Assembly: GCF_009734425.1 (NCBI RefSeq)
Contig: NZ_CP046455.1
Span: 2,604,001 to 2,668,000, forward strand
Direction of reading: 5' to 3'
DNA: 64,000 bases
Origin: Corynebacterium occultum
GTDB lineage: Bacteria; Actinomycetota; Actinomycetes; Mycobacteriales; Mycobacteriaceae
Part shown: positions 1 through 64,000 of the stretch, piece by piece
How the letters are laid out: every line of letters starts with the position of its first letter
Numbering within the stretch: position 1 is the first letter of the stretch
Notes under the pieces: model-generated
What the model saw: only the letters and a program-made list of their open reading frames with translations
Database searches by the model: none
What the model was told of the DNA's origin: nothing
Translations under genes and position numbers: made by a program

Positions 1-652
1 AGTACTGGCGCAGCTGACGGGCACCGTCCTCAAGCACCACACCGATGGAGGTGTACTGGCCCGGCAGAGGCTTGGTCAGGTCGCCTTCCAGGGTGTAACT
101 GGTGACGTTGCCTGAGAGAACCTCCTTCTCGATGACCTTGACCTCACGGAAGACATCACCCGGTTTGACATTGTCGGAGGCGTAGAGCTTCTTCTCGAAG
201 GTGATCAGGACATCCGCCATGATCCAGTAGACCTGACTCCAGGCTGCGGCGACATCCTCGGTGACCACGTCAGCACCGAGCACCTCGACGATGGCGGCGA
301 AGAGATTCTCATAGACGACCTGGTACTGATCCTCAGTGATGCCCAGGGAGACATGCTTGTGGCCGATGCGGGCCAGCAGGTCGATCGGGTCCGGGGCGTT
401 GGGGTCGACCAGCATGGAGGCGAAGGTGGCCACGGAGGCGGCCAGCGCCTTCTGCTGCTCGCCGGACTTCTGGTTACCGCGGTTGAAGGTGTTGCGCAGC
501 AGCTCGGGATGGTTGCCGAACATGGTGCGGTAGAAGGTCTGGGCGATCTCGCCGATGTTCGCACCGACCGCTGGCAGGGTGGCCTTGATGATCTCCTCAT
601 GCTCCGGAGTGAGCTTGCGGTCACGGGCGGTGGGCTGGTCGGTGATGAACAT
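1..652 (-). CDS. hmp: Flavohemoprotein (nitric oxide dioxygenase), 3' part missing
   Basis: This is the N-terminal 217 residues of a flavohemoglobin; the rest lies beyond the left edge. The globin domain covers about residues 1-150. It carries the NQ pair at the distal side (Q61) and the KHVSLGI motif with the proximal haem-ligand His (H100). It continues into the start of the FAD-binding reductase domain, with PGQY and RQY near the cut. The family turns NO plus O2 into nitrate using NAD(P)H in the cytoplasm. The ATG at 652 follows an AGGAGG site at good spacing, and a promoter lies upstream (740-767). The gene is divergent from the phosphatase gene at 914. Confidence 0.93.
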   Translation of the reverse strand, partial: MFITDQPTARDRKLTPEHEEIIKATLPAVGANIGEIAQTFYRTMFGNHPELLRNTFNRGNQKSGEQQKALAASVATFASMLVDPNAPDPIDLLARIGHKHVSLGITEDQYQVVYENLFAAIVEVLGADVVTEDVAAAWSQVYWIMADVLITFEKKLYASDNVKPGDVFREVKVIEKEVLSGNVTSYTLEGDLTKPLPGQYTSIGVVLEDGARQLRQY

Positions 653-739
653 ATTCAGATCCTCCTGGGTGTGAATTAATCTCTGCAGCCCCTTGAAGAG
701 GCGACACCCGACACATTAACACTGATTTTCCAGGTTTAA

Positions 740-767
740 ATATTAAGTGCGGGAAATATGGGATCAA
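740..767 (-). promoter_or_regulatory. Promoter of the flavohemoprotein gene
   Basis: On the minus strand there is a -35 TTGATC (762-767) and a -10 TAATAT (740-745) separated by 16 bases, in an AT-rich stretch about 90 bases ahead of the hmp ATG. No NO-responsive operator could be identified with confidence. Confidence 0.5.
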
Positions 768-913
768 TCACTTTGGGCGGGGACTCCTTGCATTCGTCGG
801 CTTAAGGAAGTATTCACCCCCCATCCACCTAGAGCTCTCCGATTGGTCACACTTAGTCCATAGGGTCTTATTTCGTCTCAACTATTCCTCTCAGCAAATA
901 TTTGGAGTTTTCC

Positions 914-3010
914 GTGGCGATCAAGGGCCTCAACCTTCTCAGCAATAAATTTGCCTCCTCCCGCACCAAGATGACCTGCACCTACAAGTGCGGCAACGCC
1001 TGCTTCGGGGAGTGCGCAAATAAGTCCTCCAACCCCTACTTCGGCGACATGATGTCCCGTCGCTCCGCACTGAAGGCCGGCAGCCTCACCGTCCTCACCG
1101 TCGGCACCGGCTCCGTGCTGGCCGCCTGCTCCACCGATTCCAGCTCCACCGAAGCTTCCTCCGGTTCCTCCTCAGCCACCGTGGAACAGGCAGCTACCGA
1201 AGCCCCCACCTACAAGGGCATGCAGTTCACCGTTGTTGAGCCCAACACCGAGGATGCCGTTGTCATCCCCGAAGGTTATGAGCAGTCCGTCCTGGTCGCC
1301 TGGGGCGACCCGGTCATTGAGGGCGCCCCGGAATTCGACATCGATAACCAGACCCCGGAGGCCGCTGAGCAGCAGTTCGGCTTCAACAATGACTTCGCCG
1401 GCCTGGTCGAGCACCCCGACGATGAGAACCGCATGGTCTACGTCTGCTCGCACGAGTATAGCACCGAGCCGAACATGTTCAAGGGCTACGACGCCGAGAA
1501 CCCCACCGAGGAGCAGTTCCTCATCGGCCTGGCCGCCCATGGCCTCACCGTCCTGGAGGTCTCCAAGGTCGGTGACACCGGTGAGCTCAAGCGCGAATTC
1601 GGTCCGCTGAACCGCCGCATCACCGGCACCACCCCCTTCAAGCTGGTCGGCCCGGCTGCCGGCTCTGACCTGGTCAAGACCGAGCAGGACCCCACCGGCG
1701 AGAACGTCCTGGGCACCCTGAACAACTGTGCCGGTGGCGTCACCCCCTGGGGCACCATCCTCTCCGGCGAGGAGAACTTCGACCAGTACTTCGGCAACGC
1801 CGACCTGCTGGATGATGAGCAGGCCAAGGAGCGCCTGGCCCGCATCGGCATCTCCGGTGAGGAGACCGACCGCAAGTGGGAGCGCTTCGATGACCGCTTC
1901 GATGTCTCCAAGACCCCAAATGAGCCGAACCGTTTCGGCTACATCGTGGAGATTGACCCGATGAACCCCGATTCCACCCCGGTCAAGCACACCTCCATGG
2001 GGCGTTTCAAGCACGAGGCCGGCCAGGTCCACATCACCGATGACGGCACCGTCGTCTGCTACTCCGGTGATGATGAGCGCTTTGACTACCTCTACAAGTT
2101 CGTCTCCTCCCGCAAGATGATCGAGGGAGACACCGCCCACAACATGACCATCCTGGAGGCCGGCACCCTCTACGTCGCCAAGTTCGAGGGCAACTCCACC
2201 GACCACGACTTCGACGGTTCCGGCGAGCTGCCCGAGGACGGCCAGTTCGATGGCTCCGGTGAGTGGCTGCGCCTGATGACCGTCAACGAGGACGGCTCTG
2301 CCGAGTCTCACGTCGAGGGCTTCACCGCCGAGGAGGTCGCAGTGTTCACCCGTAACGCCGCCGACACCCTAGAGCCCACCAAGATGGACCGCCCCGAGGA
2401 CGTCGAGGTCAACCCGGTCAACCAGAAGGTCTACATCGCGCTGACCAACAACTCCTACCGTGGTGCCACCGGTGAGAACGCCGAGAAGTCCAAGGAGGGC
2501 CCGGCGGAGTACGCGCCGATCGCCGAGAACAAGAACGGCCTGGTCATGGAGATGGAGGATGACCACGCCGGCACCACCTTCAACTGGAACATCCTGCTGG
2601 TCTGTGGTGATCCGGAGGCCGCCTACTCCTACTTCGGCGGCTTCGACAAGAGCAAGGTCTCCCCGATCTCCTGCCCGGACAACCTGGCCTTCGACACCCA
2701 CGGCAACCTATGGGTCTCCACCGACGGCAACGCCCTGGACTCCAACGACGGCCTCTACGCCGTCGCCGTCGACGGTGAGCGTCGCGGCGAGGTCAAGTGC
2801 TTCCTGACCGTGCCGCAGTCCGCCGAGACCTGTGGCCCGATCGTCCAGGACAACCGCGTCCTGGTCAACGTCCAGCACCCCGGCGAGGGCGACGACTCCA
2901 GCGTGGAAAACCCGCTGAGCCACTGGCCCGAGGGCGGCGATTCCGCCCCGCGTCCGGCCGTGGTTCAGGTCTGGCCGGCCGCTACCGAGATGATCGGTGT
3001 CGAGGTTTAA
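914..3010 (+). CDS. phoX: PhoX-family (DUF839) phosphatase, Tat-exported lipoprotein
   Basis: The protein of about 698 residues belongs to the PhoX/DUF839 family of Ca-dependent alkaline phosphatases that act outside the membrane. I chose GTG 914 because GGAG lies 6 bases upstream; a TTG at 902 is open in the same frame but sits on that ribosome site. The N-terminus has a Cys-rich stretch (C22, C26, C30, C34), then a twin-arginine motif SRRSALK (about 48-54), a hydrophobic segment and a lipobox LAAC (C72). This predicts Tat export and lipid anchoring. The body holds family motifs such as NNCAGGVTPWGT and GRFKHEAG. Cys motif plus NPYFGD before the twin arginines is usual for actinobacterial members. 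Phosphate regulation is likely but no PHO box was identified. Confidence 0.88.
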   Translation: MAIKGLNLLSNKFASSRTKMTCTYKCGNACFGECANKSSNPYFGDMMSRRSALKAGSLTVLTVGTGSVLAACSTDSSSTEASSGSSSATVEQAATEAPTYKGMQFTVVEPNTEDAVVIPEGYEQSVLVAWGDPVIEGAPEFDIDNQTPEAAEQQFGFNNDFAGLVEHPDDENRMVYVCSHEYSTEPNMFKGYDAENPTEEQFLIGLAAHGLTVLEVSKVGDTGELKREFGPLNRRITGTTPFKLVGPAAGSDLVKTEQDPTGENVLGTLNNCAGGVTPWGTILSGEENFDQYFGNADLLDDEQAKERLARIGISGEETDRKWERFDDRFDVSKTPNEPNRFGYIVEIDPMNPDSTPVKHTSMGRFKHEAGQVHITDDGTVVCYSGDDERFDYLYKFVSSRKMIEGDTAHNMTILEAGTLYVAKFEGNSTDHDFDGSGELPEDGQFDGSGEWLRLMTVNEDGSAESHVEGFTAEEVAVFTRNAADTLEPTKMDRPEDVEVNPVNQKVYIALTNNSYRGATGENAEKSKEGPAEYAPIAENKNGLVMEMEDDHAGTTFNWNILLVCGDPEAAYSYFGGFDKSKVSPISCPDNLAFDTHGNLWVSTDGNALDSNDGLYAVAVDGERRGEVKCFLTVPQSAETCGPIVQDNRVLVNVQHPGEGDDSSVENPLSHWPEGGDSAPRPAVVQVWPAATEMIGVEV

Positions 3011-3399
3011 CACCTGCACGCCCTGAACTGCCCCGAATTCGGCGCAGTTTCCCTGATTAACGCCCCGGCCCCCGGTGCCACTCCCCCCAGTTCACGGGGG
3101 GGGGAAGGCACCAGGGGGGCGGGGCGTCGCTCTTTCTTGTGATTTAATACCCGGCACTGCTTGTCGACGCCCCGCAAAGCCCGCCGCCGGGCACTGATTC
3201 CTGTCATTCACCCAGTTCAGCACACTATCGAAGGCCCCCGCCACCACCTTCAGGTGGGATTTCCCGGGGAGGCGGGAACTTTGTGATTCTTAGGGTGATT
3301 CTCCCTGCCTCCCTCTTAAATGATCAAGGTTGAATATCACCCCGGATACATTCGCTCTCTGCCCTGCCTTAGTGGCATGTGGTTTCATAGACTGAGGTC
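3011..3399. other. Intergenic region of 389 bases with two hairpins
   Basis: No convincing gene is present. Besides the terminator-like hairpin at 3074-3112 there is a nested palindrome at 3237-3276 (outer CCCGCC/GGCGGG, inner CCACC-TTCA-GGTGG). At the right end a -10-like TAGACT (3388-3393) ends 6 bases before the ATG at 3400. Confidence 0.5.
3074..3112 (+). terminator. Hairpin after the phoX gene
   Basis: GGTGCC (3074-3079) and GGCACC (3107-3112) enclose a C-run and a G-run that pair further, giving a long GC-rich stem. A short pyrimidine/T-rich stretch follows some 15 bases later, so termination is plausible but not textbook. Confidence 0.5.
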
Positions 3400-4392
3400 A
3401 TGGCGGATACATCAGCGGATTCCGATCATGTCGAGGGCGAGCACGCCACTCCTGGCGGTGATTCCCGGAGCTCTTCCCGGCCTGCTCATCCACCGGCGAG
3501 CCCGAGGAACACACGGACCCCACCATCTGCCCCGAAACTCCATAAACCCCGCGGTCGGCGATGGTGGCCGACCCGCGTTCTGATCCTGCTGGCTTTTGTC
3601 ATTCCGCTCTTCACGGAGGGCGGTTATGATCCTCGGGACACTTCCCGGGTCATCAGCACCACCTTGCAGGATCCGCTCATCCATCAGTGGGAGATCCTTC
3701 GACCCCTGGCAACCGGCTTGCTGGCGGGGATGGTGGTGATGACCTTCCTCAGTGCTTTCTCGGGCCGTTCCCGTGGGGTGAGGGAGAAACGTGCTGTCGC
3801 CCGGGTTTTGTTATTCGCCTATATCTTCTTCATTCTGGTGACCGGTTTTCTGCAGAATATGGGGCAGACCGAGGAGTGGGGGTTTGTGTGGGTCGTGGGT
3901 AACACGGTGGTCATGGTGCTGGTGTCTTTCGCGCTGCTGCCGGATGTCCGGCACCGGCTGAGTATTATCCGCCGGCGGGATTTCCGTCCCGCAATGAGTT
4001 GGACGCTGTTGCCGGGGCTCTTCGCTTTTATCGCCCCCTATTCCTTGAGTGGGGACATCATCCTGCCGCCGGGTGTGGGTGAGCGGCTGGTTCTCGGGGA
4101 TTCCGGGATCACCTACTGTTTCCTCACTCCGGTGTTTCTCTCCCTGTTGTTGTGTTTTCATCCGGGTATCCATTCCGGCACCCTTTCGGTGATCTCCTTC
4201 GCCGGTCTGGGTTTCGGGCTTTTCAATATGCTGACCTGGTTCCTGCTCAATCCGGAGTCCTGGTGGATGGGGGTGTTGCATCTGCCTTTGTTGATTCTCT
4301 CCCTGAGTGGTCTGGTGATTGCCCGGTGGAGCATAGACCGGGCCCCGGAGCTGCCTGCCCGCAACTTCTCCCCTCCTATAATGAAAGCTTGA
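3400..4392 (+). CDS. Membrane protein of unknown function
   Basis: I do not recognise this 330-residue protein. The first 55 residues are hydrophilic and rich in Pro, Ser and Arg. About seven hydrophobic segments follow (for example around residues 60-75, 105-120, 135-155, 165-180, 200-220, 240-260 and 290-310), so it is probably an integral membrane protein with a cytoplasmic N-terminal tail. No catalytic motif is visible. The ATG has no well-spaced ribosome site but lies just after TAGACT (3388-3393), with 17 bases between that box and TGCCTT, so a leaderless transcript is likely. The next gene starts about 95 bases downstream with its own ribosome site. Confidence 0.7.
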   Translation: MADTSADSDHVEGEHATPGGDSRSSSRPAHPPASPRNTRTPPSAPKLHKPRGRRWWPTRVLILLAFVIPLFTEGGYDPRDTSRVISTTLQDPLIHQWEILRPLATGLLAGMVVMTFLSAFSGRSRGVREKRAVARVLLFAYIFFILVTGFLQNMGQTEEWGFVWVVGNTVVMVLVSFALLPDVRHRLSIIRRRDFRPAMSWTLLPGLFAFIAPYSLSGDIILPPGVGERLVLGDSGITYCFLTPVFLSLLLCFHPGIHSGTLSVISFAGLGFGLFNMLTWFLLNPESWWMGVLHLPLLILSLSGLVIARWSIDRAPELPARNFSPPIMKA

Positions 4393-4486
4393 TGTTTTCC
4401 AGCTCAGTTCTTCAGGCGGGGAAACTATCCTGGGGAGAGGAGTCGAGGCGATATCCCGCCCCGGCCATTAGCAGGAGGACTTTTCC

Positions 4487-4906
4487 ATGAGTAAATTCCT
4501 GGCCACCTATATTTCCCTCCCCGGTACCACCCGCGCAGCTTTTGAGCACTGGCACGAGATCCTCGGTGGGGAACTGGATCTCATGACCTACCGGGATAAC
4601 CCGATGGAGGGCATGCCCTTTGAACCGGATCCGGATGCTGTGGCGCATGTGACCCTGCGTTCCCCCGGCGTGGAGCTTGCGGGTGGCGATCAGATGCCGG
4701 GGGATGACAATCAGTATCCGGTCCGTGACACTGCCTATTCCCTGCTCTACACCCTGGACAATGCGGAGGAGGGCAGGCGGGTGATCGACGCTTTCCTGGC
4801 GGGAGGTGGAGAATCCAACATGCCCTTCGAAGAGGCTCCCTGGGGTGGTTGGTACGGGCAGGTTTTCGATCGTTTCGGGGTGATGTGGGCGATCTCAACT
4901 CCTTGA
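4487..4906 (+). CDS. VOC-family (glyoxalase/PhnB-like) protein
   Basis: This 139-residue protein has the PhnB-like vicinal-oxygen-chelate fold. It begins with a beta strand (ATYISLPG), contains AFEHWHEILGGELDLMTY, and ends with the strand pattern WYGQVFDRFGVMWAIS typical of these small dimeric proteins. Residues that often bind metal in active relatives are only partly conserved, so it may be a non-enzymatic or resistance-type member. Its substrate cannot be told. An AGGAGG site stands 7 bases before the ATG. Confidence 0.82.
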   Translation: MSKFLATYISLPGTTRAAFEHWHEILGGELDLMTYRDNPMEGMPFEPDPDAVAHVTLRSPGVELAGGDQMPGDDNQYPVRDTAYSLLYTLDNAEEGRRVIDAFLAGGGESNMPFEEAPWGGWYGQVFDRFGVMWAISTP

Positions 4907-4934
4907 CAAACCCTTGACCCCACCCTCACCACAT

Positions 4935-4966
4935 TAGTTGACGCTGCAACTATTTGCGCTTAGGCT
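4935..4966 (+). promoter_or_regulatory. Promoter with overlapping inverted-repeat operator
   Basis: TTGACG (4938-4943) and TAGGCT (4961-4966) are exactly 17 bases apart, a good housekeeping promoter for the gene at 5000. A perfect inverted repeat TAGTTG-N6-CAACTA (4935-4952) covers the -35 box. Its size and TAGTTG half-site resemble operators of MarR-type repressors, and its position would block RNA polymerase. Confidence 0.6.
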
Positions 4967-4999
4967 GTCTGAAACCCCAAAACTTTCAGGAGTAACAGC

Positions 5000-6106
5000 A
5001 TGCCCGCGAATATCGGACTCACCCTCACTGATCTGCCCACCGGAACCGGCACCGTCCTGGTCGCCGGTGATGGCGGGCTGATCGGCAGCTACGCCGCCCA
5101 GGCCTACCACGACCTCGGCTGGGAGGTTCACGGGGTCAGCCGCCGCGAACTTGAGCACTCCCCCTGGACCCACCACAGCATCGACCTGCTTGATCCCGAG
5201 GCCGCCACCGCAGGACTGGCAGAGCTCAAGAATGTCACCCACCTGGTTTTCGGCGCCTACATCGAAAAACCCACCGACGCCGAACTCATCGAGACCAATG
5301 ACGCACTGCTGCGCAACACCCTGGACGCTCTCCACGCCGCCGGAGCCCCACTCAAGCACGTCACCTTCTACCAAGGCGGCAAGGCCTACGGTCACCACCT
5401 CGGTTTCTTCAACACCCCCGCCAAGGAGTCGGACCCCCGCCTGATCGCCCCGCACTTCTATTACACCCAGGAAGACCTGGTCCGTGAACTTTCCGAAGAG
5501 CGCGGCTTCTCCTTCACCGCACTGCGCCCCGAGGGAGTCACCGGATACGCCACCGGCAACCCGATGAACCTCCTGCTGGTCATCGGTGTCTACGCCGCCA
5601 TCTCCAAGGAACTCGGCCTGCCGATGCGCTTCCCCGGCACCCGCGCCGCCTATGAGGTGCTCTACCAGACCACCGACGCCGAACTACTGGCCCGCGCCAC
5701 CATCTGGGCCGGCGCCACCGAGGCAGCCGCCGACCAGGTCTTCAACATCACCAATGGCGACCAGTTCCGCTGGTCCCAGCTCTGGCCCCGTTTCGCCCAG
5801 CACTTCGGCATGGACTACGCCGCACCGCAGCAGATGTCACTGAGTGAGGCAATGCCCACCCGCGCGGCGGTCTGGGAGGAACTGGTGGAGAAATACGATC
5901 TCGTGGCCACCGATTTCAACACCCTGGTCGCCTGGCCGGTCGGTGATTTCCTTTTCCACCACGAGGCCGACAACATCACCTCCACCATCAAGGCCCGTCA
6001 GGCGGGATTCGCTGATGCCCTCGACACCGAAAGCCGTTTGCCGGAGCTTTTCGATGACCTCATCGCGAAGAAGATCCTCCCGCCCACCCTGCGCGCCGGA
6101 GCTTGA
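5000..6106 (+). CDS. NAD(P)-dependent reductase of the SDR/PRISE type
   Basis: The 368-residue protein is an extended short-chain dehydrogenase. It has a Rossmann dinucleotide site near the N-terminus (VLVAGDGGLIGSYAA). The segments QGGKAYGHHLG and PHFYYTQEDL match the order found in PRISE enzymes (progesterone 5-beta-reductase/iridoid synthase-like), where the Lys and Tyr of these motifs are catalytic. The family reduces enones with NADPH; the bacterial substrate is unknown. TCAGGAG precedes the ATG. The gene stands alone behind a promoter with an operator (4935-4966), suggesting induction by a small molecule. Confidence 0.8.
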   Translation: MPANIGLTLTDLPTGTGTVLVAGDGGLIGSYAAQAYHDLGWEVHGVSRRELEHSPWTHHSIDLLDPEAATAGLAELKNVTHLVFGAYIEKPTDAELIETNDALLRNTLDALHAAGAPLKHVTFYQGGKAYGHHLGFFNTPAKESDPRLIAPHFYYTQEDLVRELSEERGFSFTALRPEGVTGYATGNPMNLLLVIGVYAAISKELGLPMRFPGTRAAYEVLYQTTDAELLARATIWAGATEAAADQVFNITNGDQFRWSQLWPRFAQHFGMDYAAPQQMSLSEAMPTRAAVWEELVEKYDLVATDFNTLVAWPVGDFLFHHEADNITSTIKARQAGFADALDTESRLPELFDDLIAKKILPPTLRAGA

Positions 6107-6131
6107 AGCCCCTGAAAAGTCCCTGAAAAGA

Positions 6132-6164
6132 AAAGCTTTAGGGAATCGTTATACTAAAAGCTTT
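6132..6164 (+). promoter_or_regulatory. Possible promoter flanked by two AAAGCTTT palindromes
   Basis: A -10-like TATACT (6150-6155) lies between two identical 8-base palindromes AAAGCTTT (6132-6139 and 6157-6164). It is the best promoter candidate for the transporter at 6336, although no clear -35 hexamer sits 17 bases upstream. Confidence 0.35.
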
Positions 6165-6261
6165 CCCACTAAGAAGGCCACATCAAGACGGAAAACGCTG
6201 ATCCTCCCCCTTTTTCCGCGCCCACCGGCATCAGCTTTCAGGTAAGGCTAGATGGAGTGTC

Positions 6262-6288
6262 GGAGTCTCACTCTCAAGGTGAGACTCC
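6262..6288 (+). promoter_or_regulatory. Leader hairpin before the BCCT transporter
   Basis: A perfect 10-base inverted repeat (GGAGTCTCAC and GTGAGACTCC) with a 7-base loop is followed by AGTTTTCC, about 45 bases before the transporter ATG. It could be the terminator of the gene at 5000 or an attenuator in the leader of the transporter. Confidence 0.55.
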
Positions 6289-6335
6289 AGTTTTCCGTCC
6301 ACCCTTTCAACATTTCATGCGGAGGAGTACCCGCC

Positions 6336-8186
6336 ATGTTTGAACGTTTAGCTAAAGCTCTCCGGCTAAAAACTGATCCCGGGGTCTTCTTCTCCTCCAT
6401 CGGGATCATGCTCGCCTTCGTCGTGGCCACCATCCTCTTCGGTGATCAGGTGGGAGCGGTCTTCGGTACCGCCTCAAGCTGGATCATGACCAATCTGGGT
6501 TGGTTCTACATCCTCGGGGTCTCGGTCTTCCTGATCTTCCTGATCGCCATCGCGCTGAGCCGCTTCGGTCACGTCCGGCTCGGCAGTGATGATGAGCGAC
6601 CGGAGTACCGCACCCTCACCTGGTTCTCCATGCTGTTTGCCGCCGGTATCGGATCCATCCTGATGTTCTGGGGTGTCGCGGAACCAATCTCCCACTTCGC
6701 CAACCCGCCGATGGGTGATGTCATCCCGGAGACCCAGGAGGCAGCCAACCAGGCCATCGCCTTCACCCACTATCACTTCGCCCTGCACACCTGGACCATC
6801 TTCGCGCTTCCCTCCCTGTGCTTCGCCTACTTCATCTACAAGCGGAAGATGCCGCCCCGCGTCAGCTCCATCTTCTCCCCGCTGCTGGGCTCAAAGGTCT
6901 ACGGTCCGATCGGCAAGGCCATCGATGTCATCGCCCTGATCGGTACCGTCTTCGGTGTCGCCGTCTCAGTGGGTCTGGGTACCCTGCAGATCAACGCCGG
7001 TCTCAGCGAACTCTTCGATGTCGAGGTTTCCCCGCTGGTCCAGCTGATCATCATCATCGGGATGACCTCTGTCGCCTCCATCTCCGTGGCACTGGGCCTG
7101 GACCGGGGCATCAAGATCCTCTCGAACACCAACATCGTGATGGCTGTGGCACTGCTGGTCTTCGTCATCGCCGCCGGCCCCACCCTCCTGATTCTCAAGG
7201 GCACGATCGAGTCGTTGGGCATCTACCTGGCCCGGCTACCGGAACTGGCCTTCTGGAATAACACGGCGCCCAACTCCCCGGACAATGCCACCTGGCAGAA
7301 CACCTGGACGGTGTTCTACTGGGCCTGGACCATCACCTGGTCGCCCTTCGTGGGTATCTTCATCGCCCGGATCAGCCGCGGCCGCACCATCCGTGAGTTC
7401 GTGGCCGGTGTCCTGGCCCTGCCGGTGGCCTTCTCCGTCCTCTGGTTCGGTGCCTTCGGTACCGCCGCCTTCAATATCGAGATGAACGGCGAGGGCGGAC
7501 TGGTGGACCGCGTGGTCACCATGGGTGATATCCCCGGCGCCCTCTTCGAGTTCCTCTCCAACTACCCCTTCGCCGGTTTCGTCTCCGGCGCCGCCATCCT
7601 GATCGTGATCATCTTCTTCACCACCTCGGTGGACTCTGCCGCCATGGTCACCGACATGATCGCCTCCGGCAAGGAACCCCGCTTCGCCCCGGTGCACCAG
7701 AAACTGATCTGGTCGGTGATGATGGGTGCAGTTGCCGCCGTGCTGCTGACCACCACCGGAGAAGGTGGCCTCGAGGCCCTGCAGCAGGTGATCATCGTGA
7801 TCGGCCTGCCCTTCTTCATCATGGGATTCATCCAGATGTGGAGCCTGTGGGTCGCCCTCAACGCAGACATGGGCAGCCCGCTGCCCGTGGTCACCAGACA
7901 GTGGGATGAGGCCTACACCCCGGAGGACTGGGAGAAGAACGAGGAGATCCCCTCCCCCGAACCGATCGGCCCCGTCCATCACATCCCCAACGACTCCACC
8001 GATGATCCCAATGGCTTCAACCCGGCGGTGGTCGGCGCAGTGCTGGAGGAATATGACAAGCAGCAGGGCAAGGACTGGGGTGCCAACGTCCGGTACATCG
8101 AATCCTCCCGCCCCGTGGTGCCGGGGGCTGAAAAAGGCAAGAGCCAGAGCAGCAACCAGGGGAATCTTCCCAAGCAGGACAGCTAG
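6336..8186 (+). CDS. BCCT-family transporter (EctP/LcoP-like)
   Basis: This 616-residue membrane protein has about 12 hydrophobic segments and the BCCT signature in the eighth helix (WAWTITWSPFVGIFIARISRGRTIREF region). The family takes up betaine, ectoine, proline or carnitine-type solutes, usually Na+-coupled and for osmotic protection. The third-helix glycine stretch reads AAGIGSILMFWGVAEP rather than the GMGIG of BetP, so the ligand may differ. The length is close to corynebacterial EctP. A hydrophilic tail of about 90 residues ends the protein and may be an osmosensing domain. I chose ATG 6336 because GGAGGAG lies 8 bases upstream; the frame is open earlier but lacks a ribosome site and would run across the hairpin at 6262-6288. 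Confidence 0.9.
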   Translation: MFERLAKALRLKTDPGVFFSSIGIMLAFVVATILFGDQVGAVFGTASSWIMTNLGWFYILGVSVFLIFLIAIALSRFGHVRLGSDDERPEYRTLTWFSMLFAAGIGSILMFWGVAEPISHFANPPMGDVIPETQEAANQAIAFTHYHFALHTWTIFALPSLCFAYFIYKRKMPPRVSSIFSPLLGSKVYGPIGKAIDVIALIGTVFGVAVSVGLGTLQINAGLSELFDVEVSPLVQLIIIIGMTSVASISVALGLDRGIKILSNTNIVMAVALLVFVIAAGPTLLILKGTIESLGIYLARLPELAFWNNTAPNSPDNATWQNTWTVFYWAWTITWSPFVGIFIARISRGRTIREFVAGVLALPVAFSVLWFGAFGTAAFNIEMNGEGGLVDRVVTMGDIPGALFEFLSNYPFAGFVSGAAILIVIIFFTTSVDSAAMVTDMIASGKEPRFAPVHQKLIWSVMMGAVAAVLLTTTGEGGLEALQQVIIVIGLPFFIMGFIQMWSLWVALNADMGSPLPVVTRQWDEAYTPEDWEKNEEIPSPEPIGPVHHIPNDSTDDPNGFNPAVVGAVLEEYDKQQGKDWGANVRYIESSRPVVPGAEKGKSQSSNQGNLPKQDS

Positions 8187-8245
8187 GCCACTTCCCTGGG
8201 AGGATGGACTTTAAAGAGTTCCCCCAACTTGGCAGGAGATGTCCC

Positions 8246-8986
8246 ATGGCTGTAGCGAAACTGGACTGGCGCAACTGGAAGCGGGTGCTGGTGGTTGTCG
8301 CCCACCCCGATGATGCGGAATACGGGCTCTCCGGGGCGGTGCAGCTGTGGACCCGGCATGGCATTGAGGTGGACTATCTGCTGCTCACCCATGGTGAAGC
8401 AGGGATGCAGTGCAGCCCTGAGGAAGCTGCGGCACTACGCGCCCGGGAACAGCGCGCGGCCTGTGACTGCGTGGGGGTCAATGAGCTGGTGATGCTGCGC
8501 TACCCGGATGGGCACCTCATGCCCTCGATTGAGCTGCGCCGGGATATCGCCCGCCAGATCCGTCGGCTGAAGCCGGATGTGGTGATCACCGCCAATTATG
8601 AGCAGGAGGCATATGGCACCCTGAATCAGTCCGACCACCGCGTCGCCGGGGTCGCCGCCCTGGATGCCGCCCGTGATGCCGCGAATCGCTGGTCGCACCG
8701 TGAGCTGCTCGAGGTGGAAGGTCATGAACCACATACCGCGGATCTGCTGCTCGTGGCTGCCCCGAGTGACCCCACCCATGTGGTGGAGGTTGATGATGAG
8801 GCCGTGGCGGCAGCCATCGCTTCCCTGGCCTGTCATGAGGCCTACCTGGGTGACCTGGTGGACTACCCCACCCCGACGGAGGTAGTGAACTTCGCCCTCT
8901 CGGCCGCAGCGGAATTCTCGGAAGTCGAGAGGGGTGTCTCCTTCCGGGTCTTCGGCCTGGGCGGACAACCCGAGGTCATGCCCTAG
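8246..8986 (+). CDS. PIG-L/LmbE-family deacetylase
   Basis: The 246-residue protein has the zinc-site motif AHPDDAE (near residue 19), the following HGEAG, and a later His in QSDHRVAG, which together form the metal site of the LmbE/PIG-L N-acetylglucosaminyl deacetylase fold. Relatives include MshB and Mca of mycothiol metabolism. This one lacks features that would assign it to either, so the substrate is open. AGGAG lies 7 bases before ATG 8246. It is about 60 bases behind the transporter gene and may be co-transcribed with it. Confidence 0.85.
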   Translation: MAVAKLDWRNWKRVLVVVAHPDDAEYGLSGAVQLWTRHGIEVDYLLLTHGEAGMQCSPEEAAALRAREQRAACDCVGVNELVMLRYPDGHLMPSIELRRDIARQIRRLKPDVVITANYEQEAYGTLNQSDHRVAGVAALDAARDAANRWSHRELLEVEGHEPHTADLLLVAAPSDPTHVVEVDDEAVAAAIASLACHEAYLGDLVDYPTPTEVVNFALSAAAEFSEVERGVSFRVFGLGGQPEVMP

Positions 8987-8988
8987 AA

Positions 8989-9014
8989 CCCCCTGCCCGG
9001 CAAGGGGCAGGGGG
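8989..9014. terminator. Hairpin between convergent genes
   Basis: CCCCCTGCCC and GGGCAGGGGG form a perfect 10-base stem with a 6-base loop between the converging deacetylase and panC-like genes. No T-run flanks it on either side. Confidence 0.5.
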
Positions 9015-9028
9015 CGTCGATAAGCGTG

Positions 9029-9844
9029 TTATTCCTGCTCGCCGAGGTTGCGGAAACCGATCCCCACCGGCACCCCGGCATTGTCGATCAGGCGGACCCC
9101 ACCAACCTCCGCGGCGATGAAAAGGCGGGCATTGCCCTCCACCGGCGCCTGGCCCAGATCCAGGCCACGAAGCTCCAGATACTCCGGGGTGATCCCCGCG
9201 GCTGTCAGCACGGAGGTGGCCACCTCGATGACCTTCTCCGCGCCATCCTCGGCGGCATAGGCCCCGGCGGTGAGTGCGGCGGAAAGCACCAGCGCCTGAT
9301 CGTGGGCGGCTTCGGAGACGGTGGTGTTGCGCAGCGAGATCGCCAACCCATCCGGCATCCGGACGGTGGGCACCCCATGGATGCGGCTGCTGATGTGCAG
9401 ATCGTTGAAGGCGTGCTGGGTGGCGATCAGCAGCTCGAAATCCTTCTCACCGAAGAAGACATCACTGGGCTGGACCATGTTGACCAGGGCGACTCGTTCG
9501 GTCAGCTCCAGGGCCAGCCCGCGGGCGTCCTCCATCTGGTGGGAGGGGGGCTGCACCAGGGTGCGCTGCCCATGCGGCCAGAGAATCTCCTCGTTGTAGA
9601 AGAAGACGGCATCCACCTGCTCCTCCTTGAGCGGGCTGATGTCCACCCCCTCCTCCACCGCGACGATGACGATGGCGGTGGGGATGCGCTTCGCAGCCCG
9701 CACCATCGCCAGATGACCGGCGTGGATACCCGCCCCCAGGGGCACCAGCGCCACCGGCCTACCTACCTTCCGGAAGGCACGGGACAGCACCGCCACCCCG
9801 TCCTTCTCCCGGAATTCCGTTGCCTGACCGCTTTGAAAACTCAT
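9029..9844 (-). CDS. panC: Pantoate--beta-alanine ligase (PanC)-like, divergent
   Basis: This 271-residue protein has the nucleotidyl-transferase fold of pantothenate synthetase: an N-terminal IHAGHLAMV (HxGH motif), GEKDFELL and RMPDGLAISLRN. Genuine PanC joins pantoate and beta-alanine using ATP. Several signature residues differ from the usual PTMGALHxGH, GEKDYQQL and SSRN forms, so activity is uncertain and it could be a paralogue. It ends the minus-strand operon and overlaps the preceding gene by 4 bases (ATGA). The position after a DUF2520-type gene is the same as for panC in mycobacteria. No panD follows here. Confidence 0.75.
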   Translation of the reverse strand: MSFQSGQATEFREKDGVAVLSRAFRKVGRPVALVPLGAGIHAGHLAMVRAAKRIPTAIVIVAVEEGVDISPLKEEQVDAVFFYNEEILWPHGQRTLVQPPSHQMEDARGLALELTERVALVNMVQPSDVFFGEKDFELLIATQHAFNDLHISSRIHGVPTVRMPDGLAISLRNTTVSEAAHDQALVLSAALTAGAYAAEDGAEKVIEVATSVLTAAGITPEYLELRGLDLGQAPVEGNARLFIAAEVGGVRLIDNAGVPVGIGFRNLGEQE

Positions 9845-10539
9845 GATTTATCCTCCTGGATCGCCCATAATTCTATGTCCTGCACGCCGCTGATTTCGGC
9901 GGTACGGCGGGTTAAATCGCGGTAGGTGCGGGCCCGGCCCGGATCAGCGATGGCCGCCAGTTCCCTTTCCACCGACCCCACCCCATGCAGGATCCGGCCT
10001 TGGCCCAGCTCACCGGTAATCCCCAGGGCCTTCTCCTCATTGCCCAGGGCCTCGGAGAGCAGGATGAAGGCGTCATTGCGGATGGTCTCCAGGAAACCGA
10101 CATAGCTCATGCCGGCCGCCAGCCGGGAACGCTGGGTTTCCGGGATGTTCAGGGCCTCGCCGCCGAGTTCACCGATCAGCAGCTCCACCACCGTCTCCCC
10201 CAGCTCATCCAGGGAGCCGACCGCCCAGAGCTTGTCGCTGAGGGGGTGTGCGGCGACCACCAGGGCACCGCTGGGTTCCAGGGGATCCAGCACCTGCACC
10301 CCATGGCCCAGGCAGGTGTGCAGGTAGATCTGGCCCCGCCGCGCCCCCGCCGCCAGTTCCTCCACCAGGTCGGGCAGATCCTCCTCGATCACCGAGAGCA
10401 CCACCAGCTGAAAATCGCGGGCTTCCTCGGTGTGGTGGATCCAGGAGACATCATGACCGGCCGAGGCAAGCATCAGCCCCAGGTCGATCTCATCATGTTC
10501 ATCCTCCAGGACCCCGACCTTCAGGCGTGGGCCCCTCAA
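9841..10539 (-). CDS. Rossmann-like/DUF2520-type protein, short form
   Basis: The 232-residue protein occupies the place of the Rossmann-like/DUF2520 gene that precedes panC in mycobacteria. The N-terminus (VGVLEDEHDEIDLGLMLASAGHDVSWIH) resembles a dinucleotide-binding fold but has lost the GxGxxG loop. A helical second half with VVAAHPLSDKLWAVGS and YVGFLETIRNDAFILLSEALG matches the C-terminal domain. It starts with TTG overlapping the preceding stop (TTGA). A ketopantoate-reductase-like role is possible from the neighbour panC, but the degenerate cofactor loop argues against simple enzymatic activity. Confidence 0.6.
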   Translation of the reverse strand: MRGPRLKVGVLEDEHDEIDLGLMLASAGHDVSWIHHTEEARDFQLVVLSVIEEDLPDLVEELAAGARRGQIYLHTCLGHGVQVLDPLEPSGALVVAAHPLSDKLWAVGSLDELGETVVELLIGELGGEALNIPETQRSRLAAGMSYVGFLETIRNDAFILLSEALGNEEKALGITGELGQGRILHGVGSVERELAAIADPGRARTYRDLTRRTAEISGVQDIELWAIQEDKS

Positions 10540-11834
10540 TTGCCCTCTTTCTTGATATTGGCCAGCAGGTCAGCCACTGAGACACCGTCGGAACGCTCAT
10601 CGCGGCGACGACGGCCCCGACGCTCTTCAGCGGCCTTCTCCTCGGCGCTCTGCTCGGCACCGGGCTTCTTGACACCCGGCTTCTCCGCCTCGGGGCGCTC
10701 TGGGGCACCCGGCTTCTCGGCCCGGCCTGCGGCAGCCTTCTCCGGAGCACCCCCTGCCTTGGTGGTTTCAGCTGCGGCATCCTTGGGAAGGTCCGGCTTG
10801 GCGTGTCCTGCCTTGGTGGTTTCGGCCTGGGTGGCGGCCTTCTCAGCGTCCTTGCGGGCAGCGGAGTGTGCACCCACCACCGGGCTCTTCGCCTCATCAT
10901 CGGCAACATGCTTATCACCCACGGCATCCCACTTCACAGCACCGAAGGAACCACTGTTGAAGACCCGGGTCTCAGAGGTGGAGGGGGTCGGGACCTTGGG
11001 GGTCTCCGCCACCTGCGGCTCAGCGCTCTTCACGGCGGCCCGGGCATCATCTGTGGTGGCCGTCTTCTCCGCCGGGATCTTCGGGGTTGCAGGCTGGGCT
11101 GCGGTGGGCTTGGGGGTGGGGTGCTTTTCCGCAGCAGCCTTCACCGCGGTGTCCTTCTCAGGGGAGGACTTTTCCGCCACTGTCTTGTGGGAGGCGATCT
11201 CCTCCGGGGTACGCACGATCTCCGTCTCAGCGGTGGTCGGACCCTCCGCCTCCGGACGACGCATCGGCTCCTTCGGGGTCTGACCCAGCAGGCCGGTGAC
11301 CGCGGCGGAGGAGGGCGCCCCCTTGACATGGGGCCCTCTGGGAAGACCGGCACCGGACTCCGATTCCAGCTCCATGATGCGGCGGGCCTGGGCACGCAGG
11401 GCGGCCGGCTCATAACCGAAGTCCTGGCCGCTCAAGGCCTCCAGGTTGGCACGCAATTCCGCCAGCTCCTGCTGGATCTCGGTGAGGGTGTCAGCATCCT
11501 CGGCACGCTGCTTCTCCTGGTACTCCCGGGCGAACTTCTCCTGTTCCGCCTGCTGCTCCGCTCTCTCCTTATCGGATTCCACCTCATGCAGCTTCCGTTC
11601 ATGCTGGAGCTGCTCCTCGCTGCGCTGCGCTTCACGACGGTAGCGGGTCACCAGGAAGAACCCGATGACGGCCGCCCAGAGCGCTGCGATCAGGGCAAAC
11701 TTGAGTGCGGTGTTGCTGTCGGTGACCAGCATGATCACACTGGCGATCAGGGCCAGCACAACCAGGGCGATCAACAGCATCTGACCGCGGTCGATTGCCC
11801 CAGTCGATGACTTCTCAGACTTCTCGACACTCAT
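10536..11834 (-). CDS. DUF6779-type membrane protein with long Ala/Lys/Pro-rich tail
   Basis: The 432-residue protein begins MSVEKSEKSSTG at ATG 11834; the frame is open further upstream but would overlap the DUF3180 gene. Two hydrophobic segments (about residues 18-37 and 45-63) form a hairpin in the membrane. A charged coiled-coil follows (about 65-135, rich in Glu, Gln, Lys and Arg). The rest is a low-complexity Ala/Lys/Glu/Pro tail. It corresponds by position to the mycobacterial gene between the DUF3180 and DUF2520 genes. Function is unknown. Confidence 0.78.
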   Translation of the reverse strand: MSVEKSEKSSTGAIDRGQMLLIALVVLALIASVIMLVTDSNTALKFALIAALWAAVIGFFLVTRYRREAQRSEEQLQHERKLHEVESDKERAEQQAEQEKFAREYQEKQRAEDADTLTEIQQELAELRANLEALSGQDFGYEPAALRAQARRIMELESESGAGLPRGPHVKGAPSSAAVTGLLGQTPKEPMRRPEAEGPTTAETEIVRTPEEIASHKTVAEKSSPEKDTAVKAAAEKHPTPKPTAAQPATPKIPAEKTATTDDARAAVKSAEPQVAETPKVPTPSTSETRVFNSGSFGAVKWDAVGDKHVADDEAKSPVVGAHSAARKDAEKAATQAETTKAGHAKPDLPKDAAAETTKAGGAPEKAAAGRAEKPGAPERPEAEKPGVKKPGAEQSAEEKAAEERRGRRRRDERSDGVSVADLLANIKKEGN

Positions 11835-11844
11835 GAACCCTAAT

Positions 11845-12312
11845 CTACCCAACCGGTGCGCCATCGGGGGGAGGCGGGACGTGACACACCTTCTCCAGAT
11901 AAAGTCCCGCCGCTGAAAGAGCCAGGCCGCCGGTCGCGGAAGCGATGACCCCGGGCAGGTCATCGGCAGCGGCGGCCAGGATGCCGGCCTGGGGAAAGAT
12001 GTATAAAGCCATGCCCACATAGCCCCCACCCACCACTGCCCCCGTCCAGGCGGAGGCTTTGCCGATGATGAGGAACTGCGCGGCGGTCACCGGGTTGAGC
12101 TGGCTGCGGTCCTGGCCGATCCGGCCCTCCGCCAGGCGACTCCGGACCTTGAAGGCCAGATAGCAGCAGACCCCCGCCATCACCCACAGGGTCAATGAGA
12201 CCGCCACCGGGATGCCGGCCATCCGACCATAGAAACCCCAGGTCAAAATGAGTGAAGCCAGGGCGATGAAGACACCGGTGCCGATCAGCTGCCAGAGCGG
12301 GGTTCTTTTCAT
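11845..12312 (-). CDS. DUF3180 membrane protein
   Basis: This 155-residue protein has four hydrophobic segments and the conserved central block RLNPVTAAQ-like LNPVTAAQFLIIGKASAWTGA, characteristic of DUF3180, which follows folK in many actinobacteria. Its start overlaps the folK stop by 4 bases (ATGA). The function is unknown; constant linkage to the folate genes does not by itself show a folate role. Confidence 0.85.
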   Translation of the reverse strand: MKRTPLWQLIGTGVFIALASLILTWGFYGRMAGIPVAVSLTLWVMAGVCCYLAFKVRSRLAEGRIGQDRSQLNPVTAAQFLIIGKASAWTGAVVGGGYVGMALYIFPQAGILAAAADDLPGVIASATGGLALSAAGLYLEKVCHVPPPPDGAPVG

Positions 12313-12812
12313 TGCGGCAGGGAGAACTCCCCGATGCGGCGCACCCCGGCCACATCCTCCGCAGATAACTGCGCGATCAGCTCCGCCAGGCCCACTCCCT
12401 TGAGCCGGGCCGCAGGATCGGCCTCCAGCCAGGGCACCAGCACAAAAGCGCGCTGTACGGCGAAGGGATGCGGGAGTGTGAGCACCGCGTCGTCGTCAAG
12501 CACTTCCTGCCCGGTGTCATCGAGGACCTGCACCACATCAACATCCAGGGTGCGGGGCCCCCACCTGCGGATACGCTTGCGTTCCGCGGCTTCTTCCAGG
12601 GCCTGGCCGCGGCGCAGCAACTCCAGGGGGGTCTGCTCCACCTCCACGATCAGCACCGCATTGAGGAACTCATCCTGGTCGACGACACCCCAGGGCGGGG
12701 TGGCATACACCCCGGAAGCGGCGCGGGTTTCGGTGGAAAATTCGCTGCGAACGGTGTCCAGCAGGGCACGACGGTCATCCAAGTTGGAGCCGATCGAGAG
12801 CACCGCACGCAT
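12309..12812 (-). CDS. folK: 6-hydroxymethyl-7,8-dihydropterin pyrophosphokinase
   Basis: The 167-residue enzyme transfers pyrophosphate from ATP to hydroxymethyl-dihydropterin in folate synthesis. It shows LSIGSNLDD at the N-terminus, then the HPPK signature RRWGPRTLDVDVV and LPHPFAVQRAFVLVPW. The length is usual. The ATG shares one base with the folB stop (TGATG), which points to translational coupling in the fol operon. Confidence 0.95.
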   Translation of the reverse strand: MRAVLSIGSNLDDRRALLDTVRSEFSTETRAASGVYATPPWGVVDQDEFLNAVLIVEVEQTPLELLRRGQALEEAAERKRIRRWGPRTLDVDVVQVLDDTGQEVLDDDAVLTLPHPFAVQRAFVLVPWLEADPAARLKGVGLAELIAQLSAEDVAGVRRIGEFSLPQ

Positions 12813-13201
12813 CAGGAACCGCTCCGCATGCTCTTACGGGAGCGCCGAGCCACCACGGCAACATCCTGGAACTGCAGCGGGATGGGGGCCTGTGGTTTGT
12901 GCAGGGTGACCTCCACGGCATGCAGCTGGGGGAACTCGCGCATCACGGACTCCGCGATCTCGGTGGCCACGGTTTCGATCAGGTCGCGGGAGGGACCGGT
13001 GACGATGCCATGGGCAAGGGCAGCCAGCTCTGCGTAGTTCACGGTCAGCTGCAGATCATCGGTGGCGGCGGCCTGATTAAAATCCAACCAGCAGGCCAGG
13101 TCCACGATGAAGGGCTGCCCCTCCCGCTTCTCCGCCTCGAAAACCCCGTGATAACCGAAGCATTCCAGGCCCTTGAGTTCAATGCGGTCAGCCACGGACA
13201 C
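12812..13201 (-). CDS. folB: Dihydroneopterin aldolase
   Basis: The 129-residue enzyme converts dihydroneopterin to hydroxymethyl-dihydropterin. The motif ELKGLECFGYHGVFEAEKREGQPFIVD is the family signature, including the YHG and catalytic-site Glu, and TVNYAELA and LIETVATEIA follow as expected. I start it at GTG 13201, inside the end of folP (14-base overlap). A longer open frame exists upstream but is only the shadow of folP. Confidence 0.93.
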   Translation of the reverse strand: MSVADRIELKGLECFGYHGVFEAEKREGQPFIVDLACWLDFNQAAATDDLQLTVNYAELAALAHGIVTGPSRDLIETVATEIAESVMREFPQLHAVEVTLHKPQAPIPLQFQDVAVVARRSRKSMRSGS

Positions 13202-14093
13202 CACTCCGGGACTGATGGCCCTCGCCACGGTAGACGCCGGCACTGTTCCACAGTGCCGCCACATCCACCGCATCCCGGGACACGGCGACATCGTGGACGC
13301 GCACTCCCCAGGCCCCCATCTGGGCGGAGATCGCGGTGACCGCAGCGGTCGCCGGATCAGCCTCGGTGGGGTGCACCGCCGCGGCGGCCTCCGGGGTGGC
13401 GGCACGCTCCCGACGCACCCCCGCCAGGAAACGCTTCCGGGAGGCGCCGACCAGCATCGGGAACTCGCCTTCCAGCAGGGTGGGCAGAGCGTGGAGCAGG
13501 GCCCAGTTATCCTCCCGGGACTTGGCGAATCCCAGGCCCGGATCCAGCACGATATTATCGCGTGCCACCCCGGCGGCCAGGGCCTTCTCCACCAGTTCAT
13601 CCAGGGTCTGGCGGACATCAGCCACCACATCACCGGCGTGATCCGCCCGGCCGGCGGCATCCCCGAAACGCACCGTCTTCCAGTGCATCAGACAGACCGG
13701 GATATCGGACTGCGCCATCACCCGGAACATCTCCGGATCGGCCAGCCCACCCGAAACATCATTGATCATCGACACCCCGGCCTCGGCCGCAGCTTCCGCC
13801 ACGGAGGCCCGCATGGTGTCCACACTGGTGGGGATGCCGTCCTGGGCCAGCGCCCGGATCACCGGGGTGACCCTGGCACGCTCATCCTCGGCAGCCACCC
13901 GGGTGGCCCCGGGGCGGGTGGACTCACCCCCGATGTCGATCATGTCCGCACCAGCGGCCACCAGCTCATGGGCATGTTCGAGGGCAGCGTCGACATGGAG
14001 GTAGCGGCCCCCGTCAGAGAAGGAATCCTCGGTGACATTGACGATGCCCATCACCAGGCAACGATCCGGAACAGTGAGATCAGCGACCCGCAT
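13188..14093 (-). CDS. folP: Dihydropteroate synthase
   Basis: The 301-residue enzyme condenses hydroxymethyl-dihydropterin pyrophosphate with p-aminobenzoate and is the sulfonamide target. Visible motifs are MGIVNVTEDSFSDGG near residue 15, DIGGESTRPGA, the SVDT strand, the ND of INDVSGG, DPGLGFAKS and GASRKRF. The start ATG 14093 shares one base with the folE stop. A longer frame runs into folE and was not used. Confidence 0.95.
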   Translation of the reverse strand: MRVADLTVPDRCLVMGIVNVTEDSFSDGGRYLHVDAALEHAHELVAAGADMIDIGGESTRPGATRVAAEDERARVTPVIRALAQDGIPTSVDTMRASVAEAAAEAGVSMINDVSGGLADPEMFRVMAQSDIPVCLMHWKTVRFGDAAGRADHAGDVVADVRQTLDELVEKALAAGVARDNIVLDPGLGFAKSREDNWALLHALPTLLEGEFPMLVGASRKRFLAGVRRERAATPEAAAAVHPTEADPATAAVTAISAQMGAWGVRVHDVAVSRDAVDVAALWNSAGVYRGEGHQSRSGVRG

Positions 14094-14674
14094 CAGGCAC
14101 CCCGGATCAGGGTAAGGACCTCCGCGCGGGAAGCGGCGCTGGTCTTGAAACCACCCCGCACCGCCGATGTGGTGGTCATGGCACCAGGCTTGCGGATGCC
14201 GCGCATCGCCATGCACAGGTGCTCGCACTCAATGACGACGATCGCGGAGTGCGCGCCGAGACGATCCATCAGCGCGTCGGCGATCTGGGAGGTCAGGCGT
14301 TCCTGCACCTGGGGGCGCTTGGCGTACATGTCGGCCAGGCGGGCCAGTTTGGACAGTCCGGTGACCCGGCCGTCTTCACCGGGGATATAGCCGATGTGGG
14401 CCACCCCGTAGAAGGGCACCAGGTGGTGCTCACAGGTGGAGTAGATCGGGATATCACGCACCAGGACGAGTTCCTGGTGATCCTCGCTGAAGGACTTGGC
14501 CAGCACCTCGGTCGGATCAACATGAAGTCCGGAGAAGATCTCCTGATAGGCCTTGGCCACTCTGGTGGGGGTTTCCAGCAGGCCTTCCCGCTCCGGATCC
14601 TCCCCCACCGCGATGAGAAGCTCACGCACGGCAGCCTCAGCCCGCTCAAAATCAAACTCAGCGCTCACGTTCAT
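14093..14674 (-). CDS. folE: GTP cyclohydrolase I
   Basis: The 193-residue enzyme makes dihydroneopterin triphosphate from GTP, the first step of folate synthesis. It contains the zinc-site [22 protein letters not shown], the RPQVQERLT region and ECEHLCM with the second zinc Cys. The start at 14674 is inside the end of ftsH (17-base overlap) with GAAGAGG just upstream. Longer open frames upstream belong to ftsH. Confidence 0.95.
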
Positions 14675-17501
14675 CCTCTTCGTCCTTGTTCTCCGGGACC
14701 TGCCGTCCCGGCGTGTCTTCAGCCTGCTCCGGCTTATCCTCAGCATTCCAGCCGTGGTCGGGGCGCTCATGCTCGGGGAGCCGGAAACCGATGAACTCGG
14801 TCTTGGCTTCACTCGGCGCACTGAAATTCGGTGCGCTCTGCCCCGGGTCAGTATGCGCCGCGGCATGATCCTCGGCGGCGGTGGCCGGATCAGCGGCAGC
14901 CGGGGTCACCCCACCGGGGGTACCGATGCCATAGGCCTTCATCCCGGGGTGCTCCGCGGTGTGCTGCTGCGGCACTCCCGGATCAACCGGGGAGGGGGTG
15001 TAAGGGTTGGGGTGGCGGGCAGGCTGGGGATCCTCCAGCGAGGAAGGCTGCTGGCGGGAAACCCGGGGGTCCTGCTGGCCCTGCTGATTCTGGGGGTTCG
15101 GCTGGTTCTGCTGGCCGGGCTGCGCCGGGAACTCCCCGGTCGGTGCCTGCGAAGGGGACTGCTGGGGTTTCTCGGAACGCTGGGGCTGCCCTGCGGGTTG
15201 GCCCGGCGCCCCCTGGGCGGTGCTTCCGCCCACAGCGGTGCTGCCTCCCACAGGGGTACTTCCGCCCACAGGGGTGCTGCCTCCCACAGGGGTACTTCCG
15301 CCCACAGGGGTGCTGCCCCCCTGGGAGGAATTCGGCCAACCCGGCACCGACCAATCAGCCGGCGGCGGCGGAGTGCCACCCCCCACTGAGGCACCTGAGG
15401 TTTCCGGGGCGGAGTGACGGCCACCGGAAGCATCACCTCCGGCGTTGACCGGTCCCTGTTCCGGGGCGACGGGCGAGAACTGCTCCTTCTGGGCGGCAAG
15501 TTCAGCTTCCCGCTTGGCCCGGGCCGTCTTGGCGGCTTCGAGCAGGGAGAAACGCTTCGGCGGTTCCTCACCACGTTCCAGCGCCAGCTCCACCGGGGTC
15601 TTGACCGGCTCGCGCTCCTCCATCATGGGGAAGCGGGTGTTCTCCTCGGGGAAGACATCCCCGGCTGCCTCGGGTTCAATGTCACTGAAGAGAATCTCCA
15701 GGTCAGGACGACGCAGGGTCTCCTTCTCCAGCAGCTTCTCAGCCAGCTTATCCAGGTGGTCACGGTACTGGTGGAGGATGGAATAGGCCTTCTCATGGGC
15801 CTTGTTCACCAGGTAGCGGACCTGCTCATCGATCTGCTCCGCGATGGCCGGGGAGTAATCCAGGGAACCACTGCCACCCCGCCCGGAGAAGGGATCCCCC
15901 TGCTCCTCGCCGTACTTGACGGTGCCCAATGTCGGGGACATGCCATATTCGGTGACCATGGCGCGGGCGATCTTGGTGGCCTGCTCAATATCGGCGGAGG
16001 CACCGGTGGTGGGCTCACCGAAGACGAGTTCCTCGGCGGCGCGGCCACCCATGGCGAACACCAGACGGGCGAAGAGCTCATCGCGGTTGTACATGCCGCG
16101 GTCATCTTCCTGGGCGGTCATCGCATGACCACCGGTGCGGCCACGGGCCAGGATGGTGACCTTGTAGACCCGCTCGATGTCCTTCTGCGCCCAGGCCGCC
16201 AGGGTGTGCCCACCCTCGTGGTAGGCGGTGACCTTCTTCTCCTTCTCGGAGATGATCTTGCCTTCCCGGCGGGGACCACCGACCACCCGGTCAGTGGCCT
16301 CCTCCAGGGCGTCCGCGGTGATCACATTGCCACCGATACGTGCGGTCAACAGGGCCGCCTCATTCAGCACATTGGCCAGGTCAGCGCCGGACATACCGGC
16401 GGTGCGCTTGGCCAGGGCCTTGATATCGGCATCCGGGGCGAAGGGCTTGCCCTTGGAGTGGACCTGCAGGATCTGCTCACGGCCCGCCAGATCCGGGTTG
16501 GTCACCGGGATCTGACGGTCGAAGCGGCCCGGACGCAGCAGCGCCGGGTCGAGGATGTCCGGGCGGTTGGTGGCCGCCATGATGATCACGCCTTCGCGGT
16601 CACCGAAACCATCCATCTCCACCAGCAGCTGGTTCAGGGTCTGCTCGCGCTCATCATGCCCACCACCGGTGCCGGAACCACGCTGGCGGCCCACGGCGTC
16701 AATCTCATCGACGAAGATGATGCAGGGACTGTTCTCCTTGGCCTGCTTGAACAGGTCACGCACCCGGGAGGCACCCACACCGACGAACATCTCCACGAAG
16801 TCGGAACCGGAGATGGAGTAGAAGGGCACCCCGGCCTCACCCGCGACCGCACGGGCCAACAGGGTCTTACCGGTGCCGGGCGGGCCATAAAGCAGCACAC
16901 CCCGGGGGATCTTCGCACCCAGTTCCTCATAGCGGGCGGAGTCCTGCAGGAAGTCCTTGATCTCGTGGAGCTCCGCCACCGCCTCATCTGCACCGGCGAC
17001 ATCCTCGAAGGTGTTCTTCGGCATGTCCTTGGTCAGTTCCTTGGCCTTGCTGCCACCCATGCCGAACATGCCGCCACCAGCCTGCATCCGGGTCAGGAAG
17101 AAGAAGAGCAGACCGAAGAGGATCAGCATCGGCAGCAGGAAGGTCACCATGGAACCCAGGAGACTGTCCTGGGTGACATTGGTTTCGTACTTCTCGGTGT
17201 CACTGGCCTGCACCGCATCGAAGATCTGGGGGGCGGTCCGCGCCGGATACTGGGTGATCAGCTCCTCGACACCCTCCCGCTCCTCGATGGTGACCGGTTC
17301 GCGCAGGGTCAGCCGGAGCTGCTGCTCACGGTCATCGATCTGCGCTTCGGCAACGTTATTGGCGTCCAGTTGGCTCAGCGCCACCGAGGTTTCCACCCGC
17401 TGGAATCCACGGGTGTCATCGGTGAGGAAGCTGAAGAGGAAGAGGATGATGAGGACGACGGCTGCGATGCCGCCGTACTTGAGGAGTTTCTGGTTTTTCA
17501 T
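14658..17501 (-). CDS. ftsH: ATP-dependent membrane zinc metalloprotease FtsH with long disordered tail
   Basis: The 947-residue protein is an AAA+ membrane protease that extracts and degrades membrane and unstable proteins. It has two N-terminal membrane helices (about 10-27 and 115-137) around a short extracytoplasmic domain, Walker A GPPGTGKT (206-213), Walker B IIFVDEID, the SRH region ([19 protein letters not shown]) and the zinc site HEGGH (428-432). The core ends near residue 640. The remaining about 300 residues are Pro/Gln/Gly-rich and disordered, far longer than in most bacteria, with GGSTPV repeats. It heads the folate operon. Confidence 0.96.
15211..15322 (-). repeat. Tandem 18-base repeat in the FtsH tail
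   Basis: Five full 18-base units (15223-15312) and flanking partial units encode GGSTPV or GGSTAV six times in FtsH. Neighbouring units alternate in two versions, so the array also repeats with a 36-base period, as if it grew by duplicating pairs. Copy number is likely to vary between strains. Confidence 0.85.
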
Positions 17502-17708
17502 GGGGACAGCCGGGTCTGCGTTGGCGCTCGGCCTGGGCCTTTCTGTGCGGAGACGACACTGCGGGGCGGTGCGGTGAGGGTCTGACCTTTAGGGTCCCAC
17601 CTCGTCCCTTCGGAAGGTGCGGGACAGAAAACGGTACGCGGGGGGTACTGCTGGGTATGTCTAGATTTCCAACGCCTGAGCGGGGTGATTCGTTCCCTGG
17701 GCAGGTAG

Positions 17709-18296
17709 CTAGTTGTCGGAGTAGACGCTGGGGTTGAGGGTGCCCACGTAGGGCAGGTCCCGATAATGCTCGGCGTAGTCGAGACCGTAGCCGATGACGA
17801 ACTCGTTGGGAATGTCGAAACCAACGTCGAAGAGATCGATCTTGGCGGTCTGCACCTCCGGCTTGCGCAGCAGGGTGACCACCTCCAGGGACTTGGGGCG
17901 ACGCACCTTGAGGTTCTTCAGCAGCCAGGACAGGGTCAGGCCGGAGTCGATGATGTCCTCGACGATGACGACATTGCGGTCCTCGATGTCCCGGTCCAGG
18001 TCCTTGAGGATGCGGACCACACCGGAGGAGCTGGTGGAGTTGCCGTAGGAGGAGACGGCCATGAACTCCATCTGGCTGGGGATGGACAGCTCGCGGGCGA
18101 AATCAGTGAGGAAGAACACCGCCCCCTTGAGGACACAGACCAGCAGCAGATCATCCTCGCTGTCGGCGTACTGGCGGGAGAGTTTGTCGGCCATCTCCTT
18201 GATACGCTGCTTCAGCTGATCCTCACTGATGAGGACGGCCTCCACATCAGTGCCGTACTTGTTCTCCGGAACGTTGAAGTCTTTCTGATCGTGCAT
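17709..18296 (-). CDS. hpt: Hypoxanthine(-guanine) phosphoribosyltransferase
   Basis: The 195-residue purine-salvage enzyme uses PRPP to turn hypoxanthine or guanine into IMP or GMP. It has the PRPP-binding loop [13 protein letters not shown], the flexible-loop segment [11 protein letters not shown] and the C-terminal DLPYVGTL. The length is usual. It lies between tilS and ftsH, the standard order tilS-hpt-ftsH. Confidence 0.95.
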
Positions 18297-18381
18297 CAGG
18301 GGTTCCCTCTCACTTTGTGGTGACCAGCAGGATAAAGCTCAATGTCGCCCATACTACTTACCGGGGCGACACCAATTGAAC

Positions 18382-19329
18382 TCAGGACGTTTCCTCCTCA
18401 CCCAGCACCAGCCGATCACCCACGCGGCGCACCACCAGCCGGGCGCTGACATCCCCCCCGACCGCCACCGGCCCCTGCCCCCTCCAGTCCACCAGCAGCG
18501 CGTCCACCCCGGCCAGGACGGCGGCGTTGACCGCACAGCCATGATGGTGCAGGAAGGCGGCGATACGGCGGCGTCGCAAAGCAACTGGCTCGGCGGCGCA
18601 CTCCACACCCAGCTCATCCCGCTTATCGACGATCCCGTCCAGGGCTGCCGCGTCCTCCGCGGCGATCTGCGCGGCCCGGGCCAGACCCCCGCTGATCTCA
18701 TGACCGAAGACTTCCCTGAGCAGGGGAATCACTTTCCGGCGCACCCCCACCCGGGCGAAATTCTCCTGCTCATTCTGGGGGTCCTGCCAGGGCTCCAGGC
18801 CCAGCTCCCCACAGGCCCCGAGGGTGGCTGAGCGGGGCTGGGTCAACAGGGGCCGGTGGATCTGGCCGTTGACCGGCAACATGCCGGCCGCGGTCCCCCG
18901 CACCGCCCGCAGGATCAGGGTTTCGGCCTGGTCATCGAGAGTGTGACCCACCCACACCGGCCGCTGCCCCGCCGCCTGCCGCAACGCCTGGTAGCGGGCC
19001 CGACGCGCCGCCGCTTCCAGGGATCCCCGCGGGTCGACGTGGACCGCCACGACTTCGGCGGTGGCCCCCATGTGGCGGGCCTGCTCGGCGGCGCGCTCCG
19101 CCACCTGTGCGGAACCTGCCTGCAGCTGGTGGTCCACGCAGAGCGCATGGACCGGGAGCCCTTCCGCCCGGGCAGCGGCGCTGAGTGCCAGGGAGTCCGC
19201 TCCCCCGGACAGCCCCACCACCACCTGGGTCGCGGGGTGGGTGTGGAGATGTCGGCGTACCGCCAGGCGGAGCTGGTGGAGATGCCGTGCGTTCTTCGGC
19301 AGTTCCAGGCTTCCGATGAAGCGGGGCAT
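18382..19329 (-). CDS. tilS: tRNA(Ile)-lysidine synthetase
   Basis: The 315-residue enzyme modifies C34 of the AUA-reading tRNA-Ile with lysine using ATP. It carries the PP-loop motif VGLSGGADSLAL (about residues 38-49) and the downstream GHTLDDQAET and RPLL segments of the N-type ATPase domain. It has the short actinobacterial form with a reduced C-terminal part. The ATG shares one base with the dacB stop (TGATG). Confidence 0.93.
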   Translation of the reverse strand: MPRFIGSLELPKNARHLHQLRLAVRRHLHTHPATQVVVGLSGGADSLALSAAARAEGLPVHALCVDHQLQAGSAQVAERAAEQARHMGATAEVVAVHVDPRGSLEAAARRARYQALRQAAGQRPVWVGHTLDDQAETLILRAVRGTAAGMLPVNGQIHRPLLTQPRSATLGACGELGLEPWQDPQNEQENFARVGVRRKVIPLLREVFGHEISGGLARAAQIAAEDAAALDGIVDKRDELGVECAAEPVALRRRRIAAFLHHHGCAVNAAVLAGVDALLVDWRGQGPVAVGGDVSARLVVRRVGDRLVLGEEETS

Positions 19330-20606
19330 CAGTTTTCCCGGATGGCGGAGGCGAAGGTGTCCAGGGCCTCGCGCTGGGACAAGATCGGGGCGTCATTGCT
19401 GAGCAGGGCGAAGGTGTAGACCCGGCCGCTTCTTGAGGTAACCACTCCGGCGAGGGCCGAGGTGTCGGTCAAGGTGCCGGTTTTGGCGCGCACCCAGCCG
19501 CGGCCGGCGAGATCTTCATAGCGTTCGATGAGGGTGCCGCTGCCGGCGGCGACGGGCAGGGTGCGCAGGACTTCGGCGAGGTCGGAGCCTTGGGCGGCGT
19601 CGAGAAGCAGCGCGTCCAGCAGGGCGGGGGTGATGAGGTTCTGGGGGGAGAGTCCGCTGTTGTCCTGCAGGGAGGTGTTGATGGTGTCGAAGGAATGTTC
19701 CTGCAGGGCGGCGAGTGTGGCGCGGGTGGCACCGGCGAAATCGGGGCTCTCTCCCCGGGCCAGGGCCACCTCGCGGCCGATGGCCTCGGCCATGACGTTG
19801 TCGGAGTGGACCATCATTTCCCGGACGCGGTGGATCAGCGGTGGGGAATCCGTGCTGGCCAGTAGTTGTGCCTCAGCGGGGGCGCTGCCGAAACCGGTGT
19901 CGGTGGCACCTACCTCCCGGGCCAGGGCAGCGGCGACATCCAGGGCGGGGGTGTGGCTGCGTGGGACATCCCCGGAGTCTGCACCGATCCGGCCCTGGTG
20001 GATCATGGCGGGTTCCATCGGGGCGACATAGCCGCCGTCGACATTGCCCTCATCCCAGCTGTCCAGATAGGTCGGACCGGACCAGAGGGAGGTGTCGATG
20101 AGCACCCGTTCCGCGGTGCCGACCTGCTCGGCCAGCTCAGTGATGTTTTCCGGGGTCAGCCAGACATCACCGGCGGCGCGGATCACCACGGTGCCGGGGG
20201 TTTCACCTGCCACCACCTCAGTGCTGAGCACCTTGGTGGGTTCCAGAGTGTAGATCGCCGCCGCAGAGGTGAGGACCTTGGTGGAGGAAGCCGGGCGGAG
20301 TGCCTTAAGGGGGTTCTGCTCGAAAACCACTTCCCCGCTCACCGCGTCCGTGACCCGGGCCCCGAAGGTTCCCAGGTCGGGGGTGTCGGCCAGCTTCCGG
20401 AGGCGGGCCGCCAATGCCGTGTTATCCACCTCCCCTTCTGCCTGTGCGGGCAACAGCTCCCGCTCGGGAGCCTCCGCAAGGGCAAAGGCCGGGGCATGTT
20501 CCAGCTCCGAATAGCGTTCCTGAGTAACCACCCCGACAGTGACAACGCCCGCCACCGCGAGGCCGGCGATAATCGCCGAACTGATCCACCACACCTTCTT
20601 AGCCAT
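19329..20606 (-). CDS. dacB: D-alanyl-D-alanine carboxypeptidase/endopeptidase (PBP4-type)
   Basis: The 425-residue class C penicillin-binding protein trims peptidoglycan peptides outside the membrane. It has an N-terminal membrane anchor or signal segment (about 7-27), then the three active-site motifs: SSTK (S107, K110), SDN in VHSDNVMAE, and KTG in RAKTGTLTDTSALAG. The length is typical for the S13 family. The start lacks a clear ribosome site, with TACGCT about 8 bases upstream, so the transcript may be leaderless. The gene is divergent from ppa. Confidence 0.92.
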   Translation of the reverse strand: MAKKVWWISSAIIAGLAVAGVVTVGVVTQERYSELEHAPAFALAEAPERELLPAQAEGEVDNTALAARLRKLADTPDLGTFGARVTDAVSGEVVFEQNPLKALRPASSTKVLTSAAAIYTLEPTKVLSTEVVAGETPGTVVIRAAGDVWLTPENITELAEQVGTAERVLIDTSLWSGPTYLDSWDEGNVDGGYVAPMEPAMIHQGRIGADSGDVPRSHTPALDVAAALAREVGATDTGFGSAPAEAQLLASTDSPPLIHRVREMMVHSDNVMAEAIGREVALARGESPDFAGATRATLAALQEHSFDTINTSLQDNSGLSPQNLITPALLDALLLDAAQGSDLAEVLRTLPVAAGSGTLIERYEDLAGRGWVRAKTGTLTDTSALAGVVTSRSGRVYTFALLSNDAPILSQREALDTFASAIREN

Positions 20607-20683
20607 CGGCTAACAGCGTAGTCCCTGAGGCTGACAGCTAAGATGAAGGCTGCCAAATCCGCGATGAGGAGAATCGAAGCATT

Positions 20684-21160
20684 ATGAACGTTGAAGTGAC
20701 CGTCGAGATCCCGAAGGGCTCCCGCAACAAGTACGAGGTCGACCATGAGACCGGCAAGGTCTACCTCGACCGCTACCTGTTCACCCCGATGGCCTACCCG
20801 GCCGACTATGGCTTCATCGACCACACCCTGGGTGAAGATGGCGATCCGATGGACGCACTGGTCATCGCACCGGAGCCGGTGGTTCCGGGTGTCATCGTCC
20901 GCGCCCGTATCGTCGGCGTGTTCAAGATGACCGATGAGGCCGGTGGCGATGACAAGCTGCTCACCGTCATCGATGACCCGCGTTTCGAATCCTTCCAGGA
21001 CATCAACGACATCTCCCAGTTCACCCAGGATGAGATCGAGCACTTCTTCCTGCACTACAAGGATCTGGAGCCGGGCAAGGAAGTAAAGGGCGCCGGTTGG
21101 GGCACCAAGGAAGAGGCTGTGCGCATCTACCAGGAGTCCATCGAGCGCTACGGCAAGTAA
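20684..21160 (+). CDS. ppa: Inorganic pyrophosphatase
   Basis: The 158-residue family I enzyme hydrolyses pyrophosphate to phosphate with Mg2+. It shows [20 protein letters not shown] and the signature [11 protein letters not shown] with the metal-binding Asp residues, then DDPRF. A GAGGAG site lies upstream, about 12 bases from the ATG, and a possible -10 (TAAGAT) lies 40 bases upstream. A strong terminator follows. Confidence 0.96.
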
Positions 21161-21200
21161 AAAGTTCTGACTACGGCCAGAAGTACCGCTGCATTTAAGG

Positions 21201-21243
21201 AGCCGGCATTCCCTGACTTGTTTCAGGGGTGCCGGTTTTCTTT
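21201..21243 (+). terminator. Rho-independent terminator of ppa
   Basis: CCGGCA and CCCTGA pair with TCAGGG and TGCCGG around a short loop, followed directly by TTTTCTTT. This is a textbook terminator. Confidence 0.85.
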
Positions 21244-21267
21244 ATGTCTGTTTTTGGGGAATGCAAC

Positions 21268-21335
21268 GTAGAAGGCGCATCCACGGGTCCCGAGGGGTGA
21301 AAACGGGTGATTTTATGCCTGGATGCGCCTTCTAC
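21268..21335. repeat. 16-base perfect inverted repeat (small palindromic element)
   Basis: GTAGAAGGCGCATCCA (21268-21283) and its exact complement (21320-21335) flank 36 bases that contain GGGT/GGGGTG/CGGGTG direct repeats. The element sits between the ppa terminator and the end of the spermidine-synthase-like gene. It is too elaborate for a second terminator and has no T-run; it may be a dispersed palindromic repeat or the stem of a small RNA. Confidence 0.6.
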
Positions 21336-21385
21336 ATTTCCTGCCTCGCCGGAGGGCCCCCGCCCCCGCTAAAAGACCGCCCCTA

Positions 21386-22975
21386 CTACTCCCCTGCCTG
21401 CCGGTAACCCCGCCGCAGGTCCTCCACCACCCTCGGGTGATCCAGGGTGGAGGGTTCAAGTTCCTTTTTCTGGTTGTCCTCCCCGAAGACGGTCGCCGCC
21501 GCCAGCACCTCATCATTGAGGAACTCCAGCTCCGGGGTGTCCGGCCGCAGGCCCAGCTTCATCTCGGTGGGGCCGCAGAGCTGGAAACCCCAGTCCCCGA
21601 AAGTGGGCACATGCACATGGTAGGGAATCAGTTTCTCGCAGCCCGCGGCGGAGAGGGTCGCACCGATCCGCCAGAACACATCCGGGGTGGTGTAGGCGCT
21701 GGAGGACTGCACCACCATGCGCCCGCCCTCATTCAGCCGCGCCCCGGCCAGGGTGTAGAACTCCTGGGAGTAGAGCCGGGCCATGGTGTCATTATTGGGG
21801 TCCGGCAGGTCGATGATGATGGCGTCATAGCTTTTCCCCTGCTCCCCACCGCCCCGCAACCAGGTGAAGGCATCATCGACGATGACCTTCACCCTGGGGT
21901 CTTCCATGGCCCCACCATTGTCTTCACGCAGCACGGTGTTGGCCACCTCGATCACCTTCGGGTCCAGCTCCACCTGGGTGATCTGCATCCCGGGGAATTT
22001 CAGGAGCTCCCGGGCCGCCAACCCATCCCCACCACCGATGATCAGCACTTCCTCCGCAGCGGGGGAAAGCACCGGGTAGACCAGGGATTCGGTGTAGCGG
22101 TGTTCATCGCGGGTGGAGTACTGCAGCCCACCGTTGAGATATAAGCGCCGGTCCTGACCTCTTTGGGTGACCACGATGTCCTGGTAGTCGGACTGCTGGG
22201 AGAACACCAGGGGGTCAGTGTAGAGCTGCTGGCGGGCGGTGGTGACGATCCCCTCGGAACGGATCAACAGGGTGGCCAGCAGTGCGATCGCCAGCAGCAA
22301 CGCACCCACTGACACCACGAACTGGCGTCCCGGCAGCAGGTGACGCAAGAGCACACAGCCGACGAAAAGGGCGGCCAGCAAGTTGATCATTCCGGCTGCG
22401 GCGGCACCCCGCATCATCCCCAACCAGGGGAGCAGGATGAAGGGCCAGGACAGGCCACCGATCAGGGCGCCGAGGTAGTCGGCGGCGTTGAGGGTGGCCA
22501 CCAGGGAGCCGGTGGTGCGGGCATCGGCGATGCGGCCCCGCTGGATCATGGTCATCAGCAGCGGCAGTTCCGCGCCCACCAGGATGCCGATCAGGGCGGT
22601 GGCCAGCACCAGGATCCAGATGGACTGGCCGATGGTGGCGAAGGTCAGGTAAAGCACAATGGCGGAGGTGCCACCGATCAGACCGAGCAGGGTCTCCACC
22701 CCGAGGAAGGTCTGCGCCGGCCAGCGCAGGAAGGGTTTGACCAGCAGGGCACCCAGGCCCAGGGCGGCCACATAGCCGGCGACGATCAAGGAGGTCTCCA
22801 CGATGCCACCGCCGTTGAGACTGGCGGAAAGAGAGACCAGGGCCAGTTCATAGACCAGACCGGAGGCCGCACAGATCGCGACCGACACCAGGAGCAACCA
22901 GCGCCACACCCGGCTCAGTTCCACCTGGGGCGCCCCCACCCCCTCACTGACCCGGGGTTGGGCTAGATCAGACAT
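21386..22975 (-). CDS. Spermidine synthase-like protein with N-terminal membrane domain
   Basis: The 529-residue protein joins about seven membrane helices (residues about 25-255) to a cytosolic aminopropyltransferase/methyltransferase fold (about 280-500). The soluble part shows LYLNGGLQYSTRDEHRYTE, the SAM-site GGGDGLAARELLKF, the acidic strand end VELDP, DDAF and IIDLPDP. Such membrane forms are called speE, but whether they make polyamines is unproven. It overlaps the DUF350 gene by 13 bases and is the last gene of a conserved membrane cluster. Confidence 0.85.
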   Translation of the reverse strand: MSDLAQPRVSEGVGAPQVELSRVWRWLLLVSVAICAASGLVYELALVSLSASLNGGGIVETSLIVAGYVAALGLGALLVKPFLRWPAQTFLGVETLLGLIGGTSAIVLYLTFATIGQSIWILVLATALIGILVGAELPLLMTMIQRGRIADARTTGSLVATLNAADYLGALIGGLSWPFILLPWLGMMRGAAAAGMINLLAALFVGCVLLRHLLPGRQFVVSVGALLLAIALLATLLIRSEGIVTTARQQLYTDPLVFSQQSDYQDIVVTQRGQDRRLYLNGGLQYSTRDEHRYTESLVYPVLSPAAEEVLIIGGGDGLAARELLKFPGMQITQVELDPKVIEVANTVLREDNGGAMEDPRVKVIVDDAFTWLRGGGEQGKSYDAIIIDLPDPNNDTMARLYSQEFYTLAGARLNEGGRMVVQSSSAYTTPDVFWRIGATLSAAGCEKLIPYHVHVPTFGDWGFQLCGPTEMKLGLRPDTPELEFLNDEVLAAATVFGEDNQKKELEPSTLDHPRVVEDLRRGYRQAGE

Positions 22976-23388
22976 GCAGCGTTAACTGCTCCCACCACAA
23001 CCAGAATGACGGCGGCGACCACCGCACCGGAACGCAGCTTCGGGTCCTCCACCAGGTCACGGAAACGACCCGGGATGAACACCTCCAGCAACACCATCAC
23101 AACCACCTGGATCAGCAGACCCAGCGCACCGAAGACGGCGGTTTCAATCAGTCCCTCCGAGAGAATGTCGGAGGAGGTCAGCACGGCGGTGACCACGATG
23201 ATGCCGATGGACACCTGCTGGGCGACGGTGATCAGCGCAGCATTGGGAAGATGGTGCACGAACACCAGTTCATGCAGCTTACCGGGGGTGATCAGGTCCA
23301 GGATGATGAAACCGATGACGAGGATCACGGCGGCCAGGACGAAGTACGCGAGGGTTCCGGTGACACCGGTGAGCAGGTACTCGCTCAT
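22963..23388 (-). CDS. DUF350 membrane protein
   Basis: The 141-residue protein has four membrane helices in two similar halves, typical of DUF350. The conserved pieces are DLITPGKL in the first half and LEVFIPGRF in the second. AAGGAG lies before ATG 23388; longer open frames upstream have no such site. DUF350 genes often stand beside membrane spermidine-synthase-like genes, as here. Function is unknown. Confidence 0.87.
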   Translation of the reverse strand: MSEYLLTGVTGTLAYFVLAAVILVIGFIILDLITPGKLHELVFVHHLPNAALITVAQQVSIGIIVVTAVLTSSDILSEGLIETAVFGALGLLIQVVVMVLLEVFIPGRFRDLVEDPKLRSGAVVAAVILVVVGAVNAACLI

Positions 23389-23425
23389 TGCTTTCTCCTT
23401 GATGGTGAGGGGGTGGGAAGGGTGC

Positions 23426-23839
23426 TTATTTGACGCCGCCGCCGGACCCGGAGGATCCGCCGCTGGAGCCACTCGGTGAGGAAGGTGCGAAACCACCGCC
23501 GAGCCAGATGAAGGCGCCGTTATTGACGCGGTTGAGGTCCTCGATGGTGACCCGGCAGTCCGGGGTGCCCTCCCCGCTGACGATCACCAGGTTCCGGTTA
23601 TAACGCAGGTAGGTGTCACCGGTGTTCGGGTCCGTCTGCTGGGCCTGGGGCTGCTGCATCGCGACGATGCCACCCACCACGCCACTTTCATTGGCGCAGG
23701 AGTAACTGCCGTTATTGCCCTCCCAGCGCTGCGAGATCTGACTGCTCAACGAGTCCCTGCTGATCAGGGCCGCGAACACGCAGATGATCGCGAGCACCAG
23801 CAGGATGATGCCGATGGTGCGGGCTAATTTGGCGCTCAT
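23426..23839 (-). CDS. DUF4247 small membrane-anchored protein
   Basis: The 137-residue protein has one N-terminal membrane helix (about 7-27) followed by an outside domain with two Cys (YSCANESG and GTPDCRVTI) likely to form a disulphide, and a Gly/Ser-rich tail. The pattern, with RYNRNLVIV and the two Cys, fits DUF4247. Its ATG overlaps the DUF2617 stop by 4 bases. Function is unknown. Confidence 0.8.
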   Translation of the reverse strand: MSAKLARTIGIILLVLAIICVFAALISRDSLSSQISQRWEGNNGSYSCANESGVVGGIVAMQQPQAQQTDPNTGDTYLRYNRNLVIVSGEGTPDCRVTIEDLNRVNNGAFIWLGGGFAPSSPSGSSGGSSGSGGGVK

Positions 23840-24336
23840 GGTCGGTAGGTGCTCCTTGTGCTCACGATGGTCAGTTCCCCGGGGTAGAGATGGTGGGTCC
23901 ACCACCGCCACTCCCCCGCCACGAACTCACCCTTCAGTGCGGTCAGATGATGCCTGCCCACCCCGGGGAAGGTGGCGATCAGCCAGTCCCCGCCACCCGC
24001 GGCAATGGCGTCCCCGGCAGTCTCGAAGGCATCCGGGGAGAATGCCCGGGTGCGGGTGAGCAGACGATAGCCCCCCTCATCCACATCCTCGGGCAGCGGC
24101 CAGCACGCTCCCGCAGCCTGGGGCGCATCACAGGAGATCTCCTCCCGGAACTGTCCCGACGGAGCATCCACGGTGACCACATGGGAACCGCCGATCACCG
24201 CCAGATGCAGCGAAGAAGGATGACCGGGGGCGTCGATAAGCCGCTCCGCCAGAACTGCGGGCAGCTCACCATTCCAGCTCACGCCGAGCTGGGTGGCGCT
24301 GACATCCGCCGGGATGCAATCAAGTACACGGTGCAT
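23836..24336 (-). CDS. DUF2617 protein
   Basis: This soluble 166-residue protein fits DUF2617, seen in the same cluster in other actinobacteria. It starts MHRVLDCIPADV and contains LAVIGGSHVV and the C-terminal WWTHHLYP block. I start it at ATG 24336, directly after the DUF4178 stop. No enzymatic motif is visible. Confidence 0.8.
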   Translation of the reverse strand: MHRVLDCIPADVSATQLGVSWNGELPAVLAERLIDAPGHPSSLHLAVIGGSHVVTVDAPSGQFREEISCDAPQAAGACWPLPEDVDEGGYRLLTRTRAFSPDAFETAGDAIAAGGGDWLIATFPGVGRHHLTALKGEFVAGEWRWWTHHLYPGELTIVSTRSTYRP

Positions 24337-24340
24337 GGGG

Positions 24341-24955
24341 CTAGTGTTTCGGTGCCGGGTAGACCTTGAGCTCACCCGGCAGCACCTTCCAGCCGAGCGA
24401 GACCTCAGTGGGGCCATCCTCACCATAAACCTCGAAGCTGAGCAGGCGATTCCCACCTGCCTCCGCCATGTCCCAGAACTTATAGCGACCGAAATCACCG
24501 ACCCCCGTGGTGCCCTCGGAGCGGTACTCACCGACACCGCTCTCCACCTTGCGGTAGCGCACACCCTCGACGGTGACCTCCCCGGCCGGCTCGATATCCA
24601 GGTCGGGGCGCGAAATCCACCAACCCAGGTTCAGCTCCCCCTCGTCATATTCGACGCTGAGGTACTCACCACCCTTGCCGCCCTCGAGCAGGTACTCATG
24701 CCAGACATACTGGCCCTGGCGCAGGGCGATCCCACCACGGCAGACATAGTCGATGCCACCGAAGGAGACGATCGCGCCGGGGCCGAGGATCTCCGGGCCG
24801 AAACCCTGGGAACCATCCGAGTCCTTCAGGGGGTCTTGACGGAAGGGCTGGCGATCAGCAAGACCATCATCGTCCTTCTTGCGCACCGAGATGACGAAGA
24901 AAACGACGGCGGCGACCGCCAGGATGACGGCCAGAATCAGCCAGGTTGAGGCCAT
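24341..24955 (-). CDS. DUF4178 membrane-anchored protein (first copy)
   Basis: The 204-residue protein has one N-terminal membrane helix (about 4-22) and a beta-rich DUF4178 domain with GPGAIVSFGGIDYVCRGG, WHEYLLEG and LGWWISRPDL. It is a paralogue of the protein at 25075, with the same order of motifs (WYEHMLQGG and LGWWENRPDL). GGGAGA lies before ATG 24955. The domain may sense or bind an envelope ligand; this is not established. Confidence 0.82.
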   Translation of the reverse strand: MASTWLILAVILAVAAVVFFVISVRKKDDDGLADRQPFRQDPLKDSDGSQGFGPEILGPGAIVSFGGIDYVCRGGIALRQGQYVWHEYLLEGGKGGEYLSVEYDEGELNLGWWISRPDLDIEPAGEVTVEGVRYRKVESGVGEYRSEGTTGVGDFGRYKFWDMAEAGGNRLLSFEVYGEDGPTEVSLGWKVLPGELKVYPAPKH

Positions 24956-25074
24956 GGAATTCTCCCTAGGCAATTGGGGTCAGGGGCAGTACGCCGGTCA
25001 GCATACCTTCCGATGATGTCACTAACCCCATGCAAATCCCAGGGCTACCGGGAATGCCTCCCAATCGTTATTTC

Positions 25075-25908
25075 TTATGCCTCGGGTTGTGGGGCCTCGA
25101 CCACCAGCTGATCATGGGAGATATAGCGTCCCAGGGAAGCCCCCGGCTTGGCCTCCACCCCCCAGGTCTCCAGTCGCAGCAGGGGATGGGCGGATGCTTC
25201 CACGGCTTCATCGGCGTGGAAGTCCGTGAAGAAATACTGGCCCTGGGTGACCGCGCCGCTCAACCCGGAGACCGCGAAGAGCGCATCCCCGGCATCCCCA
25301 CGGCGGTAGGTGACCCCATCGGCGGATACCTCGGTGTCGGTCTCATCCACCATCAGGTCGGGCCGGTTTTCCCACCAGCCCAGGCGGATCCGGCCCTCGA
25401 TGTCCTCCACGCTGATCCAGCGGGATCCCGTCCCACCCTGGAGCATGTGCTCGTACCAGATCCGTGGTTCCGGCTGATCCGGATCGGCCTTACCCTCGGT
25501 ATCCAGGCCGCCCACCTTCAGCGCACCGGTCCCCGCCACCAGGTAGCGGGTGCCCTCAAAGATGACGTGGGCCCCGGCCGCCAGGACGGTGGGACCGAAT
25601 TTATCCGCCCCCTGCACCCCCTCGAAGGAGACATTGAGTTCCGGTTGGGGCACCTCACTGTGCTGGGGCGGAGCCTGGAACTGGGCGTTATTGCGGCGGG
25701 ACACCTCCTCCGCATCATCGACCCAGCCTTCCTCCCCTTCACGCCACACCTCTTCCGGCGCCTCGGGGACACCACCGCCGCCCAGATTGGGGCCCAGAAA
25801 CTCCTTCGTCTCCTCCACCTGCTGCCGCTGGCGGCCCGCCAAGCCGTACCAGAGGCCGATGACCGCGACAACCAACACCGCCAGAACCAGCCACAACCAG
25901 ATGTTCAT
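25075..25908 (-). CDS. DUF4178 membrane-anchored protein (second copy)
   Basis: The 277-residue protein has an N-terminal membrane helix (about 3-22), a hydrophilic linker (about 25-95) and a DUF4178 domain with ILAAGAHVIFEGTRYLV-type strands, IWYEHMLQGG and IRLGWWENRPDLMVDE. GGGAGAAG precedes ATG 25908; the open frame upstream is Arg/Pro-rich and not gene-like. It begins the cluster that runs to the spermidine-synthase-like gene, about 120 bases from the first-copy gene. Confidence 0.82.
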   Translation of the reverse strand: MNIWLWLVLAVLVVAVIGLWYGLAGRQRQQVEETKEFLGPNLGGGGVPEAPEEVWREGEEGWVDDAEEVSRRNNAQFQAPPQHSEVPQPELNVSFEGVQGADKFGPTVLAAGAHVIFEGTRYLVAGTGALKVGGLDTEGKADPDQPEPRIWYEHMLQGGTGSRWISVEDIEGRIRLGWWENRPDLMVDETDTEVSADGVTYRRGDAGDALFAVSGLSGAVTQGQYFFTDFHADEAVEASAHPLLRLETWGVEAKPGASLGRYISHDQLVVEAPQPEA

Positions 25909-26012
25909 CTTGGCTTCTCCCTTGAAAATGTCCCTGCTTAAATACCTTGTGAACAGCGTACCTGTGGGCCTGGACACCTTGGGCGTTTTGGGTCGCGGCG
26001 TCGCTAAGTGCT

Positions 26013-26405
26013 TCAGTTCTGGAAGAAGGACTGCGCCACCGCGGCGATCAGCCCGACCACCAACAACCAGACCGCCAGGGCCAGGCCGACCATCGCCCAG
26101 GGCAGGGGTTCGATGAGCAGCAGCACCAGCAGCAGCGGGGAGCCGACCGCACCGGACCAGAGCAGCCAGCGGGGCAGCTGCCGGGCGGGTTGGCGGAGCA
26201 GGGCGGCCAGCAGGCAGACCATCGCCACCGGGGCAGTGAGTGCTGCGACTGTGGCCAGGGTTGCCCCGAGCGCCATGAGCACCACCCACTGCAGGAAGAG
26301 CCAGCCCACCGCCCCGGTGAGTGCGACGACGATCCAGAGCCGGAAGGTGATCGACCAGGTGAGCCGGCGCAGCTGCACCGGGTTCATGGCCGCGACGTTG
26401 TTCAC
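26013..26405 (-). CDS. Small membrane protein of unknown function
   Basis: The 130-residue protein has four hydrophobic segments with short loops and no recognisable motif. GTG 26405 is the start with a ribosome site (AAGGAG about 12 bases upstream); ATG 26387 is an alternative. It may be the first gene of the DUF4178 cluster, about 100 bases away. Confidence 0.6.
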   Translation of the reverse strand: MNNVAAMNPVQLRRLTWSITFRLWIVVALTGAVGWLFLQWVVLMALGATLATVAALTAPVAMVCLLAALLRQPARQLPRWLLWSGAVGSPLLLVLLLIEPLPWAMVGLALAVWLLVVGLIAAVAQSFFQN

Positions 26406-26649
26406 GTGTTTTCAGTGCTCCTTCAGATGGGGGTGGGTGTGCCCCGCCCCCGCAAGGGGATCCGGGATGAACCCCAGGGGGAGGGATTTCCCCACGGTGT
26501 CTGGACCTCACGATGGCGGCGGAGTCACTAGCATTGAGGACGACTGGCCGCATTCTCTTCGGTTTTCTCCGGCCCGAACAGTTCCGGGAACTCCTCGGCC
26601 AGCCCCGAAAACATCTCTGTCACACGATTATTCCAGGAGGAACCGGAAG

Positions 26650-26943
26650 ATGAAGAACGTCAGTGTCAACGAGGTCCCGGCCGATGCCCAGCTTATCGAC
26701 GTCCGCGAGAACGACGAGTGGGCCATTGACCACGCCGCCGACGCCGTCCACATCCCGATGAGTGATTTCATCGGCCGGATCAACGAGATCGACGCGGAGC
26801 GCGATATCTACGTGATCTGCAAGCTCGGTGGCCGTTCCGCACAGGTTGCCGAATACCTGGATGAAAAGCTCGAGGGTGCCCGGGTCTACAACGTCGATGG
26901 CGGCACCGATGCCTGGCGCAAGGCCGGTCTGCCGATGGCCTAG
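26650..26943 (+). CDS. Single-domain rhodanese-like protein
   Basis: The 97-residue protein is one rhodanese domain. It has IDVRENDEWAIDHAADAVHIPMSDF at the front and the active loop ICKLGGRSAQVAEYL with the catalytic Cys. It ends VYNVDGGTDAWRKAGLP. The family moves sulfane sulphur or acts on related thiols in the cytoplasm. AGGAGG lies about 10 bases upstream of ATG 26650. It is monocistronic with a terminator behind it. Confidence 0.92.
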   Translation: MKNVSVNEVPADAQLIDVRENDEWAIDHAADAVHIPMSDFIGRINEIDAERDIYVICKLGGRSAQVAEYLDEKLEGARVYNVDGGTDAWRKAGLPMA

Positions 26944-26992
26944 GCCAAAAACCTCAGCGCCAGCGACACCAGAACACCGCCACCCCAGAACC

Positions 26993-27033
26993 GGAGGGAG
27001 CCCAGCCGACCCAGTCTCGGCGGGGGCTCCCTC
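26993..27033 (+). terminator. Terminator of the rhodanese gene
   Basis: GGAGGGAGCCC and GGGGCTCCCTC pair, with a smaller inner CCGA/TCGG pairing, and CTTGACGTTTTTG follows. A good candidate for termination. Confidence 0.75.
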
Positions 27034-27396
27034 TTGACGTTTTTGCCCCCTCCGGGGCCAGTCCGAACCCTGCAGACCCGGGCCGGGGGCAATATCCTCC
27101 CCCTGGGGCATTGTTTTCCGAGGCACCACCCCCCTACCCTGGCACGCCGACACCCCTGGAGTGCACCAGACGCCGTGATCCCACCAGCACATCGCGAACA
27201 GTTTCCCCGGCCCACACTGCGCCGACCCACACCTCGCCGCTCCACACCTCTCAGGAGGGGAACCGGCCTTTATTTTCCGGTGATATCCCACGGATAAAAC
27301 CACCTCATGTCATATGTGGAGCGAAAGGAAACTTTTTTCCAGGCCACCTATGAAAACTATTCCTGCAGCTCAGAACATAAATCTCCCCGAAATCAG

Positions 27397-27419
27397 TGGC
27401 TAACATTAATAGTTGGCCA
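27397..27419 (+). promoter_or_regulatory. Operator-like inverted repeat upstream of marR-pls
   Basis: TGGCTAAC-N7-GTTGGCCA matches in seven of eight positions, with AT-rich centre ATTAATA. It ends 11 bases before the -35 box. The AAC/GTT half-sites and spacing fit a MarR-type dimer, so autoregulation by the adjacent gene is likely. Confidence 0.5.
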
Positions 27420-27430
27420 TCACCCATCTT

Positions 27431-27459
27431 TTTACAAAGCCATGATATCGGTTTATGAT
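27431..27459 (+). promoter_or_regulatory. Promoter of the marR-pls operon
   Basis: TTTACA (27431-27436) and TATGAT (27454-27459) are separated by exactly 17 bases. The predicted start of transcription coincides with the A of ATG 27466, indicating a leaderless message. Confidence 0.7.
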
Positions 27460-27465
27460 AATCCC

Positions 27466-27912
27466 ATGCCTTCCACTAATGAGATACCCACAGCGCTGCT
27501 GGAGTCTCCTTCATTCCAGCTGGAGCGTCTGCGTCGCCGCACCCGTGATGAAGCGGAGCAGGCTCTCAACACCCAGGAAACCTCGCTGCGGGAGTACTGG
27601 GTCCTCACCTGCCTCGTCGACCGTGACGCAGCAAGCCAGTCCTATCTCAGCGAACTCCTGGCGATCGACGCCTCCGACATGGTTCGTCTCATCGACGCCC
27701 TGGAGGCTCATGGCTGGGCCGCCCGGGAGCGGGATCCGAAGGATCGCCGTCGTCAGATCGTGACCAGCACCAAGAAGGGTCGCAGTGCGCAGGCCAAACT
27801 TGTCGCACTGGTGACCGAGGCAGAGGACCGGGCTCTGGATGAGTCCACCTCCAAACAGCTCAAGCATCTGCGGAAACTCGCAGCCAGCATCATCGCCACA
27901 GAAGAGGATTAA
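27466..27912 (+). CDS. MarR-family transcriptional regulator
   Basis: The 148-residue protein has a winged-helix core: LREYWVLTCLVD, SQSYLSELLAIDASDMVRLIDALEAHGW and the wing RERDPKDRRRQIVTSTKKGR, which is the MarR signature. I chose ATG 27466 because a -35/-10 pair ends 6 bases before it and no ribosome site precedes the longer starts at 27307 or 27442. The stop is 7 bases before the pls start, so the two form an operon, and it probably controls its own promoter through the palindrome at 27397-27419. Confidence 0.88.
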   Translation: MPSTNEIPTALLESPSFQLERLRRRTRDEAEQALNTQETSLREYWVLTCLVDRDAASQSYLSELLAIDASDMVRLIDALEAHGWAARERDPKDRRRQIVTSTKKGRSAQAKLVALVTEAEDRALDESTSKQLKHLRKLAASIIATEED

Positions 27913-27919
27913 TTTCATC

Positions 27920-30900
27920 GTGTCGCTCAAGGACATACCGGCGCAGTTCCTCCGCGCCGCGGAGGCCCCTCCCAAACGCACGCTCTATGAGGTGCTCGCC
28001 ACCACCGCCCAGCTCAACCCGGAGGCGGCGGCCATCGACGACGGTGAGATCATCACCTACTCCGAGCTGATGGATGCGGTTCATGAACTGGCCCGTGAAC
28101 TGCACGCCAACGGGGTGCGTCGCGGGGACCGCATCGGTGTCCGTATGTCCTCCGGAACCAAGGACCTCTACATCGCCATCCTGGCGACCATCGCCGCCGG
28201 TGCCGCCTATGTGCCGGTTGACGCAGATGACCCGGATGAGCGTGCGGACATGGTCTTCGGGGAGGCGAAGATCAACGGTGTCTTCACCGATGAGGGCTTC
28301 CGGATGCTGCGCCCCACCGCCGGTGGCGACACCCGCCGCCCCCTGCTCGATGACACCGCCTGGATCATCTTCACCTCCGGCTCGACCGGCAAGCCCAAGG
28401 GCGTGGCCGTCAGCCACCGCTCCGCCGCCGCCTTCGTCGACGCTGAGGCCCAGATGTTCCTGGTGGACTCCCCCGGCGGCCCGCTGGGTCCCGAGGACCG
28501 CGTCCTGGCCGGGCTTTCCGTAGCCTTCGACGCCTCCTGTGAGGAAATGTGGCTGGCCTGGGGACACGGTGCCTGCCTGGTGCCGGCCCCGCGTTCCCTG
28601 GTTCGTTCCGGCATGGACCTCGGCCCCTGGCTGATCCGTCGCGACATCACCGTGGTCTCCACGGTGCCCACCCTGGCCGGGCTCTGGCCGGCGGAGGCGC
28701 TCTCCCATGTGCGCCTCCTGATCGTCGGCGGTGAGGCCTGCACCCAGGAACTGGTGGAGCGCCTTTCCACCCCGGACCGTGAGGTGTGGAACACCTACGG
28801 CCCCACCGAAGCCACCGTGGTCGCCTGTGGCACCCAGCTCTACGCCGGTCAGCCGGTGGGCATCGGCCTGCCGCTGGCGGGTTGGGACCTGGCCGTCGTG
28901 GACGGTGAGGGTACCCCCGTCGGCATCGGCGAGGTCGGTGAACTGGTGATCGGTGGTGTGGGCCTGGCCCGCTACCTCGATCCGGAGAAGGACCGCGAGA
29001 AGTACGCGCCCCTGCCCTCCGTGGGCTGGTCCCGCGCCTACCGTTCCGGTGACCATGTCCGCCTGGAGGAGGATGGCCTCTACTTCGTCGGCCGGGTGGA
29101 TGACCAGGTCAAGATCGGAGGTCGTCGCATTGAGCTGGGCGAGGTGGACGCCAACGTCGCCGCCCTGCCCAATGTCCGCTCCTCCGCTGTGGTGGTGCAG
29201 ACCACCGGCGCAGATCAGAAGGTGCTGGTCGCCTATGTCTCCCTGGAGAATGAGGAGGCCGGTTTCCATCAGAAGGAGGCCGCGACACGGTTGGCTGAGA
29301 CCATGCCCGCCGCCCTGGTTCCCCGCATCTGTGTGATGGAGGATCTGCCGGTGACCACCTCCGGCAAGGTGGACAAGAAATCCCTGCCCTGGCCCCTGCC
29401 GGGAGTCGGGGTGGAGGCCACCAACCTCACGGAAATCGAGGCCTGGCTCGCCCAGATCTGGGTTGATGTGCTGGGCACCGCCATTGAGGATGCCGACGCG
29501 GATTTCTTCTCCCTCGGTGGTTCCTCCCTGGCCGCAGCCACCCTGGTCGGCAGGGTCCGCGCGAAGGTCCCGACCGTCGCCGTCCGCGATCTCTATGACC
29601 ATCCCCGCCTCGGTTCCTTCGCCGAAACCGTGGAGAATATCGCCGCCAAGTCCGGTGTCACGCTTGACGACGCCCCCGCTAAGCCGGCCCGCGAGGTTAA
29701 GCCGGTGGGCTTCGGCACCCGGCTGGCACAGGCACTGATCCAGGTGCCGATCATGACCCTCCAGGCCGGTTCCTGGGTGGCCTGGCTGGCCCTGATCAAT
29801 AATGTCGCTGTGGAGTTCGGTACCCCCTGGGCGGTGTCCCTGCCCTGGTGGGCGGTGATCGCCATGGTCCTGATCCTGGCGACCCCGCTGGGCCGCCTCC
29901 CGATCGGTGGTTGGGGTGCCCGCCTGCTCACCACCGGGATCGCCCCCGGAAACTACCCGCGCGGTGGTTCCACCCACCTGCGGATCTGGGCCGCCGAAAG
30001 ACTTTCCGATGCCTCAGGTGCCCGCAATATCGCCGGTTCCACCTGGGTGAACTACTACTCCCGTTCCCTGGGGGTGAAGGTCGGCCGGGGCGTGGACCTC
30101 CACACCCTGCCGCCGGTCACCGGCCTGCTGACCCTGGGCCAGCACTCCTCCATCGAACCGGAGGTGGATCTCTCCGGCTACTGGGTGGACGGCGACATCC
30201 TCCGCATCGGTGCCATCGAGATCGGCCCGAACGCCCGCGTCGGCGCCCGCTCCACCCTGCTGCCGGGCACCGTGATCGGTGCCGACGCCCACGTCGAAGC
30301 GGGTTCCACCGTCACCGGCAACAAGATGATCAAGGCCGGCTCCCGCTGGTCGGGCAGCCCCGCCGTCAAGGTGGGCCGCTCCAAGCACCGCTTCCCGGAT
30401 GAACATCCTCCCCGCCGCAGCCGCTGGGTCCCCATCTACGGAACAACCTCCATCCTGCTCTCCCTGCACCCCCTGATCGCCCTGGGTGCCGGTGTACTGC
30501 TGGTGCTGTGGCTGCTGAACCTGACCGGCGGCAACGCCTTCCTCGGTGCACTGGTCTTCGCTCCCCTGGGTGGCCTGGCCGCCTTCGCCACCTACATGGT
30601 GCTGACCTGGCTGGGGGTGCGCCTGCTGGGCATCGGACTGAGCCCGGGGGTCACCCCGGTGCGTTCCCGCCGGGGTTGGCAGATCTGGGCCACCGAGCGT
30701 CTCATGGATGATGCCCGCACCCACCTCTTCCCGCTCTACGCCGCACAGCTGACCCCGCTCTGGTTCCGCAGCCTCGGCACCAAGATCGGCAAGGACGTGG
30801 AGATCTCCACCGCGGTGATGGTGCCGAAGCTCTCCGATATCCGTGATGGTGCCTTCCTGGCCGATGACACCCTCATCGGCGGTTATGAACTCGGCGGCGG

Positions 30901-31816
30901 CTGGATGCTGACCGGCGAGTCTCGCGTGGGCAAACGCTCCTTCGTCGGCAACTCCGGCATCGTCGGCACCGGCCGCAAGCTGGCCAAGAATTCCCTGGTG
31001 GCGGTGCTCTCCTCCACCCCGAAGAAGACCAAGGCCAATGCCAACTGGTGGGGGTCCCCGCCGGAGCGGATGCGCCGCGTGACCGTCGAAGCTGACGGTG
31101 GTGATGCCCTGACCTACAACCCGGGCCTGCGGGTGAAGCTGACCCGTGGCTATATTGAGACCCTGCGTCTGCTGGCACCCATGTTCTCCGCCATGCTGCT
31201 CGCCTTCTCCCTCAGCCTGATGCAGCTGCTGCTGCAGTACGCCGATGGTCTGGCTGGCCTTGGCCTGGCCTGGCTGCTGGGCGGACTGATCCTGATGCTG
31301 ACCGGCATCATCGCCATGGTCGTGACCGTGATCGTGAAATGGCTCTGTGTGGGCAAGCACAAGGCCGGGGATCACCCCCTCTGGTCCTGGTTCGTGTGGC
31401 TCAATGAGCTCCAGGACGCTTTCGTCGAAACCGTCGCCGGCCCCTGGTTCCTCGTCCCGAACCTGGGTACCGGTCAGATCAACACCGCCCTGCGACTGCT
31501 GGGTGTGAAGATCGGCCGTGGTGCCTGGATCGACAGCTACTGGTTCCCGGAAACCGACCTGATCAGCGTGGGTAAGGGTGCCACCGTCGGCCCCGGAACC
31601 GTGGTTCAGACCCACCTCTTCCAGGACCGGGTGATGAGCCTGGACACCGTCACCATCGGTGAAGGTGCCACCCTGGGCTCCCACTCCGTGGCACTGCCCG
31701 CCGCATCCCTTGGTGATGCCGCGACCGTCGGCCCCGGTTCCCTGGTGATGCGCGGTGACCAGGTACCCGGCAACACCCTCTGGCAGGGCAACCCGATCGA
31801 ACCCTGGCAGCAGTAG
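27920..31816 (+). CDS. Pls/PosA-type non-ribosomal peptide synthetase (poly-amino-acid synthetase)
   Basis: The 1298-residue membrane enzyme matches epsilon-poly-lysine synthetase in layout. An adenylation domain (about 20-490) has FTSGSTGKPKG, AFDAS, NTYGPTEATV, YRSGDHV, GRVDDQVKIGGRRIELGE and the A10 Lys in TSGKVDKKSLP. A carrier domain follows with LGGSSL (phosphopantetheine Ser about 536). Then come three hexapeptide-repeat (acyltransferase-like) domains (about 715-810, 960-1040 and 1195-1290) separated by paired membrane helices. There is no condensation or thioesterase domain, as in Pls, where the C-terminal domains catalyse iterative bonding. The pocket residues read by eye are D-A-E-S-I-G-T-V-V-K, close to a lysine code. 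GTG 27920 follows GAAGAGG and the MarR stop. Confidence 0.9.
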   Translation: MSLKDIPAQFLRAAEAPPKRTLYEVLATTAQLNPEAAAIDDGEIITYSELMDAVHELARELHANGVRRGDRIGVRMSSGTKDLYIAILATIAAGAAYVPVDADDPDERADMVFGEAKINGVFTDEGFRMLRPTAGGDTRRPLLDDTAWIIFTSGSTGKPKGVAVSHRSAAAFVDAEAQMFLVDSPGGPLGPEDRVLAGLSVAFDASCEEMWLAWGHGACLVPAPRSLVRSGMDLGPWLIRRDITVVSTVPTLAGLWPAEALSHVRLLIVGGEACTQELVERLSTPDREVWNTYGPTEATVVACGTQLYAGQPVGIGLPLAGWDLAVVDGEGTPVGIGEVGELVIGGVGLARYLDPEKDREKYAPLPSVGWSRAYRSGDHVRLEEDGLYFVGRVDDQVKIGGRRIELGEVDANVAALPNVRSSAVVVQTTGADQKVLVAYVSLENEEAGFHQKEAATRLAETMPAALVPRICVMEDLPVTTSGKVDKKSLPWPLPGVGVEATNLTEIEAWLAQIWVDVLGTAIEDADADFFSLGGSSLAAATLVGRVRAKVPTVAVRDLYDHPRLGSFAETVENIAAKSGVTLDDAPAKPAREVKPVGFGTRLAQALIQVPIMTLQAGSWVAWLALINNVAVEFGTPWAVSLPWWAVIAMVLILATPLGRLPIGGWGARLLTTGIAPGNYPRGGSTHLRIWAAERLSDASGARNIAGSTWVNYYSRSLGVKVGRGVDLHTLPPVTGLLTLGQHSSIEPEVDLSGYWVDGDILRIGAIEIGPNARVGARSTLLPGTVIGADAHVEAGSTVTGNKMIKAGSRWSGSPAVKVGRSKHRFPDEHPPRRSRWVPIYGTTSILLSLHPLIALGAGVLLVLWLLNLTGGNAFLGALVFAPLGGLAAFATYMVLTWLGVRLLGIGLSPGVTPVRSRRGWQIWATERLMDDARTHLFPLYAAQLTPLWFRSLGTKIGKDVEISTAVMVPKLSDIRDGAFLADDTLIGGYELGGGWMLTGESRVGKRSFVGNSGIVGTGRKLAKNSLVAVLSSTPKKTKANANWWGSPPERMRRVTVEADGGDALTYNPGLRVKLTRGYIETLRLLAPMFSAMLLAFSLSLMQLLLQYADGLAGLGLAWLLGGLILMLTGIIAMVVTVIVKWLCVGKHKAGDHPLWSWFVWLNELQDAFVETVAGPWFLVPNLGTGQINTALRLLGVKIGRGAWIDSYWFPETDLISVGKGATVGPGTVVQTHLFQDRVMSLDTVTIGEGATLGSHSVALPAASLGDAATVGPGSLVMRGDQVPGNTLWQGNPIEPWQQ

Positions 31817-31889
31817 TCTCCACATACTGACGTCGAAGACCCGAGGGGTTCACCTTCTGCCGGGCATGGACCCTATATCCGGCATAGGA

Positions 31890-31924
31890 ATGGCCCCGGC
31901 AGGAAGTTTTCCTGCCGGGGCCAT
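31890..31924. terminator. Perfect 16-base hairpin between convergent genes
   Basis: A 16-base perfect stem (ATGGCCCCGGCAGGAA and its complement) with a 3-base loop sits between the ends of pls and ppk2. No T-run flanks it, but its stability and position suggest a two-way transcription barrier. Confidence 0.6.
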
Positions 31925-31981
31925 CAGGCTGAGCTCACGGTGCGGTGAAATTAATTCAGTTCAGCTAGAGTTCCGGGGCTT

Positions 31982-32881
31982 TTAGTCACCGATCTGGGAG
32001 ATGCCACGCAGGACGATATTGGGGTCCGGTGTTCCCACGATCTCATGGTCTTTTTCGGTGTACTCGAACTTGCTGAGGACATAGCGCATCGCGTTGATGC
32101 GGGCCCGCTTCTTGTCATTCGACTTGATGGTGATCCAGGGGGATTCATCAGTGTCGGTGTAGCGGAACTGCTCCTCCTTGGCGCGGGTGTAGTCATCCCA
32201 CTTGTCCAGGGAGGCCAGGTCCATCGGGGAGAGCTTCCACTGACGAACCGGGTCAACCTGACGGATGGCGAAACGGGTGCGCTGTTCCTTACGGGTCACC
32301 GAGAACCAGAATTTGGTCAGGGAGATGCCCGAACCCAGCAGCATATTCTCCAGCATCGGAACCTCACGCAGGAATTCGGCGTGCTGGGACTCCGTGCAAA
32401 ATCCCATGACGCGTTCCACGCCAGAACGGTTGTACCAGGAGCGATCGAAGAACACGATCTCCCCGGCCGCCGGGAAGTGCTGGATATAACGCTGGAAATA
32501 CCAGGAGGTGGATTCCCGCGGGGAAGGCCTCTCCAGGGCGACGGTGCGTGCCCCACGAGGATTGAGGTGCTCATTGAAACGCTTGATGGTGCCGCCCTTA
32601 CCGGCGGCATCACGCCCCTCGAAGAGCACGATGTGCCGCTGCCCCGTCTCCTTGGTCCAATTCTGGAATTTCAGGAGCTCGATCTGGAGGGCACGCTTGA
32701 TCTTCTCGTACTCCTCGCGGGTCATCCGCTCCTCATAGGGATAGTTCTCGCGCCAGGTCTCGATCGCGGTGCCATCTGGACGGAGCAGTGTCGGATCATC
32801 CTCATCGGAGTCATCCACGACATAGCCCTCGGTTTTTGCGAGATCGATGACGGGAAGTTCATCACCATTGTGTTCAGCCAT
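31982..32881 (-). CDS. ppk2: Polyphosphate kinase 2
   Basis: The 299-residue PPK2 enzyme transfers phosphate between polyphosphate and nucleotides. It has Walker A GRDAAGKGGT (89-98), Walker B-type FFDRSWYNRSGVERVMGF (from 144), the lid arginines (SVTRKEQRTRF) and WKLSPMDLASLDKWDDY. An acidic N-terminal extension (about 1-35) precedes the core. No ribosome site precedes the ATG, but TAGAAT (32889-32894) ends 7 bases before it on this strand, so a leaderless message is probable. Confidence 0.94.
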   Translation of the reverse strand: MAEHNGDELPVIDLAKTEGYVVDDSDEDDPTLLRPDGTAIETWRENYPYEERMTREEYEKIKRALQIELLKFQNWTKETGQRHIVLFEGRDAAGKGGTIKRFNEHLNPRGARTVALERPSPRESTSWYFQRYIQHFPAAGEIVFFDRSWYNRSGVERVMGFCTESQHAEFLREVPMLENMLLGSGISLTKFWFSVTRKEQRTRFAIRQVDPVRQWKLSPMDLASLDKWDDYTRAKEEQFRYTDTDESPWITIKSNDKKRARINAMRYVLSKFEYTEKDHEIVGTPDPNIVLRGISQIGD

Positions 32882-33017
32882 AGAGATGATTCTACTGGTT
32901 GCCGGGGAAATAGCTCGGCGAAAACGGTGAACTTCCGCCCCGAGATTATTTCCACCCCGGATTCACTTATCAACCCCCACCTGATCCCTCCCCATGGTGG
33001 GCCCTCCCCCGGGCAGG

Positions 33018-33050
33018 AAAAAATCCCGATCCTAAAAGAAGGATCGGGAT
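33018..33050 (-). terminator. Terminator of the porH-porA transcript
   Basis: On the minus strand ATCCCGATCC and GGATCGGGAT form a perfect 10-base stem with an 8-base loop and a run of T follows. It lies about 45 bases after the porA stop. Confidence 0.88.
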
Positions 33051-33095
33051 CTAAAGCTGTCAGTCAGAACTGACTCAAGCCTTGAGGGATGCTAT

Positions 33096-33221
33096 TTACA
33101 GCAGGCCCAGCAGGTCAGCGAGGGCGCCAGCCCAGGTGCCAGCGGTATCCAGCAGGCCGAAGACCTCGCCGAAGATGCCATCGGAGGAAGCAGCGGACCA
33201 GGTGGTGAGGAAGTCAGACAT
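33096..33221 (-). CDS. porA: PorA-type cell-wall channel peptide
   Basis: A 41-residue protein that starts MSDFLTTWSA and ends TWAGALADLLGLL. The end closely matches the C-terminal KWAGAVADLIGLLG of C. glutamicum PorA (45 residues, recalled). In that species PorA with PorH forms the main cation-selective channel of the mycolate outer membrane; both peptides carry O-linked mycolic acid and lack signal peptides. AAGGAG precedes ATG 33221. It is downstream of porH in the same transcript, which is the known gene order. Confidence 0.9.
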   Translation of the reverse strand: MSDFLTTWSAASSDGIFGEVFGLLDTAGTWAGALADLLGLL

Positions 33222-33321
33222 ATGTACTCCTTATGAGTTAAGAATATTCTTGCGTTAAAGAGGGTCCGGCTCTGGCTCAAAGGCCCGGGCCGGGGTGTGT
33301 CACCGAAGTGACAGCTAAGAC

Positions 33322-33507
33322 TTATTCCTCAGTGGAGGAGCCGGCCTCAATGATGGAGGAGGTCTCAGCAGTGCTGTCCTCAGCGCCGCCAGTGAAGAAG
33401 CTGATGAGAGTCTGCAGCAGATCCGGGAGGCCGGTGAGAACATCGCCGATGTTCTTGCCGAAGGTGGCGAAGACGTCAAGCTGATCGATAGCGAAATCAA
33501 GATCCAT
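33322..33507 (-). CDS. porH: PorH-type cell-wall channel peptide
   Basis: A 61-residue protein with an N-terminal amphipathic helix (FATFGKNIGDVLTGLPDLLQTLISFF) typical of PorH and a polar, acidic Ser/Thr/Glu-rich tail. I start at ATG 33507, which has AAGGAG at good spacing; the longer open frame lacks a site. PorH partners with PorA in the outer-membrane channel. About 100 bases separate it from porA, including a TGTCAC-CGAA-GTGACA hairpin (33298-33313) that may affect processing or the relative expression of the two genes. Confidence 0.9.
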   Translation of the reverse strand: MDLDFAIDQLDVFATFGKNIGDVLTGLPDLLQTLISFFTGGAEDSTAETSSIIEAGSSTEE

Positions 33508-33586
33508 TAAATTGCTCCTTGAGAGGACCAGCAGAAAGCTGGTGGGTTTCCAGTTTGCTGACACCCCTCAGGGCGTCACAGGAATT

Positions 33587-33615
33587 TATTCTGTCACACT
33601 TCGCAAAGCCGTCAA
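33587..33615 (-). promoter_or_regulatory. Candidate promoter of porH-porA
   Basis: On the minus strand TTGACG (33610-33615) and AGAATA (33587-33592) are 17 bases apart. This would give a leader of about 70 bases. An imperfect inverted repeat with TGTGACAG arms surrounds the -35 box (about 33588-33645) and may bind a regulator. Confidence 0.4.
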
Positions 33616-34087
33616 GTCTTTCTGGCGAACGTCTGTGACAGGGATGAGCAGCATCTCATCAATCCATAGTTAAAATTTTCATTAACAGTTTTGGCCTGAA
33701 AGTCGCCGAGCTGCGGATTTACTTCCGTTCCCGTTAACGGGAGACAAAGCCTTGATGACCTCTGTAACGGATCTTCAAAAATTCCGATATCAGGGTCCAC
33801 CTTCCCCCTTTCAGGAAAAGAAAACCACCCAATTCGGGGGTGAAACCACCCCATAATTACATGGGCGAAGCCCTGCCCGAGCTAGAGAGCAACCCGTTTT
33901 CCCTCTGAACGGAGCGCCTTGGTGAAGTTTTCCTGAGGATGTTATCAGTCTTAATAACCCTCGTCGAACGCTATTGAAAATGCCTGCCCCCGGAACCAGC
34001 TGCACCCACCTGAGGGTGGCTCAACAGCCGCTGAGCTTCACCCCCGGTTTTTCTCAGCCCACGCCTCCCTTCCCCAAGGACGCGAAA

Positions 34088-34123
34088 GCACCCCCAGAAC
34101 CCCGCGAGGGGCCCCTGGGGGCG
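34088..34123 (-). terminator. Terminator of groEL
   Basis: On the minus strand a GC-rich stem (CCCCCAG with CTGGGGG, inner CCCC/GGGG) is followed by GCTTTCG. It lies about 40 bases beyond the groEL stop. Confidence 0.65.
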
Positions 34124-34162
34124 CGTTCCCTGATGGTGAGCCAGAGGGGCTACCTGGGAGGC

Positions 34163-35902
<1,740 letters not shown>

Positions 35903-35931
35903 TCACCCGCTCGTTTTTCGTTTTCGTTTAT

Positions 35932-35958
35932 CTGGCACTCAAATAGCTCGAGTGCCAG
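35932..35958 (-). promoter_or_regulatory. CIRCE operator (HrcA site)
   Basis: CTGGCACTC-N9-GAGTGCCAG is a perfect 9-9-9 inverted repeat and matches the CIRCE core GCACTC-N9-GAGTGC. It stands upstream of groEL on the same transcript side. Confidence 0.93.
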
Positions 35959-36044
35959 CTTCCGTTTTAGCAGTCGAACCCGACGAGTGCAAGGTGCGAC
36001 ACCCCGGCGAGTCCCTGGCCAGGGGAAACGACCGGAGGGTGCCC

Positions 36045-36311
36045 CTACATCTTCGACAACACCTGGTCGGCGGTCTCGGTCGCCACAAAGAGCTCGGTGG
36101 ACCAGAGATAGCCCATCAGCAGCGCCACCAGGAGGATGGCAATGACCGCAGAAAGGATCCAGGCCATCATCCGCCCCCGGCGCGCCTTGTTCTCTGCCCG
36201 ACGGTCACTTCCCCACTGTTCCGCCTCGGTGACCGCGTCCAGGCTCACGCTGTCCCCACCGGGGGCCGGGGACTGACTGTCCCAGCCGGGATTACCTGCC
36301 GGATAACTCAC
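36045..36311 (-). CDS. Small single-helix membrane protein, last gene of the GTPase operon
   Basis: The 88-residue protein has a hydrophilic front half and one membrane helix (about 53-73, MAWILSAVIAILLVALLMGYLW) with basic residues (RRAENKARRGRM) just before it. GTG 36311 overlaps the stop of the GTPase gene by 4 bases (GTGA), so the two are translationally coupled. Longer frames upstream are shadows of the GTPase gene. Function is unknown; it may anchor the GTPase at the membrane. Confidence 0.7.
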   Translation of the reverse strand: MSYPAGNPGWDSQSPAPGGDSVSLDAVTEAEQWGSDRRAENKARRGRMMAWILSAVIAILLVALLMGYLWSTELFVATETADQVLSKM

Positions 36312-37654
36312 TTGAACCACCACTTCTTCTTTTTCTTCCCCGCCGCCGGTTGTTCTTGCTGTGGTTCCGGTTGGCTGAGGTTGGGATTGGTCTGCTGGGG
36401 TTGCTGCCCGGGGTGCCGCTGGGGAGCCTGCTGGGGGGAGGCACCATCCTCGGGCGGGTAGTGCTGCTGGCCGGGGTGAGCAGCCTGCTGGGGCACCTGG
36501 GAGGGCTGCTGCGGGGCGGATCCCCAGGCCGAGGGGAAGTCCGCCGGGATGTGCGCGCCGTCGAAAAGCCCGTACTCGGCGAATACCTCCCGCACCGGGT
36601 CGAGACAATGGAAGGGGGCGATGCCGGTGCGGCTGACGCGATCCCCCTCTGGTGGGGCACCGAGCGCGGAGACCGCGAAGCAGCGGAAGGGATAGGTGTG
36701 GGAACCCATGAGCGGAATATTGAGCTGGTTGAGCAGCTCATTCGCCCCCAGACAGCTCAGCAGGCTGCGGATCTCCAGATCCAACAGGGTGCTGGCACCT
36801 TTGTCGAAGGGCTGGTCCAGGGGTGCGCTGTCCCGGCGGAAGGAGGCTCCGTAGTTGCTCATCACCCGCTGCCAGTTCACCTGGTCACCCCCACCGTAGA
36901 AGGCGCCGTGCTCCACCTCCGAGAGGAATTGCATGGTGTCAAACTTGGAGAGGCAGAGGGAGATCCGAGGGCGGTCAACGGGTCCGAGCACACTGAGCAC
37001 ATTGCGCAGCACCGCCGTCGGATCATCATCACCGACATCATGGCTGGGCACCGTGCCCTCCAGCATCCGCGCGATCTCCGGCACCGCCATCGGGTCATAG
37101 AGGAAGATGACGCGGTTGGCGTAGCGGAAGAAGTCCAGCTCCGCCTGCCGCTCCACGAATTTCTCCTCCTTGAGGTCCTCGCCCGCCACATCACGGAAGA
37201 CCACGAAGATCCGCTTGCCGGGGAACTGCCGGCTGGTCAGGGCGAAAATCAGGGGGCGCTGCTGATGCGCATCCGAGGAAGCCACCGGCGGGGTCGGCGG
37301 CAGCAGACCCATCTGTTCGAAGAGTGGTTTCTCATACTTCTCCTCGTAGATCATCCGGGTGGTTTCATCGGCATAGCGGAAGGTGCCACCGTTCTCCACG
37401 ACCAGGCGCTTCAACAGCTTGACGACGACCGCGATGTAGAGGCTCTTGCCCGAGGACCGCGCCCCCGCCATGGCGAAGGTGATGGTGCTGGAGTTCTGCC
37501 AGCCCTGCGGCAGCGGCCACTCCGCCTGGTACTTCGGGTTGACGAAAGGGGAATGTTGCGCCGCCGGATCCTCCATCACCCGGAAGGTATAGGGACAGCG
37601 GGTGGGTAACTGACCATCGCCAGGTTCCGCGCTCAAATTCTGTGGGAAATTCAT
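36308..37654 (-). CDS. P-loop GTPase of the double-GTPase (DO-GTPase) type
   Basis: The 448-residue protein has the switch-GTPase motifs in order: Walker A GARSSGKS (64-71), a DxxG-type FRDVAGED (153-160) and the base-recognition motif SKFD (236-239). This spacing and the neighbours (GAP1-like, vWA, tubulin-like) fit the DO-GTPase families named in the study of actinobacterial NTPase conflict systems. The last about 85 residues are Pro/Gln-rich and end in a basic KKKKKWWFK patch that could touch the membrane. A TAG stop of the vWA gene lies 4 bases before its ATG. Confidence 0.75.
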   Translation of the reverse strand: MNFPQNLSAEPGDGQLPTRCPYTFRVMEDPAAQHSPFVNPKYQAEWPLPQGWQNSSTITFAMAGARSSGKSLYIAVVVKLLKRLVVENGGTFRYADETTRMIYEEKYEKPLFEQMGLLPPTPPVASSDAHQQRPLIFALTSRQFPGKRIFVVFRDVAGEDLKEEKFVERQAELDFFRYANRVIFLYDPMAVPEIARMLEGTVPSHDVGDDDPTAVLRNVLSVLGPVDRPRISLCLSKFDTMQFLSEVEHGAFYGGGDQVNWQRVMSNYGASFRRDSAPLDQPFDKGASTLLDLEIRSLLSCLGANELLNQLNIPLMGSHTYPFRCFAVSALGAPPEGDRVSRTGIAPFHCLDPVREVFAEYGLFDGAHIPADFPSAWGSAPQQPSQVPQQAAHPGQQHYPPEDGASPQQAPQRHPGQQPQQTNPNLSQPEPQQEQPAAGKKKKKWWFK

Positions 37655-37658
37655 AACC

Positions 37659-38615
37659 CTACTTCTCTCCCCTGGTCAACGTGTCGTACATGATTCTGGT
37701 GGGTGCTCTCAGCGTGGTGTCATTGTGTTCCGTGACCGCCTTGATCATCTGCCCGTCGAAGACGGTCGCGGTGATCCCCTGCGGCAACAGTGGTGGCCGG
37801 GGGCTGAGGAGGTGCACCATACCGGGAAACTTGAGCACCTCGGCCGGCAGGTCATCAGAGATGACCACCAGTGCCTCATCAGGGGAGATCTGGCTCAGTT
37901 CCACTCCCCAACCTACTTCGCGGCGCTCAAACTCCCGCTGGCCCAGCGCCTGGATCGACTCTGCCCCCTGCAACAGCTCCGGGGTGCTGCTGGCACTGCT
38001 GGTCAGCAACTGCACCCTGCGGTCGGCGACGATGCTGGAGAGCACCCCCGCGGCGAAGGTGAACATGGCCCCGAAACATTCCGGGGAGGTGCTGTAGTTC
38101 ATGGAGGAGGTGACATCCACCAGCAGCGTGAGGTCACGACGCTGCCCCTGGGGCAGGCCGTCCCGGTCAATGGAGCTGCGCAGGGCGGAACGCACCCCCG
38201 CCGAACCGGCGTCCAGGGAACCGTCCCCACCGGTTTCCCCAACCTGGATGTAAACCTGATCCCCCTCCGGAATCACCCGGAGGATGGTGCTGGCACGTAA
38301 CCCGCCGACCTCGAAGGCCGGAAGTTCCAACCGGGTTTCCCCACCGGCCCCGGAAGCGATGCTCAAGGTGGCGAAAAGGCTGGTGCCGCTGATGAACTGC
38401 GAGCCACTGTGACCCGGCAGGACCGTGATCTCGGCTTCGCCCTGGGGGTTGCGCAGGGCAACCAGGTTGCTGTTGGGCCTGCGGTGGGACTCCAGGGTGG
38501 GGGAAATCTCCACCTCGAAGCTGCTGTCATCGCTCAAGAAGACCTGCAGCTGAGCGAGGAACTTATCCCGGGGGACAATATGGGACTGGCCTGAGGCCAG
38601 ACGGATGACCGCCAT
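37659..38615 (-). CDS. Cytoplasmic vWA-domain protein
   Basis: The 318-residue protein has a beta-rich N-terminal half (about 1-160) and a von Willebrand A domain whose metal site is DVTSSM (in LLVDVTSSMNYS), with VVISDD as the later strand. It has no signal peptide, so it acts inside the cell. In related gene sets such vWA proteins accompany the GTPase and GAP1. Its ATG shares one base with the GAP1-like stop (TGATG). Confidence 0.75.
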   Translation of the reverse strand: MAVIRLASGQSHIVPRDKFLAQLQVFLSDDSSFEVEISPTLESHRRPNSNLVALRNPQGEAEITVLPGHSGSQFISGTSLFATLSIASGAGGETRLELPAFEVGGLRASTILRVIPEGDQVYIQVGETGGDGSLDAGSAGVRSALRSSIDRDGLPQGQRRDLTLLVDVTSSMNYSTSPECFGAMFTFAAGVLSSIVADRRVQLLTSSASSTPELLQGAESIQALGQREFERREVGWGVELSQISPDEALVVISDDLPAEVLKFPGMVHLLSPRPPLLPQGITATVFDGQMIKAVTEHNDTTLRAPTRIMYDTLTRGEK

Positions 38616-40849
38616 CAGTTCTTCTCCTTATTCTTGTTCTTCATCCGGAAACGTCTGCGGCTCTGGGTGGCTGGTGGCGGTTCCGTCGCCGGGGATTCGG
38701 GCCTGCGCCTTTCACCACTGGGTGCGGTGCGGGGCTCCGTGTTTTTGGACGGGGACGAGGTCTGCTGCACGGGGGGTGTTTTTTCCTTCAATCTGGCGAG
38801 CATCGCCTGAGCCACCAGCCCAAATACCAGGTTTATTTTCTCGCTGCGGCGAATATAGTCTTTCCGGGTATATGACTCCACGAGGCGGAGCAGTGCGGCC
38901 ATTTCCCGGTCGTTCCAGGGCAGGTCCTGATAATCCTGATCCGCGATGGTTCGACCCAGATCCTTGAGTGAAGCCTCCGCGAGATCACCGCCCACTTCCG
39001 CCAAGGGCTCTACGCGGTGCTGGACCGCCCTGCGCGTCAGCTCCGTCAGTTGATTGGTCAGGGCCGTTTCTTTAATGGCGTCTTCGTGGAGCACCCGCTG
39101 AATCTCAGCCCGCAGCACCACTGAGTAGTACACACGTAATAGTTCATCTGAGTAGTCTTCGGGGCTGTTCTCGATCACTTCCTCATCCAGCAGACGCTGC
39201 AGCATAACCGGGGTGTCTTTCGCCCTGAGCACCATGATCAAGGAACCGATCGGCACCCGCAAACCGATTTTCGCCAACCATTTCTCCGCCCCGGCGGGTT
39301 CCCGGTCAGGGCCCGAGCCGACCCCACTGAATGGTGGTTCGGGAATGACCCGATGCTGCTCAACCTGGCCCCGTGGTGCCCGGGTAGTCGGCTGCACCGA
39401 ATGTGAATACCCATATTCCCGGTTCGCCCGCTCAAATTGAAAATGCAGCTGCGAATGTGCCCCGGGATGCAACGCTCTCCCCTGCTGCCACTCGTCCATC
39501 GCCGGGAAGTGGTTAAAATGGGAGCGGAACTCAGACCCGTTGATCTTCTCCACCAGCAACTGGGTCTGCAGCAGGAAATCAACGTAATAGATCAGTGTCA
39601 AAATCGGTGCGGCATAGATCAGCTCCAGATTCTTCATCGCCTGTTCCCTCAGCGACTGCTGCTTCTGCGGGGGAAGTTTCCCGATCTGGAACGCCTGCCA
39701 AGTCTCATTAGGTGGCATCCGGCTTGGATCTGCAAGAAGAGGGTTCGCTATCACCTTCTCCACCCAGGCCAGATCCCCTCGGCGGTGCGGCAGATAATCC
39801 CCGACCGGCGCCCGGGGTGCCGCAGCCTTCCCCTGATCCAGCTGCTGATCTGCCAGTTTCACCAGCTCTGCGGGCAGCTTGGCGGCATGCTTACGCACCA
39901 GCCTCGCCAGGCCATCACCCAGCCGGTAAGTCACCCGCGCCGACTCATTGGCGGCCATCAGTTCAGCTGGCAGCTCATCACCCGCCAGTCCACTGCGAAG
40001 CAACCCGGTGGTCAACTGCGCCCAACTGCCGGTGAGTTCCGGGGTGTGCGTGGCGGGATCGTCGGGGTCGATCAGCTGAATGCCCCTGCGCCCGACCAGC
40101 TGATGTTTGTCCTGTGCGGGGAGCACCAGCACCGGCAGCAACCCGTTGCGGAAATCCTGGGTGGGCAGGGCCGCCGCCCTTTCGAAGGTGGAGAAACTTA
40201 AGAGTCTACGGGCTTCCGCCGGGGTGAGGGTGGAGGACAACGCCATCAGCCAGAAGGCCGCCTGATCGGGGTCCTCGAGCAGCAGCACCGCCTGTTCCTT
40301 ACCTGCCTGAAGCACGTCCTGCAGCCGGTGGAGGGCACCGCTGCGATCCCCGTAGAGTTCCTTGACCAGCATCCAGGAGGCGTAGAGGTCCGACTTGGAG
40401 CCCGGCCGAGGTTCCGCCAGCCCAGGCTCCAGGGAGACCGCGTTGACCTCGGTGGCACGGAAGGGGGTGAGCAGATCCGGGGAACGAAAAAAGTTGATCG
40501 GGTACTGCGCCTTGAGCGGGATGTCCAGATCCCGGTCAATCACCGCATGGGTGAATACATTGCCGGGTCGGCCGGTGGCATCCTTGCCGGCGGGCACGGA
40601 CTGCATGATCAATGCGCCCTTTTTGAGCGGCTGGTATTCAAAGCGCCGCGGCAGCTCAGCGATCGCCTTGGAGCCGATGAAATCATCAAAGGTCTGCACC
40701 GGGATGAGGCTGGTCGGGGCATGCTCCGCGACCAGCTGGTGGTGCTCCTCGGCGGCGCTTATCGACGGTCCCGTGCGCCACCCGCCCTGTCCGGAGGCAT
40801 TGCGGAAGGAGGCATAGGTGACATGCGTCCAGGGACTCATCGGACCCAT
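38615..40849 (-). CDS. GTPase-associated protein 1 (GAP1)-like
   Basis: The 744-residue protein starts WTHVTYASFRN with QGGWRTG and has GRPGNVFTHAVIDRDL (about 93-108). Both are hallmark segments of the GAP1 N-terminal domain as I recall it. The middle has helical repeats with basic and acidic residues, and the C-terminus is basic and low-complexity (PATQSRRRFRMKNKNKEKN). GAP1 proteins are tied to double GTPases by gene neighbourhood; their biochemical role is unknown. ATG 40849 shares one base with the preceding stop; the ATG at 40840 is an alternative. Confidence 0.7.
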   Translation of the reverse strand: MGPMSPWTHVTYASFRNASGQGGWRTGPSISAAEEHHQLVAEHAPTSLIPVQTFDDFIGSKAIAELPRRFEYQPLKKGALIMQSVPAGKDATGRPGNVFTHAVIDRDLDIPLKAQYPINFFRSPDLLTPFRATEVNAVSLEPGLAEPRPGSKSDLYASWMLVKELYGDRSGALHRLQDVLQAGKEQAVLLLEDPDQAAFWLMALSSTLTPAEARRLLSFSTFERAAALPTQDFRNGLLPVLVLPAQDKHQLVGRRGIQLIDPDDPATHTPELTGSWAQLTTGLLRSGLAGDELPAELMAANESARVTYRLGDGLARLVRKHAAKLPAELVKLADQQLDQGKAAAPRAPVGDYLPHRRGDLAWVEKVIANPLLADPSRMPPNETWQAFQIGKLPPQKQQSLREQAMKNLELIYAAPILTLIYYVDFLLQTQLLVEKINGSEFRSHFNHFPAMDEWQQGRALHPGAHSQLHFQFERANREYGYSHSVQPTTRAPRGQVEQHRVIPEPPFSGVGSGPDREPAGAEKWLAKIGLRVPIGSLIMVLRAKDTPVMLQRLLDEEVIENSPEDYSDELLRVYYSVVLRAEIQRVLHEDAIKETALTNQLTELTRRAVQHRVEPLAEVGGDLAEASLKDLGRTIADQDYQDLPWNDREMAALLRLVESYTRKDYIRRSEKINLVFGLVAQAMLARLKEKTPPVQQTSSPSKNTEPRTAPSGERRRPESPATEPPPATQSRRRFRMKNKNKEKN

Positions 40850-43221
40850 CACCAGCCCCCTGGGTTGAAGTGCCGCATCCACTGATCCAGGGAGAGCTGT
40901 TCCGGATTCGGATCGATCAGGGCATTGACCTCCGCGCCGGGGGTGTTGTCATCGGTGAGGAAAAGGCGCAGAAAACCGGTGCGGTAGCGGGTGAACAGGT
41001 CCGGGTCCAACTCCCAGTACTCCACTTCCGGTTCCCCCTTTTTACGGAGGTTGAGAGTGCTGATCACCTGTTCAAAGTTGCTGCTTCCCTCACTGTTCTT
41101 CCGGGTCCAGATCGGCTGCCCGTCATCAGGTTCCAGGGGCAGACGATCATTGCGGACAACCAGGGTGAAGCTCCGGTATTCCGGGATCTCACGGTCACTG
41201 TAGATGGCCAGTGCCAGGCGGTTGTGGCCGTTGGCAACCAGTTTGTAGGAGAATTTCCGCAACCCGTTGTAGTGCAGGGTGGTGGGCTCTCCCCAGATTT
41301 TCTCGCCACCATAGGTGCGGCTGGGGTAGAGCAGCACCTTGCCGGGGTGGTTCAGCTGAATCCGCATCCCACCCTGCTCCGCATAGTTCTCCAGGGAGAT
41401 GGTGCCGGCGATCGCGGTGACCGAGGGATCAAGTTTGCCCGGGGTCTGCCCGGACAGGTCTCCCACACCGGGTTCTGCGATCACGGCGGTGACATGGTGG
41501 GCCTGTTCCGGCCAACCGAAGGTCAGCAGCTGGGTACTCACCCGCTCATGAAGTTTGGCGTTACTGACCTGACCGCACCGCACCCAGGAATAGGACTTGC
41601 CCACCAGAGCCTGGTTGCCCACCACACTCACTGAGGTGATGAACAGTGAATACCAGTCTTCCGGCCAGTCCACGACAGAGGCGGTGTCGCCCTGATTCAG
41701 GAAGTTCGCCCGGTCCCGGTCCGGGAGGCCGAAGCCCTCCAGCTGTTCCACCTCCACGACCCGGTCCTGCAGACCATCGGCCGGTGGGTTTTCGGTCCGG
41801 TAGATCCGGACGTTGCCGGAGTGGGGTTGCTGCCAGCGGACATCGAATCGGGCATCGACACCGCTGCCGGCGGGGGTCACCTCGATCGGGACCTCCACCA
41901 CCTCGGCGGGCATGGTGATGGTGAATTCCTCGGAGGGGGCCGAGGCAACCTCATTCCCACCGATCAACACGAAGCGTTCGGCGACGAACTTATAATCCAC
42001 CCCGCGGTGTTCCGGGGTGAAGCGGAAACCCTCCCGGTTCCGTTCCTGCTTCACGATCTCATTCTGCGGGGAACGGATCCTGCGCTCGGTGGCTGGGGCG
42101 CGGAACACCGCGACCCGGTGGGTGTTCTCCACCGGTGCCCACTGGCCGGTGATCACCGAACCGGCGACAGAGAGGTCGATGTTGTCGATGGGGAGGATGA
42201 AGTAGCGCTCCCCCACCAGGCGGGGTTCGCTCTGCACCGCAGCAGATTCAGAGGACCCTTCGTACAGCCACACCTGGTAGACCCGGAAGGCCTTGCTCAG
42301 GGGATCAGAATCCACCCAACGGGTTTTCAGCGTGATTGCCCGGTCTTCACCGTGCTGCAGGTCCCGGGCGAATTCGCTTTCATCACTGAGTACCCGGTAA
42401 ACCTGCACCGCAGCACCATCGTCGGGGACTGACCAGGACAATTCCAGAGAACCATCCGAGGTGGGGTTGATGTTCAGCTGGGCGCCCGGGACCTCGACGA
42501 CCTCAGAGAAGAAGTCCAGGCCCCGGAACTGATGGGGCTGCCAGGAACTCAGGTGCCCCTCCAAGGGTGTCTCCGCGGGCTGCGGCTCCGGCTGGTAGGA
42601 GGAGTACTCCGGTTCCGGGATCCAGGTCTCTGCCGGTTTCACAGCAGGTTCCGGCTGAGGGGAGAAGTACTCCGGTTCAGGGTACTGCGCCTCCTGGTGC
42701 TGCGGCGATGCCGGTTCCGGGGTGGGTTCCGGCTGGTAGGAGGAGTACTCCGGTTCCGGGATGTCCGGCTCAGTGCCGAAGATGGGAGGGAATACCTGGT
42801 CAAGGTTCGCGTCCTGCTCAGTCTCGACCTCCGCCTCGTGGACCTCCTGCGGGGACGGCCACTGCTGATGCTGGGGCATGGGTTCAACCACCCCCTCATA
42901 AACCTGCTGCTGCGGAACCTCGGGAGAGGGCTGCACCTCACCGGCCACCACAGTCATGTCGGGTTCAAAAAGGCGCGGATCGCTGCGGGTGAGAATGGGA
43001 TCGAGGTTGCCGATCAGGGCCAGAGCGCGGGCCCGACGCAGTGCGGAGGCCCACACCAGCAGTGCCGGGTGGTTGGTGCCCGGCTCCAGCTGGGAGGGGT
43101 CCTGGGCGGCGGCCAGCAGCTCCTGGCCGGAGGGCAGGCTCTCCACGGCATGGATGGTGCGGGCAGCCTTGTGCCACTGGTCGAAAGCCTCGAGTATCTG
43201 ATACTCAGTGGAGTCTGACAT
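40849..43221 (-). CDS. Fibronectin-III-like protein with Pro/Glu/Tyr repeats
   Basis: The 790-residue protein has a helical N-terminus (about 1-90), a disordered Pro/Gln/Glu region with three EPEY-(S/F)-x-x-QPEP repeats (about 150-220), then a series of beta sandwich domains resembling fibronectin type III (for example SLELSWSVPDDGAAVQVYRV and SGVDARFDVRWQQPHSGNVRIYR). There is no signal peptide, so these domains are probably cytoplasmic. The ATG immediately follows the preceding TAG. It may serve as a scaffold between the GTPase parts and the large membrane protein. Confidence 0.65.
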   Translation of the reverse strand: MSDSTEYQILEAFDQWHKAARTIHAVESLPSGQELLAAAQDPSQLEPGTNHPALLVWASALRRARALALIGNLDPILTRSDPRLFEPDMTVVAGEVQPSPEVPQQQVYEGVVEPMPQHQQWPSPQEVHEAEVETEQDANLDQVFPPIFGTEPDIPEPEYSSYQPEPTPEPASPQHQEAQYPEPEYFSPQPEPAVKPAETWIPEPEYSSYQPEPQPAETPLEGHLSSWQPHQFRGLDFFSEVVEVPGAQLNINPTSDGSLELSWSVPDDGAAVQVYRVLSDESEFARDLQHGEDRAITLKTRWVDSDPLSKAFRVYQVWLYEGSSESAAVQSEPRLVGERYFILPIDNIDLSVAGSVITGQWAPVENTHRVAVFRAPATERRIRSPQNEIVKQERNREGFRFTPEHRGVDYKFVAERFVLIGGNEVASAPSEEFTITMPAEVVEVPIEVTPAGSGVDARFDVRWQQPHSGNVRIYRTENPPADGLQDRVVEVEQLEGFGLPDRDRANFLNQGDTASVVDWPEDWYSLFITSVSVVGNQALVGKSYSWVRCGQVSNAKLHERVSTQLLTFGWPEQAHHVTAVIAEPGVGDLSGQTPGKLDPSVTAIAGTISLENYAEQGGMRIQLNHPGKVLLYPSRTYGGEKIWGEPTTLHYNGLRKFSYKLVANGHNRLALAIYSDREIPEYRSFTLVVRNDRLPLEPDDGQPIWTRKNSEGSSNFEQVISTLNLRKKGEPEVEYWELDPDLFTRYRTGFLRLFLTDDNTPGAEVNALIDPNPEQLSLDQWMRHFNPGGW

Positions 43222-46017
43222 CTAGAATTCCCCCGTTCCGGGCATCTGCTGTTCATTCGGGCGAAACTGGGTGGAAAATGGCTGGGCTTCGGTGCCCCGG
43301 CTCGGTGGCAGGTGATGTTCCTCGGTCGGCATCTGCGCGAGCAGTTCCGATGAGGCAGACTGCGAGAGCTGACTGCGGAAGGCGATGTCACTCTGCCCGG
43401 CAGTATGTCCGACCTGCACCAGCACCTCGCTGACACCGATGGCGTCGAAGGCGTTGGCGTGACGTTCATGGGTGCAGAAGTTCGGGTCCAGGGAAAGCAC
43501 CCGACCCACCTGTCCGCTGGCGGAGGCGATCTCCCCGTGGAAGGAGCCGCTGGCCACGGAGTTGGCCAGGGGTGCCCGGTTGGGAGCCTCGGTCTTCTTC
43601 CCGTCCCGGTAGAACTGGAGGGAGGTCAACACTGCCGCCCCTTCATGGCGGGCGTCATTGGCCAACGCTGCGGTGATGGAGTTCCACTTGGGGGCGCTCC
43701 GATCCTGGGAGCGGAATTTCTCGCCGGCGATCCACTGGGAGAAACGTGCCAGATCACCACTGCTGCCCTGCCCGGTGGTGGCGAAGAGGTGGTCCACACC
43801 GATGGGGGTGTGGTTCTCGGCGGTGAAGCTGCGGGCGGCTTCCTTCATGCCGCCATCGACGTAGTCCTGCAGCCAACCCTGGCGGTAGAGCTTTCTGCGG
43901 AAGCCCACCGCCAACTGGCTCACGGTTTGTTCATCCGGGGTGGCCTCGGCGAAAAGCAGCGAGTCCGGCATCGTGTTCACCGGGATCGCGGCTTCCACCC
44001 TGGTGTGCTGGATCTTGCCGAAGGGGCGTTCCAGCAGGGTGCCGATGACCTGGGAGACGGAGAGGAACTGCTGGTAAGCGACATTGAGACGGCCGATCGT
44101 GTGTTTCGTGCGGCTGTGGTTTTCCAGCGCCACCGCCAGCCGGGATGCCACGTCACTGCGCTGGTTCCGGAGGCGGATATTGTCACGGGTCTCGAAGTAG
44201 ACCTGCAGGATCCAGCACAACAGCCAGAGCGCCAACCAGATCCCGAAGAGCCAGGCCTTGGTGGAGGTCTCAGACTGGTTGAGGTGACGGACCCAGGTGC
44301 TCAACTCCATCACGGACTCAGCCCGCCAGTTCTCCACCCCCCAGACCAGGGCGAAGACAGCGGCCGACCAGAAGGTCACCCAACCCAGCCAGCGGAAGAT
44401 CTTGCCCGCGCGCCCCGGGCCGGCAACCTCTTTCTTATCCTTTCTATAATGCTCGATCTGGGCCGCATAGTTGGCCTGCTGCTGGTGCTGCTGCTGGATC
44501 CGCTCCTGCAGTCCGCGGCCGACATGATAAGCGAAGCTCTGGGAATTCCGGCCCTGCCACTGCTGGAACTCACTGCGGACCTGGCCCATCTGGCGTTGCC
44601 CGACCTGGGTCTGGCTGCCCAACCGCTGCTCATACTCCTGCACCCCGACCACGTCATAGGGGGCGACCCGATGCTCACCGAGCACGCTGCGCAGCGCGTA
44701 GGGCAGCTCGGCACCGAAGTTCTCCTCTGGTCCCGGGATCACCTCAACAGCCTGCTTGGCCACGGTGAACCGGGAGGATGAACCGTCGTTGACAACGCTG
44801 GGCAGGCGGGCCTCGCCTTCCCCCACCAGCCGGGGTGCGGCATCGAGCAGACTCATGGCGGTGTTCTTGTAGGCCTCCCACAGGGGGCGTAGCTCAGCCG
44901 CGGCCCGCAGGTTGAGGTCGACCTGGGCAGGGTCCCGCTGGGCGGGGGTGTGGCCCGGGGCGTCGCTAAGCGAGTCGCCGCCCACCCGGATCCGCGAACC
45001 GGTTTCACCATAGATGGTGGACTGGACCGCGTCGGTGGCAAAGCTGCTGGACTCGGCGCGCACATCACCCCAGGCGCGGACCGGGGTGCTGATCATGTTC
45101 TTGAACCACTCACCCAGGAAACTCTTGAATCCGGCGGCGGCACTGGTGTTCCGGGTCCGCTCCACGGTCGGGCTCACCCGATCGCCGATCAGCTGGTCCT
45201 CAAATTTTTCGAGCAGACCCTGGGCCGCCTCAGCGGCGAAACCGGCCGGGTTCTGGGTGTGCTGGGCACTGATCTCCTGGCCTGGTCGCTCAATTCGGGG
45301 CAGCGGGTTCTCGCTGGTGTCCAGGATGCGGGACTTCAGCTGGGCCTGCACCGCCTGGCCGTCGATCCGGCGGTAGAAGGAACGCACCAGACGGAAGGTT
45401 TCACCGTGGTTGGGGGCCAGCTCACTCACCGGGGCGGATGTTGCACCCTCCCAGATACCGAAGAGACTGGCGATCCCAGCCGCACAGTGCAGGGTGAAAC
45501 GGGGGTCGAGGTGGTCGTGGTAGTAGGCCACCGTCGAGGATTCCGGGCCGAGACTGTCCTCAGGGGCCAGCATCAGGTTGGTGTAGCCGTTGAGGATCGG
45601 CAACGGTGCGGCCAGGGGGGAATCAACCGCGGTGATCATCAGGTTGGTGCGGTGGATGCCCCGGCCCACGCTGAAGCTGCTCAGCGCATTATTCAGCGCG
45701 GTGATCTCCACCGCGGAGAGGATTCCGTCCTCGGCACCGATGACGTTGATGATGCCCAGGTGCATCCGGGAGGCCCCAGACTGGGAGACCAGGGAGTTGA
45801 AGGGGCGACGATTGATCTCCGGGGTGCCGTCCGCATTGACCCGCAGGTGGATGGCCTCAGAGGAAGGACTCACGAAGGCGTCGGCATCCACCCACACCAG
45901 ATCCCGGATCAGGCCGGTGGCGGTGAAATCCTCCAGGGTCTGGCGGATGCCCTGTGCCAGTCGGCCCCGGCCCAGAAACACCGTCAGCGTGCTGTCAAGC
46001 CCAACAGGGGTGCTCAT
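43222..46017 (-). CDS. Large two-helix membrane protein of unknown function, tubulin-linked
   Basis: I do not recognise a named family for this 931-residue protein. The N-terminus (LTVFLGRGRLAQGIRQTL) looks like an alpha/beta fold and the segment to about 250 has further strands. Two membrane helices near residues 541-562 and 589-607 make a hairpin, leaving both ends on the same, probably cytoplasmic, side. A Gln-rich helical stretch precedes them and a coiled segment follows. The ATG shares one base with the tubulin-like stop (TGATG), so the two proteins are made together and may form a membrane-bound complex. Confidence 0.65.
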   Translation of the reverse strand: MSTPVGLDSTLTVFLGRGRLAQGIRQTLEDFTATGLIRDLVWVDADAFVSPSSEAIHLRVNADGTPEINRRPFNSLVSQSGASRMHLGIINVIGAEDGILSAVEITALNNALSSFSVGRGIHRTNLMITAVDSPLAAPLPILNGYTNLMLAPEDSLGPESSTVAYYHDHLDPRFTLHCAAGIASLFGIWEGATSAPVSELAPNHGETFRLVRSFYRRIDGQAVQAQLKSRILDTSENPLPRIERPGQEISAQHTQNPAGFAAEAAQGLLEKFEDQLIGDRVSPTVERTRNTSAAAGFKSFLGEWFKNMISTPVRAWGDVRAESSSFATDAVQSTIYGETGSRIRVGGDSLSDAPGHTPAQRDPAQVDLNLRAAAELRPLWEAYKNTAMSLLDAAPRLVGEGEARLPSVVNDGSSSRFTVAKQAVEVIPGPEENFGAELPYALRSVLGEHRVAPYDVVGVQEYEQRLGSQTQVGQRQMGQVRSEFQQWQGRNSQSFAYHVGRGLQERIQQQHQQQANYAAQIEHYRKDKKEVAGPGRAGKIFRWLGWVTFWSAAVFALVWGVENWRAESVMELSTWVRHLNQSETSTKAWLFGIWLALWLLCWILQVYFETRDNIRLRNQRSDVASRLAVALENHSRTKHTIGRLNVAYQQFLSVSQVIGTLLERPFGKIQHTRVEAAIPVNTMPDSLLFAEATPDEQTVSQLAVGFRRKLYRQGWLQDYVDGGMKEAARSFTAENHTPIGVDHLFATTGQGSSGDLARFSQWIAGEKFRSQDRSAPKWNSITAALANDARHEGAAVLTSLQFYRDGKKTEAPNRAPLANSVASGSFHGEIASASGQVGRVLSLDPNFCTHERHANAFDAIGVSEVLVQVGHTAGQSDIAFRSQLSQSASSELLAQMPTEEHHLPPSRGTEAQPFSTQFRPNEQQMPGTGEF

Positions 46018-49000
46018 CAGAACTCACCGGCTCCGGGCAGGTCCGCTGCACCGGACTGGGCGGCGCGGGGATCGAAGGTGGGGACGAAACCGGTCTCGGC
46101 CTGGGGCGGGCCAGCCTGCAGGCAGGCCTCCAGGATGTTGATGATGTCGGCGGTCGCCTCGGTCACATCGGGAGCGATATCGGCGAAGACCGGCACCTTG
46201 GCGGACACCGAACGGTCGGTGATGTCGGCGAAGGGGCGATCCGCCGTGTTGAAGAGGCGTCCCTCCCCCAGCTTCGCACTGGGCACATAGGCCTGGGCGA
46301 TCTCATGCTGACGCTGCAGCCAGGCCCTGGTGATCTCCAGGCGTTCCGCCGGGGTGGCACCGACACCCGTGCCGGCGATCTGGTTGACCTCACCGGCCAT
46401 CCGCTCACCGTTGTAGAGCCACTCATGCAGCAGGCGACGCCCACGGGTGGTCCGTCCTCCCAGGGAAGGGCTGGGGGCGTCATCCCAGAGCTGACGCAAC
46501 AGGATATAGGGCTGCACCGAACGGAAGAGGGGTTGCTCACCGGAGCGTGCCCAGGCCAGGGAGACCGACTCCAGCAGACTCGGCAACCAGTCCAGGCCGG
46601 CCCGAAAACGGGAGACCGGGGTCAGCAGCGGGGTGTCGAAGTTGACCCACTGCTTGCTCTGCTCCTCGTGGATCTGCACCGGGGTGGTGTCCGCGGTGTC
46701 CAGGGTCTCCGGGAAGTAGATCCGACCGATGATGCGACCGATATACCAGCCCTTGACCATGGCCAGCCGCTCCGTGTCGGTCATCGGCAGGGCGGCCGGC
46801 AGCGGGCGGGCCCGACGGCCGTTCCAGAACTCCGAGCGGGTGCCGGCAGTCTGGCGCCACTGCTTCTCGATGGGAGGCAGCAGGGAATCGAAGACGATCG
46901 GCACATAGTTGGGGTAGGAGCCGAAGATGTCGATGTGGCGTTCCTCACCCTGGTTGACCAGGGCACTGCCCAGCGGTTTGGTGATGTCCGCGGGGCGGTG
47001 GTTCGGGTAATCACGCACCGCCTGCTTCAGGGAATCACCCAGCTCATCACCACCGAAGGGGATCTGGGAGAAGTTGAACTCATAGCGCACCTCATCGTTA
47101 TAGATGGCGCGCACCAGCTGGGTGTTGATCTGGGCCAGCGGCAGGGCGTAGGTCATCGCCTCACTGAACTTGCTCAGCACCTGCTGACGACGCGCCCCCC
47201 GCTCGCTCTCCGAAAGCCCCGGCGCGGTGACGAAATCCCGCAGCGAGCTGGAGATGAACTGCTGGAAGGAGAAACCGGGGCGGCGGATGTACTGGCGGGC
47301 ACGCTCGAGCACCTCGGCGCTGCTGATGTTGAACTGGAAACGGGCGGGGCGGGGATCACGGTGTTCCCCGGAGTTCTCCGGGTCATAGGCCAGGTCGCGG
47401 GCAACCCAGACCTCAATCAGGCGGATCAGGTCCCGGGGGGCCGCCTCCGAGCCGGAGAGTGACTCCCAGTTGCCGCTGACCACGCGCTGGGCCGACACAT
47501 TGAGGGCCTGTTCATAGTCGAAGTTGTGGATTTCCTCGGTCCGGGCGGACTGGGTGATGTCGGTGATGAACTGGCCGACGAAGGAGTCCACCTCCGTCAG
47601 GAAGACCTCGTTGGCGGCCTGGCTGAAGCGGGTGGGGACGGTGTTCTGAGACTCATCCGGCCACAGGGCGGGGACATTGGTCTTGAGCTGGGCGACGCCG
47701 AGGTCGGAGTCGCTGGTCTTGGTCATCGCATCCTCCAGATCGGCGTGGCCCATCTGGATGTTGCGCTGCAGCGGGGTGATGAAGTTGCTGACGAAGTCAT
47801 GCAGCACGCTGGCCATGTGCTGGGCGATCATCGCCATCGCCCGGTTCCGCAGCTGGGGGGCGATCTTGGCCACGATCTCCTGCGTCCACTTGGTGGAGTC
47901 GTCGATCCGGCCGCGGTCACTTTCCAGGGCGGCGCGCTGGGTTTCATCCAGGACCACGGCCTGTGGGGCGCGGCGATCGGAGAGCTGGCGCAGCTCAGCG
48001 ACCAGGTTGTCCTCGATCTTGTGGCGGATGTCGAGCAGCAGTGCACTGCCGTAGGGCACCCCGAACTTGGCGATTTCGGAACGCAGCAGCCCAAGCAGCC
48101 CTTCCTGGAGGATCCCGGCGCTGGCCCATTCGGCGACCCCGGAGTAGAGCTCCTGCCGTTGGTCATTGTCGACCATGCTGCTGCTGATCTGCAGGGCCCG
48201 GGTGACGTCGATGACCCATTCGGAACCACGCTTGTTCTGGGCGTTGGGGATCTGGTCCTGCACCACACCCATCATCCGCTGGGTCCATCTCTCCACGACC
48301 CCCTGGAACATCTGGTTGATCCAGCCCTCCGACTGGCCGGGCAGCGGCATGATGCGGTGGAGCTGATTGTCCAGACCATTGCGGTTATTGTCCAGGCGCT
48401 TCTTGATCTGCAGGTCGGCCGGGGATTCATCGCTCTTGTCATAGTGGCCGCGCAGCAGGCGTTCCACGGCGGAACGTGCCAGGCGCTGAGCGGCGTACTC
48501 GGCGTAGCGGTCACGGCCCATGGACAGCTGGGCGTAGCCGAGAGTGCCCCAGGGGACGTTCTTCGGTTCAGCCGTACCCCAGGCGAAACGGCTCTGGTCT
48601 GCGCTGGCACCGCCCCGGTTGCCGAGGGTGTAACGCTTGTAGTCCTCCAGGGCCCCGTCATCGGCGACCAGGGCCGCCAGCGCCCGGCCCAGGGCGCGGT
48701 AGACGGTGTCCGCCTGACCGTCGCCGAGCAGGGCACCATTCTCACCGGAACGCACACCCACCGGGAAGATACGTCCCACCGGGACGGAATCTCCTCCCAC
48801 CGGAACTCCCAGCGCCTGGAAGATCCGCTGGTCCGACTCCGTGGCGGAACCCAGCTGGGCGGCCAGCAGTTCGGAGAACATCGCCAGGGCATTCGGGTTG
48901 GCACCGGCCACGGCATCCGGGGAAAGCTGGGAGAAGATGTCCGGGGTGACCATGAACAGGGAGGTGTTGCCCACGGCGATGCCCTCAAGGCCGGTCAGCA

Positions 49001-49619
49001 GGCGGCAGATATCCAATGCCATGGAGGCACCGGCACCGCCGGCCATGGAGGAGACGACGAACACCAGGGGTTGACTCTGGGAGCTGTCCGCACCGGAGGA
49101 GGTTTCGTTGTAGAGCTGGTTACGGAGGTCAGCCAGCTCACGGTCGGTTTCACCCGTGAAGAGCACATCCCAGGACTTGCGCAGCTCCTGCTGCACCTCC
49201 TGCAGCTTGCTCAGGATCAGCATGCGGCCGATTGAACGGTACTGGCCGGCGCCGGCACTGATGACGGTGGTCTCCGACTCCGGGTTGGGCAGCGCCCAGC
49301 TGGCGATGGTGCCCAGCTCGCGGCGGCTGCCCAGTTGGTTGGAGACGGCGGTGTCCACCGGGTAGTAACGCTCGGTGGAACCGCAGGAGATGTAGCGGCC
49401 CCCGGCCTCGGAGACGTTCGGCAGATTCGCGCCGGCGCTTTCCGGGCTGGTCGGCACATCCACCGAGACGAACTGCCAGGCCCGTGGCAGTTTCACGTCC
49501 TTGGGGCTGGGGTAACGTTCCGGCAGTTTCTCCGCCAGAGTGGTCTTGAGCTGATCCATCATATAGGCCAGGGTCTTGGCACCGGAGCCGCCGCAACCGA
49601 CGACGAAAATTTTACGCAT
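46017..49619 (-). CDS. Tubulin-like GTPase of the Tubulin_2 type
   Basis: The 1200-residue protein begins MRKIFVVGCGGSGAKTL, the phosphate-binding start of a tubulin/FtsZ-like fold, has FVSVDVP (about 50-56) and a glycine-rich SMAGGAGASM (191-200) in place of the tubulin signature loop. The GTPase-like part covers about 1-330. The rest is a long helical region without known domains. It is not FtsZ: size, motifs and context differ. Tubulin-like proteins of this sort occur with vWA and GTPase genes in actinobacteria. The start is 76 bases after the secreted vWA gene. Confidence 0.75.
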   Translation of the reverse strand: MRKIFVVGCGGSGAKTLAYMMDQLKTTLAEKLPERYPSPKDVKLPRAWQFVSVDVPTSPESAGANLPNVSEAGGRYISCGSTERYYPVDTAVSNQLGSRRELGTIASWALPNPESETTVISAGAGQYRSIGRMLILSKLQEVQQELRKSWDVLFTGETDRELADLRNQLYNETSSGADSSQSQPLVFVVSSMAGGAGASMALDICRLLTGLEGIAVGNTSLFMVTPDIFSQLSPDAVAGANPNALAMFSELLAAQLGSATESDQRIFQALGVPVGGDSVPVGRIFPVGVRSGENGALLGDGQADTVYRALGRALAALVADDGALEDYKRYTLGNRGGASADQSRFAWGTAEPKNVPWGTLGYAQLSMGRDRYAEYAAQRLARSAVERLLRGHYDKSDESPADLQIKKRLDNNRNGLDNQLHRIMPLPGQSEGWINQMFQGVVERWTQRMMGVVQDQIPNAQNKRGSEWVIDVTRALQISSSMVDNDQRQELYSGVAEWASAGILQEGLLGLLRSEIAKFGVPYGSALLLDIRHKIEDNLVAELRQLSDRRAPQAVVLDETQRAALESDRGRIDDSTKWTQEIVAKIAPQLRNRAMAMIAQHMASVLHDFVSNFITPLQRNIQMGHADLEDAMTKTSDSDLGVAQLKTNVPALWPDESQNTVPTRFSQAANEVFLTEVDSFVGQFITDITQSARTEEIHNFDYEQALNVSAQRVVSGNWESLSGSEAAPRDLIRLIEVWVARDLAYDPENSGEHRDPRPARFQFNISSAEVLERARQYIRRPGFSFQQFISSSLRDFVTAPGLSESERGARRQQVLSKFSEAMTYALPLAQINTQLVRAIYNDEVRYEFNFSQIPFGGDELGDSLKQAVRDYPNHRPADITKPLGSALVNQGEERHIDIFGSYPNYVPIVFDSLLPPIEKQWRQTAGTRSEFWNGRRARPLPAALPMTDTERLAMVKGWYIGRIIGRIYFPETLDTADTTPVQIHEEQSKQWVNFDTPLLTPVSRFRAGLDWLPSLLESVSLAWARSGEQPLFRSVQPYILLRQLWDDAPSPSLGGRTTRGRRLLHEWLYNGERMAGEVNQIAGTGVGATPAERLEITRAWLQRQHEIAQAYVPSAKLGEGRLFNTADRPFADITDRSVSAKVPVFADIAPDVTEATADIINILEACLQAGPPQAETGFVPTFDPRAAQSGAADLPGAGEF

Positions 49620-49695
49620 GATCCACTTTTTCCTTGACTGATATTGATGAAATTGAAAAATGCCCAGATATGTCTGTACAGGTTAGCCGGGGAGC

Positions 49696-52377
49696 TTAAG
49701 GGGTTCGCGGCGAACCGAAACCGCCACCCGGGTTAGGGCCACCCGGCCCACCGGAACCGAAACCACCACCCGGCCCACCAGAGCCGAAGCCACCACCAGG
49801 AGTAGGACCGTTTGGCCCACCGGAACCGAAGCCACCACCGAAGTTCGGCTGCGGGTACTCCGTCCCCGGCTGAGCCGGGGTGTCCCCGCCACCGGGGGCA
49901 CCGGGGTTCGCATCGCCGGGCTGGGCCGGGACGTCGTCAAGTTCTTCCAGGAGCTGTTCCGCCAGGTTGGGGGCGTAGTGCGTGATGTCGTGGGTCAGCT
50001 CATTCAGCTGTCCCGGGTCGCTCGGCAGGTAGGGGAATGCCACCAGTTCCAGCTGTGCGGGTTCCCCACTGCGGGCGGCGAGGAACCAGCTGCCCTGAAC
50101 CACCAGCGGCAGCTTCGCCCGACCCTGGTCCTGCTTGCCCTCACCACTGATGGAGGGCACATGTTCGACCACGGCAACCGGCTCAGCGAAGGGATTGAGC
50201 TGGAAGCTCTTGACCTGGACCTGGTAGCCGTCGGCGTGGAACTGTCCCTCGCTGATGTTGACCTGATTCTGCGCGGTGGTGCGGGAGTTCAGATCCGGCT
50301 GGTTCCGGCCCTCATAGGTGAGCAGACCATCCTTGTACTCCAGCGGGATGCGCACCGCTGCAAAAGCCTCCCGGGGGATCTTCGCGGTGAAGAAACGCAC
50401 AGCGTAGAGCACCAGCAGCGGAATCAGCAGGGCCAGGAGCAGCGCGCTGATCAGGGCCGCCAGGAAGGTGGTGGTGTTGATGGGCACACTGACGCTGCCC
50501 TCGGTGGGCACTGCCACAGTGGCCTCGTTCGCCCCCTCCGGGTTCGCAATCTGCAACGGCAGGGAACCGTTGACCAGGCCATCGCGTAATTCGCTCAAGC
50601 TCAGGTCCACTGGGAAGGTGGTGGACTCATCCTCACCGAGCACCAGGGCATTATCCACACTGTTGTACTCGCTGCCGGCCGTGATGGACATCCCCTCGGG
50701 CAGAGTGCCCTGCAGCTGGGAGCCCTCCGGCAGCCACACCCTGCCCGGGCCGTTGACCGGGACATCCACGCTGAGGGTTTCCTCAGTGGCCTCGAAGTGG
50801 ATTCCCCCCGGCAGCTGCGGCATATCCCGCTGGGTCAGGGAGAAGGAGGTGGCGCTCAGGATCGGGCTGAGGGAGGTGCCCGGGTTGCCGTCCGCCCCGG
50901 CGGTGGTGATCGTGGTCCGGGCGTTCAAGGAACCCAGGGCCGGCAGGTCCGTGATGGCATCCAACGCCACCTCCGCCTGGCCGGAAGAAAGGTCGAGATC
51001 CTCAGCCAACACCTGCGTCTCCGCATTATCGGCACGGGTGAAGCTCAGTTCCAGGCGTGCCTGCCCTTCCAGGGCGCGGGGGTTGCCATCCCGATCCACC
51101 AGCTGCAGCTGCAGCTGCTGATCATCACGCAGGTTCACTCCCCCCTCGGCCGGATTCTCGCCGGCGCCGAAACGCAGCTGCAGGTCGGGCTGGATCTCCA
51201 CCGAGTTGAAGACCCGGCTGTCCACGGCCCCGGAATCAAAGTTCTGGAACTGCAGCTGCCAGACACCGGCCCAGTCCCCGCCCTCCGGCAGGGCCAGGGT
51301 GCCATCTGCCATCTGCACCGGGGTGCTCTCCGCCTCCCAGCCGACCTCCGCCGAATTCAGGGAACCGGAACCTGACTCCCGCAGCTCCACGGTCTCCCCA
51401 TTCGGTGCGGTGAGCACCAGGTGGGCAGCAGGACCAAGATCATCCTTGGCGATCGCGGTGAAACGCACCGAATTCACCGAGTTATCCAGGGTGAAGGTGA
51501 AGGGTTCCCCGGCGCCGGTCTCCCCCATGGCCTCACCGCCGGTGGCCAGTGCCTCCCGGAAAGCCGCGAAGAGCCCACCGACATTGTCGGCGGTGAAGAA
51601 GGCACCATTGGGCGGCAGCTCACCACAGGTACCGGCCCCTTCGGTGATGGACTGCAGCAGACCGAAGTCGGAGGGGTTCTGGGGGGCGGAGAGACCGATG
51701 CCGATGTGGCTGACACCGGCGGACCGCAACCGGTCGCTGACCCCACCCGGGGCACAAAGCGCCTGCTCCGCGGCGTCGGCACCCTCAGCAGCGGTGAGCG
51801 CACCATCCGTGAAGGTCACCAGCATGCGGCAGGCATCACCCGAGGCGGAACGGGAGAAATCCTGGTAGGCACCATCGATGGCGGCGGCGTAGTTGGTGTA
51901 CTGCTCATCGGTGCGCTCCGTGAAAGCCTGGATCTCGGCCTTGGTGTCCGCCACGGTGGCCTCGCTGAGCTCAGTCCACTCCCCGTAGTTCTCCGGGTCG
52001 GTGGCCCCTGACTTATAGGTCTGGCCGAAACCGGCGATCCGCACCGTGGTCCGGAAACCCTCATCACTCTGCTTGCTCAGCAGCTCCTCCACGAAGCTCT
52101 GGGCGGCGGGAACCCGGTTGTGTTCGACGTCCGCGCCGGGGCGGTCCTCGTGGATCTGTCCACCGCTGACCTCGTGGATCAGGGAGCCGGTCTCATCGAT
52201 CATGATGATGAGATCAAGTGCCTTCTTATCGGAGATGCAGGCACCGACCTGGGAGAGGGAACCACTCGCGGGGGCCGGAATTCCGGGCTGTGCCAGGGCG
52301 CCCGGTGCAGCCACTGCAGTTATCAGGGTGGCGGCGGCGGCCACTGCCAGGGTCTTGAAGGATCTCACAGGGTTCAT
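49696..52377 (-). CDS. Secreted, membrane-anchored vWA protein with Gly/Pro-rich C-terminal tail
   Basis: The 893-residue protein has a Sec signal peptide (cleavage likely after ALA, residue 29), a vWA domain with MIDAS D61-E-T-G-S65 and TFTDGA, then several beta-sandwich segments. One membrane helix follows (about 633-660, FLAALISALLLALLIPLLVLY) and then a cytoplasmic domain. The last 50 residues repeat GGGFGSGGP/GPNPGG units. The topology puts an adhesin or sensor-like vWA outside and a tail inside. ATG 52377 overlaps the preceding stop (ATGA). Confidence 0.8.
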   Translation of the reverse strand: MNPVRSFKTLAVAAAATLITAVAAPGALAQPGIPAPASGSLSQVGACISDKKALDLIIMIDETGSLIHEVSGGQIHEDRPGADVEHNRVPAAQSFVEELLSKQSDEGFRTTVRIAGFGQTYKSGATDPENYGEWTELSEATVADTKAEIQAFTERTDEQYTNYAAAIDGAYQDFSRSASGDACRMLVTFTDGALTAAEGADAAEQALCAPGGVSDRLRSAGVSHIGIGLSAPQNPSDFGLLQSITEGAGTCGELPPNGAFFTADNVGGLFAAFREALATGGEAMGETGAGEPFTFTLDNSVNSVRFTAIAKDDLGPAAHLVLTAPNGETVELRESGSGSLNSAEVGWEAESTPVQMADGTLALPEGGDWAGVWQLQFQNFDSGAVDSRVFNSVEIQPDLQLRFGAGENPAEGGVNLRDDQQLQLQLVDRDGNPRALEGQARLELSFTRADNAETQVLAEDLDLSSGQAEVALDAITDLPALGSLNARTTITTAGADGNPGTSLSPILSATSFSLTQRDMPQLPGGIHFEATEETLSVDVPVNGPGRVWLPEGSQLQGTLPEGMSITAGSEYNSVDNALVLGEDESTTFPVDLSLSELRDGLVNGSLPLQIANPEGANEATVAVPTEGSVSVPINTTTFLAALISALLLALLIPLLVLYAVRFFTAKIPREAFAAVRIPLEYKDGLLTYEGRNQPDLNSRTTAQNQVNISEGQFHADGYQVQVKSFQLNPFAEPVAVVEHVPSISGEGKQDQGRAKLPLVVQGSWFLAARSGEPAQLELVAFPYLPSDPGQLNELTHDITHYAPNLAEQLLEELDDVPAQPGDANPGAPGGGDTPAQPGTEYPQPNFGGGFGSGGPNGPTPGGGFGSGGPGGGFGSGGPGGPNPGGGFGSPRTP

Positions 52378-53009
52378 AGCTTTCCCGCCCACAGGGCGAT
52401 ATCAACGGCGGACCAGAGCACTGCGATCACCAGAGCGGCGACGGTGGCGTAGAAGATCCCCTTCTTCCAGTCGACATGGGAGTAGAAGCCGGAGGCCCGG
52501 CGTTTATTGTTCTCCGAGAAGTAGAGGCCGAGGCAGCTCACCCCCAGGAAACCCGATAAAAACCAGGCGACTATGGCGGTGATGCCGAAGGTGGTGTCCG
52601 TGGCAACCAGGGAACCGAAGGTGAGCCAGGCGTTGAGGATGATGCCGATCAACCCCAGGATGAGGCTGGGAGCCAGCCTTCCCACCGGGGCGGAGGTGGC
52701 ACCACCACGTCCGCCGCCGGAGGGGGCGGCGGCGGGGGTTGGGGAATTCAGACCCGGCCCGCTTGAGGGCCCTGGCTGGGATCCGAAAGGGCCCCTGGAA
52801 TTCGATGGGAAAGGGCTGCTCCCCGGCTGGCCGGGTCGGAAACCGGAGTCCCCCTGGGGGTTCTGTCCGAAACGGGGTGGCCCTGATCCGGCAGGTCCGA
52901 AACCAGACTGATCGAAGCTCGGCTGGCCCGAACCGGACTGGCCGGGGCCCTTACCTCCCGGTGAGGACCCGGCGGAATCTCCGGGAAAGGGTGTGAATCC
53001 TTGGGACAT
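52374..53009 (-). CDS. Pro/Gly-rich membrane protein, first gene of the operon
   Basis: The 211-residue protein has a disordered N-terminal half full of Gly, Pro, Ser, Gln and Phe (FG-type repeats such as QSGFGPAGSGP) and three membrane helices (about 115-135, 140-160 and 190-208). GGAG about 6 bases before ATG 53009 supports this start over ATG 53024 and 53048. The low-complexity front resembles the tail of the next protein, so the two may interact or condense together. Function is unknown. Confidence 0.65.
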   Translation of the reverse strand: MSQGFTPFPGDSAGSSPGGKGPGQSGSGQPSFDQSGFGPAGSGPPRFGQNPQGDSGFRPGQPGSSPFPSNSRGPFGSQPGPSSGPGLNSPTPAAAPSGGGRGGATSAPVGRLAPSLILGLIGIILNAWLTFGSLVATDTTFGITAIVAWFLSGFLGVSCLGLYFSENNKRRASGFYSHVDWKKGIFYATVAALVIAVLWSAVDIALWAGKL

Positions 53010-53336
53010 CAGCTGCTCCGGCATCACATAGAGGGAAAGGAAAATCATTCAACTATGCCAGAAAGCCTAGTTAATGGCAGGGACATTCTCAGTTTCGGAG
53101 GGGAATGGCACCGACATATATTCGAATATCGGCTCCTTCACCCCCCTGGATTTCATGCCAGGCGGCCAGCTTGAGGCCCCCTGGACCCCCAGCCCAGACA
53201 GTCCTTCCCGGAACCCACACCAAGGCCACCGGGAATTCCCCACCCCCAGCCAGCACGCCCCCTGAGTATCAGCCAGCCATGCCAACCCCACCGGGCCCCT
53301 GGGTTGCCCGGACTGGAAATCATTAGACTCGGGCGC
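53010..53336. other. Divergent control region of 327 bases
   Basis: This region separates the GTPase-tubulin operon from the dipeptidase gene. It carries a perfect 12-base palindrome ATATTCGAATAT (53118-53129), a possible minus-strand -10 TAGGCT (53064-53069), and near the right end a -10-like TAGACT (53324-53329) just before the dipeptidase ATG. No gene is present. Confidence 0.45.
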
Positions 53337-54719
53337 ATGAGCACACCCACGCATCTGCCCTTGTCCGCTGAAATCCGCACCCACGCCCTCACCCAGAAGG
53401 AGGAGGTGTTCCGCCAGCTTTCGGAGCTCGTGGCCTTCGATTCCGTCCATGGTGAATCCGGCCACGAGGAGGACTGTCGTTCCGCCGCCGCCTGGGTCAG
53501 TCAGGCGTTGACCGAGGCCGGGTTGACGGTGGATGAGATCGTCACCGCCGACGGCTCCATCGCCCTGGTGGGTCAGCGTCACATCTCCGCAGAGGCTCCG
53601 ACGGTGTTGCTCTACTCCCATTATGATGTGGTTTTGGCTGGTGAGCGCACTAAGTGGCTCTCGGATCCCTTCACCCTCACGGAGCGTGAGGGCCGCTGGT
53701 ACGGCCGGGGTTCGGCGGACTGCAAGGGCAACCTGGTGATGCACCTGGCTGCGCTGCGCACCCTGGAGCAGTTCGAGGAGACCCCGCGGGTGAACCTGAA
53801 GGTGCTGATCGAGGGCTCCGAGGAACAGGGTGGTGAGGGCCTGGACAAGCTGATCGCCGAACGTCCCGAGCTTTTCGCCGCCGACGCCATCCTCATCGCC
53901 GACACCGGTAACGCGGCCGTCGGCAAGCCCACCCTGACCACCAGCCTGCGCGGTGGGGCGCAGGTCACCGTCACCCTGAACACCCTGCGAACCCCGGTCC
54001 ATTCGGGCATGTTCGGCGGTGCCGCCCCGGATGCCGTGGCCGCCCTGGTCCGCCTGCTGAACACGCTTCGCGACGAGCGGGGCCGCACCGTCATCGATGG
54101 TGTGGACACCAGCACCCGCTGGGAGGGTGAGCCCTATGATGCCGAGACCTTCCGCGCCGATGCGGGTGTGCTCGGGGGTGTGGAGCTGATGGGCGATGAG
54201 TCCGATTCGCCGGCTGATTTCGTCTGGGCACGGCCCTCGGTGACCATCACTGGTTTCACCTCCACCCCGGTTGCCGAGGCCGTGAATGCGGTGCCGGCCA
54301 CCGCTTCCGCCCGGCTGAACCTGCGGGTCGGCCCCGGGACCTCCGCCGCGGACACCGCCGCGAAACTGGCTGAGCACCTGCGCCACAACACCCCCTGGGG
54401 TGCACTGGTGGAGGTGGAGGTCGCCGATGTCAACGAGCCTTTCAGCGCGGACACCTCCTCCCCCGCGCTTTCCCTGCTGGGCAAGGCACTGGCCAGCGCT
54501 TATGGCGCGGAGCAGACCGGCACCGTGGGTTCGGGTGGTTCCATCCCGCTGTGCACCGCCCTGCAGCAGGCGCACCCCGAGGCGGAGATCGCGCTCTTCG
54601 GGGTGGAGGAACCGCAGTCCACCATCCACTCCCCCAATGAGTCGGTGGACCCCTCAGAGATCCTCCATATCGCCGCCGCGGAGGCATTGTTCCTGCTCAA
54701 CTACGGTGACCAGAACTAG
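53337..54719 (+). CDS. M20-family dipeptidase
   Basis: The 460-residue zinc peptidase has LLYSHYDVVLAG (metal His and Asp), GRGSADCKGNLVMHL (bridging Asp) and IEGSEEQGGEGL (catalytic Glu pair), then a dimerisation lid and a C-terminal zinc His in IHSPNESV. This fits M20A dipeptidases of broad specificity, cytoplasmic. TAGACT ends 7 bases before ATG 53337 and no ribosome site is seen, so a leaderless message is likely. Confidence 0.92.
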   Translation: MSTPTHLPLSAEIRTHALTQKEEVFRQLSELVAFDSVHGESGHEEDCRSAAAWVSQALTEAGLTVDEIVTADGSIALVGQRHISAEAPTVLLYSHYDVVLAGERTKWLSDPFTLTEREGRWYGRGSADCKGNLVMHLAALRTLEQFEETPRVNLKVLIEGSEEQGGEGLDKLIAERPELFAADAILIADTGNAAVGKPTLTTSLRGGAQVTVTLNTLRTPVHSGMFGGAAPDAVAALVRLLNTLRDERGRTVIDGVDTSTRWEGEPYDAETFRADAGVLGGVELMGDESDSPADFVWARPSVTITGFTSTPVAEAVNAVPATASARLNLRVGPGTSAADTAAKLAEHLRHNTPWGALVEVEVADVNEPFSADTSSPALSLLGKALASAYGAEQTGTVGSGGSIPLCTALQQAHPEAEIALFGVEEPQSTIHSPNESVDPSEILHIAAAEALFLLNYGDQN

Positions 54720-54722
54720 GGT

Positions 54723-54751
54723 TTGCATTCTCATGTGATCTGAATTACCTT
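54723..54751 (+). promoter_or_regulatory. Promoter of the leader peptide-LeuA-domain transcript
   Basis: TTGCAT (54723-54728) and TACCTT (54746-54751) are 17 bases apart, placing the start of transcription at about the ATG of the leader peptide. A perfect inverted repeat TCATGTGA-N16-TCACATGA (54731-54762) encloses the -10 box and could be an operator. Confidence 0.5.
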
Positions 54752-54758
54752 GGCTCAC

Positions 54759-54821
54759 ATGATCACGAACATTCTTCTTCAGCAGCGAGTAGCAGAGGCT
54801 ACATACCCCAGCACGGGATAA
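54759..54821 (+). CDS. Leader peptide with tandem Ile-Leu-Leu codons
   Basis: A 20-codon open frame begins MITNILLQQ and ends PSTG before TAA. It contains two consecutive CTT leucine codons, rare in this GC-rich genome, plus Ile and Val codons. The two CTT codons lie in one arm of a 9-base pairing with sequence further down the leader (CTTCTTCAG 54774-54782 with CTGAAGAAG 54868-54876). This is the layout of a ribosome-stalling attenuator for leucine. Confidence 0.6.
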   Translation: MITNILLQQRVAEATYPSTG

Positions 54822-54822
54822 G

Positions 54823-54876
54823 GACTGACTCCCCGTGCATGGGGCAGTAGTCGTTATAAATCTCGATCTGAAGAAG
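54823..54876 (+). promoter_or_regulatory. Structured leader RNA (attenuator candidate)
   Basis: After the leader peptide a hairpin (GACT-ACTCCCC and GGGG-AGTAGTC, 54823-54852) is followed by the complement of the Leu-codon region (54868-54876). The two possible structures could compete depending on where ribosomes stall. No T-run follows, so translation control is as possible as termination. Confidence 0.5.
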
Positions 54877-54919
54877 TCGGTCCAACCCCCTCATCCGCTT
54901 AAGAGCGAAGGACCGAAAA

Positions 54920-55507
54920 ATGTTCACCAGCACCCCCACCACCGAGTTCCACACCCAGACCGAGTCCCAGGATCAGACTGAGTTCCTGCGCCAGACCGCG
55001 TCCCTGAACCCGAGCCAGCCGACCCGCACCCGCAGTGAAGATCCCCTGCAGAACCGCTTCGGCGCCCACCACCGCCTGCCCCGCGGCCTGCGCGAAGAGG
55101 CAGCCGGCATGGACTGGAACCTCTTCACCGCCACCTACGCCCCCAGCGCCAACATCCGTCTGCACCACCGCAAGATCGAGAAGCTGCGCGGCGGCCTGTA
55201 CCGCTTCCACACCGAACTGATCCACAGCTCCAAGACCGCTGAGCCGCACACCGAGCGTCGTGAGCTGATCTCCACCGGCCCGACCTCCGCCTGCTCCACC
55301 CTGCTGGCTGAGGCCGGCTGCCGCACCGAGATCCTCAGCTTCCACCAGCTGGAGATCTTCGCGGCCACCGCCACCTTCCTGCAGGTCACCAATGACCGTC
55401 GCACTGTCTGGGCCATCGGTTTCGGCCCCAGCCCGGAGGCTTCGGTCACCGCCGCCATGAGCTCCGGTGCCCAGCGTCTCAATGACACGCAGCGCCTCTA
55501 CAACTGA
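54920..55507 (+). CDS. Stand-alone LeuA allosteric-domain-like protein
   Basis: The 195-residue protein has a polar N-terminal half and a C-terminal half (about 110-190) that resembles the regulatory domain of 2-isopropylmalate synthase: CSTLLAEAGCRTEILSFHQLEIFAATATFLQV and TVWAIGFGPSPEASVTAAMSSGAQRL correspond to the leucine-binding region. No catalytic TIM-barrel is present, so it cannot make isopropylmalate by itself. A GAAGGA site precedes the ATG. The leucine-rich leader upstream suggests a link with leucine supply. Confidence 0.7.
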   Translation: MFTSTPTTEFHTQTESQDQTEFLRQTASLNPSQPTRTRSEDPLQNRFGAHHRLPRGLREEAAGMDWNLFTATYAPSANIRLHHRKIEKLRGGLYRFHTELIHSSKTAEPHTERRELISTGPTSACSTLLAEAGCRTEILSFHQLEIFAATATFLQVTNDRRTVWAIGFGPSPEASVTAAMSSGAQRLNDTQRLYN

Positions 55508-55514
55508 TCAGCGC

Positions 55515-56264
55515 TTATCGACGCCCCGCTGGGCCGGGGCCTGCTCCGGCCTCCGCCTCCCGGCGGGCGTCCCGCCAGGTGAAATAACCCCATCCCGTCA
55601 TCGCCAGCACCACCGCCCAGGCGACCCCGACGATCACCCCGTTGCTCAGATTCGGCTCGGAGATGAAATTACCGATGGCGATCAGGGAGACCTGGCCGGG
55701 GACTATGGCAATGCTGCTGGCCACCAGATAGTCACGGTGGTTGATGCCGAACACCCCGGCACCGTAGTTGACCGGCCAATAGGGCAGGCCGGGCATCACA
55801 CGGAGCATGAACACCGCCTGGAATCCGGCACCCTCGAGATGCCCCTCCACCTTGGCCCCATAATCACCCAGGAGCTTCTTGACCGTTTCCTTGCCCAGGC
55901 CGCGGGCGATCCAGTAGGCACCCCAGCAACCCAGCAGGGCCCCGACCACCGACAACACACTGCCCACCACCACCCCGTAGAGCAGGCCACCCGCCAGCGC
56001 CATGATGGTGACCGGGATCGGGGTCAACGCAACCAGTGCGTAGAGCAGAATGAAACCCAAGAACCCGGCCCAGCCCAGCCCCTCCAACCAGGCCTGGATA
56101 ACCTCCAGGTCCGGCAGGCGGACATTGAAGGCGAGCCAGAGCATCACCACCACGAAAACCAGCAGTCCGGCCCCGCGCAGCAGGGGGCCCCACTGGATTC
56201 CCGGCAGATTCGCCTCCGGGTTGGGGCTCTTCTCAGGTTCGGACACCTTCTCGGATTCAGACAC
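55515..56264 (-). CDS. TVP38/TMEM64-family membrane protein
   Basis: The 249-residue protein has about six hydrophobic segments and the VTT/DedA-like core: TPIPVTIMALAGGLLYG, GALLGCWGAYWIARGLG, and RVMPGLPYWPVNYGAGV with the conserved Arg and Pro residues. Such proteins are linked to lipid handling at the membrane. A charged N-terminal tail (about 1-22) precedes the first helix. It converges with the LeuA-domain gene 7 bases apart. Confidence 0.87.
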   Translation of the reverse strand: MSESEKVSEPEKSPNPEANLPGIQWGPLLRGAGLLVFVVVMLWLAFNVRLPDLEVIQAWLEGLGWAGFLGFILLYALVALTPIPVTIMALAGGLLYGVVVGSVLSVVGALLGCWGAYWIARGLGKETVKKLLGDYGAKVEGHLEGAGFQAVFMLRVMPGLPYWPVNYGAGVFGINHRDYLVASSIAIVPGQVSLIAIGNFISEPNLSNGVIVGVAWAVVLAMTGWGYFTWRDARREAEAGAGPGPAGRR

Positions 56265-56654
56265 AGTGTGAGGTTACACAGCCCTGACCTCGGGAGCCGG
56301 ACCTGACCTCGGGGGCCCCTGAGTCTTCAGTTAATCTGAAAAATTTTCCGGCAATTTCTCAGCCTCCGACCACAGCACCAGATTTTCATGTTCAGCAGCT
56401 CAAACATGAACTTTTCGGGGAAACACAGAAGCACCATATAATACTGTCTTCTCGAGTTTCGACTACCACCCTTTCTAAACCACAGGTAGACTTCAATTTT
56501 GTTGGCCGCGCCCTTCTGACGCCGCCGAAATGGGTGTTTCTCAGTAAGAAGATCTCTAGGTCCGTCTGCTGCTGGGGGCAGCACGCACGTTGGCGACGAC
56601 AAGCGGGAAAGCGGCATTGTCCTGTCCGTCAATGAATAGGGGAGCTTCGGGCAC
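56265..56654. other. AT-rich intergenic region of 390 bases before the mrp operon
   Basis: The stretch is clearly less GC-rich than the genes around it. It holds an inverted repeat TTCATGTT-N10-AACATGAA (56385-56410) and a perfect -10 hexamer TATAAT (56437-56442) facing the mrp operon, which would give a leader of about 200 bases. No open frame here is supported. Confidence 0.5.
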
Positions 56655-59600
56655 GTGCTGATAACTCTTATGGCGCTCACTGCAGCCGCGGTGGTCGCCC
56701 CGGCCCTGATCAGACTCATCGGTAGACCTGCCTTCGGACTGTTGGCACTGGTGCCGGCCGCTGGTTTCGCCTGGGTGCTCTCACAGTTCTTCCGTGGCAC
56801 CTTCGACAACGGTGGGGCCCTGGAGTTCCGGTCCCCGTGGATGCCCTCCGCCAATCTGGATCTGAATCTGCGACTGGATTCCCTGGCAGGCTTATTCAGC
56901 CTGATCATCCTGGGTGTGGGTGCCCTGGTCCTGATCTACTGTTGGGGCTACTTCGACTCCAACCCCCGACGTCTCTCCTATTTCGGCGCCCAGATGGTCG
57001 CCTTCGCCGGAGCCATGTTCGGCCTGGTGATCTCGGACAATATCCTGCTGATGTACGTGTTCTGGGAGATCACCTCCGTGCTCTCCTTCCTCCTGGTCGG
57101 TTACTACGGTGAGCGTGCCTCCTCCCGTCGTTCCGCCGGACAGGCGCTGATGGTCACCACCCTCGGTGGCCTGGCCATGCTGGTGGGTATCATCCTGCTG
57201 GGCCGCCAGACCGGGATCTGGAACTTCTCCGACATCCCGCAGTACACCGACCTGGCGGTCACCCCCTACTTCATGGCCACCATCGTGCTGATCCTGGCGG
57301 GTGCCCTCTCGAAGTCCGCGATCGCCCCCGCCCACTTCTGGCTGCCCGGTGCGATGGCCGCCCCCACCCCGGTTTCGGCCTACCTGCACTCCGCGGCCAT
57401 GGTCAAGGCCGGTATTTACCTGGTGGCCCGCCTGGCACCGGACTTCAATGTGGTCAATGCCTGGCATCTGGTGGTCATTCCGCTGGGCCTGTTCACCATG
57501 ATCATGTCCGGTTGGATGGCGCTGCGGCAGAAGGATCTGAAGTTGATCCTGGCTTATGGCACCGTCTCCCAGCTGGGTTTCATCATGTCGGTGATTTCCA
57601 TTGGTTCCCGGGAGGCGATGCTGGCCGGCCTGGCACTGACTTTCGGCCACTCCCTCTTCAAGGCCACGCTCTTCATGATCGTCGGCGCCATCGACCACAC
57701 CGCCGGCACCCGTGACATCCGGCAGCTTTCGGGGCTGGGTCGGAAACAACCGCTGGTGATGGTGCTGGCGGTTATCGCGGCTGCTTCGATGGCGGGTATC
57801 CCACCCTTGCTGGGTTTCGTGGCCAAGGAGACCGCCCTGGATGCGGTGCTCAATGAGTCGCTGCTGGTGGGTATGCCCCGCAACCTGATGATCGTGGGCA
57901 TGGTGCTCGGTTCCATCCTGACCATGGCCTACAGTCTCTACTTCGTCTACGAGGCCTTCGCCACCAAGAAGGAGGGCCATATCTCCGGTGGTGGCACCTC
58001 CCCGGCGGTGGCGAAGATGCATCCCATCGGCTTCGAGCTCTGGGTTGCCCCGATGGTGTTGACCTTCCTGACGGTGGGGCTTGGTCTTTTCCCGGGTGCC
58101 CTCTCCTGGCTGATCGAGCTGCACCTGGATGCGGTGCTGCCCCTGGCCCCGGGCGAGGAAGCCACCTACCTGGCGCTCTGGCATGGTTTCAACCTGCCCC
58201 TGCTGCTCTCCCTGGTGATCATCGCCCTGGGTGCACTCCTGTTCTGGCAGCGTAAGTTCATCGCGAAGTTCACCTTCGAGCAGCCCGCCCTGGGCGATGC
58301 GGACTCCGCCTATGACTGGGTGCTGGATCAGCTGCGCAAGATCTCGCTGCGCCTGACCGCTTCCACGCAGCGTGGTTCGCTGACCATCAACCTGGGTGTC
58401 ATCTTCATCGTGCTGCTCTCCCTGCCGCTGATCTCACTGATCCTGGGTGAGCGGAATGATGTGCGCATGGTGCTCTGGGACACCCCCTACCAGGCGATTG
58501 CCGCGGTGGTCATCGTGATCATGTCGGTGGCGGCCACCCAGGCGCAGAACCGTCTCTCGGGTGTGATCATGGTCGGTGTCACCGGCTACACCATGGCGAT
58601 GATCTTCGCCTTCCACGGCGCCCCGGACCTGGCGCTGACCCAGACCCTGGTGGAGACCATCGTGATGGTGGTGTTCATGCTGGTGCTGCGCAAGCTGCCC
58701 ACCGAAACCGAATGGAAGGGCACCCCGAAGGGCAACCGTTTCCGGGCCTGGCTCTCCATTGCGGTGGGCTTCTCCGTCACCCTCGTCGCCCTCTTCGCCA
58801 TCAACGCCCGTTCCGAGGAGCCGATCTCGAAGTTCATGCCGGATCTGGCCTATGACATCAGTCATGGTGCCAATGCGGTGAATGTGCTGCTGGTTGATAT
58901 CCGCGCCTTCGATACCTTCGGTGAGATCTCGGTGCTGGTGATCGCCGCAACCGGTGTCGCCTCCCTGATCTACCGCACCCGTTCCTTCTCCCGGGAGTCC
59001 CGCCGCCCCACACTGCGGACGACGGGTCGCCGCTGGCTGGCTGCCCCGGTGGAGACCGAGAAGGCACAGAACCGTTCCCTGATGGTCGACATCGTCACCC
59101 GCCTGCTCTTCCCCGCGATGATGGTCGTCTCCCTCTACTTCTTCTTCGCCGGGCACAACGCCCCGGGTGGCGGTTTCGCCGGTGGCCTGGTCGCCGCCCT
59201 GGCCTTCACCCTGCGTTATCTCGCCGGTGGCCGGGATGAGCTCGAGGAGGCCCTGCCGGTGGATGCCGGCCGTATCCTGGGCGCCGGTCTCCTTGCCTCG
59301 GCCGCTGCGGTCCTGCTCCCCCTCTTCTGGGGTCGGCCACCGCTGAGCTCCCATTCCTGGGACATCGTGCTGCCCCTGATCGGCGATATGCACATTCCCT
59401 CGGTGCTGCTTTTCGACGCCGGTGTCTACCTCATCGTCGTGGGTCTGATCATGCATGTGCTGACCTCCCTCGGCGGACAGCTCGACCGGGATGAGGAGAT
59501 GCGTAAACAGCGGGCCAGGGACCGCGCCCGGGCCATGACCCGGGCGGTGGAACGCCGCCGCACTGAACAACAGCAACGCCTGGCGGCCAGTAGCGCAGCC

Positions 59601-59672
59601 CCCGAACACAGTAGCCAGAGCCCGCCCAGCGGGACGTCGACAAGCAAGCACCACACCGGAAAGGAGAGCTGA
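56655..59672 (+). CDS. mrpA: Na+/H+ antiporter subunit A with fused subunit B domain
   Basis: The 1005-residue protein has the NuoL/MrpA-like proton-channel core of many membrane helices (for example KSAIAPAHFWLPGAMAAPTPVSAYLHSAAMVKAG) and a C-terminal MnhB domain (around 805-930, TRLLFPAMMVVSLYFFFAGHNAPGGGFAGG). The A and B subunits are one protein here, and no separate mrpB gene follows. The start is GTG 56655 with GGAG 8 bases upstream. It heads the mrpACDEFG operon, a multi-subunit cation/proton antiporter for pH and salt balance. Confidence 0.94.
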   Translation: MLITLMALTAAAVVAPALIRLIGRPAFGLLALVPAAGFAWVLSQFFRGTFDNGGALEFRSPWMPSANLDLNLRLDSLAGLFSLIILGVGALVLIYCWGYFDSNPRRLSYFGAQMVAFAGAMFGLVISDNILLMYVFWEITSVLSFLLVGYYGERASSRRSAGQALMVTTLGGLAMLVGIILLGRQTGIWNFSDIPQYTDLAVTPYFMATIVLILAGALSKSAIAPAHFWLPGAMAAPTPVSAYLHSAAMVKAGIYLVARLAPDFNVVNAWHLVVIPLGLFTMIMSGWMALRQKDLKLILAYGTVSQLGFIMSVISIGSREAMLAGLALTFGHSLFKATLFMIVGAIDHTAGTRDIRQLSGLGRKQPLVMVLAVIAAASMAGIPPLLGFVAKETALDAVLNESLLVGMPRNLMIVGMVLGSILTMAYSLYFVYEAFATKKEGHISGGGTSPAVAKMHPIGFELWVAPMVLTFLTVGLGLFPGALSWLIELHLDAVLPLAPGEEATYLALWHGFNLPLLLSLVIIALGALLFWQRKFIAKFTFEQPALGDADSAYDWVLDQLRKISLRLTASTQRGSLTINLGVIFIVLLSLPLISLILGERNDVRMVLWDTPYQAIAAVVIVIMSVAATQAQNRLSGVIMVGVTGYTMAMIFAFHGAPDLALTQTLVETIVMVVFMLVLRKLPTETEWKGTPKGNRFRAWLSIAVGFSVTLVALFAINARSEEPISKFMPDLAYDISHGANAVNVLLVDIRAFDTFGEISVLVIAATGVASLIYRTRSFSRESRRPTLRTTGRRWLAAPVETEKAQNRSLMVDIVTRLLFPAMMVVSLYFFFAGHNAPGGGFAGGLVAALAFTLRYLAGGRDELEEALPVDAGRILGAGLLASAAAVLLPLFWGRPPLSSHSWDIVLPLIGDMHIPSVLLFDAGVYLIVVGLIMHVLTSLGGQLDRDEEMRKQRARDRARAMTRAVERRRTEQQQRLAASSAAPEHSSQSPPSGTSTSKHHTGKES

Positions 59673-59674
59673 GA

Positions 59675-60166
59675 ATGGTAGCCAACCTCTTCCTGCTGAT
59701 CGCCGCCGGGTCGATGATCGCCGCCGGGGTGTACCTCATGCTTGATCGTGCGATGACCAAGATGATGATGGGTATTCTGCTGCTCGGCAACGGAGCCAAC
59801 CTGCTCATCCTGATGTCCGGTGGATCCGCCGGTTCCCCACCGATCATGAACCGCGACTCCGAGGTCTATGATGACCGCATCGCCGACCCCCTGGCCCAGG
59901 CCATGATCCTCACCGCCATCGTCATCTCCATGGCGATGACCGCCTTCATCCTCACCCTGGCTTACCGCCAGTACCGCTACCGCACCGCCGACCTCATCGA
60001 GGATGACACCGAGGATGCGGCCATCGCGGCACGCCCCTCCACCGCTTCGGCGGCACCCGACCATGATGCCTCCGATGATCCGGAGACCGGCCGCCTGACC
60101 TCCGAGGGTGACTCCTTCGGTCCGAAGTCCTTCGAGGCTCCGGTGAAGGGAGAAGAGGATGACTGA
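59675..60166 (+). CDS. mrpC: Na+/H+ antiporter subunit C
   Basis: The 163-residue protein is NuoK-like: three membrane helices with GVYLMLDRAMTKMMMGILLLGNGANLLIL and DPLAQAMILTAIVI. A long acidic hydrophilic tail (about 110-163) extends beyond the usual length. It follows mrpA after 2 bases and overlaps the start of mrpD. Confidence 0.93.
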   Translation: MVANLFLLIAAGSMIAAGVYLMLDRAMTKMMMGILLLGNGANLLILMSGGSAGSPPIMNRDSEVYDDRIADPLAQAMILTAIVISMAMTAFILTLAYRQYRYRTADLIEDDTEDAAIAARPSTASAAPDHDASDDPETGRLTSEGDSFGPKSFEAPVKGEEDD

Positions 60167-61916
60167 CCTGAACACCTTCCTGCTGGATCTGCTCCCCTAC
60201 ATGATCCCCCTGCCCATCGTCCTCCCGGCGATCGCCGCGGCCCTGGCCCTGCTGCTCAGCCGTTTCCCCACCCTGCAACGCGTGGTCGCCCTGGTCACCC
60301 TGGCACTGGTCATCATCATCTCCGCCACCATGGTGTGGGTGGTGGACGGTGCCGGCATCCAGACCGTGCAGATCGGCGGTTGGGAAGCCCCGGTGGGTAT
60401 CACGCTGGTGGCCGACCGCCTCTCCGTCCTGATGCTGACCGTCTCCGCTCTCGTGCTCTTCTGCGTGATGTGGTACGCCATCAGCCAGGGCATCCGGGAT
60501 GGTGGCAAGGATGAGCCGGTGGCGGTGTTCATGCCCACCTACCTGCTGCTGAGCATGGGTGTGAACCTCTCCTTCCTCTCCGGTGACCTCTTCAACCTCT
60601 ACGTCGGTTTCGAGGTTTTCCTGGTCGCCTCCTATGTGTTGTTGACCCTGGGTGGTTCACCGTCCCGGGTGCGGGCCGGCGTGGGTTATGTGATGGTCTC
60701 CATGGCCTCCTCCATGATCTTCCTCTTCGGCCTGGCCATGGTCTACGCCTCGGTGGGCACCATGAACCTGGCGCAGATCGGACTGCGCATGGAGGATGTG
60801 CCCTCCGGCACCCGGGCCGCCATCTTCAGCACCCTGCTGGTCGCCTTCGGCATCAAGGCCGCGGTCTTCCCGCTGGATGCCTGGCTGCCGGACTCCTACC
60901 CCACCGCCCCCTCCCTGGTCACCGCCGTTTTCGCGGGTCTTTTGACCAAGGTGGGTGTCTACTCCATCATCCGCATCCGCTCGGTGATCTTCACCGACGG
61001 TTCCCTGGACACCCTGCTGATGTGGGTGGCGTTGGCGACGATGCTGGTCGGCATCCTCGGCGCGATGGCACAGAATGACATCAAACGACTCCTGTCCTTC
61101 ACCCTGGTCAGCCACATCGGCTACATGATCTTCGGCATTGCCATCGGCTCCGCCCAGGGCCTTTCCGGTGCCATCTTCTACGCCATCCACCATATTCTGG
61201 TGCAGACCGCCCTCTTCCTGGTCGTCGGCCTGATCGAACGTCAGGCCGGCACCTCCTCCCTGCGCCGGCTGGGTTCCCTGGCTTATATCTCCCCGGTGCT
61301 GGCGATCCTCTACTTCATCCCCGCCATCAACCTGGGCGGTATCCCACCCTTCTCCGGCTTCCTGGGCAAGATCATCCTGCTTGAGGCCGGTGCCAATGAG
61401 GGTGGCTGGATGGCCTGGGTCCTGATCGGTGGTGCCGTGGTCACCTCCCTGCTGACCCTGTACACCATGGTTCTGGTCTGGTCCAAGGGTTTCTGGCGGG
61501 ACCGTATGGACGCGCCGGAAGGTTCCGTCGCCATGGCACGCCCCGCCCCGCTGGCCGATGTCACCGATGAGGTGAAGTTCACCGACCGCAAGGACGTGGG
61601 CAAGATGCCCTTCGGCATGGTCGGAGCCACCGCCGCCCTGGTCATCGCCTCCCTCTCCCTGACAGTGGGCGCGGGGCAGCTGTCCGGAATCACGGACCGG
61701 GCCGCCGAATCCGCCCAGGACGTCAACATCTACCGCACCGCTGTGCTGGGCGGAAACATGGACAACCCGACCCGCAACCTGGAGCAGAACCGGCTGGACG
61801 ACGGCCGCGATGACCGCCAGAACCGGGAGCATGAACTACCCAAACCGCCACCGGTGAATGAAACCTCAACCACCGACGCCCCGGCAGCAGTGGCAGTAAA
61901 TGAGGAGGAGCAGTGA
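60159..61916 (+). CDS. mrpD: Na+/H+ antiporter subunit D
   Basis: The 585-residue NuoN/NuoM-like subunit has about 14 helices and conserved proton-path stretches such as KAAVFPLDAWLPDSYPTAPSLVTAVFAGLLTKVGVYSIIR and NDIKRLLSFTLVSHIGYM. A hydrophilic tail of about 80 residues, rich in Asp, Arg and Asn, is longer than usual. It overlaps mrpC by 8 bases. Confidence 0.95.
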   Translation: MTDLNTFLLDLLPYMIPLPIVLPAIAAALALLLSRFPTLQRVVALVTLALVIIISATMVWVVDGAGIQTVQIGGWEAPVGITLVADRLSVLMLTVSALVLFCVMWYAISQGIRDGGKDEPVAVFMPTYLLLSMGVNLSFLSGDLFNLYVGFEVFLVASYVLLTLGGSPSRVRAGVGYVMVSMASSMIFLFGLAMVYASVGTMNLAQIGLRMEDVPSGTRAAIFSTLLVAFGIKAAVFPLDAWLPDSYPTAPSLVTAVFAGLLTKVGVYSIIRIRSVIFTDGSLDTLLMWVALATMLVGILGAMAQNDIKRLLSFTLVSHIGYMIFGIAIGSAQGLSGAIFYAIHHILVQTALFLVVGLIERQAGTSSLRRLGSLAYISPVLAILYFIPAINLGGIPPFSGFLGKIILLEAGANEGGWMAWVLIGGAVVTSLLTLYTMVLVWSKGFWRDRMDAPEGSVAMARPAPLADVTDEVKFTDRKDVGKMPFGMVGATAALVIASLSLTVGAGQLSGITDRAAESAQDVNIYRTAVLGGNMDNPTRNLEQNRLDDGRDDRQNREHELPKPPPVNETSTTDAPAAVAVNEEEQ

Positions 61917-62422
61917 TGACCGGCCTGAAAAACCGCTTCCGCCCCGGTTCCATCATCTGGTTGACGATCCTGTGGATGGGATTGCAGGGTGAGTTCACCA
62001 TCGCGAACCTCCTCGCCGGGCTGGTTCTCGCCCTGCTGATCACCTTCGGGTTGCCGCTGCCGGCGATGCCGATCTACGGGTTGCGCATCAACTGGGGTCC
62101 CTTTTTCCAGCTGATGGGATCCTGGATCTTCAACCTGATGCTCGCCTCCGCCAAGGTGGCCTGGCTGGCACTGCGTCCCCAGGCCCCGCCGAAGACCTCC
62201 ATCGTTCAGGTGCCGATGCGCGTGCAGAATGACCTGGTCCTCGCCTTCGGCACCATGCTCTTCAACCTGCAGCCGGGTGGTTCCGTCACCGATATCGACA
62301 TCGCCAACCGGATGTGGACCATCCACCTGCTGGACACCGACACCGAGGAACAGCTGCAGGCTGAAATCGCGAACGTGGCCACGTTGGAACGCCGCCTCAT
62401 CAACGCCTTCGAAAGGAGCTAA
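61916..62422 (+). CDS. mrpE: Na+/H+ antiporter subunit E
   Basis: The 168-residue protein has two or three helices in the front half and the MrpE C-terminal region (RVQNDLVLAFGTMLFNLQPGGSVTDID, then WTIHLLDTD). GAGGAG stands before ATG 61916, which shares one base with the mrpD stop; GTG 61913 is an alternative. Confidence 0.92.
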   Translation: MTGLKNRFRPGSIIWLTILWMGLQGEFTIANLLAGLVLALLITFGLPLPAMPIYGLRINWGPFFQLMGSWIFNLMLASAKVAWLALRPQAPPKTSIVQVPMRVQNDLVLAFGTMLFNLQPGGSVTDIDIANRMWTIHLLDTDTEEQLQAEIANVATLERRLINAFERS

Positions 62423-62427
62423 GCCGG

Positions 62428-62703
62428 ATGGATCCCGCAATCTACAATTCGATCCTGATCATCGCCTCGCTCTTCTTCTCCGCCTCCTTCCTGATGACCA
62501 TGTGGGCCATCCTGATCGGGCCCAACTCCCTGGACCGGCTGCTCGGCCTGGATGGGCTGGTCGCGATGATCCAGTGCGCCCTGGCCACCTACATCTGCTG
62601 GACCCTGGACACCACCGTCTCCAATGCGATGCTGGTGGTGGCGCTGCTGGGCTTCATCAGCACCGTCAGTGTCGCCCGATTCCGGAAGCGGGATGGTTCC
62701 TAA
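62428..62703 (+). CDS. mrpF: Na+/H+ antiporter subunit F
   Basis: A 91-residue three-helix protein with IGPNSLDRLLGLDGLVAMIQCALA and NAMLVVALLGFISTVSVARF, typical of MrpF. It lies 5 bases after mrpE and shares the last base of its stop with the mrpG start. Confidence 0.93.
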   Translation: MDPAIYNSILIIASLFFSASFLMTMWAILIGPNSLDRLLGLDGLVAMIQCALATYICWTLDTTVSNAMLVVALLGFISTVSVARFRKRDGS

Positions 62704-63083
62704 TGGATCTGCATGTGATCACCGACATCATCTCCCTGGTGCTTCTCCTGACCGGTGGCTTCCTGGCGTTCTCCGCCTCGGTCGGCCTGCTGCGTTTCAA
62801 GGACACCATGTCCAAGGTCCACGCCATCACCAAACCCCAGACCACCGGGCTGATCCTCGCGGTCACCGGCACCATCATCCGGGTGCTGGGCAGCCCGGAC
62901 TTCTCCCCCGCGGAACGCGGTGACCTGGGGGTCCTGCTGCTGCTGGTGATCTTCGCCCTGCTCACCAGTCCGGTCACCGCGCAGCGCGTGGGCCGCATCG
63001 GACGTCGTGAAGGTCTCTACGGGGAGAAAGGGAAGATGCTGGAGAACGAGGCCCCGGCGGATCGTTCCCTGCGCCGTCGTTAA
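62703..63083 (+). CDS. mrpG: Na+/H+ antiporter subunit G
   Basis: The 126-residue protein has three helices and the MrpG motif ASVGLLRFKDTMSKVHAITKPQTTGL. It starts at ATG 62703, overlapping the mrpF stop by one base (TAATG), and ends the operon. A CCAGGG-N9-CCCTGG hairpin follows at 63085-63105. Confidence 0.93.
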   Translation: MDLHVITDIISLVLLLTGGFLAFSASVGLLRFKDTMSKVHAITKPQTTGLILAVTGTIIRVLGSPDFSPAERGDLGVLLLLVIFALLTSPVTAQRVGRIGRREGLYGEKGKMLENEAPADRSLRRR

Positions 63084-63084
63084 G

Positions 63085-63105
63085 CCAGGGATGAACTCCC
63101 CCTGG
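63085..63105 (+). terminator. Weak hairpin after the mrp operon
   Basis: CCAGGG and CCCTGG pair across 9 bases immediately after the mrpG stop. There is no T-run, so this is a weak terminator candidate. Confidence 0.35.
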
Positions 63106-63181
63106 GGACACGGCCGGCCATGTGCGACAGCGGACTAAAAGCTCGCAGCGGACTTAAAACTGCGGGGGCCGAGCAGCCATA

Positions 63182-63775
63182 TCAGCGCAGGCGCTGCAGT
63201 CCCTCCACCAGGATCTCCGGGTATTCCCGGAACCAGGGTTGGGTTGAGCTCTCCACTTTCTGGTAGCTGGCCCCGGGGATCTTTCCGGCGGCCTCCCGGG
63301 CGAGTGCATCCCCCTGGGTTCCGGCCAGCACCTGCACCGGCAGACTGAGATCCCCGGCCAGCTCGCTGAGATCAAGTGCGGCGGCTTCCGCCAGCTGGTT
63401 GAGCATCTTCTGCTTGTCCACTCCCCTTCTCCGCAACAGGAAGCCGGGGGTCATCTTCAGACCCAGTTTCATCCCCTTGAGCTGCGCGGGATCGAAGCTC
63501 AGGGAAAGATCCGAGAGGGTCAGAGAGTTGACCCGCCGGGGGTTGGCGGCGGCATACCTCAGCGCCACCATGGCGCCACTTTCATGGCCCACCAGGTGGA
63601 AGTAACCCAGTTCATTTTTCTGGACATAGTCGAAGAGCTGCTCCTCCTGTTCCGCCAGGCTGCCCCGCAGCAGCGGGATCTTGGGGGTGAGCTCCGGAGG
63701 CAGTGCATTGACCACCTCGGTCCAGACCTCGGGCAGCTGTCCCGTGCCGGGCAGCAGGATCAGGTACTCACTCAA
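63182..63775 (-). CDS. Alpha/beta-hydrolase-like protein lacking the usual Ser nucleophile
   Basis: The 197-residue protein has the alpha/beta-hydrolase order: LLPGTGQ (oxyanion turn), YFHLVGHESGAMVAL at the nucleophile elbow, NSLTLSDLSL and a late LPVQVLAGTQGDALAR. At the elbow, where relatives read GHSxGG, this protein reads GHESGA: Glu takes the place of Ser. No clear catalytic His is visible near the end. It may be a non-catalytic member or have a shifted nucleophile. The start overlaps the preceding gene by 8 bases. Confidence 0.7.
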   Translation of the reverse strand: MSEYLILLPGTGQLPEVWTEVVNALPPELTPKIPLLRGSLAEQEEQLFDYVQKNELGYFHLVGHESGAMVALRYAAANPRRVNSLTLSDLSLSFDPAQLKGMKLGLKMTPGFLLRRRGVDKQKMLNQLAEAAALDLSELAGDLSLPVQVLAGTQGDALAREAAGKIPGASYQKVESSTQPWFREYPEILVEGLQRLR

Positions 63776-64000
63776 GGGGCCTCATCTCCTTCAGCTCCCG
63801 GCAGGTCTGGTCCACCGCCGGGATCCAGGAACCGGTCTTCTGGAAGATACGACGCTGGCGGTGATAACCGGCACCACGCTCCAGGATCTCCTGGACCAGG
63901 GCCAGTTCGGCGGCACAGCCCAGCTCCTCGGCGAGTTCAGCGAGGTCGGTGACCATCTCGGCCAGTTCCTCCGTCACCCAGCGTTCATCGGTGTCACGGT
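63768..64000 (-). CDS. C-terminal end of a probable GCS2-type carboxylate-amine ligase
   Basis: Only the last about 77 residues are in the window; the frame is still open at the right edge. The sequence DERWVTEELAEMVTDLAELAEELGCAAELALVQEILERG, with HRQRRIF, resembles the C-terminal helices of YbdK-like glutamate-cysteine ligase (GCS2) proteins. A start within the window (GTG 63977) is unlikely, because the similarity continues upstream of it. The identity rests on a short piece. Confidence 0.55.
   Translation of the reverse strand, partial: RDTDERWVTEELAEMVTDLAELAEELGCAAELALVQEILERGAGYHRQRRIFQKTGSWIPAVDQTCRELKEMRPLE

Follow-up and report, generated by a model that had tools for sequence, protein, structure and literature searches.

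The window analyzed here is a 64,000-nucleotide stretch of the 3.2 Mb genome of Corynebacterium occultum. Its open reading frames and their translations define a nine-gene operon (genes A to I) on the minus strand of the chromosome, spanning 36045 to 53048. The initial annotation had described nine tightly packed minus-strand genes, and the reading frames confirm both the packing and the junctions that it listed. Its lower boundary also stands, whereas its upper boundary, 53009, is an internal ATG of gene A, whose frame opens at 53048. The features are as follows.

52374 to 53048, minus strand: gene A, 224 amino acids, a Gly/Pro/Phe-rich N-terminal part with FG motifs followed by about three membrane helices (reading frame, hydropathy, FG counts).
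49696 to 52392, minus strand: gene B, 898 amino acids, a signal peptide (by eye), an outside vWA-like part with DETGS, a membrane helix near residues 644-662 and an inside part with a Gly/Phe-rich tail (reading frame, by eye, hydropathy).
46017 to 49619, minus strand: gene C, 1200 amino acids, tubulin-like, predicted to hold a complete tubulin fold into which a coiled-coil insert is set at residues ~400-665 (Pfam, model).
46020 to 46037, minus strand: last six codons of C, the PGAGEF tail, a proposed docking peptide (tail comparison).
43222 to 46017, minus strand: gene D, 931 amino acids, a probable degenerate tubulin (residues ~9-250 and 680-890) with a helical insert carrying two membrane helices between the two parts (structure model).
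44194 to 44391, minus strand: membrane-helix region of D, residues ~543-608 (by eye, with helices in the model).
43225 to 43242, minus strand: last six codons of D, the PGTGEF tail, a proposed docking peptide (tail comparison).
40849 to 43221, minus strand: gene E, 790 amino acids, at best fibronectin-III-like (weak fn3 matches in homologues).
38615 to 40882, minus strand: gene F, 755 amino acids, a GAP1 protein with GAP1-N2 and GAP1-M (Pfam PF20013, PF20014).
37659 to 38615, minus strand: gene G, 318 amino acids, inside and vWA-like, with a MIDAS-like DxTxS (loose motif, weak Pfam vWA matches in homologues).
36308 to 37654, minus strand: gene H, 448 amino acids, a DO-GTPase with P-loop, DVAGED and SKFD (PF19993 and motifs).
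36045 to 36311, minus strand: gene I, start near 36311, about 88 amino acids with one membrane helix, its length varying among relatives (reading frame, hydropathy).

Adjacent genes overlap by 19 bases (A/B), 1 base (C/D and F/G), 34 bases (E/F) and about 4 bases (H/I); D and E touch, and gaps separate B from C (76 bases, 49620-49695) and G from H (4 bases, 37655-37658). The B-C gap measured 42 to 117 bases in all 12 loci compared, unlike most other junctions, and could hold an internal promoter or an alternative start. Promoter- and terminator-like sites within the operon showed no excess over shuffles, and Rfam returned no match in the window at the gathering threshold. Downstream lies groEL (34163-35860, recognized by eye), with a polyphosphate kinase 2 (PPK2) gene nearby on the minus strand (31982-32881) and, on the plus strand at 27839-31816, a gene for a 1325-residue protein that combines an AMP-binding domain, a carrier domain and hexapeptide repeats. 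An M20 peptidase gene lies upstream on the opposite strand.

We searched all nine proteins against Pfam, as the initial annotation had proposed, and recovered DO-GTPase2 in H (PF19993, 2.3e-9), GAP1-N2 and GAP1-M in F (PF20013, 1.8e-19; PF20014, 1e-8) and Tubulin_2 in C (1.1e-57). The switch-GTPase motifs reported for H (P-loop GARSSGKS, DVAGED and SKFD) are visible by eye in its translation and recur in 97, 99 and 102 of 102 homologues, respectively. H is thus a DO-GTPase with a conserved glutamate in Walker B and F pairs GAP1-N2 with GAP1-M, features by which Kaur et al. (2020) defined their GAP1-N2 GTPase-centric systems, while C and B supply the tubulin gene and the membrane-bound vWA-like protein of the actinobacterial tubulin theme. 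No GAP1-C model was reported in F at E values up to 1. In the H alignment, most relatives from other genera carry two N-terminal CPxC zinc-ribbon pairs; in the aligned Corynebacterium rows, including that of the window, the second pair is missing and the first is without its second Cys.

Pfam returned no match for A, E and G at E values up to 1 and only below-cut-off matches for B (a weak one to GBD_Hemicentin), D and I. The vWA-like label of B refers to its MIDAS-like DETGS motif, identified by eye, Pfam having returned no vWA match for this protein. The initial annotation's reading of G as an inside MIDAS vWA protein is in part sustained: a DVTSS motif is present (by eye), and weak matches to vWA-TerF-like and VWA_2 occur in 5 and 1 of 21 homologues, but Pfam matched neither in G of the window. 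Its fibronectin-III-like label for E fared similarly: fn3 matches, all weak, appeared in 3 of 22 homologues, and the protein of the window had none. HRDC domains were found neither in the window proteins (Pfam, E up to 1) nor among the families of the 22 E homologues (E up to 0.1). In the NCBIfam search every match fell below the cut-off and concerned the small protein I; PADLOC yielded two matches, PDC-S32 in C (E 0.04) and PD-T4-6 in I (E 0.015). Within the range of these two libraries and Pfam, the operon encodes no toxin domain, in agreement with the initial annotation. In the Gly/Pro-rich inner segments of A and B (window 49696-53048), FG dipeptides are 2.5 to 3.7 times as frequent across relatives as in shuffled sequences. 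These segments recall condensate-forming FG repeats and might help clustering.

A search with C returned matches in 74 of 242 Corynebacterium genomes, that of the window included. Two were left out of the locus comparison: G232, where C is cut by a contig end, and G071, a genome without the operon. In the latter, a 35-residue match to the start of C (G071:C1:1835472-1835576, 51% identity, E 1.1e-4) may be a remnant of loss. In the wider family, Tubulin_2 was present in 55 of 401 genomes and 9 of 31 genera; of the 41 matching genomes from other genera, 35 loci were taken and 6 with weak or broken matches were left out. A phylum-wide sample yielded 6 matches in 246 genomes, again counting that of the window, and C. 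glutamicum matched as a named control. The named relatives of gene D belong to Corynebacterium species, with one Rhodococcus exception, and tblastn found no D match in four phylum-level loci (G393, G424, G367 and G268). In four of five Streptomyces-type loci (L175, L215-L218), an open frame of 888 to 921 amino acids lies beside the tubulin gene, none being called in L217; this frame may be a distant counterpart of D.

The order of genes B to H is the same in 68 of 72 loci from Corynebacterium and in 31 of 35 from other genera. With this order recurring in 99 of 107 loci, the arrangement is far from chance, and scattering of B to H in related genomes, which would have counted against the initial annotation, was not observed. 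The four Corynebacterium exceptions (G024, G231, G198 and G102) all lie on short contigs or at contig ends. Among other genera, G759 is cut at a contig end, and in two loci tblastn did not find G although a G-sized stretch of 1.0-1.1 kb is there. In the fourth, G619 (L159), E and F are separated by some 2.8 kb of additional sequence, which may be a mobile insertion and which places H beyond the stretch compared. About 2.5 kb separates the called B and C in G708 (L182) and G700 (L183), where either an additional gene or a broken B call may be present. Only 8 of 623 B-H junctions exceed 200 bases; setting aside the two G-sized stretches, gene-sized gaps were confined to G619, G708 and G700, plus 766 bases in G127 beside a short G. 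Given that such junctions are so rare, we see no general exchange of parts between B and H. Protein distances for B to H correlate at 0.83-0.97 across 99 genomes, and A is present in all 12 Corynebacterium loci with upstream sequence and in 34 of 35 from other genera. Of the 66 loci with sufficient flanking sequence, 16 have the operon next to groEL; further recurrent sites comprise a group of 12 and a group of 8, four of which have a ribosomal S7-like gene (named by eye).

These distributions bear on whether the operon serves in anti-phage defense or another conflict, the role that Kaur et al. put forward for GAP1-N2 systems. On this reading, B or E would sense an invader, the DO-GTPase would set a threshold, and tubulin assembly would block the invader or kill the cell. 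Membership by DO-GTPase2, GAP1-N2, tubulin and vWA-like proteins favors this role, as does the patchy presence within Corynebacterium and across the phylum. We nonetheless regard it as somewhat unlikely, given the constant gene set with additions in only three loci, the co-inheritance of its parts, the recurrent chromosomal sites and the lack of any PADLOC family at even E 0.01. Because the gene set is constant, we lean toward a dedicated envelope or cytoskeletal machine over phage defense.

The initial annotation recognized C as tubulin-like, which the Tubulin_2 match and the predicted tubulin fold both corroborate. Pfam and the predicted structure together give C an N-terminal GTPase domain with T1/T4 loops and a C-terminal domain, the combination that characterizes the FtsZ/tubulin superfamily. 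Its GTP-loop motif reads GG[AST]GAS in all 104 homologues and the canonical GGGTG[ST] in none. The fold predicted for C is a complete tubulin interrupted by a coiled-coil insert. For D, the initial annotation reported a two-helix membrane protein. Both helices are evident by eye and in the model (a hydropathy scan scored only the second, at residues 590-608), but a probable degenerate tubulin fold had been missed. Comparison of structures matches D to tubulins, whereas comparison of sequences does not. Alignments of 12, 31/39 and ~100 rows gave no significant C-D match in hhalign, and no sequence-profile link joined D to solved tubulins. Because hhalign detected no significant homology between C and D, the tubulin assignment of D is drawn solely from structure. 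Foldseek alone found no match for D at E<=0.001 against the PDB or viral models. An alternative is that D is not a tubulin and that a Rossmann-like N-terminal domain has by chance been joined to a beta-containing C-terminal domain; we judge this rather unlikely. D is probably a second tubulin, degenerate and anchored in the membrane, in which the GTP-loop motif has been lost.

In most of the genomes compared, C and D carry matching C-terminal peptides, and these vary in step from one genome to the next. In the window, C terminates in PGAGEF and D in PGTGEF; elsewhere the respective ends are MPGEDLF in both proteins (G013), DLDDTF and DLDETF (G012 and relatives), FGGLV and FDGLV (G026), FGDL and QGDL (G070) and PGLD in both (G183). 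Within a genome the two tails are alike, and between genomes they differ. A protein labeled C. glutamicum (P0053) has the same kind of tail, LPGEGEF. Among the 210 tails of 105 pairs, 93% end in F, I, L, M or V, compared with 17% at residues -40 to -8. These counts omit G024 and G102, where D is cut by a contig end. D has no tail in G034, G065 and G235. The last six residues are more conserved than the 30 preceding them (0.41 versus 0.28 in C; 0.59 versus 0.32 in D), although those of C are less conserved than the C core (0.54), and both tails have pLDDT values under 50 in the models. Among the Streptomyces-type loci, the three with both genes called have no matching tails, a fourth has no called D counterpart, and in the fifth (G393) the ends are WDGDVL and GDGDPW.

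After relatives sharing more than 50% identity were collapsed, 21 of 29 Corynebacterium pairs had the same last residue, against 6.8 by shuffling, as did 25 of 37 pairs from all genera, against 10.3; none of 5000 shuffles equaled either observed count. We also simulated D tails 2000 times on the tree of C, leaving out G231, whose C is cut. The last residue was identical in 77 of 104 pairs, against 43.9 expected on the tree and a simulation maximum of 67 (0/2000 reach 77). Identity also exceeded every simulation at positions -2 (55 versus 12.3) and -5 (54 versus 17.5); co-variation was marginal at -4 and -6 (p 0.03 and 0.045), and at -3 none was seen beyond the tree null. Last-residue identity was found in 56 of 69 Corynebacterium pairs and in 21 of 35 from other genera, where D ends in F in 33 of 35, so those loci add little co-variation and the signal stems from Corynebacterium. 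Twelve of them pair a C ending in N, H, I or L with a D ending in F, and in two D ends in G. Further results also weaken the case: changes on the same branch numbered 9 for the last residue (3.6 expected; null maximum 10 in 400) and 9 for position -2 (4.6 expected; null maximum 12), and an independent-pairs test of F versus non-F last residues was not significant.

A tree-aware co-change scan over A to H in search of a tail reader placed no operon protein clearly ahead. For the last residue, the four columns that scored highest all belong to C itself (positions 17, 189, 1128 and 1130; z 3.8-4.7 among 4226 columns) and serve only as a lead. We also considered the MIDAS of G as a reader of acidic tails, an acidic residue being present within the last five positions of 67 C tails and 92 D tails (104 of each). 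This candidate was set aside, since the G pattern (93 of 101 homologues) is too loose for a decision.

C-terminal signals of such size are common, and the tails could serve in targeting, processing or degradation, recognized by a cell factor encoded outside the operon, with C and D not being partners. The scan, having found no reader inside the operon, is compatible with this. However, the C and D tails change together from lineage to lineage, a pattern hard to reconcile with a conserved household reader, and the two genes are neighbors that overlap by one base in the window; we consider this explanation improbable. Very improbable is that the tails mimic that of FtsZ, recruiting SepF or other division proteins so that the machine acts on septation: SepF does bind the FtsZ tail DDLDVPSFLQ in C. 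glutamicum (PMC7118173) and one tail class, DLDDTF/DLDETF, resembles it, but in eight genomes FtsZ tails are nearly constant and do not follow the C and D tails, which vary widely among the same genomes, and simple mimicry is thus disfavored.

The best explanation, to which we give about an even chance, is one membrane machine in which a common partner reads the tails of C and D under control of a DO-GTPase/GAP1 switch. The operon would encode a single co-inherited assembly. C would be the soluble tubulin, binding GTP and perhaps polymerizing, with its coiled-coil insert, and D a tubulin-fold protein lacking the GTP-loop motif and anchored in the membrane through its own insert. Each of the two carries a short end peptide of the same kind, borne on a flexible linker, and one putative partner reading both tails would join soluble C, or its polymers, to membrane-bound D; the closest analogies are the CAP-Gly proteins that recognize the EEY end and SepF at the FtsZ tail. 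The switch may consist of H and F, clustering at the membrane may be aided by G (the inside vWA-like protein) together with the FG-rich inner tails of A and B, and the outside vWA-like part of B may sense the envelope or a ligand. The initial annotation was sound in its family placement (the DO-GTPase/GAP1 set of Kaur et al., a tubulin-like protein and inside and outside vWA-like proteins in a membrane machine), which Pfam and the portions of Kaur et al. consulted bear out; it overlooked the second tubulin and the co-varying tail peptide.

A more specific version, which we advance tentatively and at somewhat less than an even chance, is a two-tubulin system: a GTP-binding soluble tubulin and a membrane-anchored pseudo-tubulin would share one co-evolving C-terminal peptide, a common hub, a Ras-like switch and an outside vWA sensor, forming a bacterial counterpart, of independent origin, to the tubulin-tail code of eukaryotes. 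Should the tubulin pair prove real, it would mean that bacteria, outside cell division and plasmid segregation, have evolved a tubulin partner tethered to the membrane and a read-out based on a shared tail. Corynebacterium glutamicum is a harmless and well-tooled model, and a copy of the operon there, with a concrete, removable motif, makes the question testable. GTPase-tubulin systems were predicted in 2010 (PMC2875224) and 2020 (Kaur et al.); judged by title and abstract start, none of the literature matches listed was an experimental study of such a system, and none described a membrane-anchored second tubulin with a shared tail. The available portions of Kaur et al. (2020) and of Makarova and Koonin (2010) likewise contain no such pairing for actinobacterial systems. 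The conserved B-H order and the co-varying C and D tails go further than the earlier predictions.

The operon matches the GAP1-N2 systems with an actinobacterial "tubulin theme" that Kaur et al. (2020) predicted, so in its broad outline the finding has been published before. As far as the consulted text of that study goes, the two share a DO-GTPase, GAP1-N2/M, a tubulin gene, a membrane vWA-like protein, possibly a fibronectin-III protein and a membrane setting. Kaur et al. described a single actinobacterial tubulin with an uncharacterized helical C-terminal domain, whereas here C looks like a complete split tubulin and D like a second one. They reported two FNIII proteins, one with HRDC and one with vWA, and DO-GTPases that usually carry two zinc ribbons; here the inside vWA-like protein is separate, HRDC was not detected and the aligned Corynebacterium H rows have degenerate ribbons. 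Shared C and D tails do not figure in the portions consulted. Because no FNIII-HRDC protein was found, we regard the operon as a variant of the wider GAP1-N2 kind and not as the exact actinobacterial tubulin sub-theme. The FtsZl1 family with its vWA and GTPase operons (Makarova and Koonin 2010, PMC2875224), as presented in the sections consulted, is similar in its diverged tubulin with a coiled coil, its linked vWA and GTPase genes and its proposed membrane remodeling; the C-terminal part of FtsZl1 was described as bearing no likeness to tubulin C-terminal domains, whereas the model of C recovers one. The consulted part of PMC3672205 describes an EEY tail common to alpha-tubulin and EB1 and read by CAP-Gly proteins, with the last residue needed for binding. 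Our proposal likewise has two different proteins sharing one end peptide with a decisive last residue; no homology is claimed, the Pfam scans gave no CAP-Gly match and here the tail varies by lineage. The FtsZ C-terminal domain and SepF, as covered in the consulted part of PMC7118173, offer a tubulin-family protein with a disordered linker and a short end peptide for membrane tethering, much as proposed here; the FtsZ tail is nearly constant across the eight genomes, whereas the tails of C and D co-vary.
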